The notes under the pieces: generated by a model | Told to the model about the DNA's origin: nothing | What the model saw: the letters and a program-made list of their open reading frames with translations, nothing else | The model's database searches: none | From: Bifidobacterium lemurum | Lineage (GTDB): Bacteria > Actinomycetota > Actinomycetes > Actinomycetales > Bifidobacteriaceae | Length of the DNA: 64,000 bases | Assembly (NCBI RefSeq): GCF_014898175.1 | Contig: NZ_CP062948.1 | Span: forward strand, 2,666,001-2,730,000 | Direction: 5' to 3' | Position numbers and translations under genes: made by a program | Part shown: positions 1 to 64,000 of the stretch, piece by piece | Numbering within the stretch: the first letter of the stretch is position 1 | Layout: each line of letters starts with the position of its first letter

Positions 1-30
1 CGCTATCAGCAGGTCTTTATTCTCTCGCTG

Positions 31-36
31 TATAAT
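31..36 (+). promoter_or_regulatory. -10-like box upstream of the first oxidoreductase gene
   Basis: TATAAT lies about 38 bases before the start codon of the following gene. No convincing -35 hexamer is visible at the usual distance, so this is a weak promoter call. Confidence 0.35.
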
Positions 37-73
37 CGGCCTGTCTTTACCGTCTCAATCAAGGAGGATTCTC

Positions 74-1015
74 ATGGGCAAACTCATTCTCACGGGCGTT
101 GATGGCAATCTTGGAGGCCAGGCCGCCGACTATCTGCTTGAGATCGCAAAGCCCGAACAGCTTATTTTCACCGGATACAATCCGGACTCCCTCGAACGGT
201 ACGCGGCGCTCGGCGTCGAAACGCGCGTCGCCGATTTCAATGTGAGGGAAGGGCTTGAGAAGGTGTTCGAAGGCGGCGACGTCATGGCCTTGGTGTCGAT
301 GCCGTTCGTAGGCGTCAAGCGTCAACGGGCCCACGGCAACGCCATCGACGCGGCAAAGGCCGCGGGAGTGACCAAAATCGTGTACACCTCGCTGGTCAAC
401 GCCGCCGATCCCACGAATCCAAGCGTTGAGAAAAAGGACCATGCCTGGACGGAGCAGCACATCCAGGAGGCCGGCCTCGACTACATCTTCCTGCGCAACT
501 CGCAGTATGCCGAGGCCATGATCACCAACTACTTCACCTATGTGCACACCGACGGCGTGCTCAAAAACAGTCAAGGCGACGGACTGATGGCTTACATCTC
601 GCGCAAGGACTGCGCCAAGGCCGTAGCCTACGCGCTGTGCGATTCCGATTTGCATCACGCCATCGAGAACATCAACGGCCCCGAACTGATGACCATCGCC
701 CAGTTCATCGAGATAGGCAACACCGCGACCGGCAACCATGTGGTCTACCAGAAGATCACCGACGAAGAGAACTATCAGGTGTTTGACGCGATGGGCGTGC
801 CGCGCACCACGGATGGGGTGTTCCAGGAAGGCTCCGAGGCCCCGTTCTCATCCGACGGCATGGTCACCTTCGCGCAGGCCATTCGCGAAGGCAAAATGGA
901 CGTGTTCACAGACGACTTCAAGAAACTCACCGGAGATGATCCAATCACCGTGAAGTACATGTTCGAGCATGCGGACGAATTCCAAATCGGCGACCGCCAC
1001 TCCAAAGACGCTTAA
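74..1015 (+). CDS. NmrA-like NAD(P)-binding oxidoreductase
   Basis: A 313-residue single-domain Rossmann protein of the atypical short-chain dehydrogenase (NmrA / quinone oxidoreductase 2-like) type. The N-terminus holds the dinucleotide-binding glycine motif GVDGNLGG right after the first beta strand. The sequence VYTSLVNA and the later HAIENINGPE fit the fold of this family. The substrate cannot be read from the sequence; relatives reduce quinones or act as redox sensors. The start is fixed by AAGGAGG seven bases upstream of the ATG. The gene stands alone; the next gene converges on it. Confidence 0.85.
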   Translation: MGKLILTGVDGNLGGQAADYLLEIAKPEQLIFTGYNPDSLERYAALGVETRVADFNVREGLEKVFEGGDVMALVSMPFVGVKRQRAHGNAIDAAKAAGVTKIVYTSLVNAADPTNPSVEKKDHAWTEQHIQEAGLDYIFLRNSQYAEAMITNYFTYVHTDGVLKNSQGDGLMAYISRKDCAKAVAYALCDSDLHHAIENINGPELMTIAQFIEIGNTATGNHVVYQKITDEENYQVFDAMGVPRTTDGVFQEGSEAPFSSDGMVTFAQAIREGKMDVFTDDFKKLTGDDPITVKYMFEHADEFQIGDRHSKDA

Positions 1016-1240
1016 TGGCGGCCACGCCCTACCGACAACTATCCCATCGAAACGATGTCATGTCCCGGCAGATGATTCCGCCGAAGCATGGCATCGTTTC
1101 GGACGAAAACAGTGAGAATCTCGCCGACGCCGTTACGGTGCCGGCCACATCATGCCGATACCTGATGTCTCACCCATGTTCAGCCTGACGCCGGTTCCAG
1201 CACGGCATGCATCGCTCACACACCACCGCCGTCATGTCGT

Positions 1241-2068
1241 CTAGCGGGCGTATTCCTCCAGATGGGGGTCGACGGCGTGGACCACATCCACCAAATCGCC
1301 GTTGGATAGGTACGGGCGCTGGAATTCGCGCCACGGCTCGACCTTGACCTCCCAACGGCCGGTCTCTCGATCGAGCACGGGACGCGCGGTCTGCTCCCAG
1401 CGCAGACGTTTGTGCGTGCGGCCCGTCATGGGATCGCGGCGCGAATAGTGCAGGCAGGTGCAGTTGGTGATCGCCCATTCGGGGGCGTCCGCGCGGCGCA
1501 TGAACTCCTCGTCGGAAAGGTCCTCCAGAGTGAGCATCAGCGCAAGCATGAAGTCGCCGTGGCTCACCATCACCACGGATTCCGCGTCGGATTTGCGGTT
1601 GAGCGCGGTGAGCAGATTGTGCACGCGGTCCTCGGCCACGTCGGCGATGGACTCGCCCGCCGGCGGACGCCAGTACAGCGGATCGGTGGCTTTGAACATC
1701 CAGTTGCGCCCGTAGTTCTCGCGGAACTCGTCCTTGGTGATGGTGTTGATCTCGCCCCATGAGCGCTCGCGCAGCACGCGGGTTTCCTCCCATTTGGCTT
1801 TCGGCAGCGCCATCGTGGCGGCCGTCTCGCGCGTGCGCACATAAGGCGACACCAGATACCGGTCGAACAGCTGCTGCTGCGCCACCAGCCAACGGCCGAT
1901 GCAGTCCGCCTGCTTGCGGCCGATGGCGGTGAGCCGCCATGAACGATCAGGAACGGTCACATTGTCTTGGGTGAACAGGGAATTGTCGCCCTGCTCCCCC
2001 GCCTGCACGATCACGTTCGCCTCGGATTGGCCGTGGCGGATGACATACAGGTCCAGTGGCATGCCCAT
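1241..2068 (-). CDS. Histidine phosphatase family protein
   Basis: A 275-residue protein of the phosphoglycerate-mutase-like histidine phosphatase superfamily. The catalytic motif IRHGQSEANV is at residues 10-19 and provides the phospho-accepting histidine. The second catalytic histidine is in VMVSHGDFM near residue 168. The family hydrolyses or transfers phosphate on small metabolites; the substrate is not evident here. It is longer than a minimal family member and carries an extra C-terminal segment. The ATG at 2068 is preceded by GAGGA seven bases upstream. It is transcribed alone, towards the oxidoreductase gene. Confidence 0.85.
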   Translation of the reverse strand: MGMPLDLYVIRHGQSEANVIVQAGEQGDNSLFTQDNVTVPDRSWRLTAIGRKQADCIGRWLVAQQQLFDRYLVSPYVRTRETAATMALPKAKWEETRVLRERSWGEINTITKDEFRENYGRNWMFKATDPLYWRPPAGESIADVAEDRVHNLLTALNRKSDAESVVMVSHGDFMLALMLTLEDLSDEEFMRRADAPEWAITNCTCLHYSRRDPMTGRTHKRLRWEQTARPVLDRETGRWEVKVEPWREFQRPYLSNGDLVDVVHAVDPHLEEYAR

Positions 2069-2238
2069 TGATGCGTCCTCGCGTTCTTTCTAGTCGCAGC
2101 GCGCGTCCTCTACCGTATCGGCTTGCGTGCGTGCCGCATTTCTATTCGATGCTGGAATCCACCGTATCTCAAATCACACGGGCACGGCGGCATTGCGGAC
2201 GGGACGTCGCGAAGAATTCACCGCGCCGTCTCCATCAT

Positions 2239-2360
2239 GTCATCCCGGATGCGCACGTCGCGCATGCGGATTCCTCGACTCCGCTCGGAATGACGAAGGG
2301 ACGCTTGCCACTCCGAACGGCACTCCCACCATCGTCATCCCGAGCGGAGTCGAGGGATCT
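2239..2360. repeat. Palindromic intergenic repeat, two units
   Basis: Two units of a short repeat lie between the phosphatase and AraC genes. The unit at 2239-2294 begins GTCATCCCG and ends CGGAATGAC, so it is an imperfect inverted repeat. The unit at 2334-2360 reads GTCATCCCGAGCGGAGTCG then AGGGATCT. The same family recurs at 7237, 11180, 35190, 36698, 36785, 38055 and 53689. No gene is visible in this stretch. Confidence 0.7.
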
Positions 2361-2374
2361 CAGCACGATCCTCT

Positions 2375-3121
2375 TTATTCCGGCCAGATACCGGTCTGCG
2401 CGTTGGCCTTGCGGTACTCGCCGGGAGTGACGCCCATTTGCTTCTTGAACACCTTGCTGAAGTGGCTTTGCGAACTGTAGGCAAGGATCTGCGCGATCTC
2501 CCCCAGCGAGTACTGCGAGTATCTGAGCATGTTCGCCGCGGCTTCCATGCGCCGGTCGGTCACGTACTGCGAGATCGACGTGCCGGTCTCCTTGGAGAAC
2601 AGCTCGGAAAGATACGTGGGGTTGAGATGCACATGGTTCGCGAGCATCGCCACGGTGATCCGCTCGTGCAGGTGGTAGTGGATGTAGTCCATGCATTCGG
2701 CGACCGCCTTGGAATGCACGTCGACCTTCTGCAGGTCGGCCATCGCCCATGTGAAGAACGTCATCATATCGGTGTGCATGCGGCGTACCTCGGCGACGCT
2801 TTCGCACCGATCCACATCCTGAATGTACAGGTCGGACGCGTTGTAGGCGTCCTCCTCGTCCATGCCGCCTTCGATGGCGAAACGTGTGGCGAGGGTGATC
2901 GAGGTGACGAACAGATATTTCGCATTGCGCAACGGATCGTCGCAGACATGGCCGTACAGCCCGGAATCCCAGAGCTTCACGCTTTCGGCGATGGCCGCGC
3001 CGTCACCCGACCTCATCAGATCGTACTGCTTCATCTCCTCGACGTAACGATGGTGCCGCACGCGGTCCTCGCGGCTCAGGAAGTCCAGATACCGCAGTTT
3101 CGCCTCTTCGACAACCGCCAT
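2375..3121 (-). CDS. AraC family transcriptional regulator
   Basis: A 248-residue DNA-binding protein. The last hundred residues form the two helix-turn-helix AraC domain: CMDYIHYHLHERITVAMLA, then LNPTYLSELFSKETGTSISQ, and the conserved SQSHFSKVFKKQMGVTPGEYR near the end. The N-terminal part is a helical sensory region with no recognisable ligand domain; it resembles the N-termini of AraC regulators common in Gram-positive bacteria. AAAGGAG six bases upstream supports the start. The gene is divergent from the twin peptide genes, with 178 bases between them, so control of those genes is likely but is inference. Confidence 0.85.
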   Translation of the reverse strand: MAVVEEAKLRYLDFLSREDRVRHHRYVEEMKQYDLMRSGDGAAIAESVKLWDSGLYGHVCDDPLRNAKYLFVTSITLATRFAIEGGMDEEDAYNASDLYIQDVDRCESVAEVRRMHTDMMTFFTWAMADLQKVDVHSKAVAECMDYIHYHLHERITVAMLANHVHLNPTYLSELFSKETGTSISQYVTDRRMEAAANMLRYSQYSLGEIAQILAYSSQSHFSKVFKKQMGVTPGEYRKANAQTGIWPE

Positions 3122-3299
3122 AGGCGTCTCCTTTCCTGATAATCACCTCAACACCATGTGAACAAAAGGTAAATTGCTCTGATTACCCGATGATTATATC
3201 AAGAATGCGATGAAAATGGCTAGCGAAACCCGTTCAACCCTCGTAATGTAATCATTGTCAACAGAACAAGGAACACAACAAGTGAGGAAAGGAACCATC

Positions 3300-3422
3300 A
3301 TGGATAACAAGATCATGAACGAAGCGCTCCGCGCTCCCCTCGCTTCCACGGATCCCTCGCTGGGCTCCTACGCCCTGGCCCAGGCTTCCTGGAACGCCGT
3401 CAAGAGCATCGTGCGCAAATAA
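3300..3422 (+). CDS. Small paralogous peptide, copy 1
   Basis: A 40-residue peptide opening MDNKIMNEALRAPLAS and ending SWNAVKSIVRK. It is a clear paralogue of the peptide encoded 65 bases downstream: the start, the DPSLG core and the WNA(V/I)K(S/G)IVRK tail are shared. GAGGAAAGGAACC just before the ATG is a good ribosome binding site. There is no signal peptide, no cysteine and no double-glycine leader. The C-terminus is basic with one tryptophan. Function is unknown; a leaderless bacteriocin-like, signalling or regulatory peptide are possibilities. Conservation between the two copies despite many third-base differences argues that it is translated. Confidence 0.7.
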   Translation: MDNKIMNEALRAPLASTDPSLGSYALAQASWNAVKSIVRK

Positions 3423-3487
3423 GACGCACCGCATACCGACTCGATAATCAATTAAAAAAAAACGTTAGATAAGAAAAGGACATAACC

Positions 3488-3613
3488 ATGGATAACAAGA
3501 ACCTGATCAACGAAGCCCTCCGCTCCCCGCTGGCCGCCTCCGACCCGTCCCTGGGCCACTACGCCCTCTCGGTGAGCGCCTGGAACGCCATCAAGGGCAT
3601 CGTGCGCAAGTAA
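3488..3613 (+). CDS. Small paralogous peptide, copy 2
   Basis: A 41-residue peptide, paralogue of the one just upstream: MDNKNLINEALRSPLAAS at the start and WNAIKGIVRK at the end. AAAAGGA lies upstream of the ATG. It is followed after 18 bases by a strong 17-bp terminator hairpin, so the two genes look like one short transcription unit. One extra residue (L at position 6) and substitutions such as S/H before the tyrosine separate the copies. No transporter or immunity gene is adjacent. Not recognised as a known family. Confidence 0.7.
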   Translation: MDNKNLINEALRSPLAASDPSLGHYALSVSAWNAIKGIVRK

Positions 3614-3631
3614 GCCACGGCTTCATTCTTT

Positions 3632-3669
3632 ACGGAGGCCCCGTCCGATGATTCGGACGGGGCCTCCGT
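3632..3669 (+). terminator. Rho-independent terminator after the peptide genes
   Basis: A perfect 17-bp inverted repeat (3632-3648 with 3653-3669) closes on a TGAT loop and is followed by CATTTTC. It ends the twin-peptide transcript. Confidence 0.9.
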
Positions 3670-3723
3670 CATTTTCGAGTGTTTTTCAACGACGACCTCT
3701 GTCGCAGTAGCCTATCGCCGACG

Positions 3724-3852
3724 AGTTGGCACTCGAATGCCCCAGTTGGCACCCAGATGCCGGTACGCGCGAACGGGCACGACGCCATGAAGCCATTCCC
3801 GTCGCCTGACGTTTGGAACCATGTGCCAACTGGAGCCCACAAATGCCAACTG
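3724..3852. repeat. TTGGCA/TGCCAA paired inverted element, copy A
   Basis: Two direct copies of AGTTGGCAC (from 3724 and, as CCAGTTGGCACC, from 3742) are followed about 80 bases later by two inverted copies (GTGCCAACTGG at 3823, ATGCCAACTG at 3843). The same four-arm layout occurs at 38461-38595, where the arms are nearly perfect. Role unknown. Confidence 0.6.
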
Positions 3853-3904
3853 CCGCGAGAACCGGATGAACGGTTCGCGCGGCAGAGTGCACAATATTCT
3901 GATA

Positions 3905-4975
3905 TCAGAAGAACAGCACCGCGATGCCCACGCCGAAGAACATGAGCAACACGGAGGCGATGAAGCTGGCGAGCACCGCCTTGGCGCCCTTCTGCGCGAT
4001 CGCCTTGAAATTCACGTTGATGCCGAGGGCTGCCATGGCCATGCCGAGCACGATGTAGGCGATGTCGACCAGATTGGCGGAGATCGCGCTCAGGAACGGC
4101 ACGTAGGTACCGAGCACGGACGCGGCGATGAAGCCGAGCATGAAGTACGGGAAAGCGACCTTGCGCTTGCCTTCATGCTTGACCGTGGAGTGCTTCCTAT
4201 CCCACCAGATGGCGATGATGATCGCGGCGAACACGAGCATGAGCACGCGGCTGAGCTTCATGATGGTGGCCATGTTAAGCGCCTCTTCGCCGAAGGCGCC
4301 GCCGACGGCGACCGCATGCGCGATCTCGTGCAGCGTCGCGCCGGCCGCGACGCCCTGCTGGGCGGGCGTTAGGCCGAACAGCGGGAAAAGCGCGATCTCG
4401 ATCAGCGCGAACACGGTGCCCATGATGGCGACGGTGGCGACGGCCATGACCTCGTCATCGGCCTTCTCCTCTTCCTCCTCCTCGGAGACTGTGATGGAGC
4501 CAGACAGACCCATGACGGCGGCGGCGCCGCAGATGCCGGTGCCGCCGGCGGTGAGGATGGCGAGCATCGGGTTGACCTTGAGCGCGCGGGCGATGGCATA
4601 GGTGACGACGATCACCAGCGTCACGATCACCGCGGCGATCGGCAGGCATTTGATGCCTTGGGTGAACAGCACCTCCAGGTTGAGCTTGAAGCCGAGCAGG
4701 ATGATGCCCAGGCGCAGCAGCTTGTTGGAGATCAGTCCGGCCGCGTCCTTGACGCCGGCCCTGCGGTCGTCATTGGAACCCACATAGAAGGAGCGGATCG
4801 GGAACTGGATCACCATACCGATGAGCAAGGCGATGATCAGCGCGCCGAACAGCGAAAAGCCCGGAAATTGTTTGAGCCAGGAGCCGATGAAGGACGCGAT
4901 CAGCGTCAGGATGGCGATGAACAGCATATCGGTGGTCGCGATGCGCTTCCACCATTTCGTGCAGAATTCTCTCAT
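3905..4975 (-). CDS. yeiH: YeiH family putative sulfate exporter
   Basis: A 356-residue integral membrane protein with about ten hydrophobic segments. It matches the YeiH/UPF0324 family: the first membrane helix after a short basic N-terminus, KLLRLGIILLGFKLNLEVLF near residue 90, and LTAGGTGICGAAAVMG near 145 with the conserved glycine-rich signature. A run of acidic residues (SEEEEEEKADDE) follows in a cytoplasmic loop. The family is annotated as putative sulfate exporters; transport has rarely been shown. A LysR gene lies immediately upstream on the same strand, echoing the yeiE-yeiH pairing known in enterobacteria. Confidence 0.85.
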   Translation of the reverse strand: MREFCTKWWKRIATTDMLFIAILTLIASFIGSWLKQFPGFSLFGALIIALLIGMVIQFPIRSFYVGSNDDRRAGVKDAAGLISNKLLRLGIILLGFKLNLEVLFTQGIKCLPIAAVIVTLVIVVTYAIARALKVNPMLAILTAGGTGICGAAAVMGLSGSITVSEEEEEEKADDEVMAVATVAIMGTVFALIEIALFPLFGLTPAQQGVAAGATLHEIAHAVAVGGAFGEEALNMATIMKLSRVLMLVFAAIIIAIWWDRKHSTVKHEGKRKVAFPYFMLGFIAASVLGTYVPFLSAISANLVDIAYIVLGMAMAALGINVNFKAIAQKGAKAVLASFIASVLLMFFGVGIAVLFF

Positions 4976-5033
4976 GCTGCCTATTCAACTCATATGGTTG
5001 TCATCGGTCAAATAGAACATCACGATATGTATC

Positions 5034-5048
5034 ATCGACTTTGTCGAT
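5034..5048. promoter_or_regulatory. 15-bp palindrome between the LysR gene and yeiH
   Basis: ATCGAC-TTT-GTCGAT is a perfect palindrome in the gap between the LysR gene and yeiH. Its position and size fit a LysR-type operator or part of the yeiH promoter region. Binding is inference. Confidence 0.4.
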
Positions 5049-5138
5049 AACACATTCAACAGTCGGAATCCATCGGCGGTGCCGTCTCAATGCGAGGCCG
5101 CATCATACGGCACAACCAGTCTCTCCCTGCCGATGCGA

Positions 5139-5954
5139 TCACCGCCGCAACGCGTCAACCACCTGATCGACAAGCTCGCGTTGCGTGCGGGTCAATCCGG
5201 AACGCGGCACCAGCGCGTAGAAGCGCCGGGCGAATTCCGGACCGAGATCACGGATGGCGATGCCGTGGGGCACGCAGGCCTTCGAAATCACGGATTGCCC
5301 GACTCCCCTGGCCAGCGAGGCGGCGATCGCCGCGTTGCTGGAGACCTCGATCACCCGTCTTGGTACCAATCCCACGGATTTGCAGTACAGATCGGTGTAG
5401 TAGCGCACGCCGGAACCATGCTCGCGCATCAGCCATACGCCATCCGGATCCCCCGCCAGCACCAGCTGATCCTCGCACAGGGTCACGCGATTGACGGAAT
5501 CGTTGATGATTGGCTTTTCCACCACGCCGAGCTGCGCGGATTTCAAACCGACCTGCTCCAAAATCGTATCCGAGTTCTGGGCACGGGCCGAAACGTCAAA
5601 ACGGTCGAGACTGTCGGCGACGGCGGCCAAAGCCCGTGGAAGCAGCACGCCTGCGGTGGTATGGGAGAACAGCATGGTGAAAGGCTCGTGCGCGGATTGG
5701 TTGCGGGCGATGGCGTCACGCACATCGCGCCATGACCCGCAGATACCCACGGCGCTTTCGTAGAGCAGACGCCCCGCCTCGGTGGGGGTCACGTCGCTTT
5801 TCGCATGTCGGTCGAACAGAGACGCGCCCACCAGCCGTTCCAATTGCGCGATGCGCGACGACACCGTGGATTGCGAGACCTTCAGCTCGTCGGCGGCCAT
5901 CGTGAATTGGCCGGTCTCATACACCGCGATCAGCGTCTGCAACAAATCAAACAT
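5139..5954 (-). CDS. LysR family transcriptional regulator
   Basis: A 271-residue regulator. The winged helix-turn-helix is at the N-terminus: LLQTLIAVYETGQFTMAAD then LKVSQSTVSSRIAQLERLVG, followed by LFDRHAKSDVTPTEAGRLLY. The remainder is a periplasmic-binding-protein-like effector domain. I start at the internal ATG (5954) because family members begin just before this first helix; the frame stays open a further 24 codons upstream with arginine-rich, non-homologous sequence. Lying beside yeiH, it probably controls that exporter, as YeiE does elsewhere; its ligand is unknown. Confidence 0.85.
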   Translation of the reverse strand: MFDLLQTLIAVYETGQFTMAADELKVSQSTVSSRIAQLERLVGASLFDRHAKSDVTPTEAGRLLYESAVGICGSWRDVRDAIARNQSAHEPFTMLFSHTTAGVLLPRALAAVADSLDRFDVSARAQNSDTILEQVGLKSAQLGVVEKPIINDSVNRVTLCEDQLVLAGDPDGVWLMREHGSGVRYYTDLYCKSVGLVPRRVIEVSSNAAIAASLARGVGQSVISKACVPHGIAIRDLGPEFARRFYALVPRSGLTRTQRELVDQVVDALRR

Positions 5955-6115
5955 GCCACCAGTATTCCATGCGCGCCGCCCACCACGCCTCGGACCGCAT
6001 TCGCGAAGGAACGTCTTCATATGCAAAACGGAGCCGAATCATCCAAGGGACTCCTCGACTCCGTTATGTCGCGCCAGACCTTGCGGACGGCCCTCCACAA
6101 GGCGGTAAGGAACGG

Positions 6116-7210
6116 CTACTTGCTGACGTTGAACATGAATTCGACGATGTCGCCGTCGGCCATGACGTAGTCGCGGCCTTCGGTGCGCAGCTTGCCTTCC
6201 TCCTTGATCTTAGCCATCGAGCCTTCGGCGGCGACGAACTCGTCGTAGCTCACCACATTGGCCTTGATGAAGCCCTTTTCGAAGTCGGTGTGAATCACGC
6301 CGGCGGCCTGCGGGGCGGTCCAGCCCTTGTGGATCTGCCAGGCGCGCACCTCCTTCTCACCCGCGGTCAGGAAGGTCTGCAGGCCGAGGATGTCGAAGCC
6401 CACGCGGGCCAGCTGGTCGAGACCGGATTCCTCAAGGCCCGCGTCGGCGAGCATCTCGCGGGCGTCCGCCTCGTCGAGTTCGGTCAGATCGGCTTCGAAC
6501 TGGGCGTTGAGGAAGATCGCCTTGGCCGGCGCCACGGAGGCGGCGAGCTTCGCTTTGAGTTCGTCGTTGGACAGCTCGTCGTCGTCCACGTTGAACACGT
6601 AGATGAACGGCTTGGCGGTCATCAGATGCAGGTCGTAGACGTCGGCCTTGTCGATTTCGCCCGCGGAGGCGGCCTCGTCGATGGTGCGCCCGGATTCGAG
6701 GATCTCCTTGGCTTTCTGCACGGCAGCCAGATAGGATGGCTCGATCTTCTTGCCGCGCAGGTCCTTCTCAAGCTTCGGCAGCGCGTTCTCGATAGTCTGC
6801 AGGTCGGCGAGGATCAGCTCGGTGTTGATGGTTTCGATGTCGTCGGCCGGATCGACCTTGCCGTTGACATGCACGATGTCGTCGTTTTCGAAAGCGCGCA
6901 CGACCTCGCAGATCGCGTCGGCCTCGCGGATGTTGGCGAGGAACTTGTTGCCCAGGCCCTCGCCCTCGGAGGCGCCCTTGACGATGCCGGCGATGTCCAC
7001 GAAGGTGACGGTCGCGGGCACGATCTTGCTCGTGTTCACCAGCTTGGCGAGCACCGGCAGACGGTCGTCCGGCAGGGGCACGATGCCGGTGTTGGGCTCG
7101 ATGGTCGCGAACGGGTAGTTCTCCGCGAGCACGTTGTTGCGGGTCAATGCGTTAAACATGGTGGACTTGCCGACGTTCGGCAGTCCGACGATTCCGATGG
7201 TAAGAGACAT
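6116..7210 (-). CDS. ychF: Redox-regulated ATPase YchF
   Basis: A 364-residue OBG-family P-loop protein of near-universal distribution. The Walker [16 protein letters not shown] is at residues 8-22. The switch region [21 protein letters not shown] lies near 70, and [13 protein letters not shown] nucleotide-base specificity sequence ([10 protein letters not shown]) near 205, in place of the GTPase NKxD. The C-terminal TGS-like domain includes [25 protein letters not shown]. The protein binds ribosomes and hydrolyses ATP rather than GTP. It is a single-gene unit. Confidence 0.95.
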
Positions 7211-7236
7211 GGTTCCCTAGCTTAGCGACCCGTCCC

Positions 7237-7302
7237 GTCATCCCGAGCGGAGCACAGCGGAGTCGAGGGATCTCAAGATGCTTCGACTCCGCTCAGCATG
7301 AC
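7237..7302. repeat. Palindromic intergenic repeat, inverted pair
   Basis: A forward unit (GTCATCCCGAGCGGAGCAC to GGATCTC) and a reverse half (CTTCGACTCCGCTCAGCATGAC) form a long imperfect hairpin between ychF and proC. It belongs to the family first met at 2239 and may also serve as a terminator for proC. Confidence 0.7.
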
Positions 7303-7314
7303 GCTAAAACCCAA

Positions 7315-8103
7315 TCAGCCGACGATGGCGTCCACAGCCTTGATAACGGCCCCACGGAACGCGCTTTCCTCCAGCGATGCGACGCCCTTGATGGTGGTGC
7401 CGCCCGGCGAGCAGACCGCGTCCTTCATGGCTCCGGGATGCGTTTCGGTGTCGAGGTACAAGGCTCCCACGCCTTCGACCATCTTCGCGGCGAGACGATA
7501 CGCGGTGGCGCGCTGCAACCCGTACTTCACGCCGGCGTCGCCCAATGCTTCCATGTACATGTCGGTGAATGCGGGCGCGCAGCCGGCCACCACCATGGCG
7601 ATGCCCATATGCGCGGTGTCGACGCGTTCAATGAGGCTGATCGGAGAGAACAGCGCTTCGAAGGCCGCCGTCTCGTCGTCGGTGAGTGTGTTGGCGATTT
7701 CGGTGACGAGCACGCCTTTGCCCACGGCCATCGGCGTGTTCGGTATCGTGCACTGCACGTGCGCGTCCTCCCCCAACAGCTCCTGGTATTTCGCCAGATC
7801 CCATCCGGCCGCGATGGACACCACGGTTTTGCCCGGCATGTTCAGCGCGTCGGCAAGCGGCCTCAGCACCGATTCGATCTGGTAGGGCTTGATCGCCACG
7901 ACGACCACGTCGGCGGCCTCCACCACTTCGGCGGCTGAACGCATCGCTCGCACGCCGAGCTTGGCGGCGTTGGCTTCCAACTTGTCGAAGTGCGCGGCAC
8001 AGACGACGATTCTGCCGCCCTCCACCACGCCGGCGTTCACCCAGCCCTGGGCGATGGCCTGGGCCATATTGCCGTATCCGATGAATCCAACAGTGATGTC
8101 CAT
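7315..8103 (-). CDS. proC: Pyrroline-5-carboxylate reductase
   Basis: A 262-residue enzyme that reduces 1-pyrroline-5-carboxylate to L-proline with NAD(P)H, the last step of proline synthesis in the cytoplasm. The Rossmann motif VGFIGYGNMAQAIAQGW is at residues 5-21; VVVAIKPYQIESVL follows near 75; the C-terminal dimer domain has HPGAMKDAVCSPGGTTIKG, the family signature. The frame is open upstream, but GAAAGGA before the ATG at 8103 and the family N-terminus fix the start. It lies 11 bases behind the iminopeptidase gene, so the two probably share a transcript for release and synthesis of proline. Confidence 0.95.
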   Translation of the reverse strand: MDITVGFIGYGNMAQAIAQGWVNAGVVEGGRIVVCAAHFDKLEANAAKLGVRAMRSAAEVVEAADVVVVAIKPYQIESVLRPLADALNMPGKTVVSIAAGWDLAKYQELLGEDAHVQCTIPNTPMAVGKGVLVTEIANTLTDDETAAFEALFSPISLIERVDTAHMGIAMVVAGCAPAFTDMYMEALGDAGVKYGLQRATAYRLAAKMVEGVGALYLDTETHPGAMKDAVCSPGGTTIKGVASLEESAFRGAVIKAVDAIVG

Positions 8104-8114
8104 AAGGGTCCTTT

Positions 8115-9572
8115 CTAGAACAGCTCTTCCAAATCGCCGCGGTTCAGCGCCTCGTTCCACAGCCTCTCGAACACGTTGCCGGCGCGCAGCCCATCGTGTT
8201 CGAATTCGTTCGTGGTCCAATAATACGAATTGCCGACGCGGCTCAACGTGTCGAGCTGCATACCGGAGTCCACATACATGTCGTCGAAGTACACGGCGGC
8301 CTGCAGCGGCACCTCGTTGCGGGCGAGCTGGTCCGCATCGTAGATCACGCCGAAACCTGTGTCCTCCATCAGCAGGTCCATGGCGGGCTTGAATGGACGC
8401 AACGCGCGTTCCTGCTCGAACATCCACGGGAACATCGTCTCGCCGGTGAACATCAGCGGACGTTGGTCAGCCGCGAACTCGGGCCGGCCGTCGCGCACGC
8501 GCTGGGCTGCCCAACGGATAGGGGCGGTCATCTCGCCGTTCGCATAGATGAACTCCTGCAGCGGCCAGTAAAGCGGACGAGAACCGGTGGCATCCATCAC
8601 ATGGGCCAGGAACTCGTCGCTCAGCGTGCCACCGGCCACGGTCGAACCGTCTCCGGCGAGGAAGGCGTCGTCGAGAATCCAATGCACGCGTTCGAAACCG
8701 GGTTTCATACCGAAGTCGGAGCCGAGCGTCTGGAAACGTTCCACGGTGAGCGGATCGCCGTTGGGCAGCAGTGGAATCGACGGGTCGATATCTCCCAGTC
8801 GCAGGCCGGCGGAATAGTCGGCCCCCTCACCGTAGATTCCGGCGGCGGCGAGCCGTTCGGCGACTTCGGCCGCGGTGGGCAGCATGTCGGCGATGGCGGC
8901 GGCGCGTTCGGCGTCCTGCGGGTAGCGCTCGTAGAATTGCGTGGTTTTCGCGACCATGCGCGGGAAGGTGTGCTCGTACACCTCGGTCGCGTCCGCGGGC
9001 ACGTGCGGGATGCCTCCGGTGGTGAAGCTGGCGATCACGCCGTGCGGGAACAGCGAAAGGGTGGTCAGCGTGAGGAATCCGCCGTAGCTTTGGCCGAGCG
9101 TCACCCACTTACGGCCGTCGAATTCGCTCAGACGCAGGTGTTCGAAATCGCGCACGATTGAGTCGGCGAGGAAATGCTTTAGATACGCGGCCTGTGCGGC
9201 GGCGGCCTCGGCCGGAGAGTCGGCTCGGGCGGCGAGCGCGGCCATGGTGTGCGTGTCGACGCGGTTCGAGCGTCCGGTGCCACGCTGATCGGGCAGGATC
9301 ACACGGAAATGCTTGCAGGCCTCTCCAATCCATCCGTCAGAAGTGGAGCTTAGGGGGCGAGGTCCGGCCCCACCGGGGCCACCTTGCAGGAAGACGAGCA
9401 GCGGCAGGTCGTCATGCACGTGTTCGGGCGCGGTGACGACGCGGTAGAAGAGTTTGATGGTTTCGCCGCTGATGTCGCGGCCCGGCTCGTTGCCGGCCCA
9501 GTCGAGCGGCACGTCGATGGAGTGGTCTTCGATGGCCAGTCCTGGCACATAGTATTTCGTAAGCAAAGTCAT
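8115..9572 (-). CDS. pip: Proline iminopeptidase-like alpha/beta hydrolase
   Basis: A 485-residue S33-family peptidase, which removes N-terminal proline or other residues from short peptides in the cytoplasm. The oxyanion motif FLQGGPGGAG is near residue 60, and the nucleophile elbow VTLGQSYGGF near 165 carries the catalytic serine. DQRGTGRS, typical of the family, lies near 95. The catalytic histidine is probably in EFEHDGLRAG near the end. It is longer than the classic 300-residue enzyme, as in actinobacterial relatives with a larger cap domain. It is upstream of and probably co-transcribed with proC. Confidence 0.88.
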   Translation of the reverse strand: MTLLTKYYVPGLAIEDHSIDVPLDWAGNEPGRDISGETIKLFYRVVTAPEHVHDDLPLLVFLQGGPGGAGPRPLSSTSDGWIGEACKHFRVILPDQRGTGRSNRVDTHTMAALAARADSPAEAAAAQAAYLKHFLADSIVRDFEHLRLSEFDGRKWVTLGQSYGGFLTLTTLSLFPHGVIASFTTGGIPHVPADATEVYEHTFPRMVAKTTQFYERYPQDAERAAAIADMLPTAAEVAERLAAAGIYGEGADYSAGLRLGDIDPSIPLLPNGDPLTVERFQTLGSDFGMKPGFERVHWILDDAFLAGDGSTVAGGTLSDEFLAHVMDATGSRPLYWPLQEFIYANGEMTAPIRWAAQRVRDGRPEFAADQRPLMFTGETMFPWMFEQERALRPFKPAMDLLMEDTGFGVIYDADQLARNEVPLQAAVYFDDMYVDSGMQLDTLSRVGNSYYWTTNEFEHDGLRAGNVFERLWNEALNRGDLEELF

Positions 9573-9774
9573 GCCTCTATCTCACTCATTGCGCGCGACA
9601 AACCGTGCCGCAACGCGCCGGGGCGCCCATCCGTCGGGCGTGTGCGCATCACGCGTGCGACCCGTCGTGGGGAGTGCCGACTAGTCCGGTCGCCGCGCAT
9701 CCTGACCGCATCCCGGTCGCATCGTCCGCGAGGCGGATGGCGGGCGGTGCGGCTGAGGCGTTAGGCTGAACCTC

Positions 9775-12348
9775 ATGACGAACAGCATGGCTTGGTGGCG
9801 GCGCGCGCGGCGGTGGATGGTGGACAATCCGCTGTTCATGGACACATTGACCGCGCTGGCCATGATGCTGTTCCTCGTCGCCTCCACCGCCTCGGCAACA
9901 GATGGGGTTGGCGCGCTATTCGAGCAATCGCCTTCGAGTTCCGTGATCTGGACGATTGTCGTCATGGTGCCGTTGGCGTTTCGCCGACGCTGGCCGCAGG
10001 CCTCCGCGTTGGCGTTCGTCGTGCTGGCGCTGCTGCAGCTGGTGTTCGGCCCGAGTCTGGTGTTGGGTGACTACTCCGCGCTGGTGATGTTGTATTCGGT
10101 GATTGTGTACGGCGATCCGAAGCACACGCGCGATTTTCTTGTGGTGGCGGCGGTGATGAGCGTGATCGCCTCCGTTGTGATCGGCTTCTCGCTTGACGCG
10201 GGACCGTTGTTCATGTCGCCTCCGGTTCCGTCCGCTCGCGTGTGCCGCTCTTCGACGGGCGCGTTCGAGATGACCGCTGATTGCGCCAGCACGGTGGCCA
10301 GAGAGATTATCGGTTTCGGTGTGGCGATCACGTTGTGCGTGGTTTCGGTGATTGTGCTCGCCTATTGGCAGCGCGCCCGCCTGTACACGCTGCGGCTGAT
10401 GCGCGAGCGCGAGCAGGCGTTGCGGGCCAGTGAGCAGGAGGAGCAGCATATCGCCGCGTTGGCGGAACGTGCGCGCATCGCCCGCGATATGCATGATGTA
10501 GTGGCGCACACGCTGTCGATCATCATCATCCAGTCGGATGGCGGTCGGTATGCGGACGCGCATGATCCGGAGGTCGCCCGCAGCACGATGGAGACGATCC
10601 GTCACGAGTCGCAACGCGCGTTGGGTGATATGCGCCGGCTGCTCACCGTGTTCGGCTGGTCGGCGAGCGCCGGCTACGGCGACATCGAGTCCCTTATCGA
10701 CCAATCACGGACGGCGGCGGGCGACGACTGGACGCTGGAGCGTCATATCGTCGGCGTCCCCACGCCTCAGCGTCTCAGTGAGGATGCGAGCATGGCCGCG
10801 TACCGTTTGGTGCAGGAGGCGCTGACCAATGTGCGCAAGTACGCGCTTGCGCCTGCGGTCGGAACGTCGCCGCGCGCCCGCGTGCGGGTCGACGTCGTCG
10901 AGCATTGGGAGGCCAACGGCGTGACCTTGCAGGTGCTGGACGATGGACGAGGAGCGACGGCGAGCGAGGACGGTCATCAGCCCGGGTATGGTCTGGTCGG
11001 CATGCGCGAACGCGTCGAGGCGGCCGGCGGTTCGGTGGCGGCCGGCCCACGTCCCGACTCCCGCGGTTTCGAGGTCACCGCCTTCCTCCCCTACGCTCCG
11101 GTCGAATCCGAAACATCCCCGGCTTCGACTGAGGCATCCCCGACCGCCGTCGAAACGACTCCGAACGCCTTTTCGTCCCGTCATCCCGAGCGGAGTGAAA
11201 CGCAGTCGAGGGATCCTCTCCCCATCCCTCTGCCCCTTTCCGCGGCGGCCCAGGTCTTGCGGAGCGAGCCGATCGACCAGCCCGACTCACTCCACGGCGA
11301 ACGCTTCAATTGGATCGAACGGCTGTCGCAGTGGACGGAACGCCACTATCTGGCCATGGACGTGTTCGGCACGCTGCTGGGATTGGGATTGCTGTCGATC
11401 ACATCGTTCACCTCGTCCGTCCTGTTGGGCACGAACTGGTCTGACTACGGTTCGACGGCATACGTGTGGTTCGTCACCGGCGGCACCATCCTGCCGCTGA
11501 TGTTCCGCCGTCGATTCCCCGACGCCGTGGCGTTGGTCGTGGCCGCCGTATCGGCGTTCCAACTGATCTTCCTGCCGACGGTGATGTTCACCAACATATT
11601 CGCTTTGGTGGCCCTGTATTCCGCGGTGCTGTACGAGCGCAGGCACACATGGAAGCGATATGCGGTCATCTCGGCGATCGTCTCCCTGCTGTTCGGCGCG
11701 AAGGTCTGGTCGACCACGGCGCCCATCTTCTCCGACTCGGAGGCTCACGGCGACTTCTCGTTGGCGTATGCGCTCTACCGGCTGGCGACGGGGCAGCGTG
11801 AACTGCTCGCCGGCATGACCTCCTACCAGCGTTTGATGCCGGTGATGTACATGATGATCGTGATGCTGTGCTGCGCGGCCACGATCGCCGGCGCGCTGTG
11901 GTCTCGTTCGCGCGGTTCGAACGCGCTGGTGCTACAGGCGCGTGAAGAGGCGTTGCACGCCGAACGGGCCAAGCAGCGTGTGCTGGCGGCGAATATGGAA
12001 CGCGACCGCATCAGCGCGAACATCCAGACCGAGGTGACGGCCACCCTCACCAGTGTGAGCGCGCGGGCCGAAGCGGGTCTGGCGATGCTGGACGAGGCGG
12101 CCGCACGCGGCGAGGAGCCGTCCAGCGAGGCGATCACGGCGGCCTTCGAGGCGATCGGACATCAGGGACGCGAGGCGTTGGCCCGCATGCGCCAGCTGCT
12201 GCGCGAGACCGGATTCAGCGACGAGGCGCATACGGCCGAGGCGGAGAATCCCGAATTGCAGCTGACGCCCGCGGCCTCGTTGGACGAGCAGCTGCGCGGC
12301 ATCGCAGAAGAGGAACCGAACGCGGGCCATTCCACCCAATCGGCTTGA
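9775..12348 (+). CDS. Sensor histidine kinase fused to a degenerate second kinase-like half
   Basis: An 857-residue membrane protein. Residues 1-445 are a complete NarL-type kinase: membrane helices, HisKA_3 dimerisation motif ARIARDMHDVVAHTLSIII with the phospho-accepting His near 241, then the HATPase domain (RLVQEALTNVRKYA; LQVLDDGRGA; GYGLVGMRERV). A linker from about 446 to 510 follows, part of which is a translated palindromic repeat. Residues 515-857 repeat the membrane and dimerisation layout, but the second His box reads RDRISANIQTEVTATL with no His, and there is no HATPase domain. The response regulator gene is 155 bases downstream. The stimulus is unknown. Confidence 0.85.
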   Translation: MTNSMAWWRRARRWMVDNPLFMDTLTALAMMLFLVASTASATDGVGALFEQSPSSSVIWTIVVMVPLAFRRRWPQASALAFVVLALLQLVFGPSLVLGDYSALVMLYSVIVYGDPKHTRDFLVVAAVMSVIASVVIGFSLDAGPLFMSPPVPSARVCRSSTGAFEMTADCASTVAREIIGFGVAITLCVVSVIVLAYWQRARLYTLRLMREREQALRASEQEEQHIAALAERARIARDMHDVVAHTLSIIIIQSDGGRYADAHDPEVARSTMETIRHESQRALGDMRRLLTVFGWSASAGYGDIESLIDQSRTAAGDDWTLERHIVGVPTPQRLSEDASMAAYRLVQEALTNVRKYALAPAVGTSPRARVRVDVVEHWEANGVTLQVLDDGRGATASEDGHQPGYGLVGMRERVEAAGGSVAAGPRPDSRGFEVTAFLPYAPVESETSPASTEASPTAVETTPNAFSSRHPERSETQSRDPLPIPLPLSAAAQVLRSEPIDQPDSLHGERFNWIERLSQWTERHYLAMDVFGTLLGLGLLSITSFTSSVLLGTNWSDYGSTAYVWFVTGGTILPLMFRRRFPDAVALVVAAVSAFQLIFLPTVMFTNIFALVALYSAVLYERRHTWKRYAVISAIVSLLFGAKVWSTTAPIFSDSEAHGDFSLAYALYRLATGQRELLAGMTSYQRLMPVMYMMIVMLCCAATIAGALWSRSRGSNALVLQAREEALHAERAKQRVLAANMERDRISANIQTEVTATLTSVSARAEAGLAMLDEAAARGEEPSSEAITAAFEAIGHQGREALARMRQLLRETGFSDEAHTAEAENPELQLTPAASLDEQLRGIAEEEPNAGHSTQSA
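11180..11216 (+). repeat. Palindromic repeat unit inside the kinase gene
   Basis: GTCATCCCGAGCGGAGTGAA, then ACGCAGTCGAGGGATCC, belongs to the otherwise intergenic repeat family. Here it is translated in frame as part of the linker (SSRHPERSETQSRDP) between the two kinase halves. Confidence 0.75.
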
Positions 12349-12503
12349 GCCATACGATGGCCGGGGAACGGAACTATGCGCGCTCCGAGGAGCACGACGG
12401 CCGTCGAACGATGCGTCACGGATGATGCGACGCATGGCCGCTCAGGGAAAAATCAGGGTATGTTCCGCCGGTGCGTCGCCGGCCGATTCGATAAGGTGAA
12501 AGT

Positions 12504-13322
12504 ATGAGTGAAGAACAGCGGATTCGCGTGGTGATCGCCGATGATCAGGAGCTGGTGCGCGCCGGTTTCGCGATGGTAATCGGATCGCAGAACGATATGG
12601 TGGTGGTCGGGCAGGCGCGTGACGGCGCCGAAGCCGTGGCTTTGGCCGAACAGATGCGCCCCGATGTGGTGCTGATGGATGTGCGTATGCCCGGCATGGA
12701 TGGTTTGGAGGCCACACGTCGCATCACCGCGTTGACTTCCGCCGTGGGCGATTCCAACTCATCCTCAATGGCCGACGTGGCCGAATCGGCGGAGTCGGAA
12801 GATGACGCCGTCCGCCAGACGCGTGTGATCATCCTGACGACTTTCGATCTGGACGAGTATGTGATGTCCGCGATCAACGCGGGAGCGTCCGGCTTTCTGC
12901 TTAAGGACACGGAACCGGAGACCCTGCTGGGTTCGATCCGCACGGTGTTCAACGGCAACGCGATCATCGAGCCTTCCGCCACCAAGCGTCTCATCGAGAA
13001 GATGATGCAGGACGGCTATGCCAACACGCATGACGCGACCGCCGCCGGAGCCGAAGCGGCGCGAGGGTACGCGACGGCGAATCCCGGCGTCGGTGGGACG
13101 ACGACCGGCTACTACACCGATCCCGAACTCGACGATCTGACCGACCGCGAACGCGAGGTGCTTATCGAAATCGCGAACGGCCTGAGCAACCAGGAGATCG
13201 CCGACAAACTGTTCATCTCCCTGCCCACGGTCAAAACCCATGTGGCGCATATCCTCGCCAAAATCAACGCCCGCGACCGCGTCCAAGCCGTCGTCTTCGC
13301 CTACGACAACCATCTCGTCTAG
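12504..13322 (+). CDS. NarL/LuxR family response regulator
   Basis: A 272-residue regulator, partner of the kinase upstream. The receiver domain has the acidic pair IADDQE near residues 12-16 and the phospho-accepting Asp in DVVLMDVRMPGMDGLEATRR near 57. A Ser/Ala/Asp-rich insertion of about 30 residues (SNSSSMADVAESAESEDD) is placed before the next strand, VIILTTFDLDEYV. The switch Lys is in FLLKDTEPE. The C-terminal LuxR helix-turn-helix is LTDREREVLIEIANGLSNQE through FISLPTVKTHVAHIL. AAGGTGA precedes the ATG. The ABC exporter operon converges on this gene and is a plausible target. Confidence 0.92.
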   Translation: MSEEQRIRVVIADDQELVRAGFAMVIGSQNDMVVVGQARDGAEAVALAEQMRPDVVLMDVRMPGMDGLEATRRITALTSAVGDSNSSSMADVAESAESEDDAVRQTRVIILTTFDLDEYVMSAINAGASGFLLKDTEPETLLGSIRTVFNGNAIIEPSATKRLIEKMMQDGYANTHDATAAGAEAARGYATANPGVGGTTTGYYTDPELDDLTDREREVLIEIANGLSNQEIADKLFISLPTVKTHVAHILAKINARDRVQAVVFAYDNHLV

Positions 13323-13348
13323 CAACAACCATCTCTTCTGAAATGGAC

Positions 13349-13381
13349 AGTGCCCGCCCATCGTGATGATGAGCGGGCACT
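13349..13381. terminator. Bidirectional terminator between the regulator and the ABC permease
   Basis: AGTGCCCGC (13349-13357) pairs with GCGGGCACT (13373-13381), with an inner CATC/GATG stem. It lies between two convergent genes and is followed by TTCTTG. Confidence 0.75.
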
Positions 13382-13459
13382 TCTTGTATATCGCGCGCGC
13401 CATGCGACGCGCGCGGGGCTTTAGGCCTCGACCAGGCTTCGACCACCGCTGGTTGAAGC

Positions 13460-16075
13460 TCAGGCTTCGGCCAGAGCTTCGACCGGCGGCGTTTTGACGG
13501 CTCGGCGGGCGGGGAAGACGCTGGCGAGCAGGGCGGCGACTGCGGCGACAAGCAGGACGATGCCGTTGGTGGCCCAGTCGAAGGGGAACACGGTTTCGCC
13601 GACGATGCTGAACACCATGTAGGATCCGGCCCAGCCGAACAGGGTGCCGAGCGCGATGCCGGCCACGCCGGAGACCACGGAGATGAGCAAGGCTTCGACG
13701 GCGAGCGAGCGCCGCAGCTGGCCGCGAGTCATGCCGATGGCGCGCAGGGTCGCGGATTCGCGGGTGCGTTCGATCACCGACAGGCTCAACGTGTTGGCCA
13801 CGCCGATCAGGGCGATGAGCACGGCCACGGCGAGCAGTCCGACGAGCATGGCCATCATCGAGTCGATGATGCCGTTCCATTGCGTGCGTTCGGCGACCGG
13901 CCCGGTCAAGCTCACGCCCGCCTCGTCGGACAGGACGTTCTGCAGTTCGGTGAAGATGTCGTTGAGGGAGCGGTCCCCCTCTTCGATGCGCATCAGCGTC
14001 ATATGCCCCTGTTCGGTGATGTCGCCGTCGCCGAACAGGGCGTCGCTGACGAACGCGACCGCGCCGTACATGCTGGAGACGCGCCGGTAGTCGCTTTGCG
14101 TGATGTCGAGGTCCAGCGTGGTTCCGGTCGTCGCGCCTTCCTCGTCGGTCAGTTCGATATGCTGGCCGCCGTCGAAGACGAGGTGGGTCCCGGCCGACGA
14201 GTATTCGGGCATCAGCGCCGTATGTTCGTCGATGACGGCGTCGGACAGGTCGGCGCGCACCACGTCCGCGACCTGCGCTTCGCTTTCGACGCCGACGAGC
14301 AGCACGGTCGTCTCATGGCCGTTCGCGTCCGTTATGGTTCCGGTGGAGGTGGGCGCGTAGACGACGCTCGCCACGCCTTCGACCTTGGCGATGGCCTCGC
14401 GCGTGCTCTGACTGATGTCGCCGGTGGCGACCACATCGGTCGAATAGCGGGTGGAGAGCGTCTCGTCCATGGTCTGTTTGCCGCTGGCCGCGCCGGTGAC
14501 GATGGTGGAGACGAGCGTCACGCCGATGAGCAGCGCGGCACCGGTGGCGGCGACGCGACGCGGGTTCTTCTGGATGTTCGCGTGCGCGACCTTGGCCGAA
14601 GGGCCGGCAAGCGAGACGAGCGCGCCGAAGGCTTTGATGAGCAGCGGCAGCCAGAACACGGCGGTGACCACCATGCCGACGAACACCAGCGCGCAGCCGG
14701 CGATGGCGAGCAGCAACACCGGCGTGTAGCCGTCATCCATCTCGCTTGAGGCGGCCAGCAGTCCGTGCATCTGCCACAATGCGGCCACGGTCATGGCGGT
14801 GCCGGCGACCACCATCAGTCCGCCGAGCAGACCGCGCGCCATGCTGGAGCGGCGCGTGTCGGTCAGTTCGATCGGCCGCAGCGCCTCCAATGGGGTGACG
14901 GAGGTGGCGGTGCGGGCGGAGCCGAGCGAGGCGAGGACGGTCATGACGATGCCGAAGGCCAGCGGCACGGCGAACACGGGCCAGGTGATCACCAGTTCGG
15001 CCTTCGTGCCGATCAGAACGTTCATCGCATTGGAATGGCATACCACCGCCATCAAGCCGATGCCGAGCGCGATGCCCAACAGCGAGGCGACGAATCCCAA
15101 CACGCCGGCTTCGAACAGCACGGAGGCGTACAATTGCCCCTTCTTCGCACCGATGGTGCGCAGGAGGGCGAGCGTGCGGCGGCGTTGGGCCACGAGTACC
15201 TGGAAGGTGTTGGCGATGACCAGCGCGGCGACGAGCATGGCGAGCACGCCGAAGCCGAGCAGGAACATGGTGGTGATGTCGGTGCCGTTGTTGGTCAGGT
15301 TCTCCATGGCCCGGTCGGAGTACGACTGGCGGGATTCGGTGGTCAACGCCGAGGGCAGCAGCTCGGCGATGTCGGCGAGCGCGACGTCGGCTTTCGTCTC
15401 GTCAAGGTCGAGCATCAGCATGGAGGCGTTGATTTGGGAGAAGTCGTCGTATCCCCATACGGCGGCGATCACGTTGTTCGAAACCACGGCCGCGCCGCCG
15501 TAATAGGAGAACGCGCCGTTGGGATCGTCGGTCAATCCCACCACGCGCACGTCGAGTTCGTCGGACTGGGTGCGTTGGTCGCCGCCGTCGACGGTGATGG
15601 TGTCGCCGACGCGCACGCCGAGCTGGTCGGCCACGGACTGAGGCAGGGCGATCTCGTTGTTGTCGATGGGCTGGCCGCCCTCCGTGATGTCGACCGGCAG
15701 GATTGTGGCCTCCTTGGCGGTGCCGACCGCGAGGATGGAGGCGTGTTTGGAGCCGTGGTTGGCCTGCATGGTCACGGAGACGTCCGCACGCACGTCGTTG
15801 ACGCCGTCGATGGCGCGGATGCGGTCGAGTTGCAGGTCGGCGACCGTCATGGAATACAGCGACTCCATTTCGGCTTCGCTTCGATCGCTTTTAGGACTGG
15901 CGAAATAGTTCGCGCCGCCGAGCTGCGCGGTCAGCTGGTTGCGCAGTGAGGAGTCCATCGCGTTGCCGAACAGGAAGGTCGCCGCGATGAACGCGGTGCC
16001 GATGAGGATTGCGATGCCCGCGGGGATGAGCATCCTCGCGCTTTTCTTCATAAGTTTCAAAGTAATGGAAAACAT
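13460..16075 (-). CDS. ABC transporter permease, FtsX/MacB type
   Basis: An 871-residue membrane protein with two FtsX-like permease modules. The first membrane helix is at residues 13-32, followed by a large extracytoplasmic domain, then three helices from about 270 to 390. A second extracytoplasmic domain follows, and three more helices close the protein, with LSLSVIERTRESATLRAIGM before the last pair. This is the MacB/LolC type of mechanotransmitting exporter in its long Gram-positive form. Substrates are often lipoproteins, peptides or antibiotics and cannot be told here. The ATPase gene is 20 bases upstream on the same strand. Confidence 0.9.
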   Translation of the reverse strand: MFSITLKLMKKSARMLIPAGIAILIGTAFIAATFLFGNAMDSSLRNQLTAQLGGANYFASPKSDRSEAEMESLYSMTVADLQLDRIRAIDGVNDVRADVSVTMQANHGSKHASILAVGTAKEATILPVDITEGGQPIDNNEIALPQSVADQLGVRVGDTITVDGGDQRTQSDELDVRVVGLTDDPNGAFSYYGGAAVVSNNVIAAVWGYDDFSQINASMLMLDLDETKADVALADIAELLPSALTTESRQSYSDRAMENLTNNGTDITTMFLLGFGVLAMLVAALVIANTFQVLVAQRRRTLALLRTIGAKKGQLYASVLFEAGVLGFVASLLGIALGIGLMAVVCHSNAMNVLIGTKAELVITWPVFAVPLAFGIVMTVLASLGSARTATSVTPLEALRPIELTDTRRSSMARGLLGGLMVVAGTAMTVAALWQMHGLLAASSEMDDGYTPVLLLAIAGCALVFVGMVVTAVFWLPLLIKAFGALVSLAGPSAKVAHANIQKNPRRVAATGAALLIGVTLVSTIVTGAASGKQTMDETLSTRYSTDVVATGDISQSTREAIAKVEGVASVVYAPTSTGTITDANGHETTVLLVGVESEAQVADVVRADLSDAVIDEHTALMPEYSSAGTHLVFDGGQHIELTDEEGATTGTTLDLDITQSDYRRVSSMYGAVAFVSDALFGDGDITEQGHMTLMRIEEGDRSLNDIFTELQNVLSDEAGVSLTGPVAERTQWNGIIDSMMAMLVGLLAVAVLIALIGVANTLSLSVIERTRESATLRAIGMTRGQLRRSLAVEALLISVVSGVAGIALGTLFGWAGSYMVFSIVGETVFPFDWATNGIVLLVAAVAALLASVFPARRAVKTPPVEALAEA

Positions 16076-16095
16076 GATGTGCCTTTTCCTATGGA

Positions 16096-16914
16096 TCAGC
16101 GGCGGTGACGCGGACCGGAGGCCGTGGGCATGGCTTCCGCTTCGGCGGCGGCCTGGCGGGTGGCGCGGTCGCGTTCGGCCATCAGCAGTTCGTTCATCAC
16201 TTCGGCGGTCGGATTGGCCTCGTCGGCCACGATGCGTCCGTCGGCGAACACGATGGCGCGGTCCGCGTAGGATGCGGCGACCGCGTCATGCGTGACCATG
16301 ATGATCGTCTGGTCGAGCTCCTTGACGGATTGCTTCAGGAATCCCAGCACCTCCGCGCTGGAGACGGAGTCGAGGTTGCCGGTCGGCTCGTCGGCGAACA
16401 CCAGCGCCGGCTTGGAGATCAGCGCGCGGGCGATGGCGACGCGCTGCTGCTGTCCGCCGGACAGTTCGTTCGGACGATGGTTCAGGCGCTGTTCGAGTCC
16501 GAGCGTGCGCACCAACTGGCGGAACCAGGCGCGGTCGGGCTTGTCGCCGGCGAGCGTGAGCGGCATGAGGATGTTCTGCTCCGCGGTGAACATGGGCAGC
16601 AGGTTGAAGCTTTGGAAGATGAAGCCGATCTTCTTGCGCCGCAGCAGGGTGAGCTGGTTGTCGGTCATGGCGGTGATGTCGGCGCCGTTGAACATGATGT
16701 GGCCGTCGGTGGCGGAGTCGAGTCCGGCGAGCGTGTGCATCAGCGTGGATTTGCCGGATCCCGACGGCCCCATGATGGCCGTGAACCGCCCTTTTTCGAA
16801 GCGCACGTTCACGCCGCGCAGGGCATGCACGGTGTTCTCGCCGCGCCCGTAGTCCTTGACGAGGTCGATCGCCTCGATGGCCGTGGGATAGGCCATTCTG
16901 GTTTGCGAAGTCAT
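16096..16914 (-). CDS. ABC transporter ATP-binding protein, MacB/LolD type
   Basis: A 272-residue ATPase that drives the FtsX-type permease encoded next. Walker A is GPSGSGKSTLMHTLAGLD near residue 50, the Q-loop is FIFQSFNLLPMFT, the signature is NELSGGQQQRVAIARAL near 150, and Walker B is LVFADEPTGNLDS. The start at 16914 is chosen from GGGGAGAA just upstream; the frame stays open 32 codons further without family similarity. The C-terminal tail is Ala/Arg-rich. The gene pair faces the two-component genes, which suggests stress-induced export under their control. Confidence 0.92.
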   Translation of the reverse strand: MTSQTRMAYPTAIEAIDLVKDYGRGENTVHALRGVNVRFEKGRFTAIMGPSGSGKSTLMHTLAGLDSATDGHIMFNGADITAMTDNQLTLLRRKKIGFIFQSFNLLPMFTAEQNILMPLTLAGDKPDRAWFRQLVRTLGLEQRLNHRPNELSGGQQQRVAIARALISKPALVFADEPTGNLDSVSSAEVLGFLKQSVKELDQTIIMVTHDAVAASYADRAIVFADGRIVADEANPTAEVMNELLMAERDRATRQAAAEAEAMPTASGPRHRR

Positions 16915-17091
16915 GTTCTCCCCTATTCGTTGATGCTTGGTCGTTGCTTGGGCCCGGACCTTCCGCCGGGCGATACTTCCAAGGTACGAATCAACGCCCG
17001 CGCGTCCCATCGTGCGCCGGGTGGAAATGCGCGCGGCCCCGCCTCATCCTTGAGGACGAGTCCGCCCGCCGCCGGACGGCGGACACGCGAA

Positions 17092-17126
17092 AGGCCCCGC
17101 ACCGCATGACTCGGTGCGAGGCCCCT
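17092..17126. terminator. Hairpin terminator downstream of metY
   Basis: AGGCCCCGCACCG pairs with CGGTGCGAGGCCCCT around a seven-base loop. It lies between metY and the ABC operon, both read leftwards, so it most likely ends the metY transcript. Confidence 0.6.
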
Positions 17127-17248
17127 GCAGGGTAAGTGTGTTCTCCTATGTGGTGGACGACGGCGCGGGACGCCCTTCACGTCCCGTCACCGCCACTTTG
17201 GATTCATGCCGAGCGCCTCCCCCTGGATGACGCCCGTCATGAACGTGT

Positions 17249-18565
17249 TCACTTGGCCAGGCCGGATTCGCGCAATGCGGCGAACGCGCCCTTCAGATCG
17301 TCGAGGATGTCCTCGATGTTCTCGATGCCGATGGACAGGCGGATGGTGCCCTGGTGGATGCCCTGGTCCTCGAGCTCCTCCAGCGTCTCCTGCGAGTGCG
17401 TGGTGGAGGCCGGGTGGATCACGAGGCTCTTCGCGTCGGCCACGTTGGCCAGCAGGGAGAACAGGTGCAGGTTGTCGATGAACACGCGCGCCGCGTCCTT
17501 GCCGCCCTTGATGTCGAAGGTGAAGATCGAGCCGCCGCCGTTCGGGAAGTACTTCTTGTACAGCTCGTGGTCCTTGCGGCCTTCGATCGAGGGGTGCGAG
17601 ACGGATTCGACCTCGGGCACGGTCCGCAGATACTCGACGACCTTGAGCGCGTTTTCGACATGGCGTTCGACGCGCAGGGACAGCGTTTCGACGCCCTGCA
17701 GCAGCAGGAACGCGGAGAACGGGCTCAGGGTGGCGCCGGTGTCGCGCAGCAGGATGGCGCGCACGCGGGTCACGAACGCGGCCCCGCCCAGCGCCTCATA
17801 GAAGTTCAGACCATGGTAGGAGGGGTCCGGTTCGGTCAGCGTCGGGAACTTGCCCGGCACGGCCGCCCAATCGAACTTGCCGCCTTCGACGATCACGCCG
17901 CCCAGCGTGGTGCCGTGGCCGCCGATGAACTTGGTGGCGGACTCCACCACGATGTCCGCGCCGTGCTCCAGCGGACGGAACAGGTACGGGGTGGCGAAGG
18001 TGTTGTCGACGACCACCGGCAGGTTGTGCCTGTGCGCGATTTCGGTGATGGCCTCGAAGTCGGGCAGGTCGGCGTTCGGGTTGCCGAAGGTCTCGAAGTA
18101 GACGAGCTTGGTGTTCTCCTGGATGGCGTTCTCGAACTCGGCCGGATCGTCGGTGTCCACGAAGGTGGTGGTGATGCCGTCGCGGCGCAGCGTGTGGCGC
18201 AGCAGGTTGTAGGTGCCGCCGTAGATGTTCTTGGCGGAGACGATGTGGTCGCCGGACTGGGTGATGTTGCGCACCGCGTATTCGACGGCCGCGGCGCCCG
18301 ATGCGACGGCCAGGCCGGCGGTGCCGCCTTCGAGGGCAGCGATGCGGTCCTCGAACACGCCCTGGGTGGAGTTGGTCAGGCGTCCGTAGATGTTGCCGGC
18401 GTCAGCCAGACCGAAGCGCGCCTCGGCGTGGTCGAAGTTGTGGAAGACGTAGCTGGTGGTCTGGTAGATCGGCACGGCGCGCGCGTCGGTCGCCGGGTCG
18501 GCCTGCTCCTGGCCGACGTGCAGCTGCAGGGTTTCGAAACGGTAGTTCGCGTTCTTCTCAGCCAT
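17249..18565 (-). CDS. metY: O-acetylhomoserine sulfhydrylase
   Basis: A 438-residue PLP-dependent Cys/Met metabolism enzyme that makes homocysteine from O-acetylhomoserine and sulfide. [20 protein letters not shown] and [11 protein letters not shown] near the start are family hallmarks. The PLP lysine is in [17 protein letters not shown] near residue 212. [14 protein letters not shown] and [14 protein letters not shown] segments bind PLP and substrate. The length fits MetY rather than the shorter cystathionine enzymes (about 380-400). GGAAGGG upstream supports the start. The gene is monocistronic. Confidence 0.9.
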
Positions 18566-18951
18566 GATGGTGTTCCCTTCCGTGTGGTGAGGCTGGTGTG
18601 GTTCGTTTCCGTCCGTCGCCCGTCCGCCGTGAGGCGGGTTGGCGAGGTGATGGTTATGAAGCTACCTGCGCGGATCCGCGCTGCGCAAGCCGAACGCTAT
18701 CGCCGTTGCTTATGACCCTCTCTAACTCGTTGGGATCATTGGGATGACTCACCGCCCAACCGGTCGGAATCCACGCCTAAGTCCGATGCGACACGCCGAT
18801 ACGACGGCTTGCGCGTCCTCTCCGCGGCCGTCCGACGGCATGTTCCGCCGAGACGATTCCCGTCGGATTGCGGACATGTCCCGCACGCCCGCCGCCCATC
18901 CGTTACAGTCGGTACCAGCAGTATCGTTCCATTGCCCTTCTGGAGGTTTCG
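18566..18951. other. Intergenic region between divergent metY and pyridoxal/pyridoxamine kinase genes
   Basis: This 386-base gap must carry the promoters of both flanking genes. I see no conserved open frame and no recognisable riboswitch. GGAAGGG (metY) and TGGAGG (kinase) are the ribosome binding sites at its edges. Confidence 0.6.
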
Positions 18952-19824
18952 ATGACCGACGTCACCCTGTTCGACCGCGACCCGCATTACATTCCGCGCG
19001 TGGCCGCCGTGCATGATATGTGCGGCTACGGCAAGTGCTCGCTGACCGCCGCGATTCCGATCCTGTCGGCCGCGGGCTGCGACGTGTGCCCGGTGCCCAC
19101 CGCCCTGTTCTCCGCGCATACGATGTACGCCGACTACACCTTCCACGACACCACCGAGATCCTCGACGGCTATCTCGACGCGTGGCGCAAGGAGAACGTC
19201 GAGCTCGACGGCGTCTATTCGGGTTTTCTCGGATCCGCCGAACAGGTGGCGTTGATCCAGCGCCTCTACCGCGAGTATCCCGGCGCGCTGCGTCTGGTCG
19301 ATCCGGTGATGGGCGACGGCGGCAAGATGTATCCGACCTACACCGAGGAGCTGTGCCGGGCGATGGGCGCGCTGGCCGACGGCGCGGACGTGCTGATGCC
19401 GAATCTGACCGAGGCGAGCATTCTGACCGGCCGCGACTATCCGGGCCAGAACCTCACCGACGCCGAGGCCGAGGATTGGCTGGACGCGTTGCTGGCTTTG
19501 GGCGCGAAGAACGCGGTCTTGAAGGGCGTCGACCGTGAAGACGGCACGCTGCGCAACTTCGTGGCTTCGGCCGAAACCGGCGCGGCCGCGAAGGTCGAAC
19601 TTGTGCATGAGAAGCTGCCGTATATGATCCACGGCACCGGCGACGCGTTCGCTTCAGCCCTGTGCGGCGCGGTGATGGCGGGACGTCCGCTGGGAGAGTC
19701 CGCGAGGATCGCCGGCGAGTTCGTGCGCCATGCGATGGAAAGCACCCGCAACCAGCCGCGTTTCGAGGAGCGCGGCGTGAGCTTCGAACTCAATCTGGGC
19801 GAGCTGACCGGATTGGTCAAGTAG
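18952..19824 (+). CDS. Pyridoxal/pyridoxamine kinase
   Basis: A 290-residue ribokinase-fold enzyme that phosphorylates pyridoxal, pyridoxamine or pyridoxine in vitamin B6 salvage. VHDMCGYGKCSLTAAIPILS near residue 22 is the substrate-binding N-terminus of the PdxK/PdxY type, and VDPVMGDGGKMYPTYTEEL follows near 120. The C-terminal IHGTGDAFASALCGAVMAG contains the catalytic Asp and anion hole. GGAGG seven bases before 18952 sets the start over an upstream in-frame ATG. It is divergent from metY, whose product needs PLP. Confidence 0.9.
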   Translation: MTDVTLFDRDPHYIPRVAAVHDMCGYGKCSLTAAIPILSAAGCDVCPVPTALFSAHTMYADYTFHDTTEILDGYLDAWRKENVELDGVYSGFLGSAEQVALIQRLYREYPGALRLVDPVMGDGGKMYPTYTEELCRAMGALADGADVLMPNLTEASILTGRDYPGQNLTDAEAEDWLDALLALGAKNAVLKGVDREDGTLRNFVASAETGAAAKVELVHEKLPYMIHGTGDAFASALCGAVMAGRPLGESARIAGEFVRHAMESTRNQPRFEERGVSFELNLGELTGLVK

Positions 19825-19868
19825 TCTTTCGGGTCGCGTCTTTTCGCGGCCCGTTCGTTGTTCCTCTG

Positions 19869-19893
19869 ATGGCCGTTCTTCGGGAACGGCCAT
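19869..19893 (+). terminator. Rho-independent terminator after the pyridoxal kinase
   Basis: ATGGCCGTTC pairs with GAACGGCCAT around a UUCGG loop and is followed by TTTT. Confidence 0.9.
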
Positions 19894-20053
19894 TTTTGTT
19901 GCGCCCGCAAGCGGTTATCCACAGGGTCGCGAAATCGGTGGAAATCCCAAAAGTTATCCACCGTGAATCCACGACACGCCAATTCCCCATCGCTGGATTC
20001 ACATTTCCCGATTCCGCTTGTGCGCAGCCATGGGCATCGCCGACAGTGGAATC

Positions 20054-20578
20054 ATGAACACCACAGCACTTTCGCCCACACGTACGCCGGCGCGGCTCCC
20101 GGCGTTTTCCCAGCAGCTTCCCCAGACGCGGCCGGCGGCACCGTCGACCCACATGGAAACATCCGCCGCGGGTGAGAGCGCGCTGCCGGACCTCGCCATG
20201 CGGCTGTGCGACCGCCGACTCACCGCCAAACAGTTCGGCGCGGCAGGTGAGGATTACGCGGTCGCATGGCTGCGTTCGCACGACTGGACGATACTCGACC
20301 GCAATTGGCAGACGCGTCACGGCGAACTTGACATCGTGGCGATGGATCCGCGCCATGTCATCGCCTTCGTCGAAGTCAAAACCCGACGCTCCCTGCACTA
20401 CGGGCTGCCCCAAGAGGCGGTCACGCACGACAAACAGCAGCATCTGCGCCACGCCGCCGTCGAATGGCTGATGGAGCCGACGCATCGCATCGCGCATCAC
20501 GGCGTGCGTTTCGACGTCATCACCATCGTGCCTCGCGGGCACAGACCCGTGATCAATCACATCATCAACGCGTTCTAA
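20054..20578 (+). CDS. yraN: YraN family (UPF0102) protein
   Basis: An endonuclease-fold protein. The conserved domain begins at TAKQFGAAGEDYAVAWLRSH and carries the restriction-like active-site residues in HGELDIVAMD (Asp) and AFVEVKTRR (Glu, Lys). The family is usually about 120 residues; here about 60 extra low-complexity residues precede it. The start is uncertain: a TTG at 20018, ATGs at 20030 and 20054 and an ATG at 20153 are in frame and none has a strong ribosome binding site. It heads the yraN-comM-dprA cluster typical of actinobacteria. Confidence 0.8.
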   Translation: MNTTALSPTRTPARLPAFSQQLPQTRPAAPSTHMETSAAGESALPDLAMRLCDRRLTAKQFGAAGEDYAVAWLRSHDWTILDRNWQTRHGELDIVAMDPRHVIAFVEVKTRRSLHYGLPQEAVTHDKQQHLRHAAVEWLMEPTHRIAHHGVRFDVITIVPRGHRPVINHIINAF

Positions 20579-20631
20579 CACGCCCGCGGCCCATACGGAC
20601 GCCGCGCCGACATCGAAAGGAGGTGGGGAGG

Positions 20632-22170
20632 ATGCCCATCGGTAGCACGCTGTCGGTCGGACTGATCGGATTGAAGGCGTTCATCATCCAATTGCAGGCT
20701 TTCGTCAGTCCCGGTCTGCCGTATTTCTCCATCATCGGCCTGCCCGACACCTCGCTGTCGGAGGCGCGCGAACGGGTGAAATCCGCCTGCCAGGCCACCG
20801 GATTCACTTGGCCGTCCGTGCGGGTCACGGTGAATATGAGTCCGGCGAGCCTGCCCAAACGCGGTTCCTCCCATGATCTGGCGATCGCGGCGAGCGTCCT
20901 GTCGGCGGCGGGCGCGATTCCGGCCGACTGTCTGGCCGACACCATCGTGTTGGGCGAGGTGAATCTGGACGGTTCCGTGCTGCCCATCAACGGATTGCTG
21001 CCGATTCTGCTGCGCGCGCGGGAACGAGGTATCCGCAATATCATCGTGCCGCACTCCAATCGGGACGAGGCCGAGATGATCGACGGAATGCATGTGGTCG
21101 CCGTGCGCCATGTGGGCGAGCTCATCGAACTGATGGGAGGCGATGCCAAATACACGTTGCCCGATGACCCGGCTCCCGCAGGCGACCCGTCCGCGGCCGA
21201 TATCGCCATGCGGTCCGCCGTCAAAGCGGGCGATATGCGCGAGGTGCTTGGTCAGGAGAGCGCCAAACGCGCGCTCGAGGTCGCGGCCGCCGGCGGGCAT
21301 CACATTCTGATGACCGGCCCGCCCGGCACGGGCAAAACCATGCTCGCCTCGCGTCTGCCCGGCATCATGTGCCCGCTGAACGAGGCGGAGCAGCTCGAAG
21401 TGGCGTCGATCCGCTCGCTGTGCGGCACGCTTCCCCAATACGGCATCAGCGATGTGCCGCCGTTCGAAGCGCCGCACCACACCTCGTCGACGGCGGCGCT
21501 GGTGGGAGGCGGCGCTGGTTTGGCCACACCGGGCGCGATCACGCGCGCGCATCGCGGCGTGCTGTTCATGGACGAGGCGCCGGAGTTCTCCGCCCGCACC
21601 CTGCAAACCCTGCGCGAACCGTTGGAATCGGGGTATGTGGCATTATCCCGGGCGAAAGGCACCACCTACTATCCGGCCCGTTTCCAACTGGTGATGGCCA
21701 GCAATCCCTGTCCCTGCGGCTATTCCTTCGGCAACGGCGAATTGTGCACCTGCCGGGAGAAGGATCGCATCCGCTATTTCGCACGCCTGTCCGGACCGAT
21801 TCTCGACCGCATCGACATCCAGATCCAAGTGCCGCCGGTCTCCCGCATCGCAAGCGCCAACGCCGATCCCGGAGAGGCGAGCGAAACGATCCGCGGCCGC
21901 GTCGCACAGGCGCGGAGGGCCGCGGCGGAACGCTTCCGTCAAAACGGGTGGAGCTGCAACGCGCAGGTTTCCGGCTCTTGGCTGCACCGCAACACCTCCC
22001 AACATGCGATGACTCTGGTGAACCAGGCCTTGTCGACGCAACGGCTGACGCTGCGCGGCGCCGATCGGGCGATGCGCCTGGCGTGGACGTTGGCCGACCT
22101 CGCGGGAGCGACCAGTCCCGACGTCGATATGATGAGCCAGGCCATCGCCATGAAAACCCGGGAGTTCTGA
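20632..22170 (+). CDS. comM: YifB/ComM family Mg-chelatase-like AAA ATPase
   Basis: A 512-residue AAA+ protein linked to DNA uptake and branch migration during natural transformation in other bacteria. The N-terminal ChlI-like domain has PYFSIIGLPDTSLSEARERV. Walker A is GPPGTGKTMLASRLPGIM near residue 226, Walker B is GVLFMDEAPEFS, and the Cys-rich insert MASNPCPCGY with CTCREK is diagnostic. The C-terminal domain reads LSTQRLTLRGADRAMRLAWT. The start at 20632 follows an unusually strong site, GAAAGGAGGTGGGGAGG. dprA starts two bases after its stop. Confidence 0.93.
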   Translation: MPIGSTLSVGLIGLKAFIIQLQAFVSPGLPYFSIIGLPDTSLSEARERVKSACQATGFTWPSVRVTVNMSPASLPKRGSSHDLAIAASVLSAAGAIPADCLADTIVLGEVNLDGSVLPINGLLPILLRARERGIRNIIVPHSNRDEAEMIDGMHVVAVRHVGELIELMGGDAKYTLPDDPAPAGDPSAADIAMRSAVKAGDMREVLGQESAKRALEVAAAGGHHILMTGPPGTGKTMLASRLPGIMCPLNEAEQLEVASIRSLCGTLPQYGISDVPPFEAPHHTSSTAALVGGGAGLATPGAITRAHRGVLFMDEAPEFSARTLQTLREPLESGYVALSRAKGTTYYPARFQLVMASNPCPCGYSFGNGELCTCREKDRIRYFARLSGPILDRIDIQIQVPPVSRIASANADPGEASETIRGRVAQARRAAAERFRQNGWSCNAQVSGSWLHRNTSQHAMTLVNQALSTQRLTLRGADRAMRLAWTLADLAGATSPDVDMMSQAIAMKTREF

Positions 22171-22171
22171 C

Positions 22172-23851
22172 ATGAACGGCACGACCCACCCACCGGCTCC
22201 CGCACGCACGGCATCCATCGCCGAACCCGATGCGGAGACCCTGTATCGCGCGGCGCTCACCTTCCTGCTCGACGGTGCCGACGCGTTCATGGTCGCCCTG
22301 CTCAAAGGCAGTCCCAGCGCCGAAGAGCTGTGGAACCTGTTGGCCGAGACCGCGCCCGGACACAGCGACGACGGCGCGCGAAACGCTTTGGGAGAACTCG
22401 ACCGAACCTTCGCCACAGGCATCGCCCGTTGGGGACGTTCCGTCACCCCACAGGCGATGAACGCCTTCCACACCTCGCTGGCACGCTGGCATGCGCGTAT
22501 GGGCGAGATGCCTTCGGCGCGGGTGACCACGCTCGGCGAATGGTTCACCGCCGAAGGCACGCAATGGATCATCGCCCCGCACCATCGATGTTGGCCCGAA
22601 CAGGTGATGGATCTGTCGATCCGTTCGGATTGGGCGCCTCCGTTGTGCCTGTGGGGCAAAGGGGATCCTCGGGCGCTGGTCAGCTGCCCGAAACCGATCG
22701 GCGTCGTCGGCTCGCGCGACATCAGCGATTACGGGCGATACGTGGCGCATACCGTCGCCGAACAAGCCGCAGCCGCAGGACATACGGTGGTGTCGGGAGG
22801 GGCGATGGGAGTGGACGCGGCAGCCCATTGGGGCGCGTTGCGCGCGGCGGAGAATCCGCCGCTGAACCATGCGGGACGAACCGTGGCCGTGTTCGCCGGA
22901 GGGCTGCATCATATGGGGCCGTTGCGCAACAAGCAGCTGTTCGAACGCATCGAGGCGAATCATGGCGCGTTGATCAGCGAGTTGTGCCCCGGAACGATTC
23001 CCGAGGCCCGCCGTTTCCTGCTGCGCAACCGCATCATCGCGGCGTTGAGCTCCACGCTGGTGGTCGCCCAGGCGCGCCTGCGGTCGGGCGCGTTGAACAC
23101 GGCCGGATGGGCGGCGGAATTGGAACGCGAAGTGTACGCCGCGCCCGGAGACATCAACTCCCCCGTCAACGCGGGATGCAACGCGATCATCAGTCAGAAC
23201 AAGGCGATGCTGCTGTGCGCGGCCACCTCGATCGAGGACATCTGCCACGAACCGCACCAACCCGCATGGCCCTCGACGGATCCCACGCAACCCGAATCAC
23301 ACGCCTCCCCGGCGGCACCGCCGAAGACCATGCCATCACACCCGCAGGTCGCGCACCTGTCATCCCAGGCCCATCTCAACGGCGATGCAGACGCGGCGTC
23401 GGAGTCGGAACAAAGCGAACCCATAAGCCACAGCACGTCGACCGTGCCATCGGATTCGGCGGAGCGACCGGCGTCGAAATCGTCGCCCATACCGGATCCG
23501 CGCGACGTCGCGAGCAAACGCGATCGCAGGCAGGAGGCCGCGACCGCACGGCCGACGACAACCGATGCCGTTCCTCTCCAATCGACGGATTCCGCGCCCG
23601 AGGTTTCACAGGCCGAACCCGCCATCGCGTTGACCGCGGCGCAACAGCTCATGATGACGCTTATCGCCGACTGTCGGGCCCAGCATCTCCACCCCACGCC
23701 GGACGCGCTGCTCGGAGCTCTGCGCCGAGAGCGGAACGACGGCGACCACTCCATCGCCAAGGTGATGAAGACCTTGGGAGAGCTGGAACTCCTTGGCGTC
23801 GTCGATTTGGACGGCGGCGTCGCCACTCCCGCCGGCGACGCGCCGTCATGA
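22172..23851 (+). CDS. dprA: DNA processing protein DprA with extended C-terminus
   Basis: A 559-residue protein that binds single-stranded DNA and loads RecA during transformation. The Rossmann-like core has GVVGSRDISDYGRYVAH near residue 175, SGGAMGVDAAAHWGAL near 208, and ARRFLLRNRIIAALSSTLVV near 280. After residue about 360 comes a Ser/Ala/Glu-rich, probably disordered stretch of roughly 100 residues. It leads to a C-terminal winged helix (LMMTLIADCRAQHLHPTPDA onwards). Typical DprA proteins are 280-400 residues, so the linker is long. It is translationally coupled to comM. Confidence 0.92.
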   Translation: MNGTTHPPAPARTASIAEPDAETLYRAALTFLLDGADAFMVALLKGSPSAEELWNLLAETAPGHSDDGARNALGELDRTFATGIARWGRSVTPQAMNAFHTSLARWHARMGEMPSARVTTLGEWFTAEGTQWIIAPHHRCWPEQVMDLSIRSDWAPPLCLWGKGDPRALVSCPKPIGVVGSRDISDYGRYVAHTVAEQAAAAGHTVVSGGAMGVDAAAHWGALRAAENPPLNHAGRTVAVFAGGLHHMGPLRNKQLFERIEANHGALISELCPGTIPEARRFLLRNRIIAALSSTLVVAQARLRSGALNTAGWAAELEREVYAAPGDINSPVNAGCNAIISQNKAMLLCAATSIEDICHEPHQPAWPSTDPTQPESHASPAAPPKTMPSHPQVAHLSSQAHLNGDADAASESEQSEPISHSTSTVPSDSAERPASKSSPIPDPRDVASKRDRRQEAATARPTTTDAVPLQSTDSAPEVSQAEPAIALTAAQQLMMTLIADCRAQHLHPTPDALLGALRRERNDGDHSIAKVMKTLGELELLGVVDLDGGVATPAGDAPS

Positions 23852-23914
23852 TACGACAACACCCGCACGGCCGTCGCGACACCGTCGGTCCGCCCTTGTG
23901 GGACAATCGTGGGT

Positions 23915-25783
23915 ATGAGTCCGAAGCAGTTGGAAGATATGTATGATGCGGTGATCGTCGGCGCCGGAGCGGCCGGACTGTCGGCGGCGCTGGGGTTGCT
24001 GAACTCCCAGGAAACGAAGGATCTGCGCGCGCAGGGTCTCGATCCGAAAGTGCTGGTGATATCCAAACTCCAGCCGTTGCGTTCGCATACCGGTTCGGCC
24101 GAAGGCGGCATCGCCGCGTCCCTGGGCAATGTGGACGCCGACGATTGGCATTGGCATTATTACGACACCGTCAAAGGCGGCGATTGGCTGGTCGATCAGG
24201 ATGCGGCGCAGCTGCTCGCCCAATACGCCCCTGAGACCGTGATCAATCTGGAACGTCAGGGAGTGGCGTTCTCGCGCACCGACGACGGTCATATCGCGCA
24301 GCGTCGTTTCGGCGGCCATACCAAGGATTTCGGAGGAGAGCCGGCGAAGCGCGCCGCGTACGCGGCCGACCGTGTGGGGCATCAGATCCTGCACACCCTG
24401 TGGCAGCAATGCGTGGCGGCCGGCGTCGAATTCGCCGAGGAATGGTATGTGACCGATCTGGCGCTCACTGACGACAGGTCGCGCGTGGCCGGCGTGGTCG
24501 CCTATGACACGCATACGGGCAAAACGCATGCCGTGCGCGCGCATAACGTGCTGCTGGCCACGGGCGGCGCGGGCCGTTTGTTCCACACCACATCGAATTC
24601 GTGGGATCTGACCGGAGACGGCATGGCGTTGGCTCTGGCCGCCGGACTGCAGCTGGAGGATGCGGAATTCGTCCAGTTCCATCCCACCGGTCTGGCCCAT
24701 ACCGGTATTCTGCTCTCCGAGGCGTCGCGCGCCGAAGGCGGCATCCTACGCAATGCGGACGGCGAGGCCTTCATGGCCCGTTATGCGCCTGAGCATAAGG
24801 ATCTTGCGGCCCGCGATGTGGTGAGCCGCTCCGTCATGGCCGAAATCGACGCGGGACGCGGCGTGGCCGACCCCAAGGATCCGGACGGTCCGAAGGATTG
24901 CGTCTGGCTGGATCTGACCGGCGTCGATGAGGCGCATATGCTCACCGTGCTGCCGCAGGTGGTGGAAACGGTCAAACAGTATGCGAATCTTGACCCGGCC
25001 AAGGATTGGGTGCCGATCAAGCCGACCGCGCATTACACGATGGGCGGCATCCCCGTCACCACGGAGGGTGAGGTCTATCAATGGGCCGATGGCGCGCGTC
25101 ATATCGTCGCCGGCTTGTTCGCCGCGGGTGAATGCTCCTGCGTGTCCGTGCATGGCGCGAACCGTTTGGGCGGCAACTCCCTGCTCGACGCCTGTCTGTT
25201 CGGCACGCGCGCCGGGTCGGCATTGGCCGCCCGCATCGCCGACGATCCTGTGGACGGACCGATGGCCGACCCCGATATCGACGGCGCGCTGGAACAGGCC
25301 GTCGACGCCGTCAAATCCACCCGTGAGACCGAATTGAACGCGCTGCTCGCCGCCCCGACCGAATCTGAGGAGGAAGCGGACCCGCGTGACGACAACCCAT
25401 ACGCGTTGATGGCCGAATTGGGTTCCGTGATGGAGCGGGCCGCCGCCGTGCGCTGCGACGCCGATAGTCTGGCCGAAGCGATGGCCGCGTTGCGCGGCGA
25501 TCTCGCGCCCCGTGCGGCGGCTTTGTCCGCACATGAGAAAACCGCCGCATTCAACCAGGAGATCACCGCCATCTGGGAGATCCGTCATCTCCTTGCCTTG
25601 GCCGAGGCGGTGCTCACCGCCTCCGACGCTCGCCACGAGTCGCGCGGCTCGTTGAAACGCACCGATTTCCCCGAACGCGACGACGAACGCTTCCTCGCGC
25701 ATTCGATGACCGACGGCGAAGGCACGGTCGTCTGGCAGCCGGTGCGCATCGTGGATATGCCGCCGCAGAAGCGCGAATACTAA
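23915..25783 (+). CDS. sdhA: Succinate dehydrogenase/fumarate reductase flavoprotein subunit
   Basis: A 622-residue FAD enzyme interconverting succinate and fumarate. The FAD motif DAVIVGAGAAGLSAALGLL is at residues 13-31. SHTGSAEGGIAASLGN near 60 contains the His that normally holds covalent FAD. HPTGLAHTGILLSEASRAEG near 265 and HYTMGGIPVTTEG near 380 carry substrate and active-site residues, and CVSVHGANRLGGNSLLDA near 420 is the second flavin site. A GTG two codons upstream is an alternative start. The iron-sulfur gene follows after 12 bases. No cytochrome b anchor gene is present. Confidence 0.9.
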   Translation: MSPKQLEDMYDAVIVGAGAAGLSAALGLLNSQETKDLRAQGLDPKVLVISKLQPLRSHTGSAEGGIAASLGNVDADDWHWHYYDTVKGGDWLVDQDAAQLLAQYAPETVINLERQGVAFSRTDDGHIAQRRFGGHTKDFGGEPAKRAAYAADRVGHQILHTLWQQCVAAGVEFAEEWYVTDLALTDDRSRVAGVVAYDTHTGKTHAVRAHNVLLATGGAGRLFHTTSNSWDLTGDGMALALAAGLQLEDAEFVQFHPTGLAHTGILLSEASRAEGGILRNADGEAFMARYAPEHKDLAARDVVSRSVMAEIDAGRGVADPKDPDGPKDCVWLDLTGVDEAHMLTVLPQVVETVKQYANLDPAKDWVPIKPTAHYTMGGIPVTTEGEVYQWADGARHIVAGLFAAGECSCVSVHGANRLGGNSLLDACLFGTRAGSALAARIADDPVDGPMADPDIDGALEQAVDAVKSTRETELNALLAAPTESEEEADPRDDNPYALMAELGSVMERAAAVRCDADSLAEAMAALRGDLAPRAAALSAHEKTAAFNQEITAIWEIRHLLALAEAVLTASDARHESRGSLKRTDFPERDDERFLAHSMTDGEGTVVWQPVRIVDMPPQKREY

Positions 25784-25795
25784 GGAGAGGAACGT

Positions 25796-26740
25796 ATGAC
25801 CAACACCACCGTGACTTTGCAGATCCATCGTTTCACCCCGCGTGCCGAGCGTGAGCGCGACCGTGCGCGCGGCGGCAGCCCGTTCGCGAAGAAAAGCTCG
25901 CCGTTCGGCGATTCCGGCGCCGCGTCCGCGCGTCGCCGTCCGCGTGGCAAGCAGTGGGTGCAGGAGTATGTGGTCGCCGCCAGCGCGGATGACAGCGTGC
26001 TCGACCTGTTGCTGACCATCAAACGCACCATGGATCCGACCCTCGCCTTCCGGTATTCCTGCGGGCACGGCATGTGCGGTTCGGATGCGGTGGCGATCAA
26101 CGGTACGCCGAATCTGTTGTGCACCGCCATGGTGAAGGATTGGGCGAAGCCCGCCGAAGCCGCCGCGTCCGTCGATGACGAGGGGTTCCGCGCGACCGGC
26201 GTCGCCGCGGCCGGTTCGGATGACGCGGTCGTCTCCGTCTCCCCCGTCGCCGATGCCGACGGCAGTCTGGGCGTGATCGAGCTCGCCGCGTTGCCCGGCT
26301 TCCCCGTGCAGCGCGATCTGATCGCCGACATCGATCCGATGCTCGACCAGATCCGTAAGCTCAAGCCCTATCTGCAGGCGGACGGCGTGCTCGCCACCAC
26401 CAGCGAGGGCAAAATCGACGTGTTCGAATATCTGCAGCATCCCGAACAGTTGGCGCAGTATGAGACGCTGACCAACTGCATCGCCTGCGGCGTGTGCGAG
26501 GGTCTGTGCCCGGTGTATGCCGGCGGCGACGCCTTCATCGGTCCGGCCGCACTGATTTGGGCCAGCCGTTTCGTCAACGACTCGCGCGACGAGCGGACCG
26601 CCGAGCGTCTGGAGGCCATCGACACCGCCGACGGCGTGGCCGCGTGCCAGTCGGTGCGCGCCTGCACGCGCCAATGCCCGCGTGGCATCGACGTGGGCGA
26701 GGAGATGTGGCAGATCGTGGCCAAGGTGCGCGAACGCTAG
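25796..26740 (+). CDS. sdhB: Succinate dehydrogenase/fumarate reductase iron-sulfur subunit
   Basis: A 314-residue electron-transfer subunit. The plant-type 2Fe-2S site is YSCGHGMCGSDAVAINGTPN with a fourth Cys in LLCTAMV. The C-terminal ferredoxin domain has CIACGVCEGLCPVY near residue 228 and CTRQCPRGID near 293 for the 4Fe-4S and 3Fe-4S clusters. An Arg/Ser-rich insertion sits at residues 20-50, and about 40 extra residues lie between the two halves. GGAGAGG supports the ATG. It forms a two-gene unit with the flavoprotein; membrane subunits are absent from the window. Confidence 0.9.
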   Translation: MTNTTVTLQIHRFTPRAERERDRARGGSPFAKKSSPFGDSGAASARRRPRGKQWVQEYVVAASADDSVLDLLLTIKRTMDPTLAFRYSCGHGMCGSDAVAINGTPNLLCTAMVKDWAKPAEAAASVDDEGFRATGVAAAGSDDAVVSVSPVADADGSLGVIELAALPGFPVQRDLIADIDPMLDQIRKLKPYLQADGVLATTSEGKIDVFEYLQHPEQLAQYETLTNCIACGVCEGLCPVYAGGDAFIGPAALIWASRFVNDSRDERTAERLEAIDTADGVAACQSVRACTRQCPRGIDVGEEMWQIVAKVRER

Positions 26741-26839
26741 CCGCGGCCGTTGCGAGGCGTCCGATATCGGCAATCGGCGGCGGCATGTTGCGCTCGCCGC
26801 GCTACCCGCCGCCTGAATGAAACGGTAGAGTGAGGATTT

Positions 26840-27493
26840 ATGGATAGAATGCAGCACACGAATCACGCCAAAGCATGGGAATTCGCCGAAGACCGCGCCT
26901 TCGCCCGCCAAAGCCAGACGCTTATCAGGGTCCGCGCAGCCGCGGAGCAGGCCGGAGTTCCGCAGACGTCCGCGGCGCAGGCCGAATTGCTGTCGCTGAT
27001 GGTCACGTTGACCGGCGCGCAGTCCGTGATCGCCGTGGGCACCTGCTCGCTGGTGGAGACGGTCGCGTTGCTGGAGGGCCTGCGCGATGGCGGCCAGCTG
27101 ACCGCGGTGGATTCCTCCGCGCAGGGCATCACGATGATCCGCGACGTCTTCCATGCGTTGGAGGATGAGACGCAGACTTCGCTGCGCGCGGTGAACGCCG
27201 ATGTGAACGTGTTTCTGCCGCGCCTGAACGCGAACGACTATGATCTGATCGTGGTGGCGGGCGATGCGGCCAACTACCAGGCGACGCTCGATCAGGCGCC
27301 TCGACTGCTGAGCGAACGCGGCACCATCGTATTCACCGATATGCTGTCGCAAGGCGGCGTGCTCGATGCGGCCGATCGCGGAGAGAAGACCGTGGCGATG
27401 CGCGCGTTCCTTGAATCGCTGGAGGCCAACGAAGAGTTCGATTCCACGCTTACGCCCGATGGCACCGGCATGGCGATCGCCGTCAAACGCTAA
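26840..27493 (+). CDS. SAM-dependent O-methyltransferase, COMT-like
   Basis: A 217-residue class I methyltransferase of the caffeoyl-CoA/catechol O-methyltransferase family. The SAM site begins at QSVIAVGTCSLVETVALLEGL near residue 68, where the usual GxGxG is altered to GTC. LTAVDSSAQGITMIRDVFHA binds the cofactor ribose. YDLIVVAGDAANYQATLDQA near 130 corresponds to the metal and substrate region, and GTIVFTDMLSQGGVLD follows. The substrate is unknown. TGAGGA precedes the ATG. Its stop is about 110 bases from the convergent LOG gene. Confidence 0.82.
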   Translation: MDRMQHTNHAKAWEFAEDRAFARQSQTLIRVRAAAEQAGVPQTSAAQAELLSLMVTLTGAQSVIAVGTCSLVETVALLEGLRDGGQLTAVDSSAQGITMIRDVFHALEDETQTSLRAVNADVNVFLPRLNANDYDLIVVAGDAANYQATLDQAPRLLSERGTIVFTDMLSQGGVLDAADRGEKTVAMRAFLESLEANEEFDSTLTPDGTGMAIAVKR

Positions 27494-27602
27494 AGCCTGA
27501 CGGGAATCCGCCGAATATGAGGGCGGTCGCTTGGACTTTCCGCGACGGCATGGGCATCCGCCTTATGCCGTCGCGCTCGTATATTCGCCGTGGGAAAGAC
27601 GT

Positions 27603-28352
27603 TCAGCGAATGCCGCTGACGGCGACGCGCACAGCCTCCTGCGGATCGTCGGTGACGGTCACCAGGTGCGGGTCGACGGGCGCGATCATGCCCCGTCCAC
27701 TGACCTCCCCCGCCAGCCAGTCCAGCAGTCCCTGCCAATAGTCGCGTCCGAACAGCACGATCGGCATGGACGTGACCTTATGCGTCTGCACGAGTGTGAG
27801 CAGTTCGAACATCTCGTCCAAGGTGCCGAATCCTCCCGGGCAGACGATCACGCCGGACGAGTATTTTACGAACATGGTTTTGCGCACGAAGAAGTAGCGG
27901 AAGCTCATGCCGAGGTTCACCCACTCGTTGATGCCCTGTTCCTGGGGCAGTTCGATGCCCAATCCCACGGACCGTCCGCCGGCCATGGCGGCGCCGCGGT
28001 TGGCCGCTTCCATGATGCCGGGCCCTCCTCCGGTGATCACGGCGATTCCCCGCCGCGCGATAAGATCTCCCATGGTTTGCGCCGCCTGATAGTCCGGGTC
28101 CTGTTCCCGCACGCGCGCGGAGCCGAATACCGATATCGCGGGGCCGAGTTCGGCCAGCGCGCCGAAGCCGTCCACGAATTCGGACTGGATGCGCAGCACG
28201 CGCCACGGATCCATATGCAGCCAGTCGGCGTTCTGGTCGGAGCGCAGCAGATTCGCGGTGGTGCTCTCCTGCGGGATCATGTCGCCGCGCATGATCACCG
28301 GACCGCGATGGTAGGTGCTGCCTAACGGCGATTGCGTCTCATGTTCGGTCAT
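27603..28352 (-). CDS. LOG family protein (TIGR00730)
   Basis: A 249-residue Rossmann protein of the cytokinin-activating LOG family, which cleaves nucleoside 5'-monophosphates to base and ribose phosphate. Both family signatures are present: GGGPGIMEAANRGAAMAGG near residue 105 and PGGFGTLDEMFELLTLVQ near 180. The N-terminal extension of about 60 residues fits the longer bacterial type. AAAGGAGG lies just upstream of two adjacent ATG codons; I take the second because spacing to the first is only one base. The gene overlaps the end of nhaA by 14 bases and is probably translated with it. Confidence 0.88.
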   Translation of the reverse strand: MTEHETQSPLGSTYHRGPVIMRGDMIPQESTTANLLRSDQNADWLHMDPWRVLRIQSEFVDGFGALAELGPAISVFGSARVREQDPDYQAAQTMGDLIARRGIAVITGGGPGIMEAANRGAAMAGGRSVGLGIELPQEQGINEWVNLGMSFRYFFVRKTMFVKYSSGVIVCPGGFGTLDEMFELLTLVQTHKVTSMPIVLFGRDYWQGLLDWLAGEVSGRGMIAPVDPHLVTVTDDPQEAVRVAVSGIR

Positions 28353-29784
28353 CATGCCTCCTTTGGCGTATTCTTTCCCGAAGCTTGCGCGCTTTGATCT
28401 GCGCCAGCTGTTCCGGCGTGAACGCTTCGATGGTCGCGCTCTGCGTGCCGTCCGACAGTGTGGTGATCCGTTCGACCGGCGTTTCGTGGTCTCGTTCCTT
28501 CCCCGTTTCCAGGGCCCGCGCTGCCTCATAGCGTTGGGATTGGCGATGCAGCAGCACGCCGGAGATGGCCGCCGCGATCAACGAGGCCATCAACACGCCG
28601 AATCGGGCCTCCGCGGAGAGTTCCGCATCGGTATAGGCCAATGAGGCGATCAGGAAGGATACGGTGAATCCGATGCCGCAGGCGCATGACGCGGGCAGCA
28701 GATCGCGCACGCGCAGTCCTCGCGGCATGCTCAGGCCGCCGATATGCGTGGCGGTCCAAGCGGTGATCATAATGCCCACGGGTTTGCCGACCACCAGCGC
28801 CACGACGATGCCCACCACCACCGGCGAGACCATCAGCGCGGGGGTGAGCGCGTCGAAATGCACGCCCGTGGCGAACAGGGCGAAAATCGGCAAGGCCAGC
28901 AGCGACGAGAACGGCTGCAGCTTGTCGTGGTAGCGTTCGGCGCGCGGACTGGTCTCGCCGTACATCTCACGCGACGGGGTGAGCAGCCCGACCAGCACGC
29001 CGGCCAGCGTCGGATGCACGCCCGCCTCGAACATCATCACCCATGCGAGGATGCCCACGCAGCCGACCGCGATCCACGGCACACGGCGCATGCGCACCAG
29101 CAGCGCCCATACGACGGCGCATACAGCGATGCCGAGGAACCAATACCATGCGTTGAGCGACGAGAAGAACACGGCGATCAGAATAATGGCCAGCAGGTCG
29201 TCGACCGTGGCGAGCGTCATCAGGAACGCGCGGATCGAGCCCGGCAACGCTTTGGCGAACAACGCCAGCACCGCAAGCGAGAAGGCGATATCCGTGGCGG
29301 TGGGCACCGCCCATCCTTGCGCGATGTCGCTGAATGAGAACACGGAGCCGTTGGCGATCTGCTCCAGTCCGGGGCCCGGCGGCGCGAACCTCGAATATAG
29401 GGCGGTCACCGACAAAAACAGAATCGGCGGCACCAGCATGCCGCCCACGGCGCACAGCATGGGCACGGCCGCGGCCTTGGGATTGGACAGCGAGCCGGTG
29501 GTGAGCTCCTGCTTCAGGTCCAGGCCGACCATCAGGAAGAAGATGGTGAGCAGACCGTCCTGCGCCCAATGGCCGAGCGGCAGGTCGATATTCGTGTACG
29601 GAATCGCCAGCTGCGTCTCCGAAATCGTCTCGAACAGGTGCGCGGTCCACGGCAGGTTGGCGAGCACCAGACCGGCGAGGGCGAATCCCAGCATGATCAG
29701 GCCTGATATGCGGTCGGAGGCGGCTACGCGCCGGATCCTTTCCCACATGCTCGGGGTGCCTGTCATGGTGGTGTTCACGCTCAT
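28339..29784 (-). CDS. nhaA: Na+/H+ antiporter NhaA
   Basis: A 481-residue inner-membrane antiporter for sodium and pH homeostasis with 12 predicted helices. LTIFFLMVGLDLKQELTTGSL near residue 80 and GWAVPTATDIAFSLAVLALF near 160 are the conserved NhaA segments; the latter contains the ion-binding aspartate. ALPIFALFATGVHFD and GKPVGIMITAWTA follow. After the last helix (near 415) comes a charged cytoplasmic tail of about 60 residues, longer than in Escherichia coli (388 residues in total). AAGGAG supports the start. It overlaps the LOG gene. Confidence 0.93.
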   Translation of the reverse strand: MSVNTTMTGTPSMWERIRRVAASDRISGLIMLGFALAGLVLANLPWTAHLFETISETQLAIPYTNIDLPLGHWAQDGLLTIFFLMVGLDLKQELTTGSLSNPKAAAVPMLCAVGGMLVPPILFLSVTALYSRFAPPGPGLEQIANGSVFSFSDIAQGWAVPTATDIAFSLAVLALFAKALPGSIRAFLMTLATVDDLLAIILIAVFFSSLNAWYWFLGIAVCAVVWALLVRMRRVPWIAVGCVGILAWVMMFEAGVHPTLAGVLVGLLTPSREMYGETSPRAERYHDKLQPFSSLLALPIFALFATGVHFDALTPALMVSPVVVGIVVALVVGKPVGIMITAWTATHIGGLSMPRGLRVRDLLPASCACGIGFTVSFLIASLAYTDAELSAEARFGVLMASLIAAAISGVLLHRQSQRYEAARALETGKERDHETPVERITTLSDGTQSATIEAFTPEQLAQIKARKLRERIRQRRHDDRT

Positions 29785-29948
29785 CGCCGCTCCTTAGATC
29801 CGTTCCATTGTACGGACCGCGTAGGGACGTTCCGCCCCGGGCTTACCCGGTGGAACGACACGCCGTCGTCTCGCATGGCTGGCATGCCGGCGGCTTCTCC
29901 ATGACGGGGCGATCCTCCATCCGCCATGGCATCGTCACTGGCCGCGCG

Positions 29949-31136
29949 TCAGCGTTCGGACAGGGCCTTGCTCCACCGGTCAAGCACCCGCTCCAGCAGC
30001 GCGGTGGGGCAGGCGAGGTTCACCCTCTCGAAATAGTCGCCGCATTGGCCGAACATCGAACCTTCGTCGAGGAACACGCGGGCCTTGCCGCGCAGGAACT
30101 CGCACTGTGCCTCGGGGGTTTCGAATCCGAGTCCACGGCAGTCCAGCCAGGCCAGATACGTGCCTTCGGGTTCGATCAGACGGATGCCGTCGGTGCGTGC
30201 CGCGAAGTCGCGGATCACGCCGAGGTTGCGTTGCAGCACGACCATCAGCTCGTCCAACCATGGTTCGGCGTGGTTGTAGGCGGCCTGACAGGCGACCAGG
30301 CCGAAATGGCTGACGGTCAGTCCGCCGATGTTCTCGGCCGCCACGTCGAAGCGGCGGCGCAGCTCGGGGTTCGGAATGATCGCGTTCGAGCACAGCAGAC
30401 CGGCCAGATTGAAGGTTTTGGTCGGCGCGGTGAATTCGAACGCGTTGTTCGCGTACCGCTCCCCCAATGATGAGAACATGACGGTGCGGTGCCCCGGATG
30501 GGCGAAGTCGGCGTGGATGTCGTCGCACAGCACGGTCACGCCGTGTTCCAGGCAGATGTCGCCCACGCGCCTGAGCTCGTCGGCGGTCCACACGCGGCCG
30601 ACGGGATTGTGCGGATTGCACAGCAGGATCGCGGTGCAGCGCGGGTCGGCGGCCTTGGCTTCGAGATCGTCGAAGTCCATCTCGTAGCGGCCTTCGTCGC
30701 TTAGGCGAAGAGTGTTGTCGAGAATGGTCAGGCCGTTGCGTTCGCAGGCGAAGGTGAAGGGATAGTAGACCGGACGTTGGATGATGACTTTGTCTCCCGG
30801 ATGGGTGACGGCGCGCAGGGCGGTGTTGATGGCGGGCATCACGCCGTCGGACAGGCGCACGGCGTCCGGGTCGACGGCGAGGTTGTGGCGGCGGGCCATC
30901 CAACCGGTGAACGCGGCGAAATAGTCGTCGGTCGCGTAATCATAGCCGAACACGTCATGCGTGGCCGCTTCGACGATGGCCTCGACGATTTCGGGAGCGG
31001 GCTTGAATTCCATATCCGCCACGGACAGCGGCACCACGTCCTCGTTGCCCTGGCCCATCTCCTCCACGATCTGATGCCATTTGGCGGATGAGGAGCCGTG
31101 GCGTTCCAGAATGGTATCGAAGTCGTACACGCTCAT
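29949..31136 (-). CDS. patB: MalY/PatB-type PLP-dependent cystathionine beta-lyase
   Basis: A 395-residue fold-type I aminotransferase-like enzyme. The family cleaves cystathionine or cysteine conjugates. VVPLSVADMEFKPAPEIVEA near the start is the MalY/PatB signature. CNPHNPVGRVWTADELRRVG near 170 binds PLP, CDDIHADFAHPGHR carries the PLP-stabilising Asp, and FTAPTKTFNLAGLLCSNAII near 235 carries the Schiff-base lysine. I use the ATG at 31136, which AAAGG precedes by 11 bases; a GTG four codons upstream is also possible. It may act in the same sulfur pathway as metY. Confidence 0.88.
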   Translation of the reverse strand: MSVYDFDTILERHGSSSAKWHQIVEEMGQGNEDVVPLSVADMEFKPAPEIVEAIVEAATHDVFGYDYATDDYFAAFTGWMARRHNLAVDPDAVRLSDGVMPAINTALRAVTHPGDKVIIQRPVYYPFTFACERNGLTILDNTLRLSDEGRYEMDFDDLEAKAADPRCTAILLCNPHNPVGRVWTADELRRVGDICLEHGVTVLCDDIHADFAHPGHRTVMFSSLGERYANNAFEFTAPTKTFNLAGLLCSNAIIPNPELRRRFDVAAENIGGLTVSHFGLVACQAAYNHAEPWLDELMVVLQRNLGVIRDFAARTDGIRLIEPEGTYLAWLDCRGLGFETPEAQCEFLRGKARVFLDEGSMFGQCGDYFERVNLACPTALLERVLDRWSKALSER

Positions 31137-31181
31137 CAGGCGACTCACCTTTCACATCGTCGTCATGGACTACAACTGAAA

Positions 31182-31205
31182 AAACCCTTGGTTTCCCAAG
31201 GGTTT
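31182..31205 (-). terminator. Terminator of the tRNA-Arg transcript
   Basis: AAACCCTTGG pairs with CCAAGGGTTT around a four-base loop and, read on the minus strand, is followed by a run of T residues. Confidence 0.9.
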
Positions 31206-31209
31206 CGTC

Positions 31210-31286
31210 TGGTGCGCGAGACAGGATTCGAACCTGCGACCTGCTGATCCGTAGTCAGCTGCTCTAATCCGCTGGGCTACTCGCGC
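31210..31286 (-). tRNA. tRNA-Arg (ACG), copy with encoded CCA
   Basis: On the minus strand the acceptor stem GCGCGAG pairs with CTCGCGC. The anticodon stem GCTGA/TCAGC holds the loop CTACGGA with anticodon ACG, and the T arm is GCAGG-TTCGAAT-CCTGT. The discriminator A is followed by an encoded CCA-like end (A-CCA). The D stem has one C-A mismatch. A terminator follows directly. Confidence 0.95.
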
Positions 31287-31315
31287 ATACCACTGTTATC
31301 CCCGTGGTCCGGGAG

Positions 31316-31389
31316 TGCGCGAGACAGGATTCGAACCTGCGACCTGCTGATCCGTAGTCAGCTGCTCTAATCCGCTGGGCTACTCGCGC
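31316..31389 (-). tRNA. tRNA-Arg (ACG), second identical copy without CCA
   Basis: The 74-base body is identical to the neighbouring gene 29 bases away, with anticodon ACG, but the discriminator A is followed by CTC, so CCA must be added enzymatically. The two are probably made from one transcript. Confidence 0.95.
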
Positions 31390-31473
31390 ATGCCGCCTGA
31401 ACTTGAAGCCGTTCAGGCAACTCGAACAATAATACACATGATGAGGCATATCGCAACTCGGCGTGTCATACCG

Positions 31474-32829
<1,356 letters not shown>

Positions 32830-32942
32830 GACCGTCTCCTTCGTCTTATCTCGCGCGCTTTGCGCCGCGCCGTCCCGCACCGCACCAGGCACCGTCAAGA
32901 CGCGCCCCTATCGGAGCGCATCCGTTGATGCCCGAGAAACAA

Positions 32943-32977
32943 CGATACCCCTGACCCGACTCGGTTCAGGGGTATCG
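32943..32977 (-). terminator. Terminator between clpP2 and clpX
   Basis: CGATACCCCTGACCC pairs with GGTTCAGGGGTATCG (one G-T type mismatch) around a short loop, just after the clpP2 stop codon. It suggests that clpX has its own promoter. Confidence 0.8.
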
Positions 32978-33020
32978 CTTGTAAAGGTCGTGCGCAGTTC
33001 GTGGGGCGCGGACGCGGGAT

Positions 33021-33722
33021 CTACTGGCGGTGTTCGAGCACCTCATCCACGATGCCGTATTCCTTGGCCTGCGGCGCGGTCAGGAAGGTGTCGACCTCGA
33101 TGTCCTTGCGGATGCGGTCGATATCCTGGCCGGTGTGCTTGGCGAGCGTGTTCTCCAGCCATTCGCGCATGCGCAGCATCTCCTTGGCCTGGATCTCGAT
33201 CTCCGTGGCCTTGCCGAAGCCCTGGTCGATGGCCGGCTGGTGGATGAGCACGCGCGCGTTCGGCAGCATCAGGCGCTTGCCTTTGGTGCCGGCGGCGAGC
33301 AGAATCGCGGCGGCGGAGGCGGCCTGGCCGAGGCACACGGTCTGCACGTCGGGCTTGATGTACTGCATGGTGTCGTAGATCGCGGTCATCGCGGTCATGG
33401 AACCGCCCGGCGAGTTGATGTACATCATCACGTCGCGGTTCGGATCCTGCGATTCGAGCACGAGCAGCTGGGCCATGATGTCGTCGGCGGAGGTGTCGTC
33501 CACCTGCACGCCCATGAAGATGATGCGGTCCTCAAACAGGCGGGTGTAGGGATCCTGACGCTTGAAGCCGTACGGGGTCTTCTCTTCGAACTGCGGCAGC
33601 ACGTACCGGTTCTGCGGCGCGAACGCGGCCTCGCGGCGCGCGGACGGCATGAAGCCTACGACGCCGGTGGGGCCGGCGAGACGGTCGGCGCGGGCGGCGA
33701 ACTTCGCTTCCTCACTTGCCAT
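33021..33722 (-). CDS. clpP2: ATP-dependent Clp protease proteolytic subunit, ClpP2
   Basis: A 233-residue serine protease subunit. [20 protein letters not shown] near residue 105 is the oxyanion region, the catalytic Ser is in CLGQAASAAAILLAAG near 133, and the catalytic His is in PNARVLIHQP near 158. The catalytic Asp follows later. An N-terminal extension of about 45 residues precedes the conserved part, as in actinobacterial ClpP2. It lies 3 bases behind clpP1; actinobacteria assemble mixed ClpP1P2 barrels. Confidence 0.95.
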   Translation of the reverse strand: MASEEAKFAARADRLAGPTGVVGFMPSARREAAFAPQNRYVLPQFEEKTPYGFKRQDPYTRLFEDRIIFMGVQVDDTSADDIMAQLLVLESQDPNRDVMMYINSPGGSMTAMTAIYDTMQYIKPDVQTVCLGQAASAAAILLAAGTKGKRLMLPNARVLIHQPAIDQGFGKATEIEIQAKEMLRMREWLENTLAKHTGQDIDRIRKDIEVDTFLTAPQAKEYGIVDEVLEHRQ

Positions 33723-33725
33723 GGG

Positions 33726-34340
33726 TCACTCCCCCTTCTTCATCGAGTCGCGTGTGGTGATGACCTGGTCCACGAAACCGTAGTCCAGCGCCTCCTGTGC
33801 GGTGAACCAGTGGTCGTATTCGTTGTCGCGGTAGATCTCCTCCACCGTGTGGCCGGTCTGCTCGGCCGTGAGTTCGGCGAGCGTCTTCTTCATATCCATG
33901 ATGAGTTCGGCGTTGATGCGCACGTCGGTGGTGGTGCCGCCGATGCCGCCGGACGGCTGGTGCATGAGCACGCGGGCGTGGCTGGTCAGATAGCGCTTGC
34001 CCTTGGTGCCGGAGCTCAGCAGGAACTGGCCCATCGAGGCGCACATGCCCAGGCCCACAGTCGCCACGTCGGGCTCGATGAGCTGCATGGTGTCGTAGAT
34101 GGCCATGCCCGCGGTGATCGAGCCGCCGGGCGAGTTGATGTACAGCCAGATGTCTTTCTTCGGGTCCTCGGCGGCCAGCATGAGCAGCTGGGCGCAGATG
34201 CGGTTGGCCATATCGTCCTTGACCTCTTCGCCCATCCAGATGATGCGGTCCTTCAACAGGCGGTTGAAGATCGGATCGGCGGGGCCCGCGGGCGCCTCGT
34301 CGCCGGCCATGACCGGGGCGGTTGCAAACATATTGCTCAC
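33726..34340 (-). CDS. clpP1: ATP-dependent Clp protease proteolytic subunit, ClpP1
   Basis: A 204-residue serine protease subunit, first gene of the clpP1-clpP2 pair. [20 protein letters not shown] opens the conserved domain, [20 protein letters not shown] is the oxyanion region, and the Ser and His are in [14 protein letters not shown] and [29 protein letters not shown] closes the fold. AGAAGGAG lies upstream of the start. The 270-base region upstream should hold the promoter. Confidence 0.95.
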
Positions 34341-34609
34341 CGTGGTTCTCCTTCTATGTTTTCAAACAGTGTCTAGCCTACCGCCTTCAAGCGACGGCGG
34401 GCGCGGTTTCGCGCTTTTTCGGCGGCCAGCGTACGCATGTGCATCCGCCGGTAAACGTCGTATCCCACGCGGATCATCCGATGCGCGTCATCGAAGACGA
34501 CGAACCGACGTCGTGCCGTCAATCACCATTCGCATGGCACGACATACCTTGCGTCCGCCGCGGCATGCTTGTGGCCCAGACTGGCACCCCTCCATCGCAT
34601 ATGGGGTGT

Positions 34610-35095
34610 TCACGCCTTGCGCATGAGCTGGTCGGTGTCCATCACGATGGTCACGGGTCCGTCATTGGTGAGACTCACCCGCATATGCGCGCCGAACCTG
34701 CCCTCTTTCACGGTCAGTCCTTCGGCTCGCAGGGCGTCGCCGAATCGACGCCACACTTTCTCGGCGTGCTCGGGTTTGCCCGCGGCGATGAAACTCGGAC
34801 GGTTGCCTTTGCGCACGTCGCCGAACAAGGTGAACTGCGAGATGGACAGCACTTCACCGCCGACGTCGTGAATGGAGCGGTTCATTTTGCCGTTCTCGTC
34901 CTCGAACACGCGAAGGTTGGCGATTTTACGGGCCAGCCAAGCCACCTGCTCGTCGCCGTCCTCGTCACCCACGCCGACCAGCAGCACGTAGCCTTCGCCG
35001 ATGGACCGCGGTTCAAAGCTCGCGTCCCGCTCGCCGGTCGCCGCATCCGCCACATCCACCGACGCGGCGCTCACTCGTTGCAAAACAATCCTCAT
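34610..35095 (-). CDS. dtd: D-aminoacyl-tRNA deacylase
   Basis: A 161-residue enzyme that removes D-amino acids mischarged on t[18 protein letters not shown] is the standard N-terminus; [20 protein letters not shown] and [19 protein letters not shown] are the family signatures, the latter holding the active-site region. The C-terminal [18 protein letters not shown] is also conserved and contains the Gly-containing motif that excludes L-amino acids. It is a little longer than the usual 145-150 residues owing to a short insert after position 15. The start is placed at the conserved N-terminus; the frame is open upstream. Confidence 0.93.
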
Positions 35096-35189
35096 ACCCG
35101 CCACTGTACGCAACCCCATACCTTCCTCCCAAGCCAACGTTCCCCGTCTTCCCGAGCCGCCCCTTCCATCATTCCGAACCGTCCCCTCC

Positions 35190-35240
35190 GTCATCCCGAG
35201 CCATCCTTTCCGTCATCCCGAGCGAAGTCGAGGGATCTCC
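35190..35240 (+). repeat. Palindromic intergenic repeat, double unit
   Basis: GTCATCCCGAGC occurs at 35190 and again at 35212, the second completed to AGTCGAGGGATCT. It lies between divergent dtd and the amidohydrolase gene. An eroded unit precedes it. Confidence 0.7.
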
Positions 35241-35291
35241 CCGCAACGAGACTAGACTGGTATGAAGCCGCCGAACGCAAAGGAGCCTGAC

Positions 35292-36647
35292 ATGAGCGCA
35301 GCACCATCCACCATCATCGAACCATTCGCCATCGCGCACGCCACGCTGGTCACCGGCGATGCCGAAAGCACCACACTGGACGACATGACCGTCATCATCG
35401 GCGCGAACGGACGTATCGAGCAGGTCTCCCCCAGCCTGTCCACGCCGATTCCGTCCGACTACCATATGCTCGACGCGACCGGCAAAACCGTGATGCCAGG
35501 CCTGATCAACGCGCACGCACATCTCTTCTCCGGTGGCAAGCCGATCAATCCCAAACTGGCGACACCGACCGGGCAGCGTCGCGTGGCCGCGTTCGCCCAT
35601 TCCCCATTGGGCCGGCCGTATATCGCGGCGAAGGCAAGGTCGAGTGTGATGGCGCAGCTATGTTCCGGTGTGACGACCCTACGCACCTTGGGTGATGTGG
35701 GGTATGAGGCAGTGGCGCTGCGCGACCGTATCGACGCGGGTGAGCTCGTCGGACCGCGTCTGTTGGCGTCCGGCCCACTGCTGGCGATTCCCGAAGGTCA
35801 CGGCGCGCCGCTGATCGCGCTGGTCTGCCCGGACGAGGATGCCGCGCGGGCGAACACGTTGGAGAATATCTCGCATGGCGCGAATGCGATCAAAATCGCG
35901 GCGACCGGAGGCGTGACGGACGCGCAGGAACTGGGCGAGGCGGGCTCGCCGCAGATGACCGTGGAGCAGATGCGTGCGATCTGCGATGCCGCGCACGAGT
36001 CGGGCGTGATCGTCGCCGCGCATGCGCAAAGCACCGAGGGCGTGCGTCGCGCGCTGCTCGCCGGCGTGGACACCATCGAACACGGCGCAGTGTTGAACGA
36101 CGACCTTATCGAGTTGTTCCTGAACAATCCGAACGCTTTGCGCGGTTGGTCGGCGTTGATCCCCACATTGAGCGCCGCGCTGCCCTTGTTGGATGTCGAT
36201 CAGTCGGTGTCCGGCATCACGGACATCCAGTTGGAGAATTCGCGCATCGTGGTCGCCGGCATGCTTGAGGGCGCGCGTCAGGCACGCGAGGCGGGATTGC
36301 GCGTGGGCGTGGGTACCGATGCGGCGATGACGTTCGTCACGCAGTATGGCACATGGCGAGAGTTGGATCTGCTGGTCAAACGTGGCGGATTCACCGCCGC
36401 GGAGGCGTTGCATGCGGCGACGGCCGTGAACGCGGAGATTCTCGGCGTGGAGGACGTCACCGGTTCGATCTCAACCGGTCGAGCCGCCGACCTGCTGGTG
36501 GTGAACGGCAATCCCTTGGAGGATCTGCGCGTATTGGAGCATCCGAATCTGGTCGTCGCCGCGGGCCATCCGATTTGGCGCCCCGATGCCAAAATCAAGC
36601 GCATCGCCGATTTGGACGAGATTCTCGATCAGACCTACGCGTCCTGA
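35292..36647 (+). CDS. Metal-dependent amidohydrolase family protein
   Basis: A 451-residue TIM-barrel hydrolase of the imidazolonepropionase/prolidase-like subtype. Metal ligands are in GLINAHAHLFSGG near residue 75; GVTTLRTLGDVGYEAV, AIKIAATGGVTDAQELG near 205 (Lys ligand), VIVAAHAQSTEGVRRAL and DTIEHGAVL supply further residues, and GVGTDAAMTFV near 345 has the catalytic Asp. The C-terminal beta-sandwich ends ADLLVVNGNPLEDLRVLEHP. The substrate is unknown; relatives hydrolyse Xaa-Pro or Xaa-Arg dipeptides. AAAGGAG sets the start at 35292 over an ATG ten codons upstream. Confidence 0.88.
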   Translation: MSAAPSTIIEPFAIAHATLVTGDAESTTLDDMTVIIGANGRIEQVSPSLSTPIPSDYHMLDATGKTVMPGLINAHAHLFSGGKPINPKLATPTGQRRVAAFAHSPLGRPYIAAKARSSVMAQLCSGVTTLRTLGDVGYEAVALRDRIDAGELVGPRLLASGPLLAIPEGHGAPLIALVCPDEDAARANTLENISHGANAIKIAATGGVTDAQELGEAGSPQMTVEQMRAICDAAHESGVIVAAHAQSTEGVRRALLAGVDTIEHGAVLNDDLIELFLNNPNALRGWSALIPTLSAALPLLDVDQSVSGITDIQLENSRIVVAGMLEGARQAREAGLRVGVGTDAAMTFVTQYGTWRELDLLVKRGGFTAAEALHAATAVNAEILGVEDVTGSISTGRAADLLVVNGNPLEDLRVLEHPNLVVAAGHPIWRPDAKIKRIADLDEILDQTYAS

Positions 36648-36697
36648 TTCGCAGACGCTTTCCGCTGTCTTAACCGGAAGCTCTGATTCCGCAAAGC

Positions 36698-36833
36698 GAT
36701 CCCTCGACTTCGCTCGGGATGACGGAAAACACACTGTCCCTCCGCCATCCCGAGTACCCACTCCGATACCCAATCACCCACTCTGTCATCCCGAGCAACC
36801 CGCTCTGTCATCCCGAGCGAAGTCAAGGGATCT
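36698..36833. repeat. Palindromic intergenic repeats, opposed units
   Basis: A reverse unit (GATCCCTCGACTTCGCTCGG to GATGAC, 36698-36723) and two forward units (GTCATCCCGAGC at 36785 and 36807, the latter ending AGTCAAGGGATCT) face each other. They flank a stretch of shorter eroded copies (CCATCCCGAG). Nothing coding is seen. Confidence 0.7.
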
Positions 36834-36878
36834 CAGCCGCATCCACGCAACCGCCCTATGAGCGCCTACACTGGCCTT

Positions 36879-37400
36879 ATGAGCGCAACACCAGATACAC
36901 AGAACGTTTCCGATTCTCAACTTCCCGCCCGTCTAGTCTCAGGCCAGACCGCGCCGGATTTCGCACTTCCTGCGGACGACGGTGCCACCGTGCGGCTTTC
37001 CGACGTGCTGGCCGAAGGCAAACGCGTGATCGTGTATTTCTATCCCGCCGCGATGACGCCCGGCTGCACGAAGCAGGCCTGTGATTTTCGCGATAATCTC
37101 AACCGCCTCACCGCGGCCGGATATACGGTGCTTGGCATCTCCAAGGATTCACCGGAGAAGCTCGCCAAGTTCCGCGAACGCGACCATCTCACATTCCCGC
37201 TGCTGAGCGATATGGATCTCAACGTGCATAAGCTCTACGGAGCATACGGCGAGAAGAAACTCTACGGCAAAGCCCACGTCGGCGTGCTGCGTTCGACGGT
37301 CGTGGTCGATTCCAATGGCCAAGTGCTGCTCGCCCGCTACAACGTGCGCGCCACCGGCCACGTCGATTCGCTCCTCAAACAGCTCGACAAGCTCAGCTGA
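36879..37400 (+). CDS. bcp: Thioredoxin-dependent peroxiredoxin, Bcp/PrxQ type
   Basis: A 173-residue cytoplasmic peroxidase. VSGQTAPDFALPADDGATVR opens the domain. The peroxidatic Cys is in YPAAMTPGCTKQACDFRDNL near residue 57, with the resolving Cys five residues on, the atypical two-Cys PrxQ arrangement. YGEKKLYGKAHVGVLRSTVV is the conserved C-terminal segment. The start is unclear: ATGs at 36858 and 36879 both lack a ribosome binding site, and both read ATGAGCGC. A strong shared terminator follows. Confidence 0.92.
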   Translation: MSATPDTQNVSDSQLPARLVSGQTAPDFALPADDGATVRLSDVLAEGKRVIVYFYPAAMTPGCTKQACDFRDNLNRLTAAGYTVLGISKDSPEKLAKFRERDHLTFPLLSDMDLNVHKLYGAYGEKKLYGKAHVGVLRSTVVVDSNGQVLLARYNVRATGHVDSLLKQLDKLS

Positions 37401-37468
37401 CGCCTTTGTACGCGTACCCTCATAAGATCACGGGATGACTCGGCTTCCCCCACATGTCGCTTCGCATC

Positions 37469-37518
37469 GATTCCGAGGGGTATTTTTGCGTTTTCCATCA
37501 AAAATACCCCTCGGAATC
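37469..37518. terminator. Bidirectional terminator between bcp and the MGMT gene
   Basis: A perfect 20-bp stem (37469-37488 with 37499-37518) with a ten-base loop contains TATTTTTG on one arm and CAAAAATA on the other. It ends both convergent transcripts. Confidence 0.92.
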
Positions 37519-37564
37519 AGAGAACAAGCGGAGCCATGGAGCCGGCTAAACGGATAAAGACGTT

Positions 37565-37912
37565 TCAGGCATCCCATTGGCAGCGACTCAGATCCACGCG
37601 CCAGCCGTCCGCGCCGGCGGATTCTCCGGATTGTTCGCTGGGCGGTATGAAGACGACGCCTTCGTCTTCCAAAAGTTCCCGCTGCACGTCGGGACCACCG
37701 AATGCGAATCCGGGCGCTAGCGATCCGTCGCGGAACACCACACGATGGCATGGGATCACGCCCGGCTCGGGATTGGAATGCAACGCGAACCCCACGAACC
37801 GCGCCGACCGTGGCGCGCCCGCGAGCGCCGCCACCTGCCCATACGTGGCGACCTTGCCTTCCGGAATCCGACGCACCACGTCATACACCCTCTGCGAAAA
37901 CGATTCAGCCAT
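37565..37912 (-). CDS. MGMT family protein, single-domain
   Basis: A 115-residue protein consisting only of the C-terminal DNA-binding domain of O6-alkylguanine-DNA alkyltransferases. RVYDVVRRIPEGKVATYGQV is the helix-turn-helix entry and VIPCHRVVFRDG near residue 53 carries the acceptor Cys motif PCHRV. Alkyltransferase-like proteins of similar size usually have Trp or another residue at that position, so this one may keep methyl-accepting activity or act as a lesion sensor. It converges with bcp. Confidence 0.85.
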   Translation of the reverse strand: MAESFSQRVYDVVRRIPEGKVATYGQVAALAGAPRSARFVGFALHSNPEPGVIPCHRVVFRDGSLAPGFAFGGPDVQRELLEDEGVVFIPPSEQSGESAGADGWRVDLSRCQWDA

Positions 37913-38054
37913 TGCTTCAGCTTATCTCAGAATCCCAGACTCAAACGCACTCGTCGTTCTGAACACGACTGCATCCGGCCACTACGAGCTCTTTGCCTTT
38001 GTTCTCCGAATGAGAGGCCTTGGCTTCGCTCGTCACGACAACGCGCCCCAACGT

Positions 38055-38144
38055 TCCAAGCGAAGCTCAACTCTCCTGTCATTCCAAGCGAAGCTCAACT
38101 CTCCTGTCATTCCGAGCGAAGCGCAGCGCAGTCGAGGAATCTCC
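38055..38144 (+). repeat. Palindromic repeat with 28-bp tandem duplication
   Basis: TTCCAAGCGAAGCTCAACTC, continuing TCCTGTCA, occurs twice in tandem, followed by a further unit GTCATTCCGAGCGAAG to AGTCGAGGAATCT. It is the same family as at 2239. It begins a 700-base stretch without intact genes. Confidence 0.65.
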
Positions 38145-38179
38145 TCCACGCAGCATCCCGCGAACTAGACTTGGCTATC

Positions 38180-38310
38180 GTGAGAATCCTGGAATCGCAG
38201 ACCGTGGGCAAACATGGCGATTTGTCATTGAACGAGGATGGTTTGTTCGTCGGAGACGCCTATGTGGCAGTGATCGACGGAGTGACATCCAAAGCCAAAT
38301 ACAATCTGCG
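38180..38310 (+). pseudogene. Truncated N-terminus of a PP2C-like phosphatase gene
   Basis: Starting at GTG, the frame reads VRILESQTVGKHGDLSLNED, then GLFVGDAYVAVIDGVTSKAK, resembling the N-terminus of PP2C-type Ser/Thr phosphatase proteins (acidic metal-site residues in NED and VIDG). Similarity stops after about 43 residues and the rest of the frame is unrelated. It is a remnant at the left edge of the BREX island. The assignment rests on motif memory only. Confidence 0.45.
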
Positions 38311-38460
38311 ACGTCCTTCGCCTGGTGTTTTGACAAAAGAAACGTTGCTGACCGCACCTACATTCGATTCATCGCCTAGGTATGATCATCTAAGCCCATT
38401 ACTTACAATGCCACAGTGCCTTGAACAGACGAATAGCCGATAGCGCATCGGTGAATGCAA

Positions 38461-38595
38461 TCCAGTTGGCACTTAAGTCGTCCAGTTGGCACCTGATTTC
38501 CGACATCGACCAGTAGGCTTACCGCCATTCCGCCATTGCTTTAATCAGCATCGTCTAAGCAAGTGCCAACTGGACAACTTAAGTGCCAACTGGAT
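38461..38595. repeat. TTGGCA/TGCCAA paired inverted element, copy B
   Basis: TCCAGTTGGCACTTAAGTCG followed by TCCAGTTGGCACC forms one arm. The other (38561-38595) is its near-perfect reverse complement, so the whole is an inverted repeat of about 34 bp per arm around a spacer of about 66 bases. Copy A lies at 3724-3852. It has no coding capacity; it could be a non-autonomous mobile element or a structured RNA. Confidence 0.7.
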
Positions 38596-38610
38596 ATACG
38601 GATGCTCTGC

Positions 38611-38913
38611 TCAGTCGAGCATCATAGCGTTCACACGATCCACGTCGAGGAACCAGTAATCCTCCGGATCCCCGCGAAGCGCGGTGAACGGTACCAGTTC
38701 AACGCCCTGCTGCGCCGCTTTCGCCATGAGATACCGACGCAATACCCAAGCATCCTCAAGATGCCGCACATTACGTAAGTTCATGACGTCCTCGATTCGA
38801 GACTCGTTCACACTAAGATCGGCCGCCACCTGCACAGGCGTCACGTCTACCAATTCGAAATTCCGCGCGAATTCCCGTCTCGTCGCAGCCTTCTGTTCAA
38901 CGTTCAAAGACAT
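38611..38913 (-). CDS. DUF2316 family protein
   Basis: A 100-residue helical protein of unknown function. It matches the DUF2316 family in layout: NVEQKAATRREFARNFELVD, then VAADLSVNESRIEDVMNL, then LEDAWVLRRYLMAKAAQQGV. The middle looks like a helix-turn-helix (VTPVQVAADLSVNESRIEDV), so DNA binding is possible. GGAGGGG sets the start at 38913. It is 62 bases behind the small zinc-ribbon gene and may or may not share its transcript. Confidence 0.7.
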   Translation of the reverse strand: MSLNVEQKAATRREFARNFELVDVTPVQVAADLSVNESRIEDVMNLRNVRHLEDAWVLRRYLMAKAAQQGVELVPFTALRGDPEDYWFLDVDRVNAMMLD

Positions 38914-38975
38914 AACCCCTCCAATCAGCTCAGCAAGCATACTCCTTTCATCGTTGCGAGCTACCCAGCTGCAGA

Positions 38976-39269
38976 CTATTTCTTAGCGAGGTTCTTGACG
39001 ACTTTTATTGCAACAGGGGCTGCTTTCTTTCCGATTGCGATCGCCGCACTGACAGCACCTGCCGCAACGACCGCCAATTCCGCATGCTTTTCATGGCGTT
39101 TTGCGGCACAATCCCTACACCTTTTGTTGGTGCAGGTGCTTTCCAGCTCGCTACCACAGTCAACACAGTAATTGACGGCGTTTCCTCCCGCGCTACCCTG
39201 GGCAGCTTGATTCGTCTCTACACCTGCACTTTCATCTTCAGTATCTGCCTTCTTCCGAAATAACTTCAT
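38976..39269 (-). CDS. Small zinc-ribbon protein
   Basis: A 97-residue protein that I do not recognise. A charged N-terminus leads to a treble-clef or zinc-ribbon site, YCVDCGSELESTCTNKRCRD followed by C, from about residue 34, and then to an Ala/Val/Lys-rich C-terminal helix (LAVVAAGAVSAAIAIGKKAA) that could be membrane-associated or amphipathic. AAGGAGG just upstream sets the start. It begins 14 bases after the larger zinc-ribbon gene ends, so the two are almost certainly co-expressed and may interact. Confidence 0.7.
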   Translation of the reverse strand: MKLFRKKADTEDESAGVETNQAAQGSAGGNAVNYCVDCGSELESTCTNKRCRDCAAKRHEKHAELAVVAAGAVSAAIAIGKKAAPVAIKVVKNLAKK

Positions 39270-39283
39270 GGGATGCCTCCTTC

Positions 39284-40456
39284 TCATTCCGTTTCGGACT
39301 TCTCCATATCCACTTGCGACGTGTCATCAACAGGCCTGTACGGCTCTAGTAAAGATACGGGAACGGATTCCAGCTCATCTACGCCGTCCAAAGCGACAAT
39401 ACGCCGTCCTATGTCTTCAAACTGATCAACCAAGCTCGGCATCTTGGCCTCCGAGGGAAGGTATGAGTTAATCGCCAACAACGTGTCACGCTCGTCAAGC
39501 CGGTTCGCTTGTATGAACTCCCGAAACTGGTCAAGACACACTTTACTGGCCTCGTTGTGCCCTAACATAGCGTAGCCGGTTCCCTCCACACGCACGGCGT
39601 TGGTGATCTGCACAAGGTCATTGAAAGCGTCCGCGGCTCTCGATCTGTTTCGTTTAGTTATTGCATCCAACGTTTTCCTATCGATACGATCATTCTCATA
39701 GGAACGAAGAGCCTTCACGTTCTCACTGAAATTACGCATCAACGTACGTTTCGCATCCGTAGCGGACGAAATCGCTTGTATCATAAGCGTTTCTCGCAGC
39801 CGTGAATCTTCAATCACACGTGCTTGCATGAGTTTATCCCATGCTCCATCAGCAAGCGCCAGTCGATCGTTCTGCAGATCAATGCGAATTCCTTCAATCT
39901 GGTCACTAAGACTATGCACTTCAGCAAGCACAGCAGCAATAGCGACCTGCGTCTGCAAATGACGCAGAGAGTCAGTCACATCCGGAGGAATCTTTTCCCA
40001 GTCAAGCCTAACCTGTTTGTAATACTTGCCTTTCTCGTCAAGAACATGCGGCAGAATTTGTCCATTCTTGTCTAAGCCAAAGCGCAGCTCATTCGATTGA
40101 ACTTTTTTCATGATTTCAGCAGGGAGATTGGCCACGAGCTTTGCTTGCTCCTTGCCAAGCGATTGTTTAATCGAATCAGCTAAAGCTGGCGCAACAGTTT
40201 GTACAAGTTCCCAGTTGCCAAGAAACCCGAACAGACGTCGACGCGCCTCTACCGGCATATCTATCAGCTCGGGCGTCAGAGTTTTACTACTAGGATTCCA
40301 GCGTTCAATCTCGATTTGGAACCTGGGGACCATCTCGTATGATGATTGCTTTGCAATGGCCGTTGAAGGATCATCCCCTACATAGCCGCATTGCGGGCAT
40401 GACAAGGCCCTATTCGAAATATTGGTCCCACATCCTGGGCACATGATCATGGTCAT
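39284..40456 (-). CDS. Zinc-ribbon and coiled-coil protein of unknown function
   Basis: A 390-residue protein. The N-terminus is a two-knuckle zinc ribbon (CPGCGTNISNRALSCPQCGY, residues 6-25). A region of mixed structure follows to about 150. The rest is mainly helical, with LQTQVAIAAVLAEVHSLSDQ near 175 and long charged helices to about 300. The C-terminal 40 residues are acidic. I see no catalytic motif and no membrane segment. It lies 45 bases after the membrane-protein gene behind brxL and 14 bases before the small zinc-ribbon gene, so it is probably part of the BREX transcript tail. Confidence 0.7.
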   Translation of the reverse strand: MTMIMCPGCGTNISNRALSCPQCGYVGDDPSTAIAKQSSYEMVPRFQIEIERWNPSSKTLTPELIDMPVEARRRLFGFLGNWELVQTVAPALADSIKQSLGKEQAKLVANLPAEIMKKVQSNELRFGLDKNGQILPHVLDEKGKYYKQVRLDWEKIPPDVTDSLRHLQTQVAIAAVLAEVHSLSDQIEGIRIDLQNDRLALADGAWDKLMQARVIEDSRLRETLMIQAISSATDAKRTLMRNFSENVKALRSYENDRIDRKTLDAITKRNRSRAADAFNDLVQITNAVRVEGTGYAMLGHNEASKVCLDQFREFIQANRLDERDTLLAINSYLPSEAKMPSLVDQFEDIGRRIVALDGVDELESVPVSLLEPYRPVDDTSQVDMEKSETE

Positions 40457-40501
40457 GACGTTTTCTCTTTCAATTACGAGTAGTACGGCACCGTTATAGC
40501 T

Positions 40502-41146
40502 TTACCGTCTTAATTCACCTAAGTGTGTGGAAATGCTCCGAAGCGCATACTCAATGTTCTTCATCTGGTCTGCATCCTTAGACCCATATCTTGTTCTACC
40601 CTTCCCCGGTACAAGAATAGGCGGAGTCATACAATCATACGGACAATAGTCCTCATAGAACACTGTCTGCTCTTCACGAACCCACCGATAGTTCACAACA
40701 ATGGTTCCGTACAAGGGCGCTCCCTGCGTCACCACTTTGTTTTCAGAGATAATCCAGCAAATCCGCTTATGCATTCCCGGCATAAGATCAAATCCATCCG
40801 CCATCAATCGTTCCAGATGTTCTTTCAAATATGAATTTTCGTCTTCCCCAATAAGAGCACCATCTTTCAAAGATATTTTCACCTGTCTTGCTGCCGTTCC
40901 GCCACTGTTCACGATTAACAAGTCCCATGTCCCCTGAACGTTGGAAACACTTGGAACAACATCCAAACTAATATAGGGGCGATTACGGTCTTCGCTTTCT
41001 CTCTTGGCTTGTGCCGACGAATCTCTCATTTGCTTAGAAGCAAGATGAATCTGCCAAGCGGCGAAAAACAAAGTGCCAACGACTCCGACAGCACTGACTA
41101 TTGCGCAGACTGCCTGAACAATGTCTGTCCAGCTTGGTGAGCACAT
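40502..41146 (-). CDS. Membrane-anchored protein downstream of brxL
   Basis: A 214-residue protein I do not recognise. One hydrophobic helix near the N-terminus (IVQAVCAIVSAVGVVGTLFF) is followed by a short coiled helix and a soluble domain of alternating strands (RPYISLDVVPSV; WDLLIVNSGGTAARQVKISL; APLYGTIVVNYRWV). The NSGGTAARQV segment recalls a beta-sandwich domain common after single anchors. Its start codon is only 7 bases from the brxL stop, which strongly suggests the same transcript. The role in defence is inference. Confidence 0.7.
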   Translation of the reverse strand: MCSPSWTDIVQAVCAIVSAVGVVGTLFFAAWQIHLASKQMRDSSAQAKRESEDRNRPYISLDVVPSVSNVQGTWDLLIVNSGGTAARQVKISLKDGALIGEDENSYLKEHLERLMADGFDLMPGMHKRICWIISENKVVTQGAPLYGTIVVNYRWVREEQTVFYEDYCPYDCMTPPILVPGKGRTRYGSKDADQMKNIEYALRSISTHLGELRR

Positions 41147-41153
41147 TGCTCTC

Positions 41154-43430
41154 TCACTTCCTCATATACGTGATTTCGAAGTTTTTGACGCGGCGAAGCT
41201 TTTGTTGCCTGATAAGCGGATTAAACCAATCACGATCCGCAATAGGTTGGAAGATATCGAGACCCCGGCCGAGGATGATACGCCAACCGGTGTCGGCTAC
41301 GATGGATCGATCATGGCCTGAATCATCGAATTCCCAGGTAAGCATAATTCCAAACGGAGCAAAGTTAGTCTGTATCTCCGTTAGCTGATCTATCTGCTGG
41401 TCAACATGCTGCTCGTCGGAATGCCCAGTGATGAGGTGGACGTGGATCTCTTCGGTATGATCAGAAAAATTGAATACCGTTTCGAGGAATTCCGCCAAAT
41501 TACGCATCTGATAGGGCATACGAATATATTGATCCTTGAGCGTGATACTCGTAGCTCCAGCGAGATGGCAGCCAAACAATTTATCGTAAGTCACATTCCG
41601 CTGACTCTCTTTAAACTCCCAATGGCCTTCTTGGGCAGCGGCGGCGGCTCGTTCCAGAGGAGACAACGTTTTGACGGGCTGCGTCGGTTCTGACTGCTCT
41701 GGGCTAGCAGTCTGAGAGTTCTCCGCCCGTCGCACTTCAGCCGTATCAGACTCGCCTTCGCCGGCACCATTCTGTATTGCCGCCGATTTCCGTTCACTCA
41801 TATCAGATTCGACCAACACATCAGTGATGTTGGATGTTTTTTGCGGCTCCGCTGCTACACCGACTTCATGTGTAGCAGCATTGACATTTTCAGGTTGATC
41901 TCCAAGCTCAGAGAACTCCGTCTCATCAGCAGCAGATCCACCGCGCCAATACAGTTCCGGATAATCATCCTCTTCCAGAGTATGTACAGCGATTGGTTGA
42001 TCAGAGCCAACGCGCGTATAGCTGAAGTCCACTTCCACCATGGTGGAGTCGATGCGGCACAGTTGGTCTTTAACTCGCTTGCGCCCCTCGATAGCGCAGC
42101 GCAGCAACGGCTCCATCTGTTCGGCGGTTGCTTTTCCATCGGGGTACAAGAGCTTCATCAAGCCTGAGAAGGTCTTGTCAACTCCGTCTTTATCTCGCGT
42201 GGAGATTGAAGGCGACAAGGTGAAATATTTGCGATACGCAGTGCCGTAGTCCTCGTTGCGCAGGTTATGCAAGATTTCCGCTAGATAATCCACCACGAAT
42301 CCGTAGCCTCGTGTGAACATTTCTGAACGGATTTGTTCGAATTCCCAACCCGGCAAGTAACAGTGAATACGATCAAGGAAGGCCGGATCATGGTACTGCG
42401 CGGGCAGTTCCTCGAACAGGTCAGAGTTCTTGAGCATGTATGGCACGTTGTGCGATGTGTTACCCACGAACACCATGCTCGCCTCGCCATGCAGAACATT
42501 GTTGCCGCGCGAGAACGATTTGTTGGCCATGTAATTCTTCATGATGTCCACGAGATCTTTGCCGGCCTTTTTAGCTCGTCCCGCGAACTCGTCGAACGCA
42601 ACCGTATCCCAGTAACCGACCAAACCCATGCGTCCGTTCGCGTTGTTCACGAACAGTTTGGCGACCGTGACCTCGCCACCGGAAATCAGCATGCCGTGCG
42701 GCGAGAACTCCGAGTAAATATGAGATTTACCCGTCCCCTTTGGCCCTAATTCAACCAGGTTATAGTTGCGTTCCACGAAGGGAATCATGCGCACCAAGTG
42801 CAGCATCTTCGCCCGTTCGGAAAACAGCTCAGGGTTGAAGCCAATCGACTGCATGAGCAGATTAATCCATTCCGAATCGGTGAAGTGAGATCGCACTGCC
42901 ACATAATTCTCGCGATCGTCATACGACATCTGCACAGGCATAAGCCGGTGCAGACGCCAAGGCACCTCATCCTTCTCGCCGGAATAGGCATACACCAGCA
43001 TGCACATACACCAAATGCCTGTAACCAACAGTTTCGGATTGTCTTTTACAGTCTGAGCGTCCACGACCACCCGCGATATGCCGAGGTTTTCAAAAGTCGC
43101 CTCATACTGGTCGAGCTTTTCGTTAAGAGCCACCTGCACTTTGTCGATAACCTGATAGCGGCCCTTTTCGCGAATCTTCGACTGAATCAGATTCGCTTCC
43201 TCACGATGCACGTAGTTTTCGGATAATATCTTTCGAACTCGGCCCACGCCAGACTCGATGGTCGCTGAGTCCGTGGTTGTGGCGTATTTACTCAGCAGGT
43301 ATTCCAGCACGTACGAGGGCACCAAGGCATTACCTCTGACCTCACTCACCAAGTCTTTACGAACCGTGTATCCAGAAAACTCATCCGTAATCTTGCGATC
43401 CAACGCGCCCAGCTGAGACTCATCCGTCAT
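41154..43430 (-). CDS. brxL: BREX protein BrxL, with MIT_C-like C-terminus
   Basis: A 758-residue AAA+ protein of type 1 BREX. The N-terminal region (LDRKITDEFSGYTVRKDLVS; VPSYVLEYLLSKY) is typical of BrxL. Walker A is LGPKGTGKSHIYSEFSPHGM near residue 232 and Walker B is WDTVAFDEFAG. SMVFVGNTSHNVPYM is the sensor I region. After residue about 480 comes a low-complexity acidic linker, then a domain from about 613 (SITLKDQYIRMPYQMRNLAE; GWRIILGRGLDIFQ) that closely resembles the MIT_C phospholipase D-like fold. I do not see a Lon Ser/Lys dyad. It starts 13 bases behind pglZ. Confidence 0.92.
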   Translation of the reverse strand: MTDESQLGALDRKITDEFSGYTVRKDLVSEVRGNALVPSYVLEYLLSKYATTTDSATIESGVGRVRKILSENYVHREEANLIQSKIREKGRYQVIDKVQVALNEKLDQYEATFENLGISRVVVDAQTVKDNPKLLVTGIWCMCMLVYAYSGEKDEVPWRLHRLMPVQMSYDDRENYVAVRSHFTDSEWINLLMQSIGFNPELFSERAKMLHLVRMIPFVERNYNLVELGPKGTGKSHIYSEFSPHGMLISGGEVTVAKLFVNNANGRMGLVGYWDTVAFDEFAGRAKKAGKDLVDIMKNYMANKSFSRGNNVLHGEASMVFVGNTSHNVPYMLKNSDLFEELPAQYHDPAFLDRIHCYLPGWEFEQIRSEMFTRGYGFVVDYLAEILHNLRNEDYGTAYRKYFTLSPSISTRDKDGVDKTFSGLMKLLYPDGKATAEQMEPLLRCAIEGRKRVKDQLCRIDSTMVEVDFSYTRVGSDQPIAVHTLEEDDYPELYWRGGSAADETEFSELGDQPENVNAATHEVGVAAEPQKTSNITDVLVESDMSERKSAAIQNGAGEGESDTAEVRRAENSQTASPEQSEPTQPVKTLSPLERAAAAAQEGHWEFKESQRNVTYDKLFGCHLAGATSITLKDQYIRMPYQMRNLAEFLETVFNFSDHTEEIHVHLITGHSDEQHVDQQIDQLTEIQTNFAPFGIMLTWEFDDSGHDRSIVADTGWRIILGRGLDIFQPIADRDWFNPLIRQQKLRRVKNFEITYMRK

Positions 43431-43443
43431 CGTCTACCTCCGC

Positions 43444-46050
43444 TTACATGAAATCAAATCCGTCGTCTGCGACCAAGCCACGCTTCAGCAGATATACCGC
43501 CTTCTGTTCCAGCGTCTTCATTTGGTTGGTTCCCTTGATCTGCTCACGCACGCGCAATTCGACGTTAGAACCATTGCATGCGTCCGCATCGCTGGTAAGA
43601 ACCAAGGTGGCGAATGCATGCCGATTGGCAATCTGCTTGTCCGCCATGTCGAAAGCCACCGGGGTTTCGTTGGAGATTAGAGTGTTTCCGCTCCACAGTC
43701 CGACGAACACGGTTCGCGGTAAGATTTTACTCTCCACTGGTTCATCCTGTACAAGCTCCACAGTCAATTGACCGGTGGTGATGCGATCGTTTTTCTGTAG
43801 GATACGGAAATCAACCGGTCGAGCATCGCCAGCGGCGGTTCGCCCCTTATTGACATGCACCACGGGAACTACGATCTCCTGCAGTGAGGCGCCACCATGC
43901 ACATACCGCACTCCCGTGCCCTGCTTACGCAATCTCAAAATCGAGTTGGGAATCTGCACCGTCAGGCCTTTGTCTGATTGAGTAAGACCGAGTTGTTCTC
44001 CGGTAAAAGTGATGAAGGCGCGGTTAGGAGCCAGATTACGTCCGACAGAGAAACGACGTGCCTTCACCCAGACTTCATCCCCTTGAGGCTGCTCACTCAG
44101 CCACTCGGGATTCTCCACATCATGGTCTTGATAGAGGAAACCATGATCTGCAGTGACAATCATGTTGCTGACATTTGCATTGGCCAGTTTCTTGATTATC
44201 TTGACTAGCTCATCGATGGCCTGGCTGCAAGCGTCGAAGGTTCCAGATTCCGTCTTGTCTGAATCACCAACCGCATCGATACGGTTGTGGTAGACATACA
44301 GCGTATTGCAGGACTTCACCAAATCCCTCGCACCATCACGGTCAAGGGCCATGAAGTCGTCATATTGAATGGCATGACCGTCTACTCTGTTAAGAATACC
44401 GTCCCGATTTTCCGTGCCGGTCGCGCTATGCCCATCCACAACAGCGCGATAATGATCCGATTCGCTCAAGGACAGCGTGTCATGCGGTAGTAAGGCCGCC
44501 ATACCAAGCTGCGTATATGACGGCAGCACACTGCATTGCGCCGATATCCCAGCACTGTATCGATTTTCTGCACTGATTGCGTCAGACAGCTCCTCCGCCA
44601 CCTCATAACGCAGCGCATCAGAGATAATCACCGCTATCTTCTTGCCAGATTTGATGCGCGGCTGCACTTCCCTACGATAGAAATCGCGCTGCGAGGGAAC
44701 ACTGTCAATAGTCCATGAAGACAACGTATCAATCTGTTGCTGCCACGCCTGCCCCAGAGCCCTCTGGAATGTCGTATAAGAGTTCTCTAATTCTTGCCGA
44801 ATCACGGGCACATCATCATCCGCGGAACGCCAAGCAATGGTGAACCGCCGATAGGCTTGATCCACCGCATACAGACGATCACGATACAATACAAAGCCCT
44901 GTTCCGCACTGTTGATGTCATCGATGAGAGGCGGACCATCATCCAGCTCACGACGCAGTACACTCGCAGCAGCAATTGCCTCATATTTTGCGCGGAAATC
45001 GCTGAACCACAAGCCAGAGCGACGCTCGGCGATGATTTTACGTACCATGTCGGCAGGGAGTGAATGCGCGGCAAGCCGTTCGTACATCCGTCCGATCAAC
45101 GCACTGTCCACAGCGCGAAACACACCATGCGGCAGAAGCTCGTCAATATCCAAATCCTGCACTTCGGCATGAATCATCAGATCATCAGCTGCTTCGTCGG
45201 ATAACGCCTTGAATGCATCTTCGAAAGTGCGGTCGTTACGCCAAGATTCAAAATCGCGTCGGATGTTCGCATAAACGTCTGTGCTGGACGATTCTGTGAT
45301 GAATCCTTGCCATGCCAGTCGGAACAGCCATAGCATGAAGTCTTTCACCGACGCTTTACCGCCAGAAGCAGGTTCGTATCGATAAATGAGGCCTGTGCCT
45401 GTCCAATGAAATTCGGACAACCCCATACGTTCAATTGCCATGATGCCGGATTCATCGCCATCGGCGTATTGTTCCAGCAACGCACGCCAAATATCCTGCA
45501 GGCTGTGTTTGCCGTCCCTCAATCCAAGTAGCACAGCAATCATCTTGGCTTGGAATATTTTCTCATCGTCAGAGGCGTTCAGCAGAGCCGACAGTTTGTT
45601 CACACGGCTGTCGCTGTCAAAGAACTTTGTGGTGCGACGCATCACGTCCAGCCATTTGGACTGCGTATCCGGCGTGGTTGTCGGCAAGACCTCAGTGGCG
45701 ATCATCGAGAGCTTGTCGGCCGAAAAGACGGGACCATATGCCAGTTCGAGATCCAGCAGCCAATCGTCTTTAGTTGGTCTGATCTCCTCCTCTGGCACAT
45801 AGACCAGGAACTTAGCTGTCGGAGCCTCCCTAAACATGCGGTAACGCACATTGAACGGGTTATGTTCAATCCGGATGAATCGAACGTCCTGCAGAACAGG
45901 CACAGAGGCGGACTCCCCTACCAGGCCCTCGACCGTGTCGGCATATTGATTTTTCTCATCGCGCCAAAATACAATGCGGCCACGTTCGCCGTTGCGACTG
46001 AATCGCTCTGCTAAGAGTCTCGAAATCTGATCAAGCTCACTCATGTACAT
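43444..46050 (-). CDS. pglZ: BREX-1 phosphatase PglZ, type A
   Basis: An 868-residue protein of the alkaline phosphatase superfamily and a BREX core component. The metal-binding core has KIAVIISDALRYEVAEELSD near residue 505 and SNMIVTADHGFLYQDHD near 640. FVYVPEEE-like text (KFLVYVPEEEIRPTKDDWLL) near 85 marks the N-terminal domain of type A PglZ. The start at 46050 is ten bases after GAGAAG; an ATG two codons later and a TTG six codons earlier are also in frame. It lies 14 bases behind the Abi gene and directly before brxL. Confidence 0.92.
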   Translation of the reverse strand: MYMSELDQISRLLAERFSRNGERGRIVFWRDEKNQYADTVEGLVGESASVPVLQDVRFIRIEHNPFNVRYRMFREAPTAKFLVYVPEEEIRPTKDDWLLDLELAYGPVFSADKLSMIATEVLPTTTPDTQSKWLDVMRRTTKFFDSDSRVNKLSALLNASDDEKIFQAKMIAVLLGLRDGKHSLQDIWRALLEQYADGDESGIMAIERMGLSEFHWTGTGLIYRYEPASGGKASVKDFMLWLFRLAWQGFITESSSTDVYANIRRDFESWRNDRTFEDAFKALSDEAADDLMIHAEVQDLDIDELLPHGVFRAVDSALIGRMYERLAAHSLPADMVRKIIAERRSGLWFSDFRAKYEAIAAASVLRRELDDGPPLIDDINSAEQGFVLYRDRLYAVDQAYRRFTIAWRSADDDVPVIRQELENSYTTFQRALGQAWQQQIDTLSSWTIDSVPSQRDFYRREVQPRIKSGKKIAVIISDALRYEVAEELSDAISAENRYSAGISAQCSVLPSYTQLGMAALLPHDTLSLSESDHYRAVVDGHSATGTENRDGILNRVDGHAIQYDDFMALDRDGARDLVKSCNTLYVYHNRIDAVGDSDKTESGTFDACSQAIDELVKIIKKLANANVSNMIVTADHGFLYQDHDVENPEWLSEQPQGDEVWVKARRFSVGRNLAPNRAFITFTGEQLGLTQSDKGLTVQIPNSILRLRKQGTGVRYVHGGASLQEIVVPVVHVNKGRTAAGDARPVDFRILQKNDRITTGQLTVELVQDEPVESKILPRTVFVGLWSGNTLISNETPVAFDMADKQIANRHAFATLVLTSDADACNGSNVELRVREQIKGTNQMKTLEQKAVYLLKRGLVADDGFDFM

Positions 46051-46064
46051 CACCCGACATCTTC

Positions 46065-47195
46065 TCAATTTATAGAGTATCTCAGATCATCAGTTGACCG
46101 GGCTACCAACAAATCATGGCTGGAGGCATAACGATGATTCTGTACGTAAGCTCCAGAACGCATGTGCGGAATGTCGCCATTAGGCAGCACCAGATGACCA
46201 TCATCGCCTTGCTTGCTTCCTCTACAGGGAGTTAGCAGCAGCACCTTATAGCCATTTTCAGAATTCGCCCACCCATGAGCAACTTCTCTGCCTTCACTGC
46301 TGAACGCCCATTCAAGCGCATGACCAAGTTTACGATTCATCACATCATCAGATGCGCATAAGCGTTGAGCCTCTTCCTCATTCCAAGGAACTTGATCAAA
46401 TACCCGCAGGATCATTGGTATTTGAGATCGAATACTTCTGTTCTCATAAAAGGCCAGATACCTCATATCACGGAAGAAACGCTCAGGCTTGCAGACATAG
46501 ATGGGCTGATACTGATATATATCCCAAGCCACGCGACCTGGGACAATCAGCGTGTCCGTGTCAATCTGCGGGCACTGATCGTATACTTCGCGCCATCTGC
46601 TTGCATCGCGCTCCAGCCATTCCCCGTATTGAGGCGATATGAGATAAGCGAGTCGAAACACATCCTGCATTGCCTTCGGAATATCAAATGCCTTCAAGAA
46701 GTTCTGATGTGCAACTCGATTTCGAGTAATACGAACGCTCTCCACCAGCCCTGCAATCGTTTTTCGTGTCACATGAGGATTAATACCCTGAGCAAACACT
46801 TTATACAGGCATTGCCTCCATAACTCCTCATGCTTTGCATTGAAAAGATGCGACCAAAACCCAAACGTGAGTGTGGCGATGATACGATCGCGCGAATCAG
46901 GCCTCTTTGCTTTTGCATTCTGTTCACGCGCCCCAGCAATGCTCGCAAGATCCTCGTCATTCAGCCCAGAGCACAGCTGCAGAAACCAGGGAATTCCCCG
47001 CTCGTCTTCTTTACAGTACTCTTTGAACACTTGATCCACAGCGTTACGCAACAGCACTTCCAAGTGTCCAATGGTTGCAAAACATTCCGCAGCCATGCGG
47101 CTGTTCCACACATAGAGCTCCACGGCTCGGTTAAGATCTCCGCCCACTTCTTGGAGGTACTCATTCAGTCGAATCGGACTAATCCCCCGCTCCAC
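46065..47195 (-). CDS. Abi family protein inside the BREX locus
   Basis: A protein of about 376 residues resembling the Abi_2 abortive-infection family in its actinobacterial form: ISPIRLNEYLQEVGGDLNRA, ELYVWNSRMAAECFATIGHL with EVLLRNAVDQVF, and NRVAHQNF (an R-x4-6-H like HEPN element) near 200. The C-terminal half is not recognised. I place the start at a GTG (47195), 15 bases from the insertion sequence end. The frame runs on into the IS, so the true N-terminus and promoter may have been lost. It lies 14 bases before pglZ. Confidence 0.7.
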   Translation of the reverse strand: MERGISPIRLNEYLQEVGGDLNRAVELYVWNSRMAAECFATIGHLEVLLRNAVDQVFKEYCKEDERGIPWFLQLCSGLNDEDLASIAGAREQNAKAKRPDSRDRIIATLTFGFWSHLFNAKHEELWRQCLYKVFAQGINPHVTRKTIAGLVESVRITRNRVAHQNFLKAFDIPKAMQDVFRLAYLISPQYGEWLERDASRWREVYDQCPQIDTDTLIVPGRVAWDIYQYQPIYVCKPERFFRDMRYLAFYENRSIRSQIPMILRVFDQVPWNEEEAQRLCASDDVMNRKLGHALEWAFSSEGREVAHGWANSENGYKVLLLTPCRGSKQGDDGHLVLPNGDIPHMRSGAYVQNHRYASSHDLLVARSTDDLRYSIN

Positions 47196-47209
47196 AACCT
47201 TGTTCCGAG

Positions 47210-48677
47210 GTTCGTCATTAATAAGTGAGCGCGTAATCGTTGTTCGTTTGTCGTAATGGGTGAGCGCGAAACGGTGCCTGCGATCTATTTGTCGTTTTGT
47301 CCGGCGTCGGCGCGCATGCGTTCGATCGCCTTTCCCAAGTATCCCATGTCCAGGCCGGCGCGGCGGGCCATCGCCTCGGTGCGGTCCCGGCTGACGCGTT
47401 CGAGTTCGTCCTGGATGACGGCGATCTCGCGGTTGAGGCGGGCGGGGTTGGTGGCGGCGATGATCCCCTCGATGCGGCGGCGGGCGTCGTCGACGACGTA
47501 TCCGCCGCCCCCGGCGGCGCGGTCGGCGGCGTCGTGCTCCAGCACGCGCGCCCACGGGGTGCGGGGCTCGTCGTACACGGTCTTCCTGCGCCCGTCGCGC
47601 CCCTGGTCGACGCGCACGGGCTTGCGGGTGGGCGTGAACAGGTTCAGCAGCACGTAGGTCTTCGCCCACAGCCGGTTGAGCAGCTCGCGCTGCTGCGCGG
47701 TGTCGTAGCGCCAGTGGAACGCGTATTTCCTGACGACGTGGTTGTTGCGCGACTCGACGGTGGCCTGGTCGTTCTTCCTGTACGGGCGGCTGCGGGTCTG
47801 TTCGATGTCCTGTTCGAGCAGCCAGTCGACGAGCTCGTCGTTGATGAACTCGACGCCGTTGTCGGAGTCGAAGCAGGTGACGGGAAACGGGAAGAGCGGC
47901 AGGGCGGTGGCGACCGCTGCCTTGATGTTGGATTTGGCATTGTTGCGGGCGGTGACGTTCACGGTCCAGTTCGTCGCGTAGTCCACCATCGTCAGGGTGC
48001 GGGCGAACTCGCCCTTCATGCTGGGCCCGCAGTGGGCCACGGTGTCTGCCTCGGCCAGGCCGGGAACGCGGATTGTCTCGTCGGTGCATTTGCGGATCCT
48101 GATCGAGTTGCGCATGTGCTCCGCGGCCGGCCGGGTCAGCGACGCGCCCTTCGGCATGGCGGCCTGTTTGAGCGGTCTGAGCCGCCGGTCGATGGTCGAC
48201 GGACTCATCGCCAGCACCTGGTCCAGCGCGTCGCCGTCGATGCCGTCGAGCTCGCCGTTCGCCAGGAGCGCGGGAATCCACTGGTCGAACATGGCCTTCA
48301 TGTACGGGCCGCACGGCATGCCCATGAGCAGCCACAGGCGCTCCAGCAGCCGCTGCGCGCCCGCGTCGTACTTCGGCCGCCTGCCCCGCGCCGCGCCTTT
48401 CACGGGTTTCTCCCTCTCCGCCTGCGTGAGCAGCCGCCGGGCGGTGGACCTGCCCATCCCGACGGCCTCGAGGCGGTCGAGGATCTCGCCCTTCTGTTTC
48501 TTGTCGCCCTTGGCGTACTCCGCCTTGAACCTGTTCGTCAGCCGTTTTCTCGTGGCCATGTCCAGTCTGCCTTCCATAAGGCAAGCATCCCCGCGAACGA
48601 CGCGGGCCGCGCGGGATTTCGCGCTCATTATTTATGACGAACGGAATCCAATTTCGCGCTCAAACATTACGACGAAC
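47210..48677. mobile_element. Insertion sequence with doubled terminal motifs
   Basis: An element of about 1.47 kb. Each end holds two copies of a motif running from GTTCGTC through about ten variable bases to TGAGCGCG(AAA): left at 47210-47233 and 47243-47271, right (reversed) at 48652-48677 and 48617-48641. The ends are thus imperfect inverted repeats, possibly extending to CCGAGGTTCGTC at 47206 and its counterpart GACGAACGTCGG. I see no clear target duplication. It sits between the OLD-type nuclease gene and the Abi gene of the BREX operon. Confidence 0.8.
47285..48559 (-). CDS. DDE (rve) integrase-core transposase
   Basis: A 424-residue transposase. The N-terminus is a helix-turn-helix region (LEAVGMGRSTARRLLTQAER) with a second near SPSTIDRRLRP. 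The catalytic core has the first Asp in LAEADTVAHCGPSMKG, the second in CFDSDNGVEFINDELVDWL, and the Glu in QATVESRNNHVVRKYAF. GGAAGG ten bases upstream favours the ATG at 48559; the frame is open to 48628. It appears intact. The family is a long rve-type transposase; the exact IS family is not assigned. Confidence 0.88.
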   Translation of the reverse strand: MATRKRLTNRFKAEYAKGDKKQKGEILDRLEAVGMGRSTARRLLTQAEREKPVKGAARGRRPKYDAGAQRLLERLWLLMGMPCGPYMKAMFDQWIPALLANGELDGIDGDALDQVLAMSPSTIDRRLRPLKQAAMPKGASLTRPAAEHMRNSIRIRKCTDETIRVPGLAEADTVAHCGPSMKGEFARTLTMVDYATNWTVNVTARNNAKSNIKAAVATALPLFPFPVTCFDSDNGVEFINDELVDWLLEQDIEQTRSRPYRKNDQATVESRNNHVVRKYAFHWRYDTAQQRELLNRLWAKTYVLLNLFTPTRKPVRVDQGRDGRRKTVYDEPRTPWARVLEHDAADRAAGGGGYVVDDARRRIEGIIAATNPARLNREIAVIQDELERVSRDRTEAMARRAGLDMGYLGKAIERMRADAGQNDK

Positions 48678-48708
48678 GTCGGTTCATCATCAACTGTGCT
48701 GCCATGCT

Positions 48709-48769
48709 GCTATACTATCCTATGTACGCCCCGGCCAAGCCTCTGATCTACGGATCAAGCTCCCGGGGC
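48709..48769 (+). promoter_or_regulatory. Possible promoter and nested hairpin beside the IS
   Basis: TATACT at about 48711 resembles a -10 box. Shortly downstream GCCCCGG (48728-48734) pairs with CCGGGGC (48763-48769), and TGATC/GATCA pair inside. It could be a short structured RNA or a remnant of a leader cut off by the insertion sequence. No gene follows on this strand. Confidence 0.3.
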
Positions 48770-48813
48770 TTTGTCTCTGACTCGCAATACAAGGCCCAAA
48801 ATAAGGATTATAG

Positions 48814-48863
48814 GGTTATAGAAACTGAACGTAATGCTTGTTTTTGCTTCAGTTCCTATAACC
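48814..48863 (-). terminator. Hairpin downstream of the OLD-type nuclease gene
   Basis: GGTTATAGAAACTGAA pairs with TTCAGTTCCTATAACC (one mismatch) around an 18-base loop, 83 bases after the nuclease stop codon. Read on the minus strand it is followed by CCTATAATCCTTATTTT, a plausible terminator. The rest of 48682-48945 is AT-rich and shows no gene. Confidence 0.55.
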
Positions 48864-48945
48864 GGATAATATGCTATGCACCACTCACCTGTATGTGCGT
48901 ATATATAAGATTCTGCTACGAACAGTTATATCCGCTTATTTCACC

Positions 48946-50904
48946 TCATATCTGAGAAATAGATTCCGATTCCTTGGCTTTCTCAACTGCTCTATCTATA
49001 ATATTCAAAAGAAATTTGGGACAATCTTCAAACGAAGCCTGTAAAGTTGCTCTATAGTAATCCTCTTCATTTTTCTTAGAACCGCTATTGATGTTTTCAT
49101 AACAGTCTTGCCAAGTTTTCCATTGCGAATTCAAAAATGGCTCAAGAGTATCCTCAACTATAAAGACGCTGTCTCCATTATCTAAATCATAAGTTCCGGA
49201 ACTAGGATAATAATCATCATTCACCTTATCTTCTATATGAAAATAGTGAACCAAAGAAAAATTTGAATTCTTATGACTTTGTTCCTCAGCATTTTTCTTT
49301 GAAACATCTTTAGTGAATCTGTTTTCCCAACCATTATCATTGTCAAAGACAACAACAGAAGGAATTTGAAACTCTTTAAGAATAGCATGGAAATAAGGAA
49401 TATTGCTCTTGCCCATACAAGGAACAATAGACATACCCCACCTTTCAAGTTCTGCAATACGTCTTTTATCTGCGATAGCAGATAAAATGGCGCGCTCACT
49501 AGTCCCTTCAACGAGTATCACCGCATTTGCAAATAACGCATACGAGAAATTTTCTGATATTGTTTTTCCTATGCGACTCTGAACGTTGTTAGCACCCTTA
49601 TGGTCACCGGACTCTAATCGATCTACAACAGACTTCTTTTGAGCATGAGTGAGTTGAACCAAAGGTACACCATCCATACTACGCCGGGACAAACGATACA
49701 CTTCTTCATAGTGGCTTGGGTCGATAAAATATGGACTATGTGTTGCATACAGTACTTGAACATCACCATTGACCGCTTCGCCCAGCTGCCGTAGAACATG
49801 AGCAAAAGCTCTTGCTTGTATCGGATGTTGATAAAGTTCAGGCTCTTCCACGGCAAGACAAAGAACCCCTCTTTGCTCTTTATCATTCTCTGGAGATTCT
49901 AAATTTTCTTTTAAGCTCATGCGTCTGGCCAAAAGCTGTAGCGCTGAGATCAGAAGCATTCTTTGGAATCCATGTCCTTGACGGCTGACAGCTGTCTCAT
50001 TATCTCCATCCAATACCGATACTTTAAAAGTAGTTCTGGCCGGTTTAAGTTCTTGCGCATACGGTTCGACACGAATATTTCTTGCAGCTGAGTATGAACC
50101 AATAATTTCATTTAATTGATCAGAAAGTTCATCGAGTTGATCACCAAAAGTGTTCTGATAAATCTGCTGCTCTTGCTCTCGCAATGAATTAAAAAGCTTG
50201 CTAATTTGATCATCGGCTGCTTTTCGATCAATTGTTCTCTCTATAATAGTTCCCAGCAGAGTTGTACGAGCATCTTCTGATTCTTCTGATGCACGATAAT
50301 CAGCCCTTACTAGCGAGTAATTAAATATATCTTTCATTGAAGCATTGCTGTTAAAACCATTAAATGAGGTAGAGACCTCTTCTCGCACTTCCTCAAGTTG
50401 ATCGTGATGTTCTTGCTCCCAAGCAGTAAGAGCATCCGTTATAGCTCCTGCTGTATTAGCAGTAGGCAGATCCAATTCGGGATGATTTTGTCGCAAAAAC
50501 TTATATAGGTCTTTTTTCTCTGCCGCTTTTGAGGCCTGCTTGATTGGAGTAAATAGTGGATTGCCCATTATATTTGCAGAAAGAAATTCTCGACCATCCT
50601 TACGCATCTTCCATGCAGTAAAGGAAGTTGTCCCCGCAGGCGCGTATTTGCCTAGGGCATCACGATCTCTATCATTTAGATCAGAAAAAGTAACCCGAAC
50701 AACTATTGGCTCAATTTCATGGTTATATGTTGCGTCTTCATCAGAAAGATCATTTCCAGCACCATTGAAAAACCAATCTAAAGCATAAAGAATCGTCGAT
50801 TTTCCTGCCCCATTAGGCCCTATCAATGTTGTTATATTTGAAAAATCTATAGTTGCGTCATACAGTGTACGAAAATTCTGAATTTTTACTTTTTGAATTA
50901 TCAT
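48946..50904 (-). CDS. OLD family ATP-dependent endonuclease
   Basis: A 652-residue protein. The N-terminal half is an SMC/RecF-like ATPase: IQKVKIQNFRTLYDATIDFS, Walker A LIGPNGAGKSTILYALDWFF at about residues 28-47, and LCLAVEEPELYQHPIQARAF near 350 as Walker B with the D-loop at VLYATHSPYFI. The C-terminal half is a TOPRIM nuclease with AVILVEGTSERAIL near 467 and SVVVFDNDNGW near 520 supplying metal ligands. This is the OLD/overcoming-lysogenisation type, common in phage defence. The gene is visibly AT-rich compared with its neighbours, so it is a separate acquisition within the BREX operon. Confidence 0.85.
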   Translation of the reverse strand: MIIQKVKIQNFRTLYDATIDFSNITTLIGPNGAGKSTILYALDWFFNGAGNDLSDEDATYNHEIEPIVVRVTFSDLNDRDRDALGKYAPAGTTSFTAWKMRKDGREFLSANIMGNPLFTPIKQASKAAEKKDLYKFLRQNHPELDLPTANTAGAITDALTAWEQEHHDQLEEVREEVSTSFNGFNSNASMKDIFNYSLVRADYRASEESEDARTTLLGTIIERTIDRKAADDQISKLFNSLREQEQQIYQNTFGDQLDELSDQLNEIIGSYSAARNIRVEPYAQELKPARTTFKVSVLDGDNETAVSRQGHGFQRMLLISALQLLARRMSLKENLESPENDKEQRGVLCLAVEEPELYQHPIQARAFAHVLRQLGEAVNGDVQVLYATHSPYFIDPSHYEEVYRLSRRSMDGVPLVQLTHAQKKSVVDRLESGDHKGANNVQSRIGKTISENFSYALFANAVILVEGTSERAILSAIADKRRIAELERWGMSIVPCMGKSNIPYFHAILKEFQIPSVVVFDNDNGWENRFTKDVSKKNAEEQSHKNSNFSLVHYFHIEDKVNDDYYPSSGTYDLDNGDSVFIVEDTLEPFLNSQWKTWQDCYENINSGSKKNEEDYYRATLQASFEDCPKFLLNIIDRAVEKAKESESISQI

Positions 50905-50985
50905 TTCTATTTCCTTTATCTTTGCGAGATACTGTTTGAAGCGGCAAAACTAAGATTTTACGAAACAACAACTGATATTCACTTT

Positions 50986-53625
50986 TTAATATTCAGCTTT
51001 CCCTTCAAGGGGATGGACAGGCCATGTCCAGGTGGAGACTTCTTGGCGTTTGCGTTCTATGGCGGGGATGGCTCGGAGGGCTTTGCCCATGCGGAGGTAG
51101 TTAACTAGGACTCCGTCATCGAGATCCATTTCCAAGTTGCGTGTGGCGAGAGGATACAGCACATCATCCTCGTAGGCTTTGCACTCAGTTACGGCTCTAC
51201 GTAGTTTCTCGGCTTCGCGCTTGTCTTGGGCACGGTCGGACTTGTCAAGCTGCATAGCCTGATCAGCGATTTTGACCGTGAAGTCACGTAGGTATTCAAG
51301 CACCTTACCGGTGGTTTGCGGCGTGCAACGATGCAAGTACACCAACGCCTTGAATGCACCCTTGTTATCGGTCCGGCTTGAATATTGCCAGTAAATCGGC
51401 CGATTCGAGTACATCTTGACGTGATCGTTGTAAAAATCGTTGACGAAATACTTACGAAGCGGCTTACCCAACACGCGTTCAATGTAAGCGACGTTTTCCG
51501 TAAGATGATCTTTGCCGAAGGCGACTTCAAGGAACCTGCGGAATCGCGACACAATATCATCCCCAAAGCAATCAGTTTCCGTCACAGGAATGACATTGTC
51601 TTCATCCGGCATAAATGACGGTTCAGGAACATGCTTCAAGTAATCCGCAATTGTCTCACCTTGTGAAGCCAGAATGAGTCCTGGCTTGTCCAGACCGTAA
51701 CGGCCAAACATGCAGCCAACTGCATAGGAGATAAGTTCCTTGACTACATCGCAGGCAAACAGCTCGTCACGCTCAGCCGGCGTGTTCTTAGGATAAGCAA
51801 ATGCCGCATTACGCTTCAATGATACGCGCTCCAATGGCACATCTGTTGGGACATCGCCAACCACGTCATAAACTTTAGCCACAATTTCGTTATTACGGAT
51901 TTCATTTGACTGTTGTATATGCGACTGTTCATTCCAATGTTCATAGAGCCTAACAACTGACTGCTCAAGACTGAACATCTTATCAGCAGACTTAAGCAAG
52001 TCATTTTTTTCATAGCTCCATGATGTCTCAAATGAATCCCAATCAGTTTGAGCCATATGAACCATCTCGTGAGCAAGATTAACAGCAGCAGAATTCTCAG
52101 TAAGATAAAACGGCAATCTAGCAAGCTGGCCAGCTTCGAAATTTAGCGTAGGCGAAATTGCCATAAGAAGCTGTTGTGCAACAGAAGAATTCCCAAATGC
52201 CAATAACGGCCATAGCAAAGTATTATCTGTTGGAAACATTGAACAACCCGCGACATCAAACACAAATCCCTTTGGGAAAAGTCTGAATGCAGTTGTTCCA
52301 GAAGAAACTTTAGACCAAGATACGCAAGGCAAAAAATAAAGATGCGGGCTATTGGGACGAGAACCCTTTAGAGAAGCCATATATTCTCTACCATATACAT
52401 CATACCGTATTACTGATGACGCATTTCCATACCACTTGCGGTACTCTCCACCTTTATTGTAGGGAAACCATTTTTTCCCATACAAGTCGACTGAGTTATT
52501 GCTGACACAATCATCCGTAAAATCATCGAAACTTATCTCAAACCATTGCCGGAGAACTGAGTCGTTATTACCTGTAGACATACCATTTTTTAATTGAGCG
52601 AATTCGCTAAGAGGTTTACCTGAGGAAAAAGCGTGAAGCATGGCTTCAGAAAGCCAATAGACAATCGGAGAGCCTGGGATTTGAGCAAATTCAGACTGGT
52701 TGACAGTGTAACGCAGACCACTTGGCTCCGAGTTCTCCGCCGCGAAAGCGTCTGCTTGAGCCTGGTCTCCATGCACATCCACCAATCTTGTATATATGCC
52801 AGCGGATTGAGGTTCATGCTTCGCAAGAGTAAACGCTGTAGTGGAGACGACTTCGCCTCCAATAGCATCAAACGCTCCAGCGCCCAAGTGAGCCATCGTC
52901 GATATTTCCGTATTTGCTAGCAACAGTTGCCGCATACTCTCGAATGACGAGAGAAACATCCAGCTTTGCATAGTAACCATGGCGAGCACACCGTTGGATT
53001 CCACCAAATGAAGGTTACGCAGCATAAATGCAGCAAACAAGTCAGCTTTGCCATCCTCAAAATGATCTTGAACGTATCGCTTCAAGTCACTGCCCATATT
53101 CTTGCCGCCCATATAGGGAGGGTTGGCAACCACACATGCATATTGATTCGAGAGCAACTGTGACTGCCTAATAACAGTACCCACACGAGACAAAGTATCC
53201 GACCCCATCAGTGACAGATCATTCCAAGTCACATCATTAGGAACATCTTGCCAACGCAGTTCCTTAAGCTGGCTTAATTCTGATGGAGGGATAATCAATG
53301 AACCCTCGACATCCGCATTGGCGTATGTATTCCACACATCTTCATCTAATGTGACATCGTAGAGTCGGTTGAGATCTTCAATTTCTGTAGAGTTGAACTC
53401 TTCCTCGGCAATGAGCTGGATGTTCGGTAACACTTGGTTGCGGAAGAATCGACGGGACTTGGCACGAGCCTTCATGGTCAGGGCGAAGGCGGCGAGATTT
53501 GCTGCGCGTTCGTCGATTTCCATGCCAAAGAGGTTATGTTTCAGAATCAGACCGGGGATTTCACTGGGGGAATAGCCTTCGTCTTCATAAATCTGATAGA
53601 GCAGGTCGAAGGCGTAGGTGAGCAT
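50986..53625 (-). CDS. pglX: PglX adenine methyltransferase, C-terminal part after a stop codon
   Basis: The 879-residue second part of the BREX-1 methyltransferase. SAM motif I (VCDPACGSGHMLTYAFDLLY) straddles the first Met of this part, and the catalytic motif CVVANPPYMGGKNM is near residue 165. The target-recognition region follows, ending in a conserved C-terminus (STWTWPVHPLEGKAEY). The frame is open and continuous with the N-terminal part up to one TAA at 53782-53784. No ribosome binding site is obvious for the Met at 53625, which falls inside motif I, so this part alone would be defective. Confidence 0.9.
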   Translation of the reverse strand: MLTYAFDLLYQIYEDEGYSPSEIPGLILKHNLFGMEIDERAANLAAFALTMKARAKSRRFFRNQVLPNIQLIAEEEFNSTEIEDLNRLYDVTLDEDVWNTYANADVEGSLIIPPSELSQLKELRWQDVPNDVTWNDLSLMGSDTLSRVGTVIRQSQLLSNQYACVVANPPYMGGKNMGSDLKRYVQDHFEDGKADLFAAFMLRNLHLVESNGVLAMVTMQSWMFLSSFESMRQLLLANTEISTMAHLGAGAFDAIGGEVVSTTAFTLAKHEPQSAGIYTRLVDVHGDQAQADAFAAENSEPSGLRYTVNQSEFAQIPGSPIVYWLSEAMLHAFSSGKPLSEFAQLKNGMSTGNNDSVLRQWFEISFDDFTDDCVSNNSVDLYGKKWFPYNKGGEYRKWYGNASSVIRYDVYGREYMASLKGSRPNSPHLYFLPCVSWSKVSSGTTAFRLFPKGFVFDVAGCSMFPTDNTLLWPLLAFGNSSVAQQLLMAISPTLNFEAGQLARLPFYLTENSAAVNLAHEMVHMAQTDWDSFETSWSYEKNDLLKSADKMFSLEQSVVRLYEHWNEQSHIQQSNEIRNNEIVAKVYDVVGDVPTDVPLERVSLKRNAAFAYPKNTPAERDELFACDVVKELISYAVGCMFGRYGLDKPGLILASQGETIADYLKHVPEPSFMPDEDNVIPVTETDCFGDDIVSRFRRFLEVAFGKDHLTENVAYIERVLGKPLRKYFVNDFYNDHVKMYSNRPIYWQYSSRTDNKGAFKALVYLHRCTPQTTGKVLEYLRDFTVKIADQAMQLDKSDRAQDKREAEKLRRAVTECKAYEDDVLYPLATRNLEMDLDDGVLVNYLRMGKALRAIPAIERKRQEVSTWTWPVHPLEGKAEY

Positions 53626-53688
53626 GTGGCCAGAACCGCAGGCGGGGTCACAGACGGTAAGAGATTCTGGGGTGATGATGGAGAGGAG

Positions 53689-53721
53689 AGCCTTCGACTC
53701 GCTGCGCTCACTCAGGATGAC
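53689..53721 (-). repeat. Palindromic repeat unit inside pglX
   Basis: On the minus strand GTCATCCTGAGTGAGCGCAG, then CGAGTCGAAGGCTC, belongs to the family seen at 2239. It is read in frame as SSVILSERSESKALLS in the linker just before the SAM-binding motif of PglX. Confidence 0.65.
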
Positions 53722-53781
53722 AGAAGAGGCATCAGCGCTCTCAATGACGGAAGAATCCTCATCATCAGCAGTATTGACTGG

Positions 53782-54645
53782 TTAGATGTAGTATTCCCAG
53801 GTTTTGTAAAGCTGGCAGTCAGGGTGGTTCTGCATCCAGAGACGACCGACGCTGTTCTGCACAAGGTATCGCACTATCCAATCGGGGGTGAATAGCTGGG
53901 TTGCTGCTGGAATCTCGTTGGCACCGGCTTTCTTGGATTTCTTGAATCCAGCCATCACCTCGTCTTTACGTTCGGCGATGTAGAACTGGTAGAGCCAGCC
54001 GATGATCTCCACATCCTCGCAGTCCTCAGGTGTCATCACCTCGATCGCCCGGCGCAATACAGAGCCTTCCGCAAGCAGATCAGCCGGCATCAGCAGCTCA
54101 TCAATCTTGCCAAAAGTCGAGTTCGTGTTCTCGAACATGAACGGCATGAACTTATGCCAATACCGGCATTCAGCCTGCAGGAGTAAACCATAGGCTTGCC
54201 CCTGCGGGTCGTCAGAATGTGTGGAGCCGTTGAACAACGCTTCCACAGCATCGCGTAGTTTGGCGTTCGAAGTGCCGGTGGCCTCGAATACATTCGAGTC
54301 ATACTCACCGCGTTTCGCAGCCGCCAACACCTCAGGCAGGCCGTTGACATCTGTCACATCGGCCGCGGAGACCACTGGCATGGAGGTGAATCCGTGCGCA
54401 TCCATGTAGCGAAAGGCGATGATGCGGTTGAACCAACGGTAGGCATACCGCTCCACCACATGGTCTTTGCCCTGCTGACCACCACCGTATTTTCTCAGCT
54501 CTTGCTCCAGCTGATTGAATACGTTCGGACTGTTCACCTGAACCGGAGAGTTCGGAACCAGTGCAGCTTCCAACCGTGCGGATACCGCGCCCATGAAACT
54601 GCGACGGGCTTCAGCAGCAAAGCTCTGCAATTTCGATGTATTCAC
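53782..54645 (-). CDS. pglX: PglX adenine methyltransferase, N-terminal part ending in a premature stop
   Basis: The 287-residue N-terminal domain of PglX: LQSFAAEARRSFMGAVSARL, VVERYAYRWFNRIIAFRYMD, and LFTPDWIVRYLVQNSVGRLW close to the end. It stops at LYKTWEYYI-TAA, where intact relatives read on with Glu-Pro; a single G-to-T change (GAA to TAA) would explain it. With the downstream part in the same frame the full protein would be about 1219 residues, the normal size. The ATG overlaps the brxC stop by four bases (ATGA), so the two are translationally coupled. Confidence 0.9.
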   Translation of the reverse strand: MNTSKLQSFAAEARRSFMGAVSARLEAALVPNSPVQVNSPNVFNQLEQELRKYGGGQQGKDHVVERYAYRWFNRIIAFRYMDAHGFTSMPVVSAADVTDVNGLPEVLAAAKRGEYDSNVFEATGTSNAKLRDAVEALFNGSTHSDDPQGQAYGLLLQAECRYWHKFMPFMFENTNSTFGKIDELLMPADLLAEGSVLRRAIEVMTPEDCEDVEIIGWLYQFYIAERKDEVMAGFKKSKKAGANEIPAATQLFTPDWIVRYLVQNSVGRLWMQNHPDCQLYKTWEYYI

Positions 54646-57600
54646 AGTAGAATCCTCTCCCCTTGTTCGACGACAGCAACAAGCTTACGGCGATATGCAT
54701 CTAAGAACTCGTCAATGTCCTGCTTGGTTTCCAGTACATCTTTGATATGCGGCTTCGCAATAGTGTTGATATGAACACTACGCCTGACGGGACGATCGAT
54801 CGTTTTCTCAGACTGATCGGAATGCGACACGTTGACCTGAACGGATGCAACGAGCTGATTCATTAGCCGCGGATACTTGTTCTCCTGCGCATCACGAACG
54901 ATCGTCTGAATGTTCCCGATGACCGATGTCTCGTCCAAGCTCCGGCGAATTTGCTGCATGATTCGATCCACTGTGGACTGCATGGACTCAGATGCCGACC
55001 GATATGCGTCAGATTCTCGCATAGACCCAGTGAGTGTGTCGATTGCCGCATAAGCGTTCTGACGCGCCTCATCGACACTGGTCTTTACAGCGGTCTGCAA
55101 CTGCTCAACAAGATCCTTGAATTTGTTGACTGTATTTCCTCGGAACAGTGTCGGGCTTATTGCCAGATCGGATGCTTGGCGGAACAATTGTTGCACATCG
55201 GTAGGCATCAATGGCTCATTAGGCCGATTGCGCTGTAACCACTCATTGTTCGCGGCAAACACTGCCGCTTGACTGCCGTGGAAGAACTCAATAACCGGAT
55301 CGATGACATCATCCTTGGCATCGAGCAATTCTTCAGAACCATGTTCGGCATCGACATCGGTGAATTCATCCAGCAGCCAGGCTTCGCCTTTTCTGGAAGC
55401 GTAGGTGATGGCAGTAATGGGTTCAGACAGGCAATCGATGAATGCGAAATCCGCATGACGTGACTTCAACTCGTTCAAGTCAATAGATTCATCCACCAGC
55501 TTGTTCTTAATCACTGACGCCAAATCCATAGGCATGGTAGGAAGTTCAGATGCAGTCAAGCCGAAGAAATCCCTTGCAAACTCACGTAATTTTGCGACCT
55601 TTCTAGAATCAAAGGTCTTTGGAATGGTCACCAGCATGGATTCCTGCTTTTTCGTGCTGCGTAACATCGCCGCGGCTTCGGTACGTTGCACGGGTTTAGC
55701 ATCCATGGTCAGTTCAATGTTCTCGGCACCATACAGGTAACCGATGCAGGCAAGAACAGCAGCATAGGGCCATCCGTATGGCGCAGCGGCATACTGCACA
55801 ATAATCGCTTTAACCGTCAAAGCAACGTTTTTATCCCTGCTTTCACGAGTAATGAATGACAGCACGTCATCGGATGGACTTTTGAGTTTATCCTCAGCGA
55901 CGTTGGCTTCTGCGAAGGTACCCGGCTGAGTCGCAGCGGCACCAGCGATAACGCCCGCCAGCCCGGACTCCTCATAATGCACTCCACCGAGCATCGGGAA
56001 ATTAGTGTAGTAGCGGCCAATCAATACCTGCATGCCTTCGAGCACATGCGCTTGAGGATCTGTGGCTTTGACCTCGACAATTGCACCGTTGTATACGAAC
56101 GTACCTGCCTTTACGGCGTTACCCACACGAGTACGCAATTCCTTACGTAGATTCTCTTGAGCGGCTCGTTTACCCGCGATGATGCGCTGCCTGCTCTCAG
56201 ACTGGCTTCCGGAATCCGTACGGCGTAGATAAGTCGCGGTTTTCACATGCATACGGATATCGTCAAACAACGTCGTATCAGCATTGTCAAGCAATAATGT
56301 GATGGCATCTCGGGCTCCCATGCTGTTGGTGATGGCATCCGCGCGATCGGCTTCGTCGCCTGATGTCACTACGTTCAACCATATTGAGCGTGGAGTGGTT
56401 TGCTGCACTTGATCGATTTTCAGGCCAAAATCAAAGTCCGCCTTCTGAGGCCCATATTGAACCTTCATTTTGCCAATCACATCGCCTACAAGAATGTTCT
56501 TGAATTCGGCAATCATGTCGGTATGGTCGATATCGACGTTCTTGATTTCCTGCTCAATATCCTGTTCCTCGTTGGTGAGGTACTCGTAGGATTCCCCCAC
56601 ACGCTGCACATAAGTATTTTGCTCAAGCACGCGCAACGCTTCACCAATCTGTCGTTCCAGATCCAACATGTCTCCATTGAACTTGTCGGTCAACAGAATA
56701 CGCAGATTGTGCGGTGTGGCAGGGAACCCGTCTACATGCTTGACCAGCAGCAGCACTTTCAGCAGTCGTACGCAAATATCGTTCACCGCAGGATCAAGCA
56801 CCTTCTCAGCCTGATGGATGCGATAGTTCACCGTGCTCTGGATAGCGTCGCTGATGCCGTCATACAACCTGTCGAACGGAATAAGCTCTCCAAAGGCTGA
56901 TTCTTTGGCTCGCTGCAGCGTGGTGCTGATTGCAGCGAGCATTGAACGCTCCCCCACGGAGGCATGACGTCCATCGAACATATTGTATTGGCTCATACGA
57001 CGCAACGCGGTTTGGAACAGTTCGAACTCATAGTTCACCAGCGGATAGCTTGCAATGAAATCTTCTTCATCGAAAGCTTTCGTGGTGCTGAATTTTGCAG
57101 TATTCGAAGGGAACTCGAACATCGTGCGCATGTTAGGCCCCTGCTCATGCCATAGATTCTGCATCAGGTCAGCGTATTCAGGTTTCTTGGAAAGCAGACG
57201 CTTCTGAATCACCTCAATCACATCGGCGCTGTTGAGCTTGAGCTTAATGGCGAATCGGGCTTGAATCTTGGAGAAATCATACCCCTGCTGTTTGGTGCGG
57301 TCGCCAACGATGGTGTCCATATCTTCCTGCGAGGTAACGACCACCCATGCACGGCCATTGGTTTTCACGGCAAGATCTTCGGCTACGGATTGCAACTGAA
57401 GCATCAGCTCGGTGTTTTGTCCAATGAACTGGCCTACTTCATCCACCAGAAATACGATGCGATGGTTGGGGTCCGGCTGTTGTTCAAGCCAATGCTTCAC
57501 GTCATCGGCGAAATCACCCACAGCGGCGTGATAATTGTTCTCGTATCGCTCGATAATGCTATCTTGCGCGGATTTGCCAGTCACCTCTGCATAAGCCTCA

Positions 57601-58268
57601 CAGATTTCAGCATCCCATAGAATCGCCTCATCGCGACCTTCGCTCCATGGCTTGCCGACTTTCTCGGCAAATGCCGTTTTGAATGCCTCAAGCTGATGAT
57701 TGTTATCCAAATCCCGCTCGAATTTCGCAACATGCGGGGTTTTACCAAAGTATCCACGCGACTCATCGAATACGCGAATAAATGCATACAGCAATGCAGT
57801 GGGGCTGCCCTTGTCCGATTTTTGGTCGATATTGAACAGAATCGAAGTAGCGGGAAACGTCAGCGTGTGTTCCAGTTCGCCGGCAAGCATCGCATTATCC
57901 TGATCATCTGCCTTGGCCATGAACGAGCGGACAATGTTCTCACGGGTCAGAGTGCGGTTCTGCACATCGCTATCAATTAGGCTACGCGGCACATCACCCA
58001 AGATGTGCGACAACATCTTCAGTAAGTGCGATTTACCGGAGCCAAAGAAGCCTGAAATCCAAGCGCCATTTTGCGAATGGTTAGACGGATCGTTATACGC
58101 GCCGAGGAAAGTCTCCAGATTCTGCTGAATCTCGCCGGTCAACACGTACTCGTCGACTTCGTCGATCAAATCCCTCTCATCATTGGCTTTGATGACACCG
58201 TTGATCTTCTTATCGATGTTCTTGACAAACAAATCCGCAAACGTAATCTGCCGAGTTTCCTTGTCCAT
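54642..58268 (-). CDS. brxC: BREX P-loop protein BrxC
   Basis: A 1208-residue ATPase and core BREX component. The N-terminus ITFADLFVKNIDKKINGVIK is typical. Walker A is ISGFFGSGKSHLLKMLSHIL near residue 72, Walker B is HRIVFLVDEVGQFIGQNTEL near 270, and WVVVTSQEDMDTIVG near 310 is the following strand with sensor residues. The second half is mostly helical, with a coiled-coil near residues 1080-1160. PglX begins four bases before its end. The 67-base gap to brxB suggests one transcript. Confidence 0.95.
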   Translation of the reverse strand: MDKETRQITFADLFVKNIDKKINGVIKANDERDLIDEVDEYVLTGEIQQNLETFLGAYNDPSNHSQNGAWISGFFGSGKSHLLKMLSHILGDVPRSLIDSDVQNRTLTRENIVRSFMAKADDQDNAMLAGELEHTLTFPATSILFNIDQKSDKGSPTALLYAFIRVFDESRGYFGKTPHVAKFERDLDNNHQLEAFKTAFAEKVGKPWSEGRDEAILWDAEICEAYAEVTGKSAQDSIIERYENNYHAAVGDFADDVKHWLEQQPDPNHRIVFLVDEVGQFIGQNTELMLQLQSVAEDLAVKTNGRAWVVVTSQEDMDTIVGDRTKQQGYDFSKIQARFAIKLKLNSADVIEVIQKRLLSKKPEYADLMQNLWHEQGPNMRTMFEFPSNTAKFSTTKAFDEEDFIASYPLVNYEFELFQTALRRMSQYNMFDGRHASVGERSMLAAISTTLQRAKESAFGELIPFDRLYDGISDAIQSTVNYRIHQAEKVLDPAVNDICVRLLKVLLLVKHVDGFPATPHNLRILLTDKFNGDMLDLERQIGEALRVLEQNTYVQRVGESYEYLTNEEQDIEQEIKNVDIDHTDMIAEFKNILVGDVIGKMKVQYGPQKADFDFGLKIDQVQQTTPRSIWLNVVTSGDEADRADAITNSMGARDAITLLLDNADTTLFDDIRMHVKTATYLRRTDSGSQSESRQRIIAGKRAAQENLRKELRTRVGNAVKAGTFVYNGAIVEVKATDPQAHVLEGMQVLIGRYYTNFPMLGGVHYEESGLAGVIAGAAATQPGTFAEANVAEDKLKSPSDDVLSFITRESRDKNVALTVKAIIVQYAAAPYGWPYAAVLACIGYLYGAENIELTMDAKPVQRTEAAAMLRSTKKQESMLVTIPKTFDSRKVAKLREFARDFFGLTASELPTMPMDLASVIKNKLVDESIDLNELKSRHADFAFIDCLSEPITAITYASRKGEAWLLDEFTDVDAEHGSEELLDAKDDVIDPVIEFFHGSQAAVFAANNEWLQRNRPNEPLMPTDVQQLFRQASDLAISPTLFRGNTVNKFKDLVEQLQTAVKTSVDEARQNAYAAIDTLTGSMRESDAYRSASESMQSTVDRIMQQIRRSLDETSVIGNIQTIVRDAQENKYPRLMNQLVASVQVNVSHSDQSEKTIDRPVRRSVHINTIAKPHIKDVLETKQDIDEFLDAYRRKLVAVVEQGERILL

Positions 58269-58335
58269 GCCAATCCACCCTTCTCGTGTTGATTATTCCA
58301 TTGCCGGTCTTATGCGAGTATTGATAGCCACCGCA

Positions 58336-59022
58336 TTATGCACTCATCTCCATAAGGTCTCTCGCCCGGTAATAGTTGTCTTCTGGCAGACAACCGAACA
58401 ACGTCATGGTCGAACCGGAAACGGATCTGCTGGCGTATACGCCAGGATAAAACAGCACCAACGGGCAATCATCAATACGTCCCTGAAGCGTATTCAGTAA
58501 CGTATGAGCCCTCACATAGGGGTAGACCTTACCCACACCGGTGATGAATAGAATATCCGCATTGCCTTGCGATCTCGCCTCTTCGTAATGACGGCTGATA
58601 AGGTCGGGAACTTGTTTCGCATCCGCTCCCAACATGTTGTTCAACAGGCTAAGGAATTTATCTTCTCGAACATTCGAGGACACGATTTGATGACGCCTTG
58701 CTTCGATATCGAGAACTTTATCGAGCACCTTACGCTGTTGCAATGCTTCGATGATGATGTCGTAAAGGTCTAAAATCAATACTTTCGGAGCGAAATCACC
58801 GGCACGTTGAGGTGTCATGGTCTGCAATTGCGAAACCAACGTCGGAATATGCTCTATAACCTCGAGTTCCTGTTCGGGCGGATAATCGTAGATGTAAAAC
58901 GCCTGTTCGCCAGCCAAACCGCTCCCCTTGCGGAACGATTCGTCTTCCATAATTCGACGAAGCTTCGCGAAATCCTCATCGATATTGCGTCGCTCATCGA
59001 TGCTGGTCACATCGTCGGACAT
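58336..59022 (-). CDS. brxB: BREX protein BrxB (DUF1788)
   Basis: A 228-residue protein of the DUF1788 family, a BREX core component of unknown biochemical activity. FYIYDYPPEQELEVIEHIPT near residue 45, KVLILDLYDIIIEALQQRKV near 85, and DILFITGVGKVYPYVRAHTL near 155 with LVLFYPGVY are the conserved segments. The pattern of hydrophobic strands and helices suggests a small alpha/beta fold. It lies between brxA (36 bases upstream) and brxC. Confidence 0.93.
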   Translation of the reverse strand: MSDDVTSIDERRNIDEDFAKLRRIMEDESFRKGSGLAGEQAFYIYDYPPEQELEVIEHIPTLVSQLQTMTPQRAGDFAPKVLILDLYDIIIEALQQRKVLDKVLDIEARRHQIVSSNVREDKFLSLLNNMLGADAKQVPDLISRHYEEARSQGNADILFITGVGKVYPYVRAHTLLNTLQGRIDDCPLVLFYPGVYASRSVSGSTMTLFGCLPEDNYYRARDLMEMSA

Positions 59023-59058
59023 CTGTCATCCTTCCTGCTCTGATGCACTGATTCCAGG

Positions 59059-59799
59059 CTACGCGAGGGAGGTTCCTCGCATCGGGAAGAAGTCGAACGA
59101 ATCTGCCCTTCTCATAAGAATACTGGTCATCTCGCGGCTGAGCAGTGAAGGCCTAATAGTGTCGTCCTCTTTGCACAACAAGTCTGCCTCAAACATGGCC
59201 TTGAACACATTCGAGCGCAGTTTTGCAATCGTTGCTGAACTCAAATCATCAACTTCAGGATGCCACAACGACTTGTCCAACATAAACCGGTCATAATCAT
59301 CATGTGTAACCGTCGCCTTTCCCAACAAATAATGCTCTCTCAATACTTCATTCGCGAATTCGCCAACGATAGCGTAATAGCGACACATCGCCACCCACAT
59401 CAATGCCTGACGATCCGGTAGTGGGCTATCTTCATCAGCAAGATGGCGAAGCTCCTGCCATGTGAGAGCACTCAGCCGCTTGATGACCTCACGCACAGTA
59501 CGCACACTCGCTGAATACGTACGAATGCTTAAAACATTCTCGTCAACCGCCCGCTGCCGTACCTTGACAACTTGTTCGCCTACTTCAACCGCTTCAGCAG
59601 CTAAAGCTGCATTCACACCCGTATTCGGGTTCGATTCGAGAGCTTCCACAGCATCATTAGAAGTCATATCGGTGCGGGAGCCACATTCAGCCAATAAAAG
59701 CGAGGCAATAGTCTGTCCCTGCGAGACCAACAGACCGCCCACCGTAAAGGAAAGCCGATAACGTCCGTCCTGCAACGTCTCCGCACCATATGACGCCAT
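59059..59799 (-). CDS. brxA: BREX protein BrxA (DUF1819)
   Basis: A 246-residue protein of the DUF1819 family, related to NusB-like fold proteins and reported to bind DNA. YRLSFTVGGLLVSQGQTIAS near the N-terminus, SVRTVREVIKRLSALTWQEL near 105, and ALMWVAMCRYYAIVGEFANE near 130 match the family. It is the first gene of the BREX operon; about 290 AT-rich bases upstream separate it from a divergent membrane-protein gene and must contain the promoter. Confidence 0.93.
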   Translation of the reverse strand: MASYGAETLQDGRYRLSFTVGGLLVSQGQTIASLLLAECGSRTDMTSNDAVEALESNPNTGVNAALAAEAVEVGEQVVKVRQRAVDENVLSIRTYSASVRTVREVIKRLSALTWQELRHLADEDSPLPDRQALMWVAMCRYYAIVGEFANEVLREHYLLGKATVTHDDYDRFMLDKSLWHPEVDDLSSATIAKLRSNVFKAMFEADLLCKEDDTIRPSLLSREMTSILMRRADSFDFFPMRGTSLA

Positions 59800-60086
59800 A
59801 TCAGTCTTTCTCCCCCTTTACTCAAGCAAGCAGAATACCTCAGGATACAACAAAGTATCGAATAATTGAATCTTCTACCGAACTGGGACTGAGACTTCAT
59901 AACATGTTTCAGCGATAATCCTCAATAACCAGTCTACGTCGTAACACGCCCTCTCAGAGGTAATCTCATAATTCGGCGATAACGCTCACAATATGCAAAA
60001 CATCAACTAAACCCTGCACCAGCACGAATGGGCACTCGTTTCAGTAAACTCAATAAAGCTCGTTCAAGATCGAAGGATAAACAAGT

Positions 60087-61064
60087 ATGTTCATTACATG
60101 GTCGATGGTCATAATCACTGCCGCTGTGGCAATGTACGCTTGTTTTCTGCTCATAAAGCGTAGAGATCGTCAACCAGCAATCAACTCCTATATGCCACTC
60201 AGCGCGATTGTCGCGGGACAATCTTCAGGATTCTTCAGACAGATTGTTCTTCGATTCACGCCAATTATCATTATTCTCATCGCGGAATTAGCAGTTCTAT
60301 CAGAGATGAAAGTTGATTTCGCTGCAAAAATGATGGCGCTTTTCATGTCCACATTATTGTTCTCAATCGCAACATACGGGGTATCCGCAGCAAAAGCTTT
60401 TGGCTTTGGCGAAAGATTATTAAACATTTCCGTGATACTTCTTAATTGCATTCTGTCTGTCGCTCTCGGAATAACATCCCTTTCTTTTGACTACTCATGT
60501 CTTGCGCCATCGAATTTTTCCTCAATGATTGATAGTCTGTGGTCTTCATTATCCGTTGCTCTTGTGATTATCGTATTCTTCGAACTTCTCCGTAATGATC
60601 CAGAAGAAAAACAAACCGAATCGAATGCCCTACAAGGACGCAAAGAGACCTTAATCATACGTTCTTTTAGCCAACAGGTCCAACGTTATATCAGCGTCAT
60701 CAAACAGGAATCGCAGAAGCAATCCGCTTCTCCTTCTTTGCTAACCTCAATTCTCATTTACGAAGATCTCAACAGGCCAAAATGGATACGGACAGTGGAG
60801 AACCTGCTAGTGGCAATTCCTGGTACCAAGCTCACTGTTGGTATTGCACAAGTCGAATCAACAGTCCCGCTATCAGACGAAGAGAGCATCTCTAATGCAG
60901 CGCAGCGTTTGTTCAACACTCAGCAAGAAGACATCAGCCAAATGGTGGGGGCGGTAATAAAATACAATCAGTCTGAGCAATACGTAGGCGCAGTGATGGA
61001 AATATTCAGCGTTCTCAAACGATATAACCTATTGCAAGAGAACTCCCAAAATCAGACATCATAG
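60087..61064 (+). CDS. Multi-pass membrane protein divergent from brxA, unknown function
   Basis: A 325-residue protein with an N-terminal helix (MFITWSMVIITAAVAMYACF), a cluster of three or four more (FTPIIIILIAELAVLSEM; ALFMSTLLFSIATYGVS; NISVILLNCILSVALGITSL; LSVALVIIVFFELLR) and a soluble C-terminal domain from about 195. That domain contains LLTSILIYEDLNRPKWIRTV and TKLTVGIAQVESTVPLSDEE, which I cannot assign. The gene is AT-rich like the OLD-type gene and is divergent from brxA, which suggests an accessory gene of the island. A metallopeptidase remnant abuts its stop. Confidence 0.65.
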   Translation: MFITWSMVIITAAVAMYACFLLIKRRDRQPAINSYMPLSAIVAGQSSGFFRQIVLRFTPIIIILIAELAVLSEMKVDFAAKMMALFMSTLLFSIATYGVSAAKAFGFGERLLNISVILLNCILSVALGITSLSFDYSCLAPSNFSSMIDSLWSSLSVALVIIVFFELLRNDPEEKQTESNALQGRKETLIIRSFSQQVQRYISVIKQESQKQSASPSLLTSILIYEDLNRPKWIRTVENLLVAIPGTKLTVGIAQVESTVPLSDEESISNAAQRLFNTQQEDISQMVGAVIKYNQSEQYVGAVMEIFSVLKRYNLLQENSQNQTS

Positions 61065-61203
61065 ATTCTCGCTATCATCAAGACCAAGGCGGTGACCAAT
61101 CTCGTGAATCATGGTGGAGCCGATCATGCACACCAGCTGCTGGTAGGCAGAGGCAGACATGTTTGCGTAGACTTTGAAGATCGCTAATGTCAGGTATCAC
61201 GCC
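61059..61203 (-). pseudogene. Metallopeptidase gene fragment 1
   Basis: On the minus strand the sequence encodes GVIPDIS, then after a one-base shift IFKVYANMSASAYQQL and STMIHEIGHRLGLDDSENL. It is clearly homologous to the C-terminal part of the intact gene at 63079-63453, including the zinc motif HEIGH. It lacks the N-terminus and is frameshifted. Confidence 0.75.
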
Positions 61204-61278
61204 GCTATCATGTTTGAGAACAATGGCATGTCAATAATGCGAGGGTAAGTTAGATTCCATCATGATGAAGGAGTCGTC

Positions 61279-61575
61279 ATGATCTCACATGTATACAGCC
61301 ATGATGAACTTCGCGAACTCATCGTTCCCATGTCGTCGCATTACGGCATGAAATCGGCACGCTTATTCGGCTCCTACGCGCGCAATGAGGCAACATCGAT
61401 TTCAGACATCGACGTGTTGTTGGAAGGCAATCCCGGATTCAGCCCATTGAACGTATTCGCCATGGCCGAAGAACTACGAGAGAAGTCCGGCAAAGATGTG
61501 GACATGTACGAACTGAGCGAACTCAACGACGGACCGTTCCGCAACGCCGTATTCAAGGACGCGGTGCTGCTATGA
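61279..61575 (+). CDS. MNT-type nucleotidyltransferase, antitoxin-like
   Basis: A 98-residue minimal nucleotidyltransferase. The active-site motif LFGSYARNEATSISDIDVLL (GSxAR plus the DxD aspartates) is at residues 29-48, and DVDMYELSEL near 73 supplies the third acidic residue. Such proteins act as MntA antitoxins that AMPylate a HEPN toxin. GAAGGAG supports the start. Its stop overlaps the ATG of the next gene (ATGA), the usual MNT-HEPN arrangement, but the partner is truncated. Confidence 0.85.
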   Translation: MISHVYSHDELRELIVPMSSHYGMKSARLFGSYARNEATSISDIDVLLEGNPGFSPLNVFAMAEELREKSGKDVDMYELSELNDGPFRNAVFKDAVLL

Positions 61576-61745
61576 ACGAGAAAGACCCGCATAAGCTCCG
61601 GCGCATCGTAGAAATCGGACGCAAGCACAGAGCAAACCATCATCCACAACAACAAGTATCCATGCGAATGGAGGGAATCGTCGTCGACACCGAAGTAGCG
61701 GCCGCCCCGCCTCGCATCACAAGCCCGGTCTTCCCGCAATCATAA
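61572..61745 (+). pseudogene. Truncated partner gene of the MNT protein, probably HEPN
   Basis: The ATG overlaps the MNT stop codon and the frame opens NEKDPHKLRRIVEIGRKHRA, a plausible start of a HEPN-type protein. After about 20 codons the sequence becomes remnant DNA of the metallopeptidase gene, read from the wrong strand, and it stops at 57 residues. The HEPN catalytic Rx4-6H motif is absent. The identity of the lost part is inferred from the neighbour. Confidence 0.5.
61654..61703 (-). pseudogene. Metallopeptidase gene fragment 2
   Basis: The minus strand encodes RYFGVDDDSLHSHGY, matching the C-terminal residues of the intact metallopeptidase (HYFGLDDDYLHSHGY). Only this tail remains. 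It is a third copy of the gene's 3' end within 2.4 kb. Confidence 0.7.
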
Positions 61746-62900
61746 TGTCAGCTGCGGTATATCACCGATGGTCAGTAGTCTTCCGAAAGAGGTTTCCATA
61801 GAGTCACGCCCGCCGTACACCACGATGCGTTGCGCCAAATCCAATCCCATGATTTCGGACAACTTTGAGATTGTGGCGAAAGCATGCGAATCATAAGTCG
61901 CGGAAGCCTTCACTTCGACTGCATAGCGAACGGCCCCGCCCTTCTCGATGATCAGGTCGATTTCCTGCTGTTTATCATCACGCCAATAGTACAAGCGTGG
62001 AGTTCTTCCACGTACGGCATACGCCTTCATGATTTCCGATACCACGGCGTTCTCAAACAGAGGACCGCGATACTTGCTCATCATCAACTCATCATCACTT
62101 TCCAGATCGAGTAGATAGCTAGCCAATCCAGTGTCATAAAAATACAGTTTCGGCGCCTTGATCAATCGTTTGCCGAAGTTCTTATGGTAAGGATGCAACC
62201 TGAAGGCGATGAAACTGGATTCCAACATCGAAATCCACTCCTCGACGGTCTTTGCGTTGACGCCACAAGCGGAAGCCATGGCGCTATAGTTGACCACCTC
62301 GCCGACCCGAACTGCGCACTGCACAAGAAAGTCGCGGAATTGAGACAGCTTACGCACACCCAACTCTTCACGGACATCCCGCTCCACATACGTAGACACG
62401 TAGTTCGGAAAATAGTCAATAGGATCAAGACCAATGTCGTAAATTCGCGGATAACCGCCTCTGCGAACCCACATATCCATGCCCATGTCAGCATTCGCCA
62501 ACTCGCTATGAGACAACGGCATCAGGTGAAGAACCGATGCCCTCCCGGCCAATGACTGTGAGATGCCTTGCATCAGCAGAAAATTCTGCGATCCGGATAA
62601 GATGAACTGTCCCGGCTCCTGCCCCCGCTCATCGACGATGCCTTGCAGGTAAGAGAACAACTGCGGCACACGCTGCGCCTCATCGAATATGGCATGGTTG
62701 TTGTATCTGGCAAGAAATGTCAGGGGATCATTCACAGCGAGACTTTGCGCATCGGGGTTCTCTAACGACACGTAATCATACTGAGGAAACTGCTCACGGA
62801 TCAACGTAGTTTTGCCGCTCTGCCTTGTGCCCGTCAAAGTAAGGATAGGAAACTGTTGAAACTGCCGAATCATGGTCGGCGTAATAGCCCGCGGAATCAT
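61740..62900 (-). CDS. AAA family ATPase with DUF4143 domain
   Basis: A 386-residue ATPase of the AAA_14/DUF4143 type. Walker A is LTLTGTRQSGKTTLIREQFP near residue 21, Walker B is HAIFDEAQRVPQLFSYLQG near 73, and FILSGSQNFLLMQGISQSLA with GRASVL follows. The C-terminal DUF4143 part has FENAVVSEIMKAY and YYWRDDKQQEIDLIIEKGG, a PD-(D/E)xK-like nuclease motif with VEVKAS near 325. The family is scattered by horizontal transfer and its role is unclear. Four 22-bp tandem repeats lie just upstream, and metallopeptidase sequences lie on both sides. Confidence 0.88.
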   Translation of the reverse strand: MIPRAITPTMIRQFQQFPILTLTGTRQSGKTTLIREQFPQYDYVSLENPDAQSLAVNDPLTFLARYNNHAIFDEAQRVPQLFSYLQGIVDERGQEPGQFILSGSQNFLLMQGISQSLAGRASVLHLMPLSHSELANADMGMDMWVRRGGYPRIYDIGLDPIDYFPNYVSTYVERDVREELGVRKLSQFRDFLVQCAVRVGEVVNYSAMASACGVNAKTVEEWISMLESSFIAFRLHPYHKNFGKRLIKAPKLYFYDTGLASYLLDLESDDELMMSKYRGPLFENAVVSEIMKAYAVRGRTPRLYYWRDDKQQEIDLIIEKGGAVRYAVEVKASATYDSHAFATISKLSEIMGLDLAQRIVVYGGRDSMETSFGRLLTIGDIPQLTL

Positions 62901-62954
62901 CGAGTCGCCTTTCCTTCAACTTATGGCATCATCTAATCCAGATTAACACGCTTT

Positions 62955-63042
62955 CTATTCCCGATTTACACCTATTCTATTCCTGATTTACACCCACTCT
63001 ATTCCCGATTTACATGCATGCTATTCCCGATTTACACCAACG
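62955..63042. repeat. 22-bp tandem repeat, four units
   Basis: CTATTCCCGATTTACACC and close variants start at 62955, 62977, 62999 and 63021, an exact 22-bp period with four to six variable bases ending each unit. They lie 55 bases upstream of the DUF4143 ATPase gene and could be regulatory iterons. Confidence 0.85.
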
Positions 63043-63078
63043 GTTCCAGCCGATCTAATGCACACACCCGTATCCATA

Positions 63079-63453
63079 TCAGTACCCGTGCGAATGGAGG
63101 TAGTCGTCGTCGAGGCCGAAATAGTGGCCGATCTCGTGGATCACGGTGATGCCGATCTGGTGGACGAGCTGCTGACGGGTGGAGCAGACACGTTCGTGTG
63201 GGCCTTTGAAGATGGTGATGATGTCGGGCATCACACCGCCGTAACTGGTGGTGCGCTGCGTAATCGGCACGCCTTCATACAAACCCAGCAACTCGCCGTG
63301 GGAGCCGCACATGGAGGCGAGCTCGCGCTCGTTCGGTTCGTCGGCCATGGCGATGCCCACATTGTCGAGCACTTCGCGGAACCGTTCGGGAATCGAATCC
63401 AACGCCTCCTCGACCGCGGCCGCGAACTCGTCATCCGTCATTCTCAACGCCAT
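63079..63453 (-). CDS. Zincin-type metallopeptidase family protein
   Basis: A 124-residue protein of the minimal zincin family (PF06262 type). TDDEFAAAVEEALDSIPERF is the N-terminal helix pair, LLGLYEGVPITQRTTSYGGV with MPDIITIFKGP is the central sheet, and VIHEIGHYFGLDDDYLHSHG near the C-terminus holds the HExxH zinc site with the following Asp as third ligand. The function is unknown; the protein is short and cytoplasmic. Two broken copies lie at 61059-61203 and 61654-61703. Confidence 0.88.
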   Translation of the reverse strand: MALRMTDDEFAAAVEEALDSIPERFREVLDNVGIAMADEPNERELASMCGSHGELLGLYEGVPITQRTTSYGGVMPDIITIFKGPHERVCSTRQQLVHQIGITVIHEIGHYFGLDDDYLHSHGY

Positions 63454-63566
63454 ATCAGCACTCTTTCACTGTGTTGTCACGCCCTTCAACCATACCCAAT
63501 CATCTCAGCGTGCACATTTTCCAACACAAAATAGCCTGTCGTCTGCCACTTTCCAACATGAAACAG

Positions 63567-63609
63567 GGGTTTGGCTGCACGTTTTCCAACATGTCGGGCA
63601 GCCAAACCC
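63567..63609. terminator. Hairpin between the edge gene and the metallopeptidase gene
   Basis: GGGTTTGGCTGC pairs perfectly with GCAGCCAAACCC around a 19-base loop, just downstream of the gene at 63618. There is no clear T run, so terminator function is tentative. TTTCCAACA recurs at about 63519, 63550 and 63584. Confidence 0.5.
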
Positions 63610-63617
63610 GTGCGGAC

Positions 63618-63926
63618 TCAGTCGAACAGCGGGTCGTTGGGGTCGATGATGGGCAGGCGTTCACCGGCCTCCTCAGGAGTCTGGCCGCCATAGGCGCGAT
63701 GCGGCAACACGGCCCATGCATCAAGGAACACACCGATCAGCAGCTCACGTCTAATACCCGGGTCCAACATCGCGGCGTCGACACCGAAATCAAACAATCC
63801 CACCAACAGCTCAGCCGGATTCGTCCGAATCGGGGCATAATAAATCGACGCGGCCAGCTCTTCCCAACGCACCATGCAGTCACCCAGAATCGTCAGCGCC
63901 CTGCACCGGTCGCGTACCAAACGCAC
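63618..63926 (-). CDS. Hypothetical protein, probably a 5'-truncated gene
   Basis: A 102-residue open frame starting at GTG, or 85 residues from an ATG at 63875. The product is helical with LGDCMVRWEELAASIYYAPI and LDAWAVLPHRAYGGQTPEEA; I recognise no family. A TAG at 63936-63938 lies just upstream in frame, and the frame before it remains open to the window edge with coding-like text (RMHSYGEVRLDDA), so the gene may be broken by that stop. A hairpin follows its end. Confidence 0.45.
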   Translation of the reverse strand: MRLVRDRCRALTILGDCMVRWEELAASIYYAPIRTNPAELLVGLFDFGVDAAMLDPGIRRELLIGVFLDAWAVLPHRAYGGQTPEEAGERLPIIDPNDPLFD

Positions 63927-64000
63927 ACACTCTCGCTATGCGTCGTCGAGACGGACTTCGCCATACGAATGCATTCGGCGGTCAACCGCGGTTCGGATGC

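Follow-up and report, generated by a model that had tools for sequence, protein, structure and literature searches.

A transferable zinc-ribbon gene pair of defense islands, with a copy behind brxL in the BREX locus of Bifidobacterium lemurum

The analyzed stretch of 64,000 nucleotides (the window) comes from a genome assembled as a single contig of 2.97 Mb, and it carries a BREX locus with three further genes, ORF1 to ORF3, behind brxL. We found that this tail is two things. Judged by the company it keeps, ORF1 is a lineage-specific BREX accessory gene that does not belong to the cassette formed by the other two genes. ORF2 and ORF3, on comparative sequence evidence, form a conserved two-gene unit that is horizontally transferable as a unit and linked to defense systems in general. 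We propose, with a probability of about 0.5, that the pair is an autonomous, transferable defense-island cassette, comprising a sensor (ORF2) and a membrane effector (ORF3), that landed behind brxL. The original prediction, which treated all three genes as one undescribed accessory module of the BREX operon, is partly supported: such a module is still the best reading, but for the ORF2-ORF3 pair rather than the trio.

The brxL tail and its BREX locus

Our recheck of positions (Table 1) bears out the gaps of 7, 45 and 14 bases first described behind brxL, and the genes are real and lie on the minus strand. The last gap depends on the start of ORF3, which is most likely the ATG at 39269, since a strong AAGGAGG stands before it; an upstream ATG at 39287 would give a protein of 103 aa. 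Chance open reading frames can be excluded because homologs keep the frame and, for ORF2 and ORF3, the order and overlap as well. Transcription of the tail together with brxL as one operon is plausible, as the coding strand shows no terminator-like site between 38300 and 44000 and the four promoter-like matches in that region are at chance level (mean of 5.2 in shuffled sequences). One of the four, at 40473-40446, overlaps the start of ORF2. A DUF2316 gene on the same strand as ORF3 is a possible fourth co-transcribed gene.

Table 1. Genes of the BREX locus and its tail, with positions in the window
Feature	Position	Strand	Description
brxA	59059-59799	-	Pfam match (brxB/brxA: PF08747, PF08849)
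brxB	58336-59022	-	Pfam match (brxB/brxA: PF08747, PF08849)
brxC	54642-58268	-	PF25796, PF25791
pglX-like methyltransferase	50986-54645	-	two pieces: 879 aa (50986-53625) and 287 aa (53782-54645)
Abi_2-like gene	46065-48584		839 aa; between the OLD/TOPRIM gene and pglZ; weak Abi_2 region at 475-628
pglZ (BREX type 1)	43444-46068	-	TIGR02687, 627 bits (cut-off 270)
brxL	41154-43430	-	PLD-like (MIT_C/HKD) C-terminal domain replaces Lon; PF16565, 3.5e-36, at 613-757
ORF1	40502-41146	-	214 aa; predicted membrane helix and beta-sandwich; BREX accessory gene by its linkage, outside the cassette
ORF2	39284-40456	-	390 aa; zinc ribbon, predicted alpha/beta part and helical bundle; first gene of the cassette
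ORF3	38976-39269	-	97 aa; small zinc-ribbon protein with hydrophobic, positively charged tail
DUF2316 gene	38611-38940	-	35 bases behind ORF3

The BREX locus is of type 1 and comprises brxA, brxB, brxC, a pglX-like gene, an OLD/TOPRIM gene, an Abi_2-like gene, pglZ and brxL. The BrxL protein carries the motif HDRSIVAD (HxRx4D) at residue 706, and this BrxL-HKD variant has already been described: one part of a BREX survey (PMC12839542) counts 1030 cases in 2913 BrxL-bearing type 1 taxa. The two pieces of the pglX-like gene share a reading frame that is interrupted by an in-frame TAA at 53782-53784, and a 1183-aa relative aligns across the break (55%). This BREX system may be without a normal methyltransferase; alternatively, the sequence record may hold an error. 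The pglX gene of another genome, G052, likewise reads as two pieces, which there overlap, of 233 and 989 aa (L085 5673-9270). The Abi_2-like gene has weak PADLOC matches to PD-T4-5/AbiD, and in G040 a relative at 62% is found between brxC and pglX.

None of the three tail proteins reaches the cut-off of a Pfam or NCBIfam family or finds a PADLOC match at E 1 or better. The BREX core families (BrxA, BrxB, BrxC, PglX, PglZ and BrxL) were unmatched by ORF1-3 in all three collections, in agreement with the initial impression that no known BREX component is among them.

ORF1 is modeled by AlphaFold (mean pLDDT 72) with a long N-terminal helix, strands between residues 59 and 171 and a low-confidence C-terminal helix. 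A fold search gave nothing at E 0.001 or better, its best matches being beta-sandwiches of TRAP subunits, Kir channels and GAE domains, and the predicted combination of membrane helix and beta-sandwich looks general in kind. All three Bifidobacteriaceae genomes with a clear match, a count that leaves out a fourth, weak partial match in G184, have the gene linked to BREX; in G080 and G081 the homologs (50-51% identity) lie directly behind pglX, within the BREX locus. The slot between pglX and pglZ in these two genomes (L089 4485-8855 in G080; L086 4584-9127 in G081) holds the ORF1 homolog first and further genes after it. Distant relatives occur in 9 of 296 genomes of the class, the source genome included. 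A tblastn search with the window's proteins over ~10 kb around four of the eight distant relatives (L213-L216) found no BREX genes; beside the relative in L216 is an OLD-like gene. PHROGs v4 yielded one weak match for ORF1.

The view of the trio as one unit does not survive comparison across 189 Bifidobacteriaceae genomes: ORF1 is present in 3 and ORF2 in 20, and no genome but the source shares the three-gene order. Elsewhere other genes precede ORF2, and ORF1 was therefore rejected as its constant partner.

A conserved two-gene unit, transferable between genomes

ORF2 was first described as a zinc-ribbon/coiled-coil protein. The ribbon stands: cysteines 6, 9, 20 and 23 are at least 90% conserved in a 41-sequence alignment, and the zinc-ribbon matches are significant, if below the Pfam cut-off (Zn_ribbon_3, 23.4 of 27 bits). 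The plain coiled coil does not, as the predicted structure (mean pLDDT 76) has an alpha/beta part and a helical bundle besides the N-terminal zinc ribbon, and its fold has no clear match in the PDB. Conserved residues are found along most of the length of the alignment, including a stretch around LQNDRLAxADSAWDKL. Our database search with ORF2 returned 76 matches, itself included. Identities of its homologs span 68% to about 31%, and the family is named in databases at most as a "zinc ribbon domain-containing" or "hypothetical" protein. Homologs matching most of the length come from three phyla and include members of the Bifidobacteriaceae, Arcanobacterium, Collinsella, Clostridia, Erysipelotrichaceae and Chloroflexota (two bins).

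Scanning genome contigs with ORF2 gave 80 loci. At 31 of these the match covers at least 338 of the 390 residues, and 25 of the 31 are outside Bifidobacterium; the other 49 match at most about 150 N-terminal residues, mostly the ribbon, and were used as controls. Five of the 20 Bifidobacteriaceae genomes with ORF2 hold remote relatives (G070, G127, G131, G132 and G143), which are left out of the context counts below together with a second partial match in G040; ORF3-like genes stand behind four of these five, the number that was fetched. A phylum-wide profile search found ORF2 in 40 of 396 genomes, over most of its length only in the source genome and G395 and mainly in the ribbon in the others.

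The small second protein has the motif CVDC-x10-CRDC (CxxC-x10-CxxC), followed by a hydrophobic, cationic tail with a net charge of +7. Across the family, the net charge behind the ribbon is +3 to +10 and the stretch is moderately hydrophobic. A membrane span is not certain, since many members have a modestly hydrophobic tail (best 19-residue mean of 1.2-2.3). Some bifidobacterial tails (KYGPK) may resemble leaderless bacteriocins, a likeness absent in clostridial members. ORF3 has no match in PHROGs v4.

Conservation of the pair is seen in several ways. Of the 31 near-full-length scan loci, 29 have an ORF3 homolog as the next gene after ORF2, and in the two without one (L104 and L108) the ORF2 frame ends early. 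With 17 family loci and the window added, the homolog is present in 47 of 49 loci, representing 41 distinct ORF3s; this set excludes L029, which is the L108 locus, and counts five other Bifidobacterium loci twice. In 44 of these 47 loci ORF3 begins before ORF2 ends, with starts assigned by a script from ATG and ribosome-site score. Pairwise identities of the two proteins are strongly correlated (Mantel r 0.88, 0 of 2000 permutations) among 37 distinct ORF3s, the four remote ones being left out.

Comparison at the DNA level, covering 9 of 45 possible pairs among ten clostridial-type loci, delimits a unit of ~1.4 kb with 81-93% identity, from about -60 to +1350 relative to the ORF2 start, between flanks that differ. 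For five of the nine pairs (L097 with L099, L096 and L102; L099 and L096 with L100), identity is 83-93% over a stretch that starts 60-79 bases ahead of ORF2 and ends either immediately behind ORF3 or up to about 190 bases further on. The shared stretch is longer in other pairs: L097 has 355 upstream bases in common with L100 and 164 with L118 (81%), L096 and L102 share the AIPR gene as well, and L105 and L106 share 9.9 kb. The cassette is flanked by AIPR and Mrr in L096, GmrSD in L097, CD-NTase (SMODS), SLATT and Schlafen genes in L099 (Arcanobacterium), a helicase and GmrSD in L100, type III restriction and AIPR in L102 (Blautia), and no defense gene in L118.

Protein identities cross taxonomic boundaries in the same manner. 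The Arcanobacterium ORF2 (L099) is 96% identical to that of a Clostridia bin, which belongs to a different phylum, and the ORF2 of one Bifidobacteriaceae genome, G008, is 92% identical to the form in the same Clostridia bin (L096) and 41% identical to that of the window. Copies of 90-98% identity occupy six different neighborhoods, five of them with a recognized defense gene; the one in L118 lacks a defense neighbor though its ORF2 is 92-96% identical to copies beside defense genes. On a viral-classed contig (L217) the genes are ordered as in the Blautia locus L102, and recombinase-, holin- and amidase-like genes (assigned by eye) follow downstream; among 47 loci in IMG/VR, L217 is the only one that matches most of ORF2. 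Plasmid and GenBank phage records hold no match to ORF2 at 1e-5, and an origin of the cassette in plasmids or lytic phages was rejected on that basis.

The association with BREX may likewise be one of several arrivals. BrxL is present in 25 of the 189 Bifidobacteriaceae genomes and occurs together with ORF2 in five, in four of which the cassette is at the edge of the BREX locus. It stands on the same strand directly behind brxL, and is followed by a GmrSD gene, in G082; it is behind brxL but convergent to it in G040, so that it would not be read from the brxL promoter; and in G081 it is divergent and lies ahead of brxA, from which two small predicted genes separate it. ORF2 and BrxL are on different contigs in G031. 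With the window excluded, three BREX neighbors among four genomes would arise by chance at about 1e-5 (~30 kb target, ~2.5 Mb genome). Because the cassettes differ in place and strand, their arrangement suggests that they arrived at BREX separately.

Defense neighbors and possible roles of the cassette

Outside Bifidobacterium, a gene of the restriction, Abi, CBASS or helicase type lies no more than about 5 kb away in 17 of the 25 loci. L098 and L110 are counted here because they are nearly identical to scanned loci; L105 and L106 owe their place to a pair of UvrD and DEAD/MZB helicases, and L119 to a DUF6094 methyltransferase-helicase. The context is ambiguous in three (AAA_14/DUF4143 in L115, dynamin-like in L123, kinase/VWA/PP2C in L124), and no defense gene was found nearby, mostly by eye, in five (L104, L112, L114, L118 and L121). 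Defense-type neighbors recognized by Pfam comprise hsdS/hsdR, AIPR, Mrr, GmrSD, SMODS with SLATT and Schlafen, AlwI, MvaI/BcnI, ResIII and Abi_2. Within the Bifidobacteriaceae, 10 of 15 loci with a most-of-length ORF2 have a defense gene within 5 kb: BREX in four, a cytosine methylase with MvaI/BcnI in three (one scanned, two assigned by the same genes), GmrSD in two and a Schlafen-type helicase in one. None was found within that distance in G149, G031, G035, G084 and G103, although G149 has a sub-threshold methyltransferase match within 5 kb and a T5orf172/ResIII gene further away. With four BREX loci, six beside other defense genes and five beside none, the idea of a BREX-specific cassette was rejected.

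A comparison with PADLOC points the same way. At 1e-10, 58 neighbors of 30 cassette loci (without L110) match 238 families, whereas for the 49 ribbon-only loci the nearest neighbors of 150 aa or more, 90 proteins, match 34; this contrast is rough, in that related models inflate the counts, no family is matched by more than 3 of the 58 neighbors and the control taxa differ. The control matches include mad3 in 5 of 90 and AriA in 4 of 90. A trio lying mostly outside defense loci had been named as evidence against the original prediction; the trio occurs once, and for the pair such a distribution was not borne out.

Two loci have further features of their own. MmeI-type domains flank the cassette in L113 (1844-6690), with the N-terminal and spacer domains upstream and the methyltransferase and recognition domains downstream, as if the cassette lay inside a broken MmeI-like gene. 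In L107 (3673-8107) a 327-aa gene plus a 394-aa hsdS, in two tandem copies, stand ahead of the cassette (second copy Pfam-confirmed).

As to function, ORF2 may be a cytosolic sensor or regulator that senses infection, or the failure of a neighboring DNA-targeting system. ORF3 would be the effector: its hydrophobic, cationic tail would keep it at the inner membrane and its own zinc ribbon would bind it to ORF2, until ORF2 lets it disturb the membrane and the phage is stopped or the cell sacrificed. We were led to an effector kept by its sensor because a small, cationic, membrane-seeking protein stands behind a larger, soluble partner and the two are conserved together. The quarter to a third of loci without a clear defense gene counts against reading the pair as a defense cassette. 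More tentatively, and with some doubt on our part, the pair might be a general plug-in last line of defense in several phyla, fired by a common sign that a first layer has failed; the first layers meant are type I-IV restriction, BREX and CBASS, in or behind which bacteria would insert this transferable, membrane-acting pair.

The best rival to the sensor-effector reading, which we nevertheless hold to be the less probable account, is that a restriction or BREX complex holds the pair inactive and that inhibition of this complex by a phage releases it to kill at the membrane, in the manner of PrrC and EcoprrI. Embedding in hsd operons, found in some loci only, would fit: in L095 and L107 the cassette has hsdS on one side and hsdR on the other (both genes Pfam-confirmed), and it precedes hsdR in L109 (Pfam-confirmed) and its near-copy L110, much as prrC is embedded in a type IC operon whose complex sequesters the product, as covered in part of PMC3874165. 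The partners, however, are too varied for one fixed interface (type I, II and III restriction, BREX, GmrSD and CBASS), ORF2 copies of 90-98% identity stand beside different partners or none, and Pfam, NCBIfam and PADLOC reveal no nuclease or ATPase domain in ORF1-3.

The overlap of the genes, the small, cationic, hydrophobic second protein and the presence of the pair both on the viral-classed contig L217 and in islands would also suit a toxin (ORF3) and antitoxin (ORF2) that stabilize defense islands and prophages and have no direct antiphage role. We consider this unlikely, as the conserved residues of ORF2 span most of its length and it has no match at 1e-5 among plasmid or GenBank phage records. 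ORF2 is also large for an antitoxin. It is quite unlikely that the pair serves as a tether or assembly factor, bringing DNA-targeting complexes to the inner membrane at the point of phage DNA entry without any killing: zinc ribbons in both proteins, the membrane-like tail of ORF3 and the predominance of DNA-targeting systems among the scanned defense neighbors are compatible with it, but the cassette is also found beside CD-NTase/SLATT (L099) and Abi_2 (L122), where DNA tethering would be unneeded. An unrelated, selfish or housekeeping passenger gathering in islands that tolerate insertions is similarly improbable, for although the five loci listed above from outside Bifidobacterium and G031, G035, G084 and G103 have no recognizable defense neighbor (judged mostly by eye, with one neighbor scanned for L118, L121 and G031), the cassette is also found within hsd operons and, more than once, immediately behind brxL or GmrSD genes, and its neighbors differ from the controls in PADLOC.

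If the sensor-effector reading is right, a widespread two-gene family would be a missing defense component in gut anaerobes, bifidobacteria included. The near-identical ORF2 copies in varied neighborhoods offer a natural experiment on whether layered defenses communicate or merely share an island.

Comparison with known systems

Literature searches of open-license PMC papers, without preprints, gave no title or abstract opening that refers to the ORF2-ORF3 pair. In PHROGs v4 the entry phrog_31650 is matched by ORF2 at 3.1e-45 (residues 1-332 against 1-319 of 360 profile positions) and by the L096 form at 3.1e-33. This is the same protein family in viral or proviral sequences, but the entry carries no assigned function and gives no partner or context.

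The sensor of the Juk system, JukA, is a YaaW-type protein and is not known to resemble ORF3. JukB is the best PDB match of ORF2, though a weak one (TM-score 0.22/0.30, with a Z-score within noise for helical bundles), and it is absent from the 12 matches of a PDB profile search with ORF2 at E 10. Homology between the two, suggested by predicted structure, is a lead only; JukB reportedly acts as a pore former in the early vesicle of jumbo phages, according to part of PMC13282480.

Auxiliary or backup effectors of BREX resemble the tail in being extra genes in or beside BREX operons, but those cataloged in the relevant part of PMC12839542 are nucleases, whereas ORF1-3 have no nuclease domain recognizable by Pfam, NCBIfam or PADLOC. 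The terms "zinc ribbon", "zinc-ribbon" and "ZnR" are absent from the main text of that survey. Zinc ribbons also occur, along with coiled coils and Ig-like domains, in the CoCoNuT type IV restriction systems, as described in part of PMC11090510, but these systems are built on McrB/McrC-type proteins, and Pfam, NCBIfam and PADLOC show no such domain in ORF1-3. PrrC, in the part of PMC3874165 that concerns EcoprrI, shares with the cassette the position of an extra gene within an hsd operon; it is an anticodon nuclease, whereas ORF2 and ORF3 show no nuclease or ATPase domain and the cassette also stands beside many other systems. Set beside all of these, ORF2-ORF3 is best read as an undescribed defense cassette.
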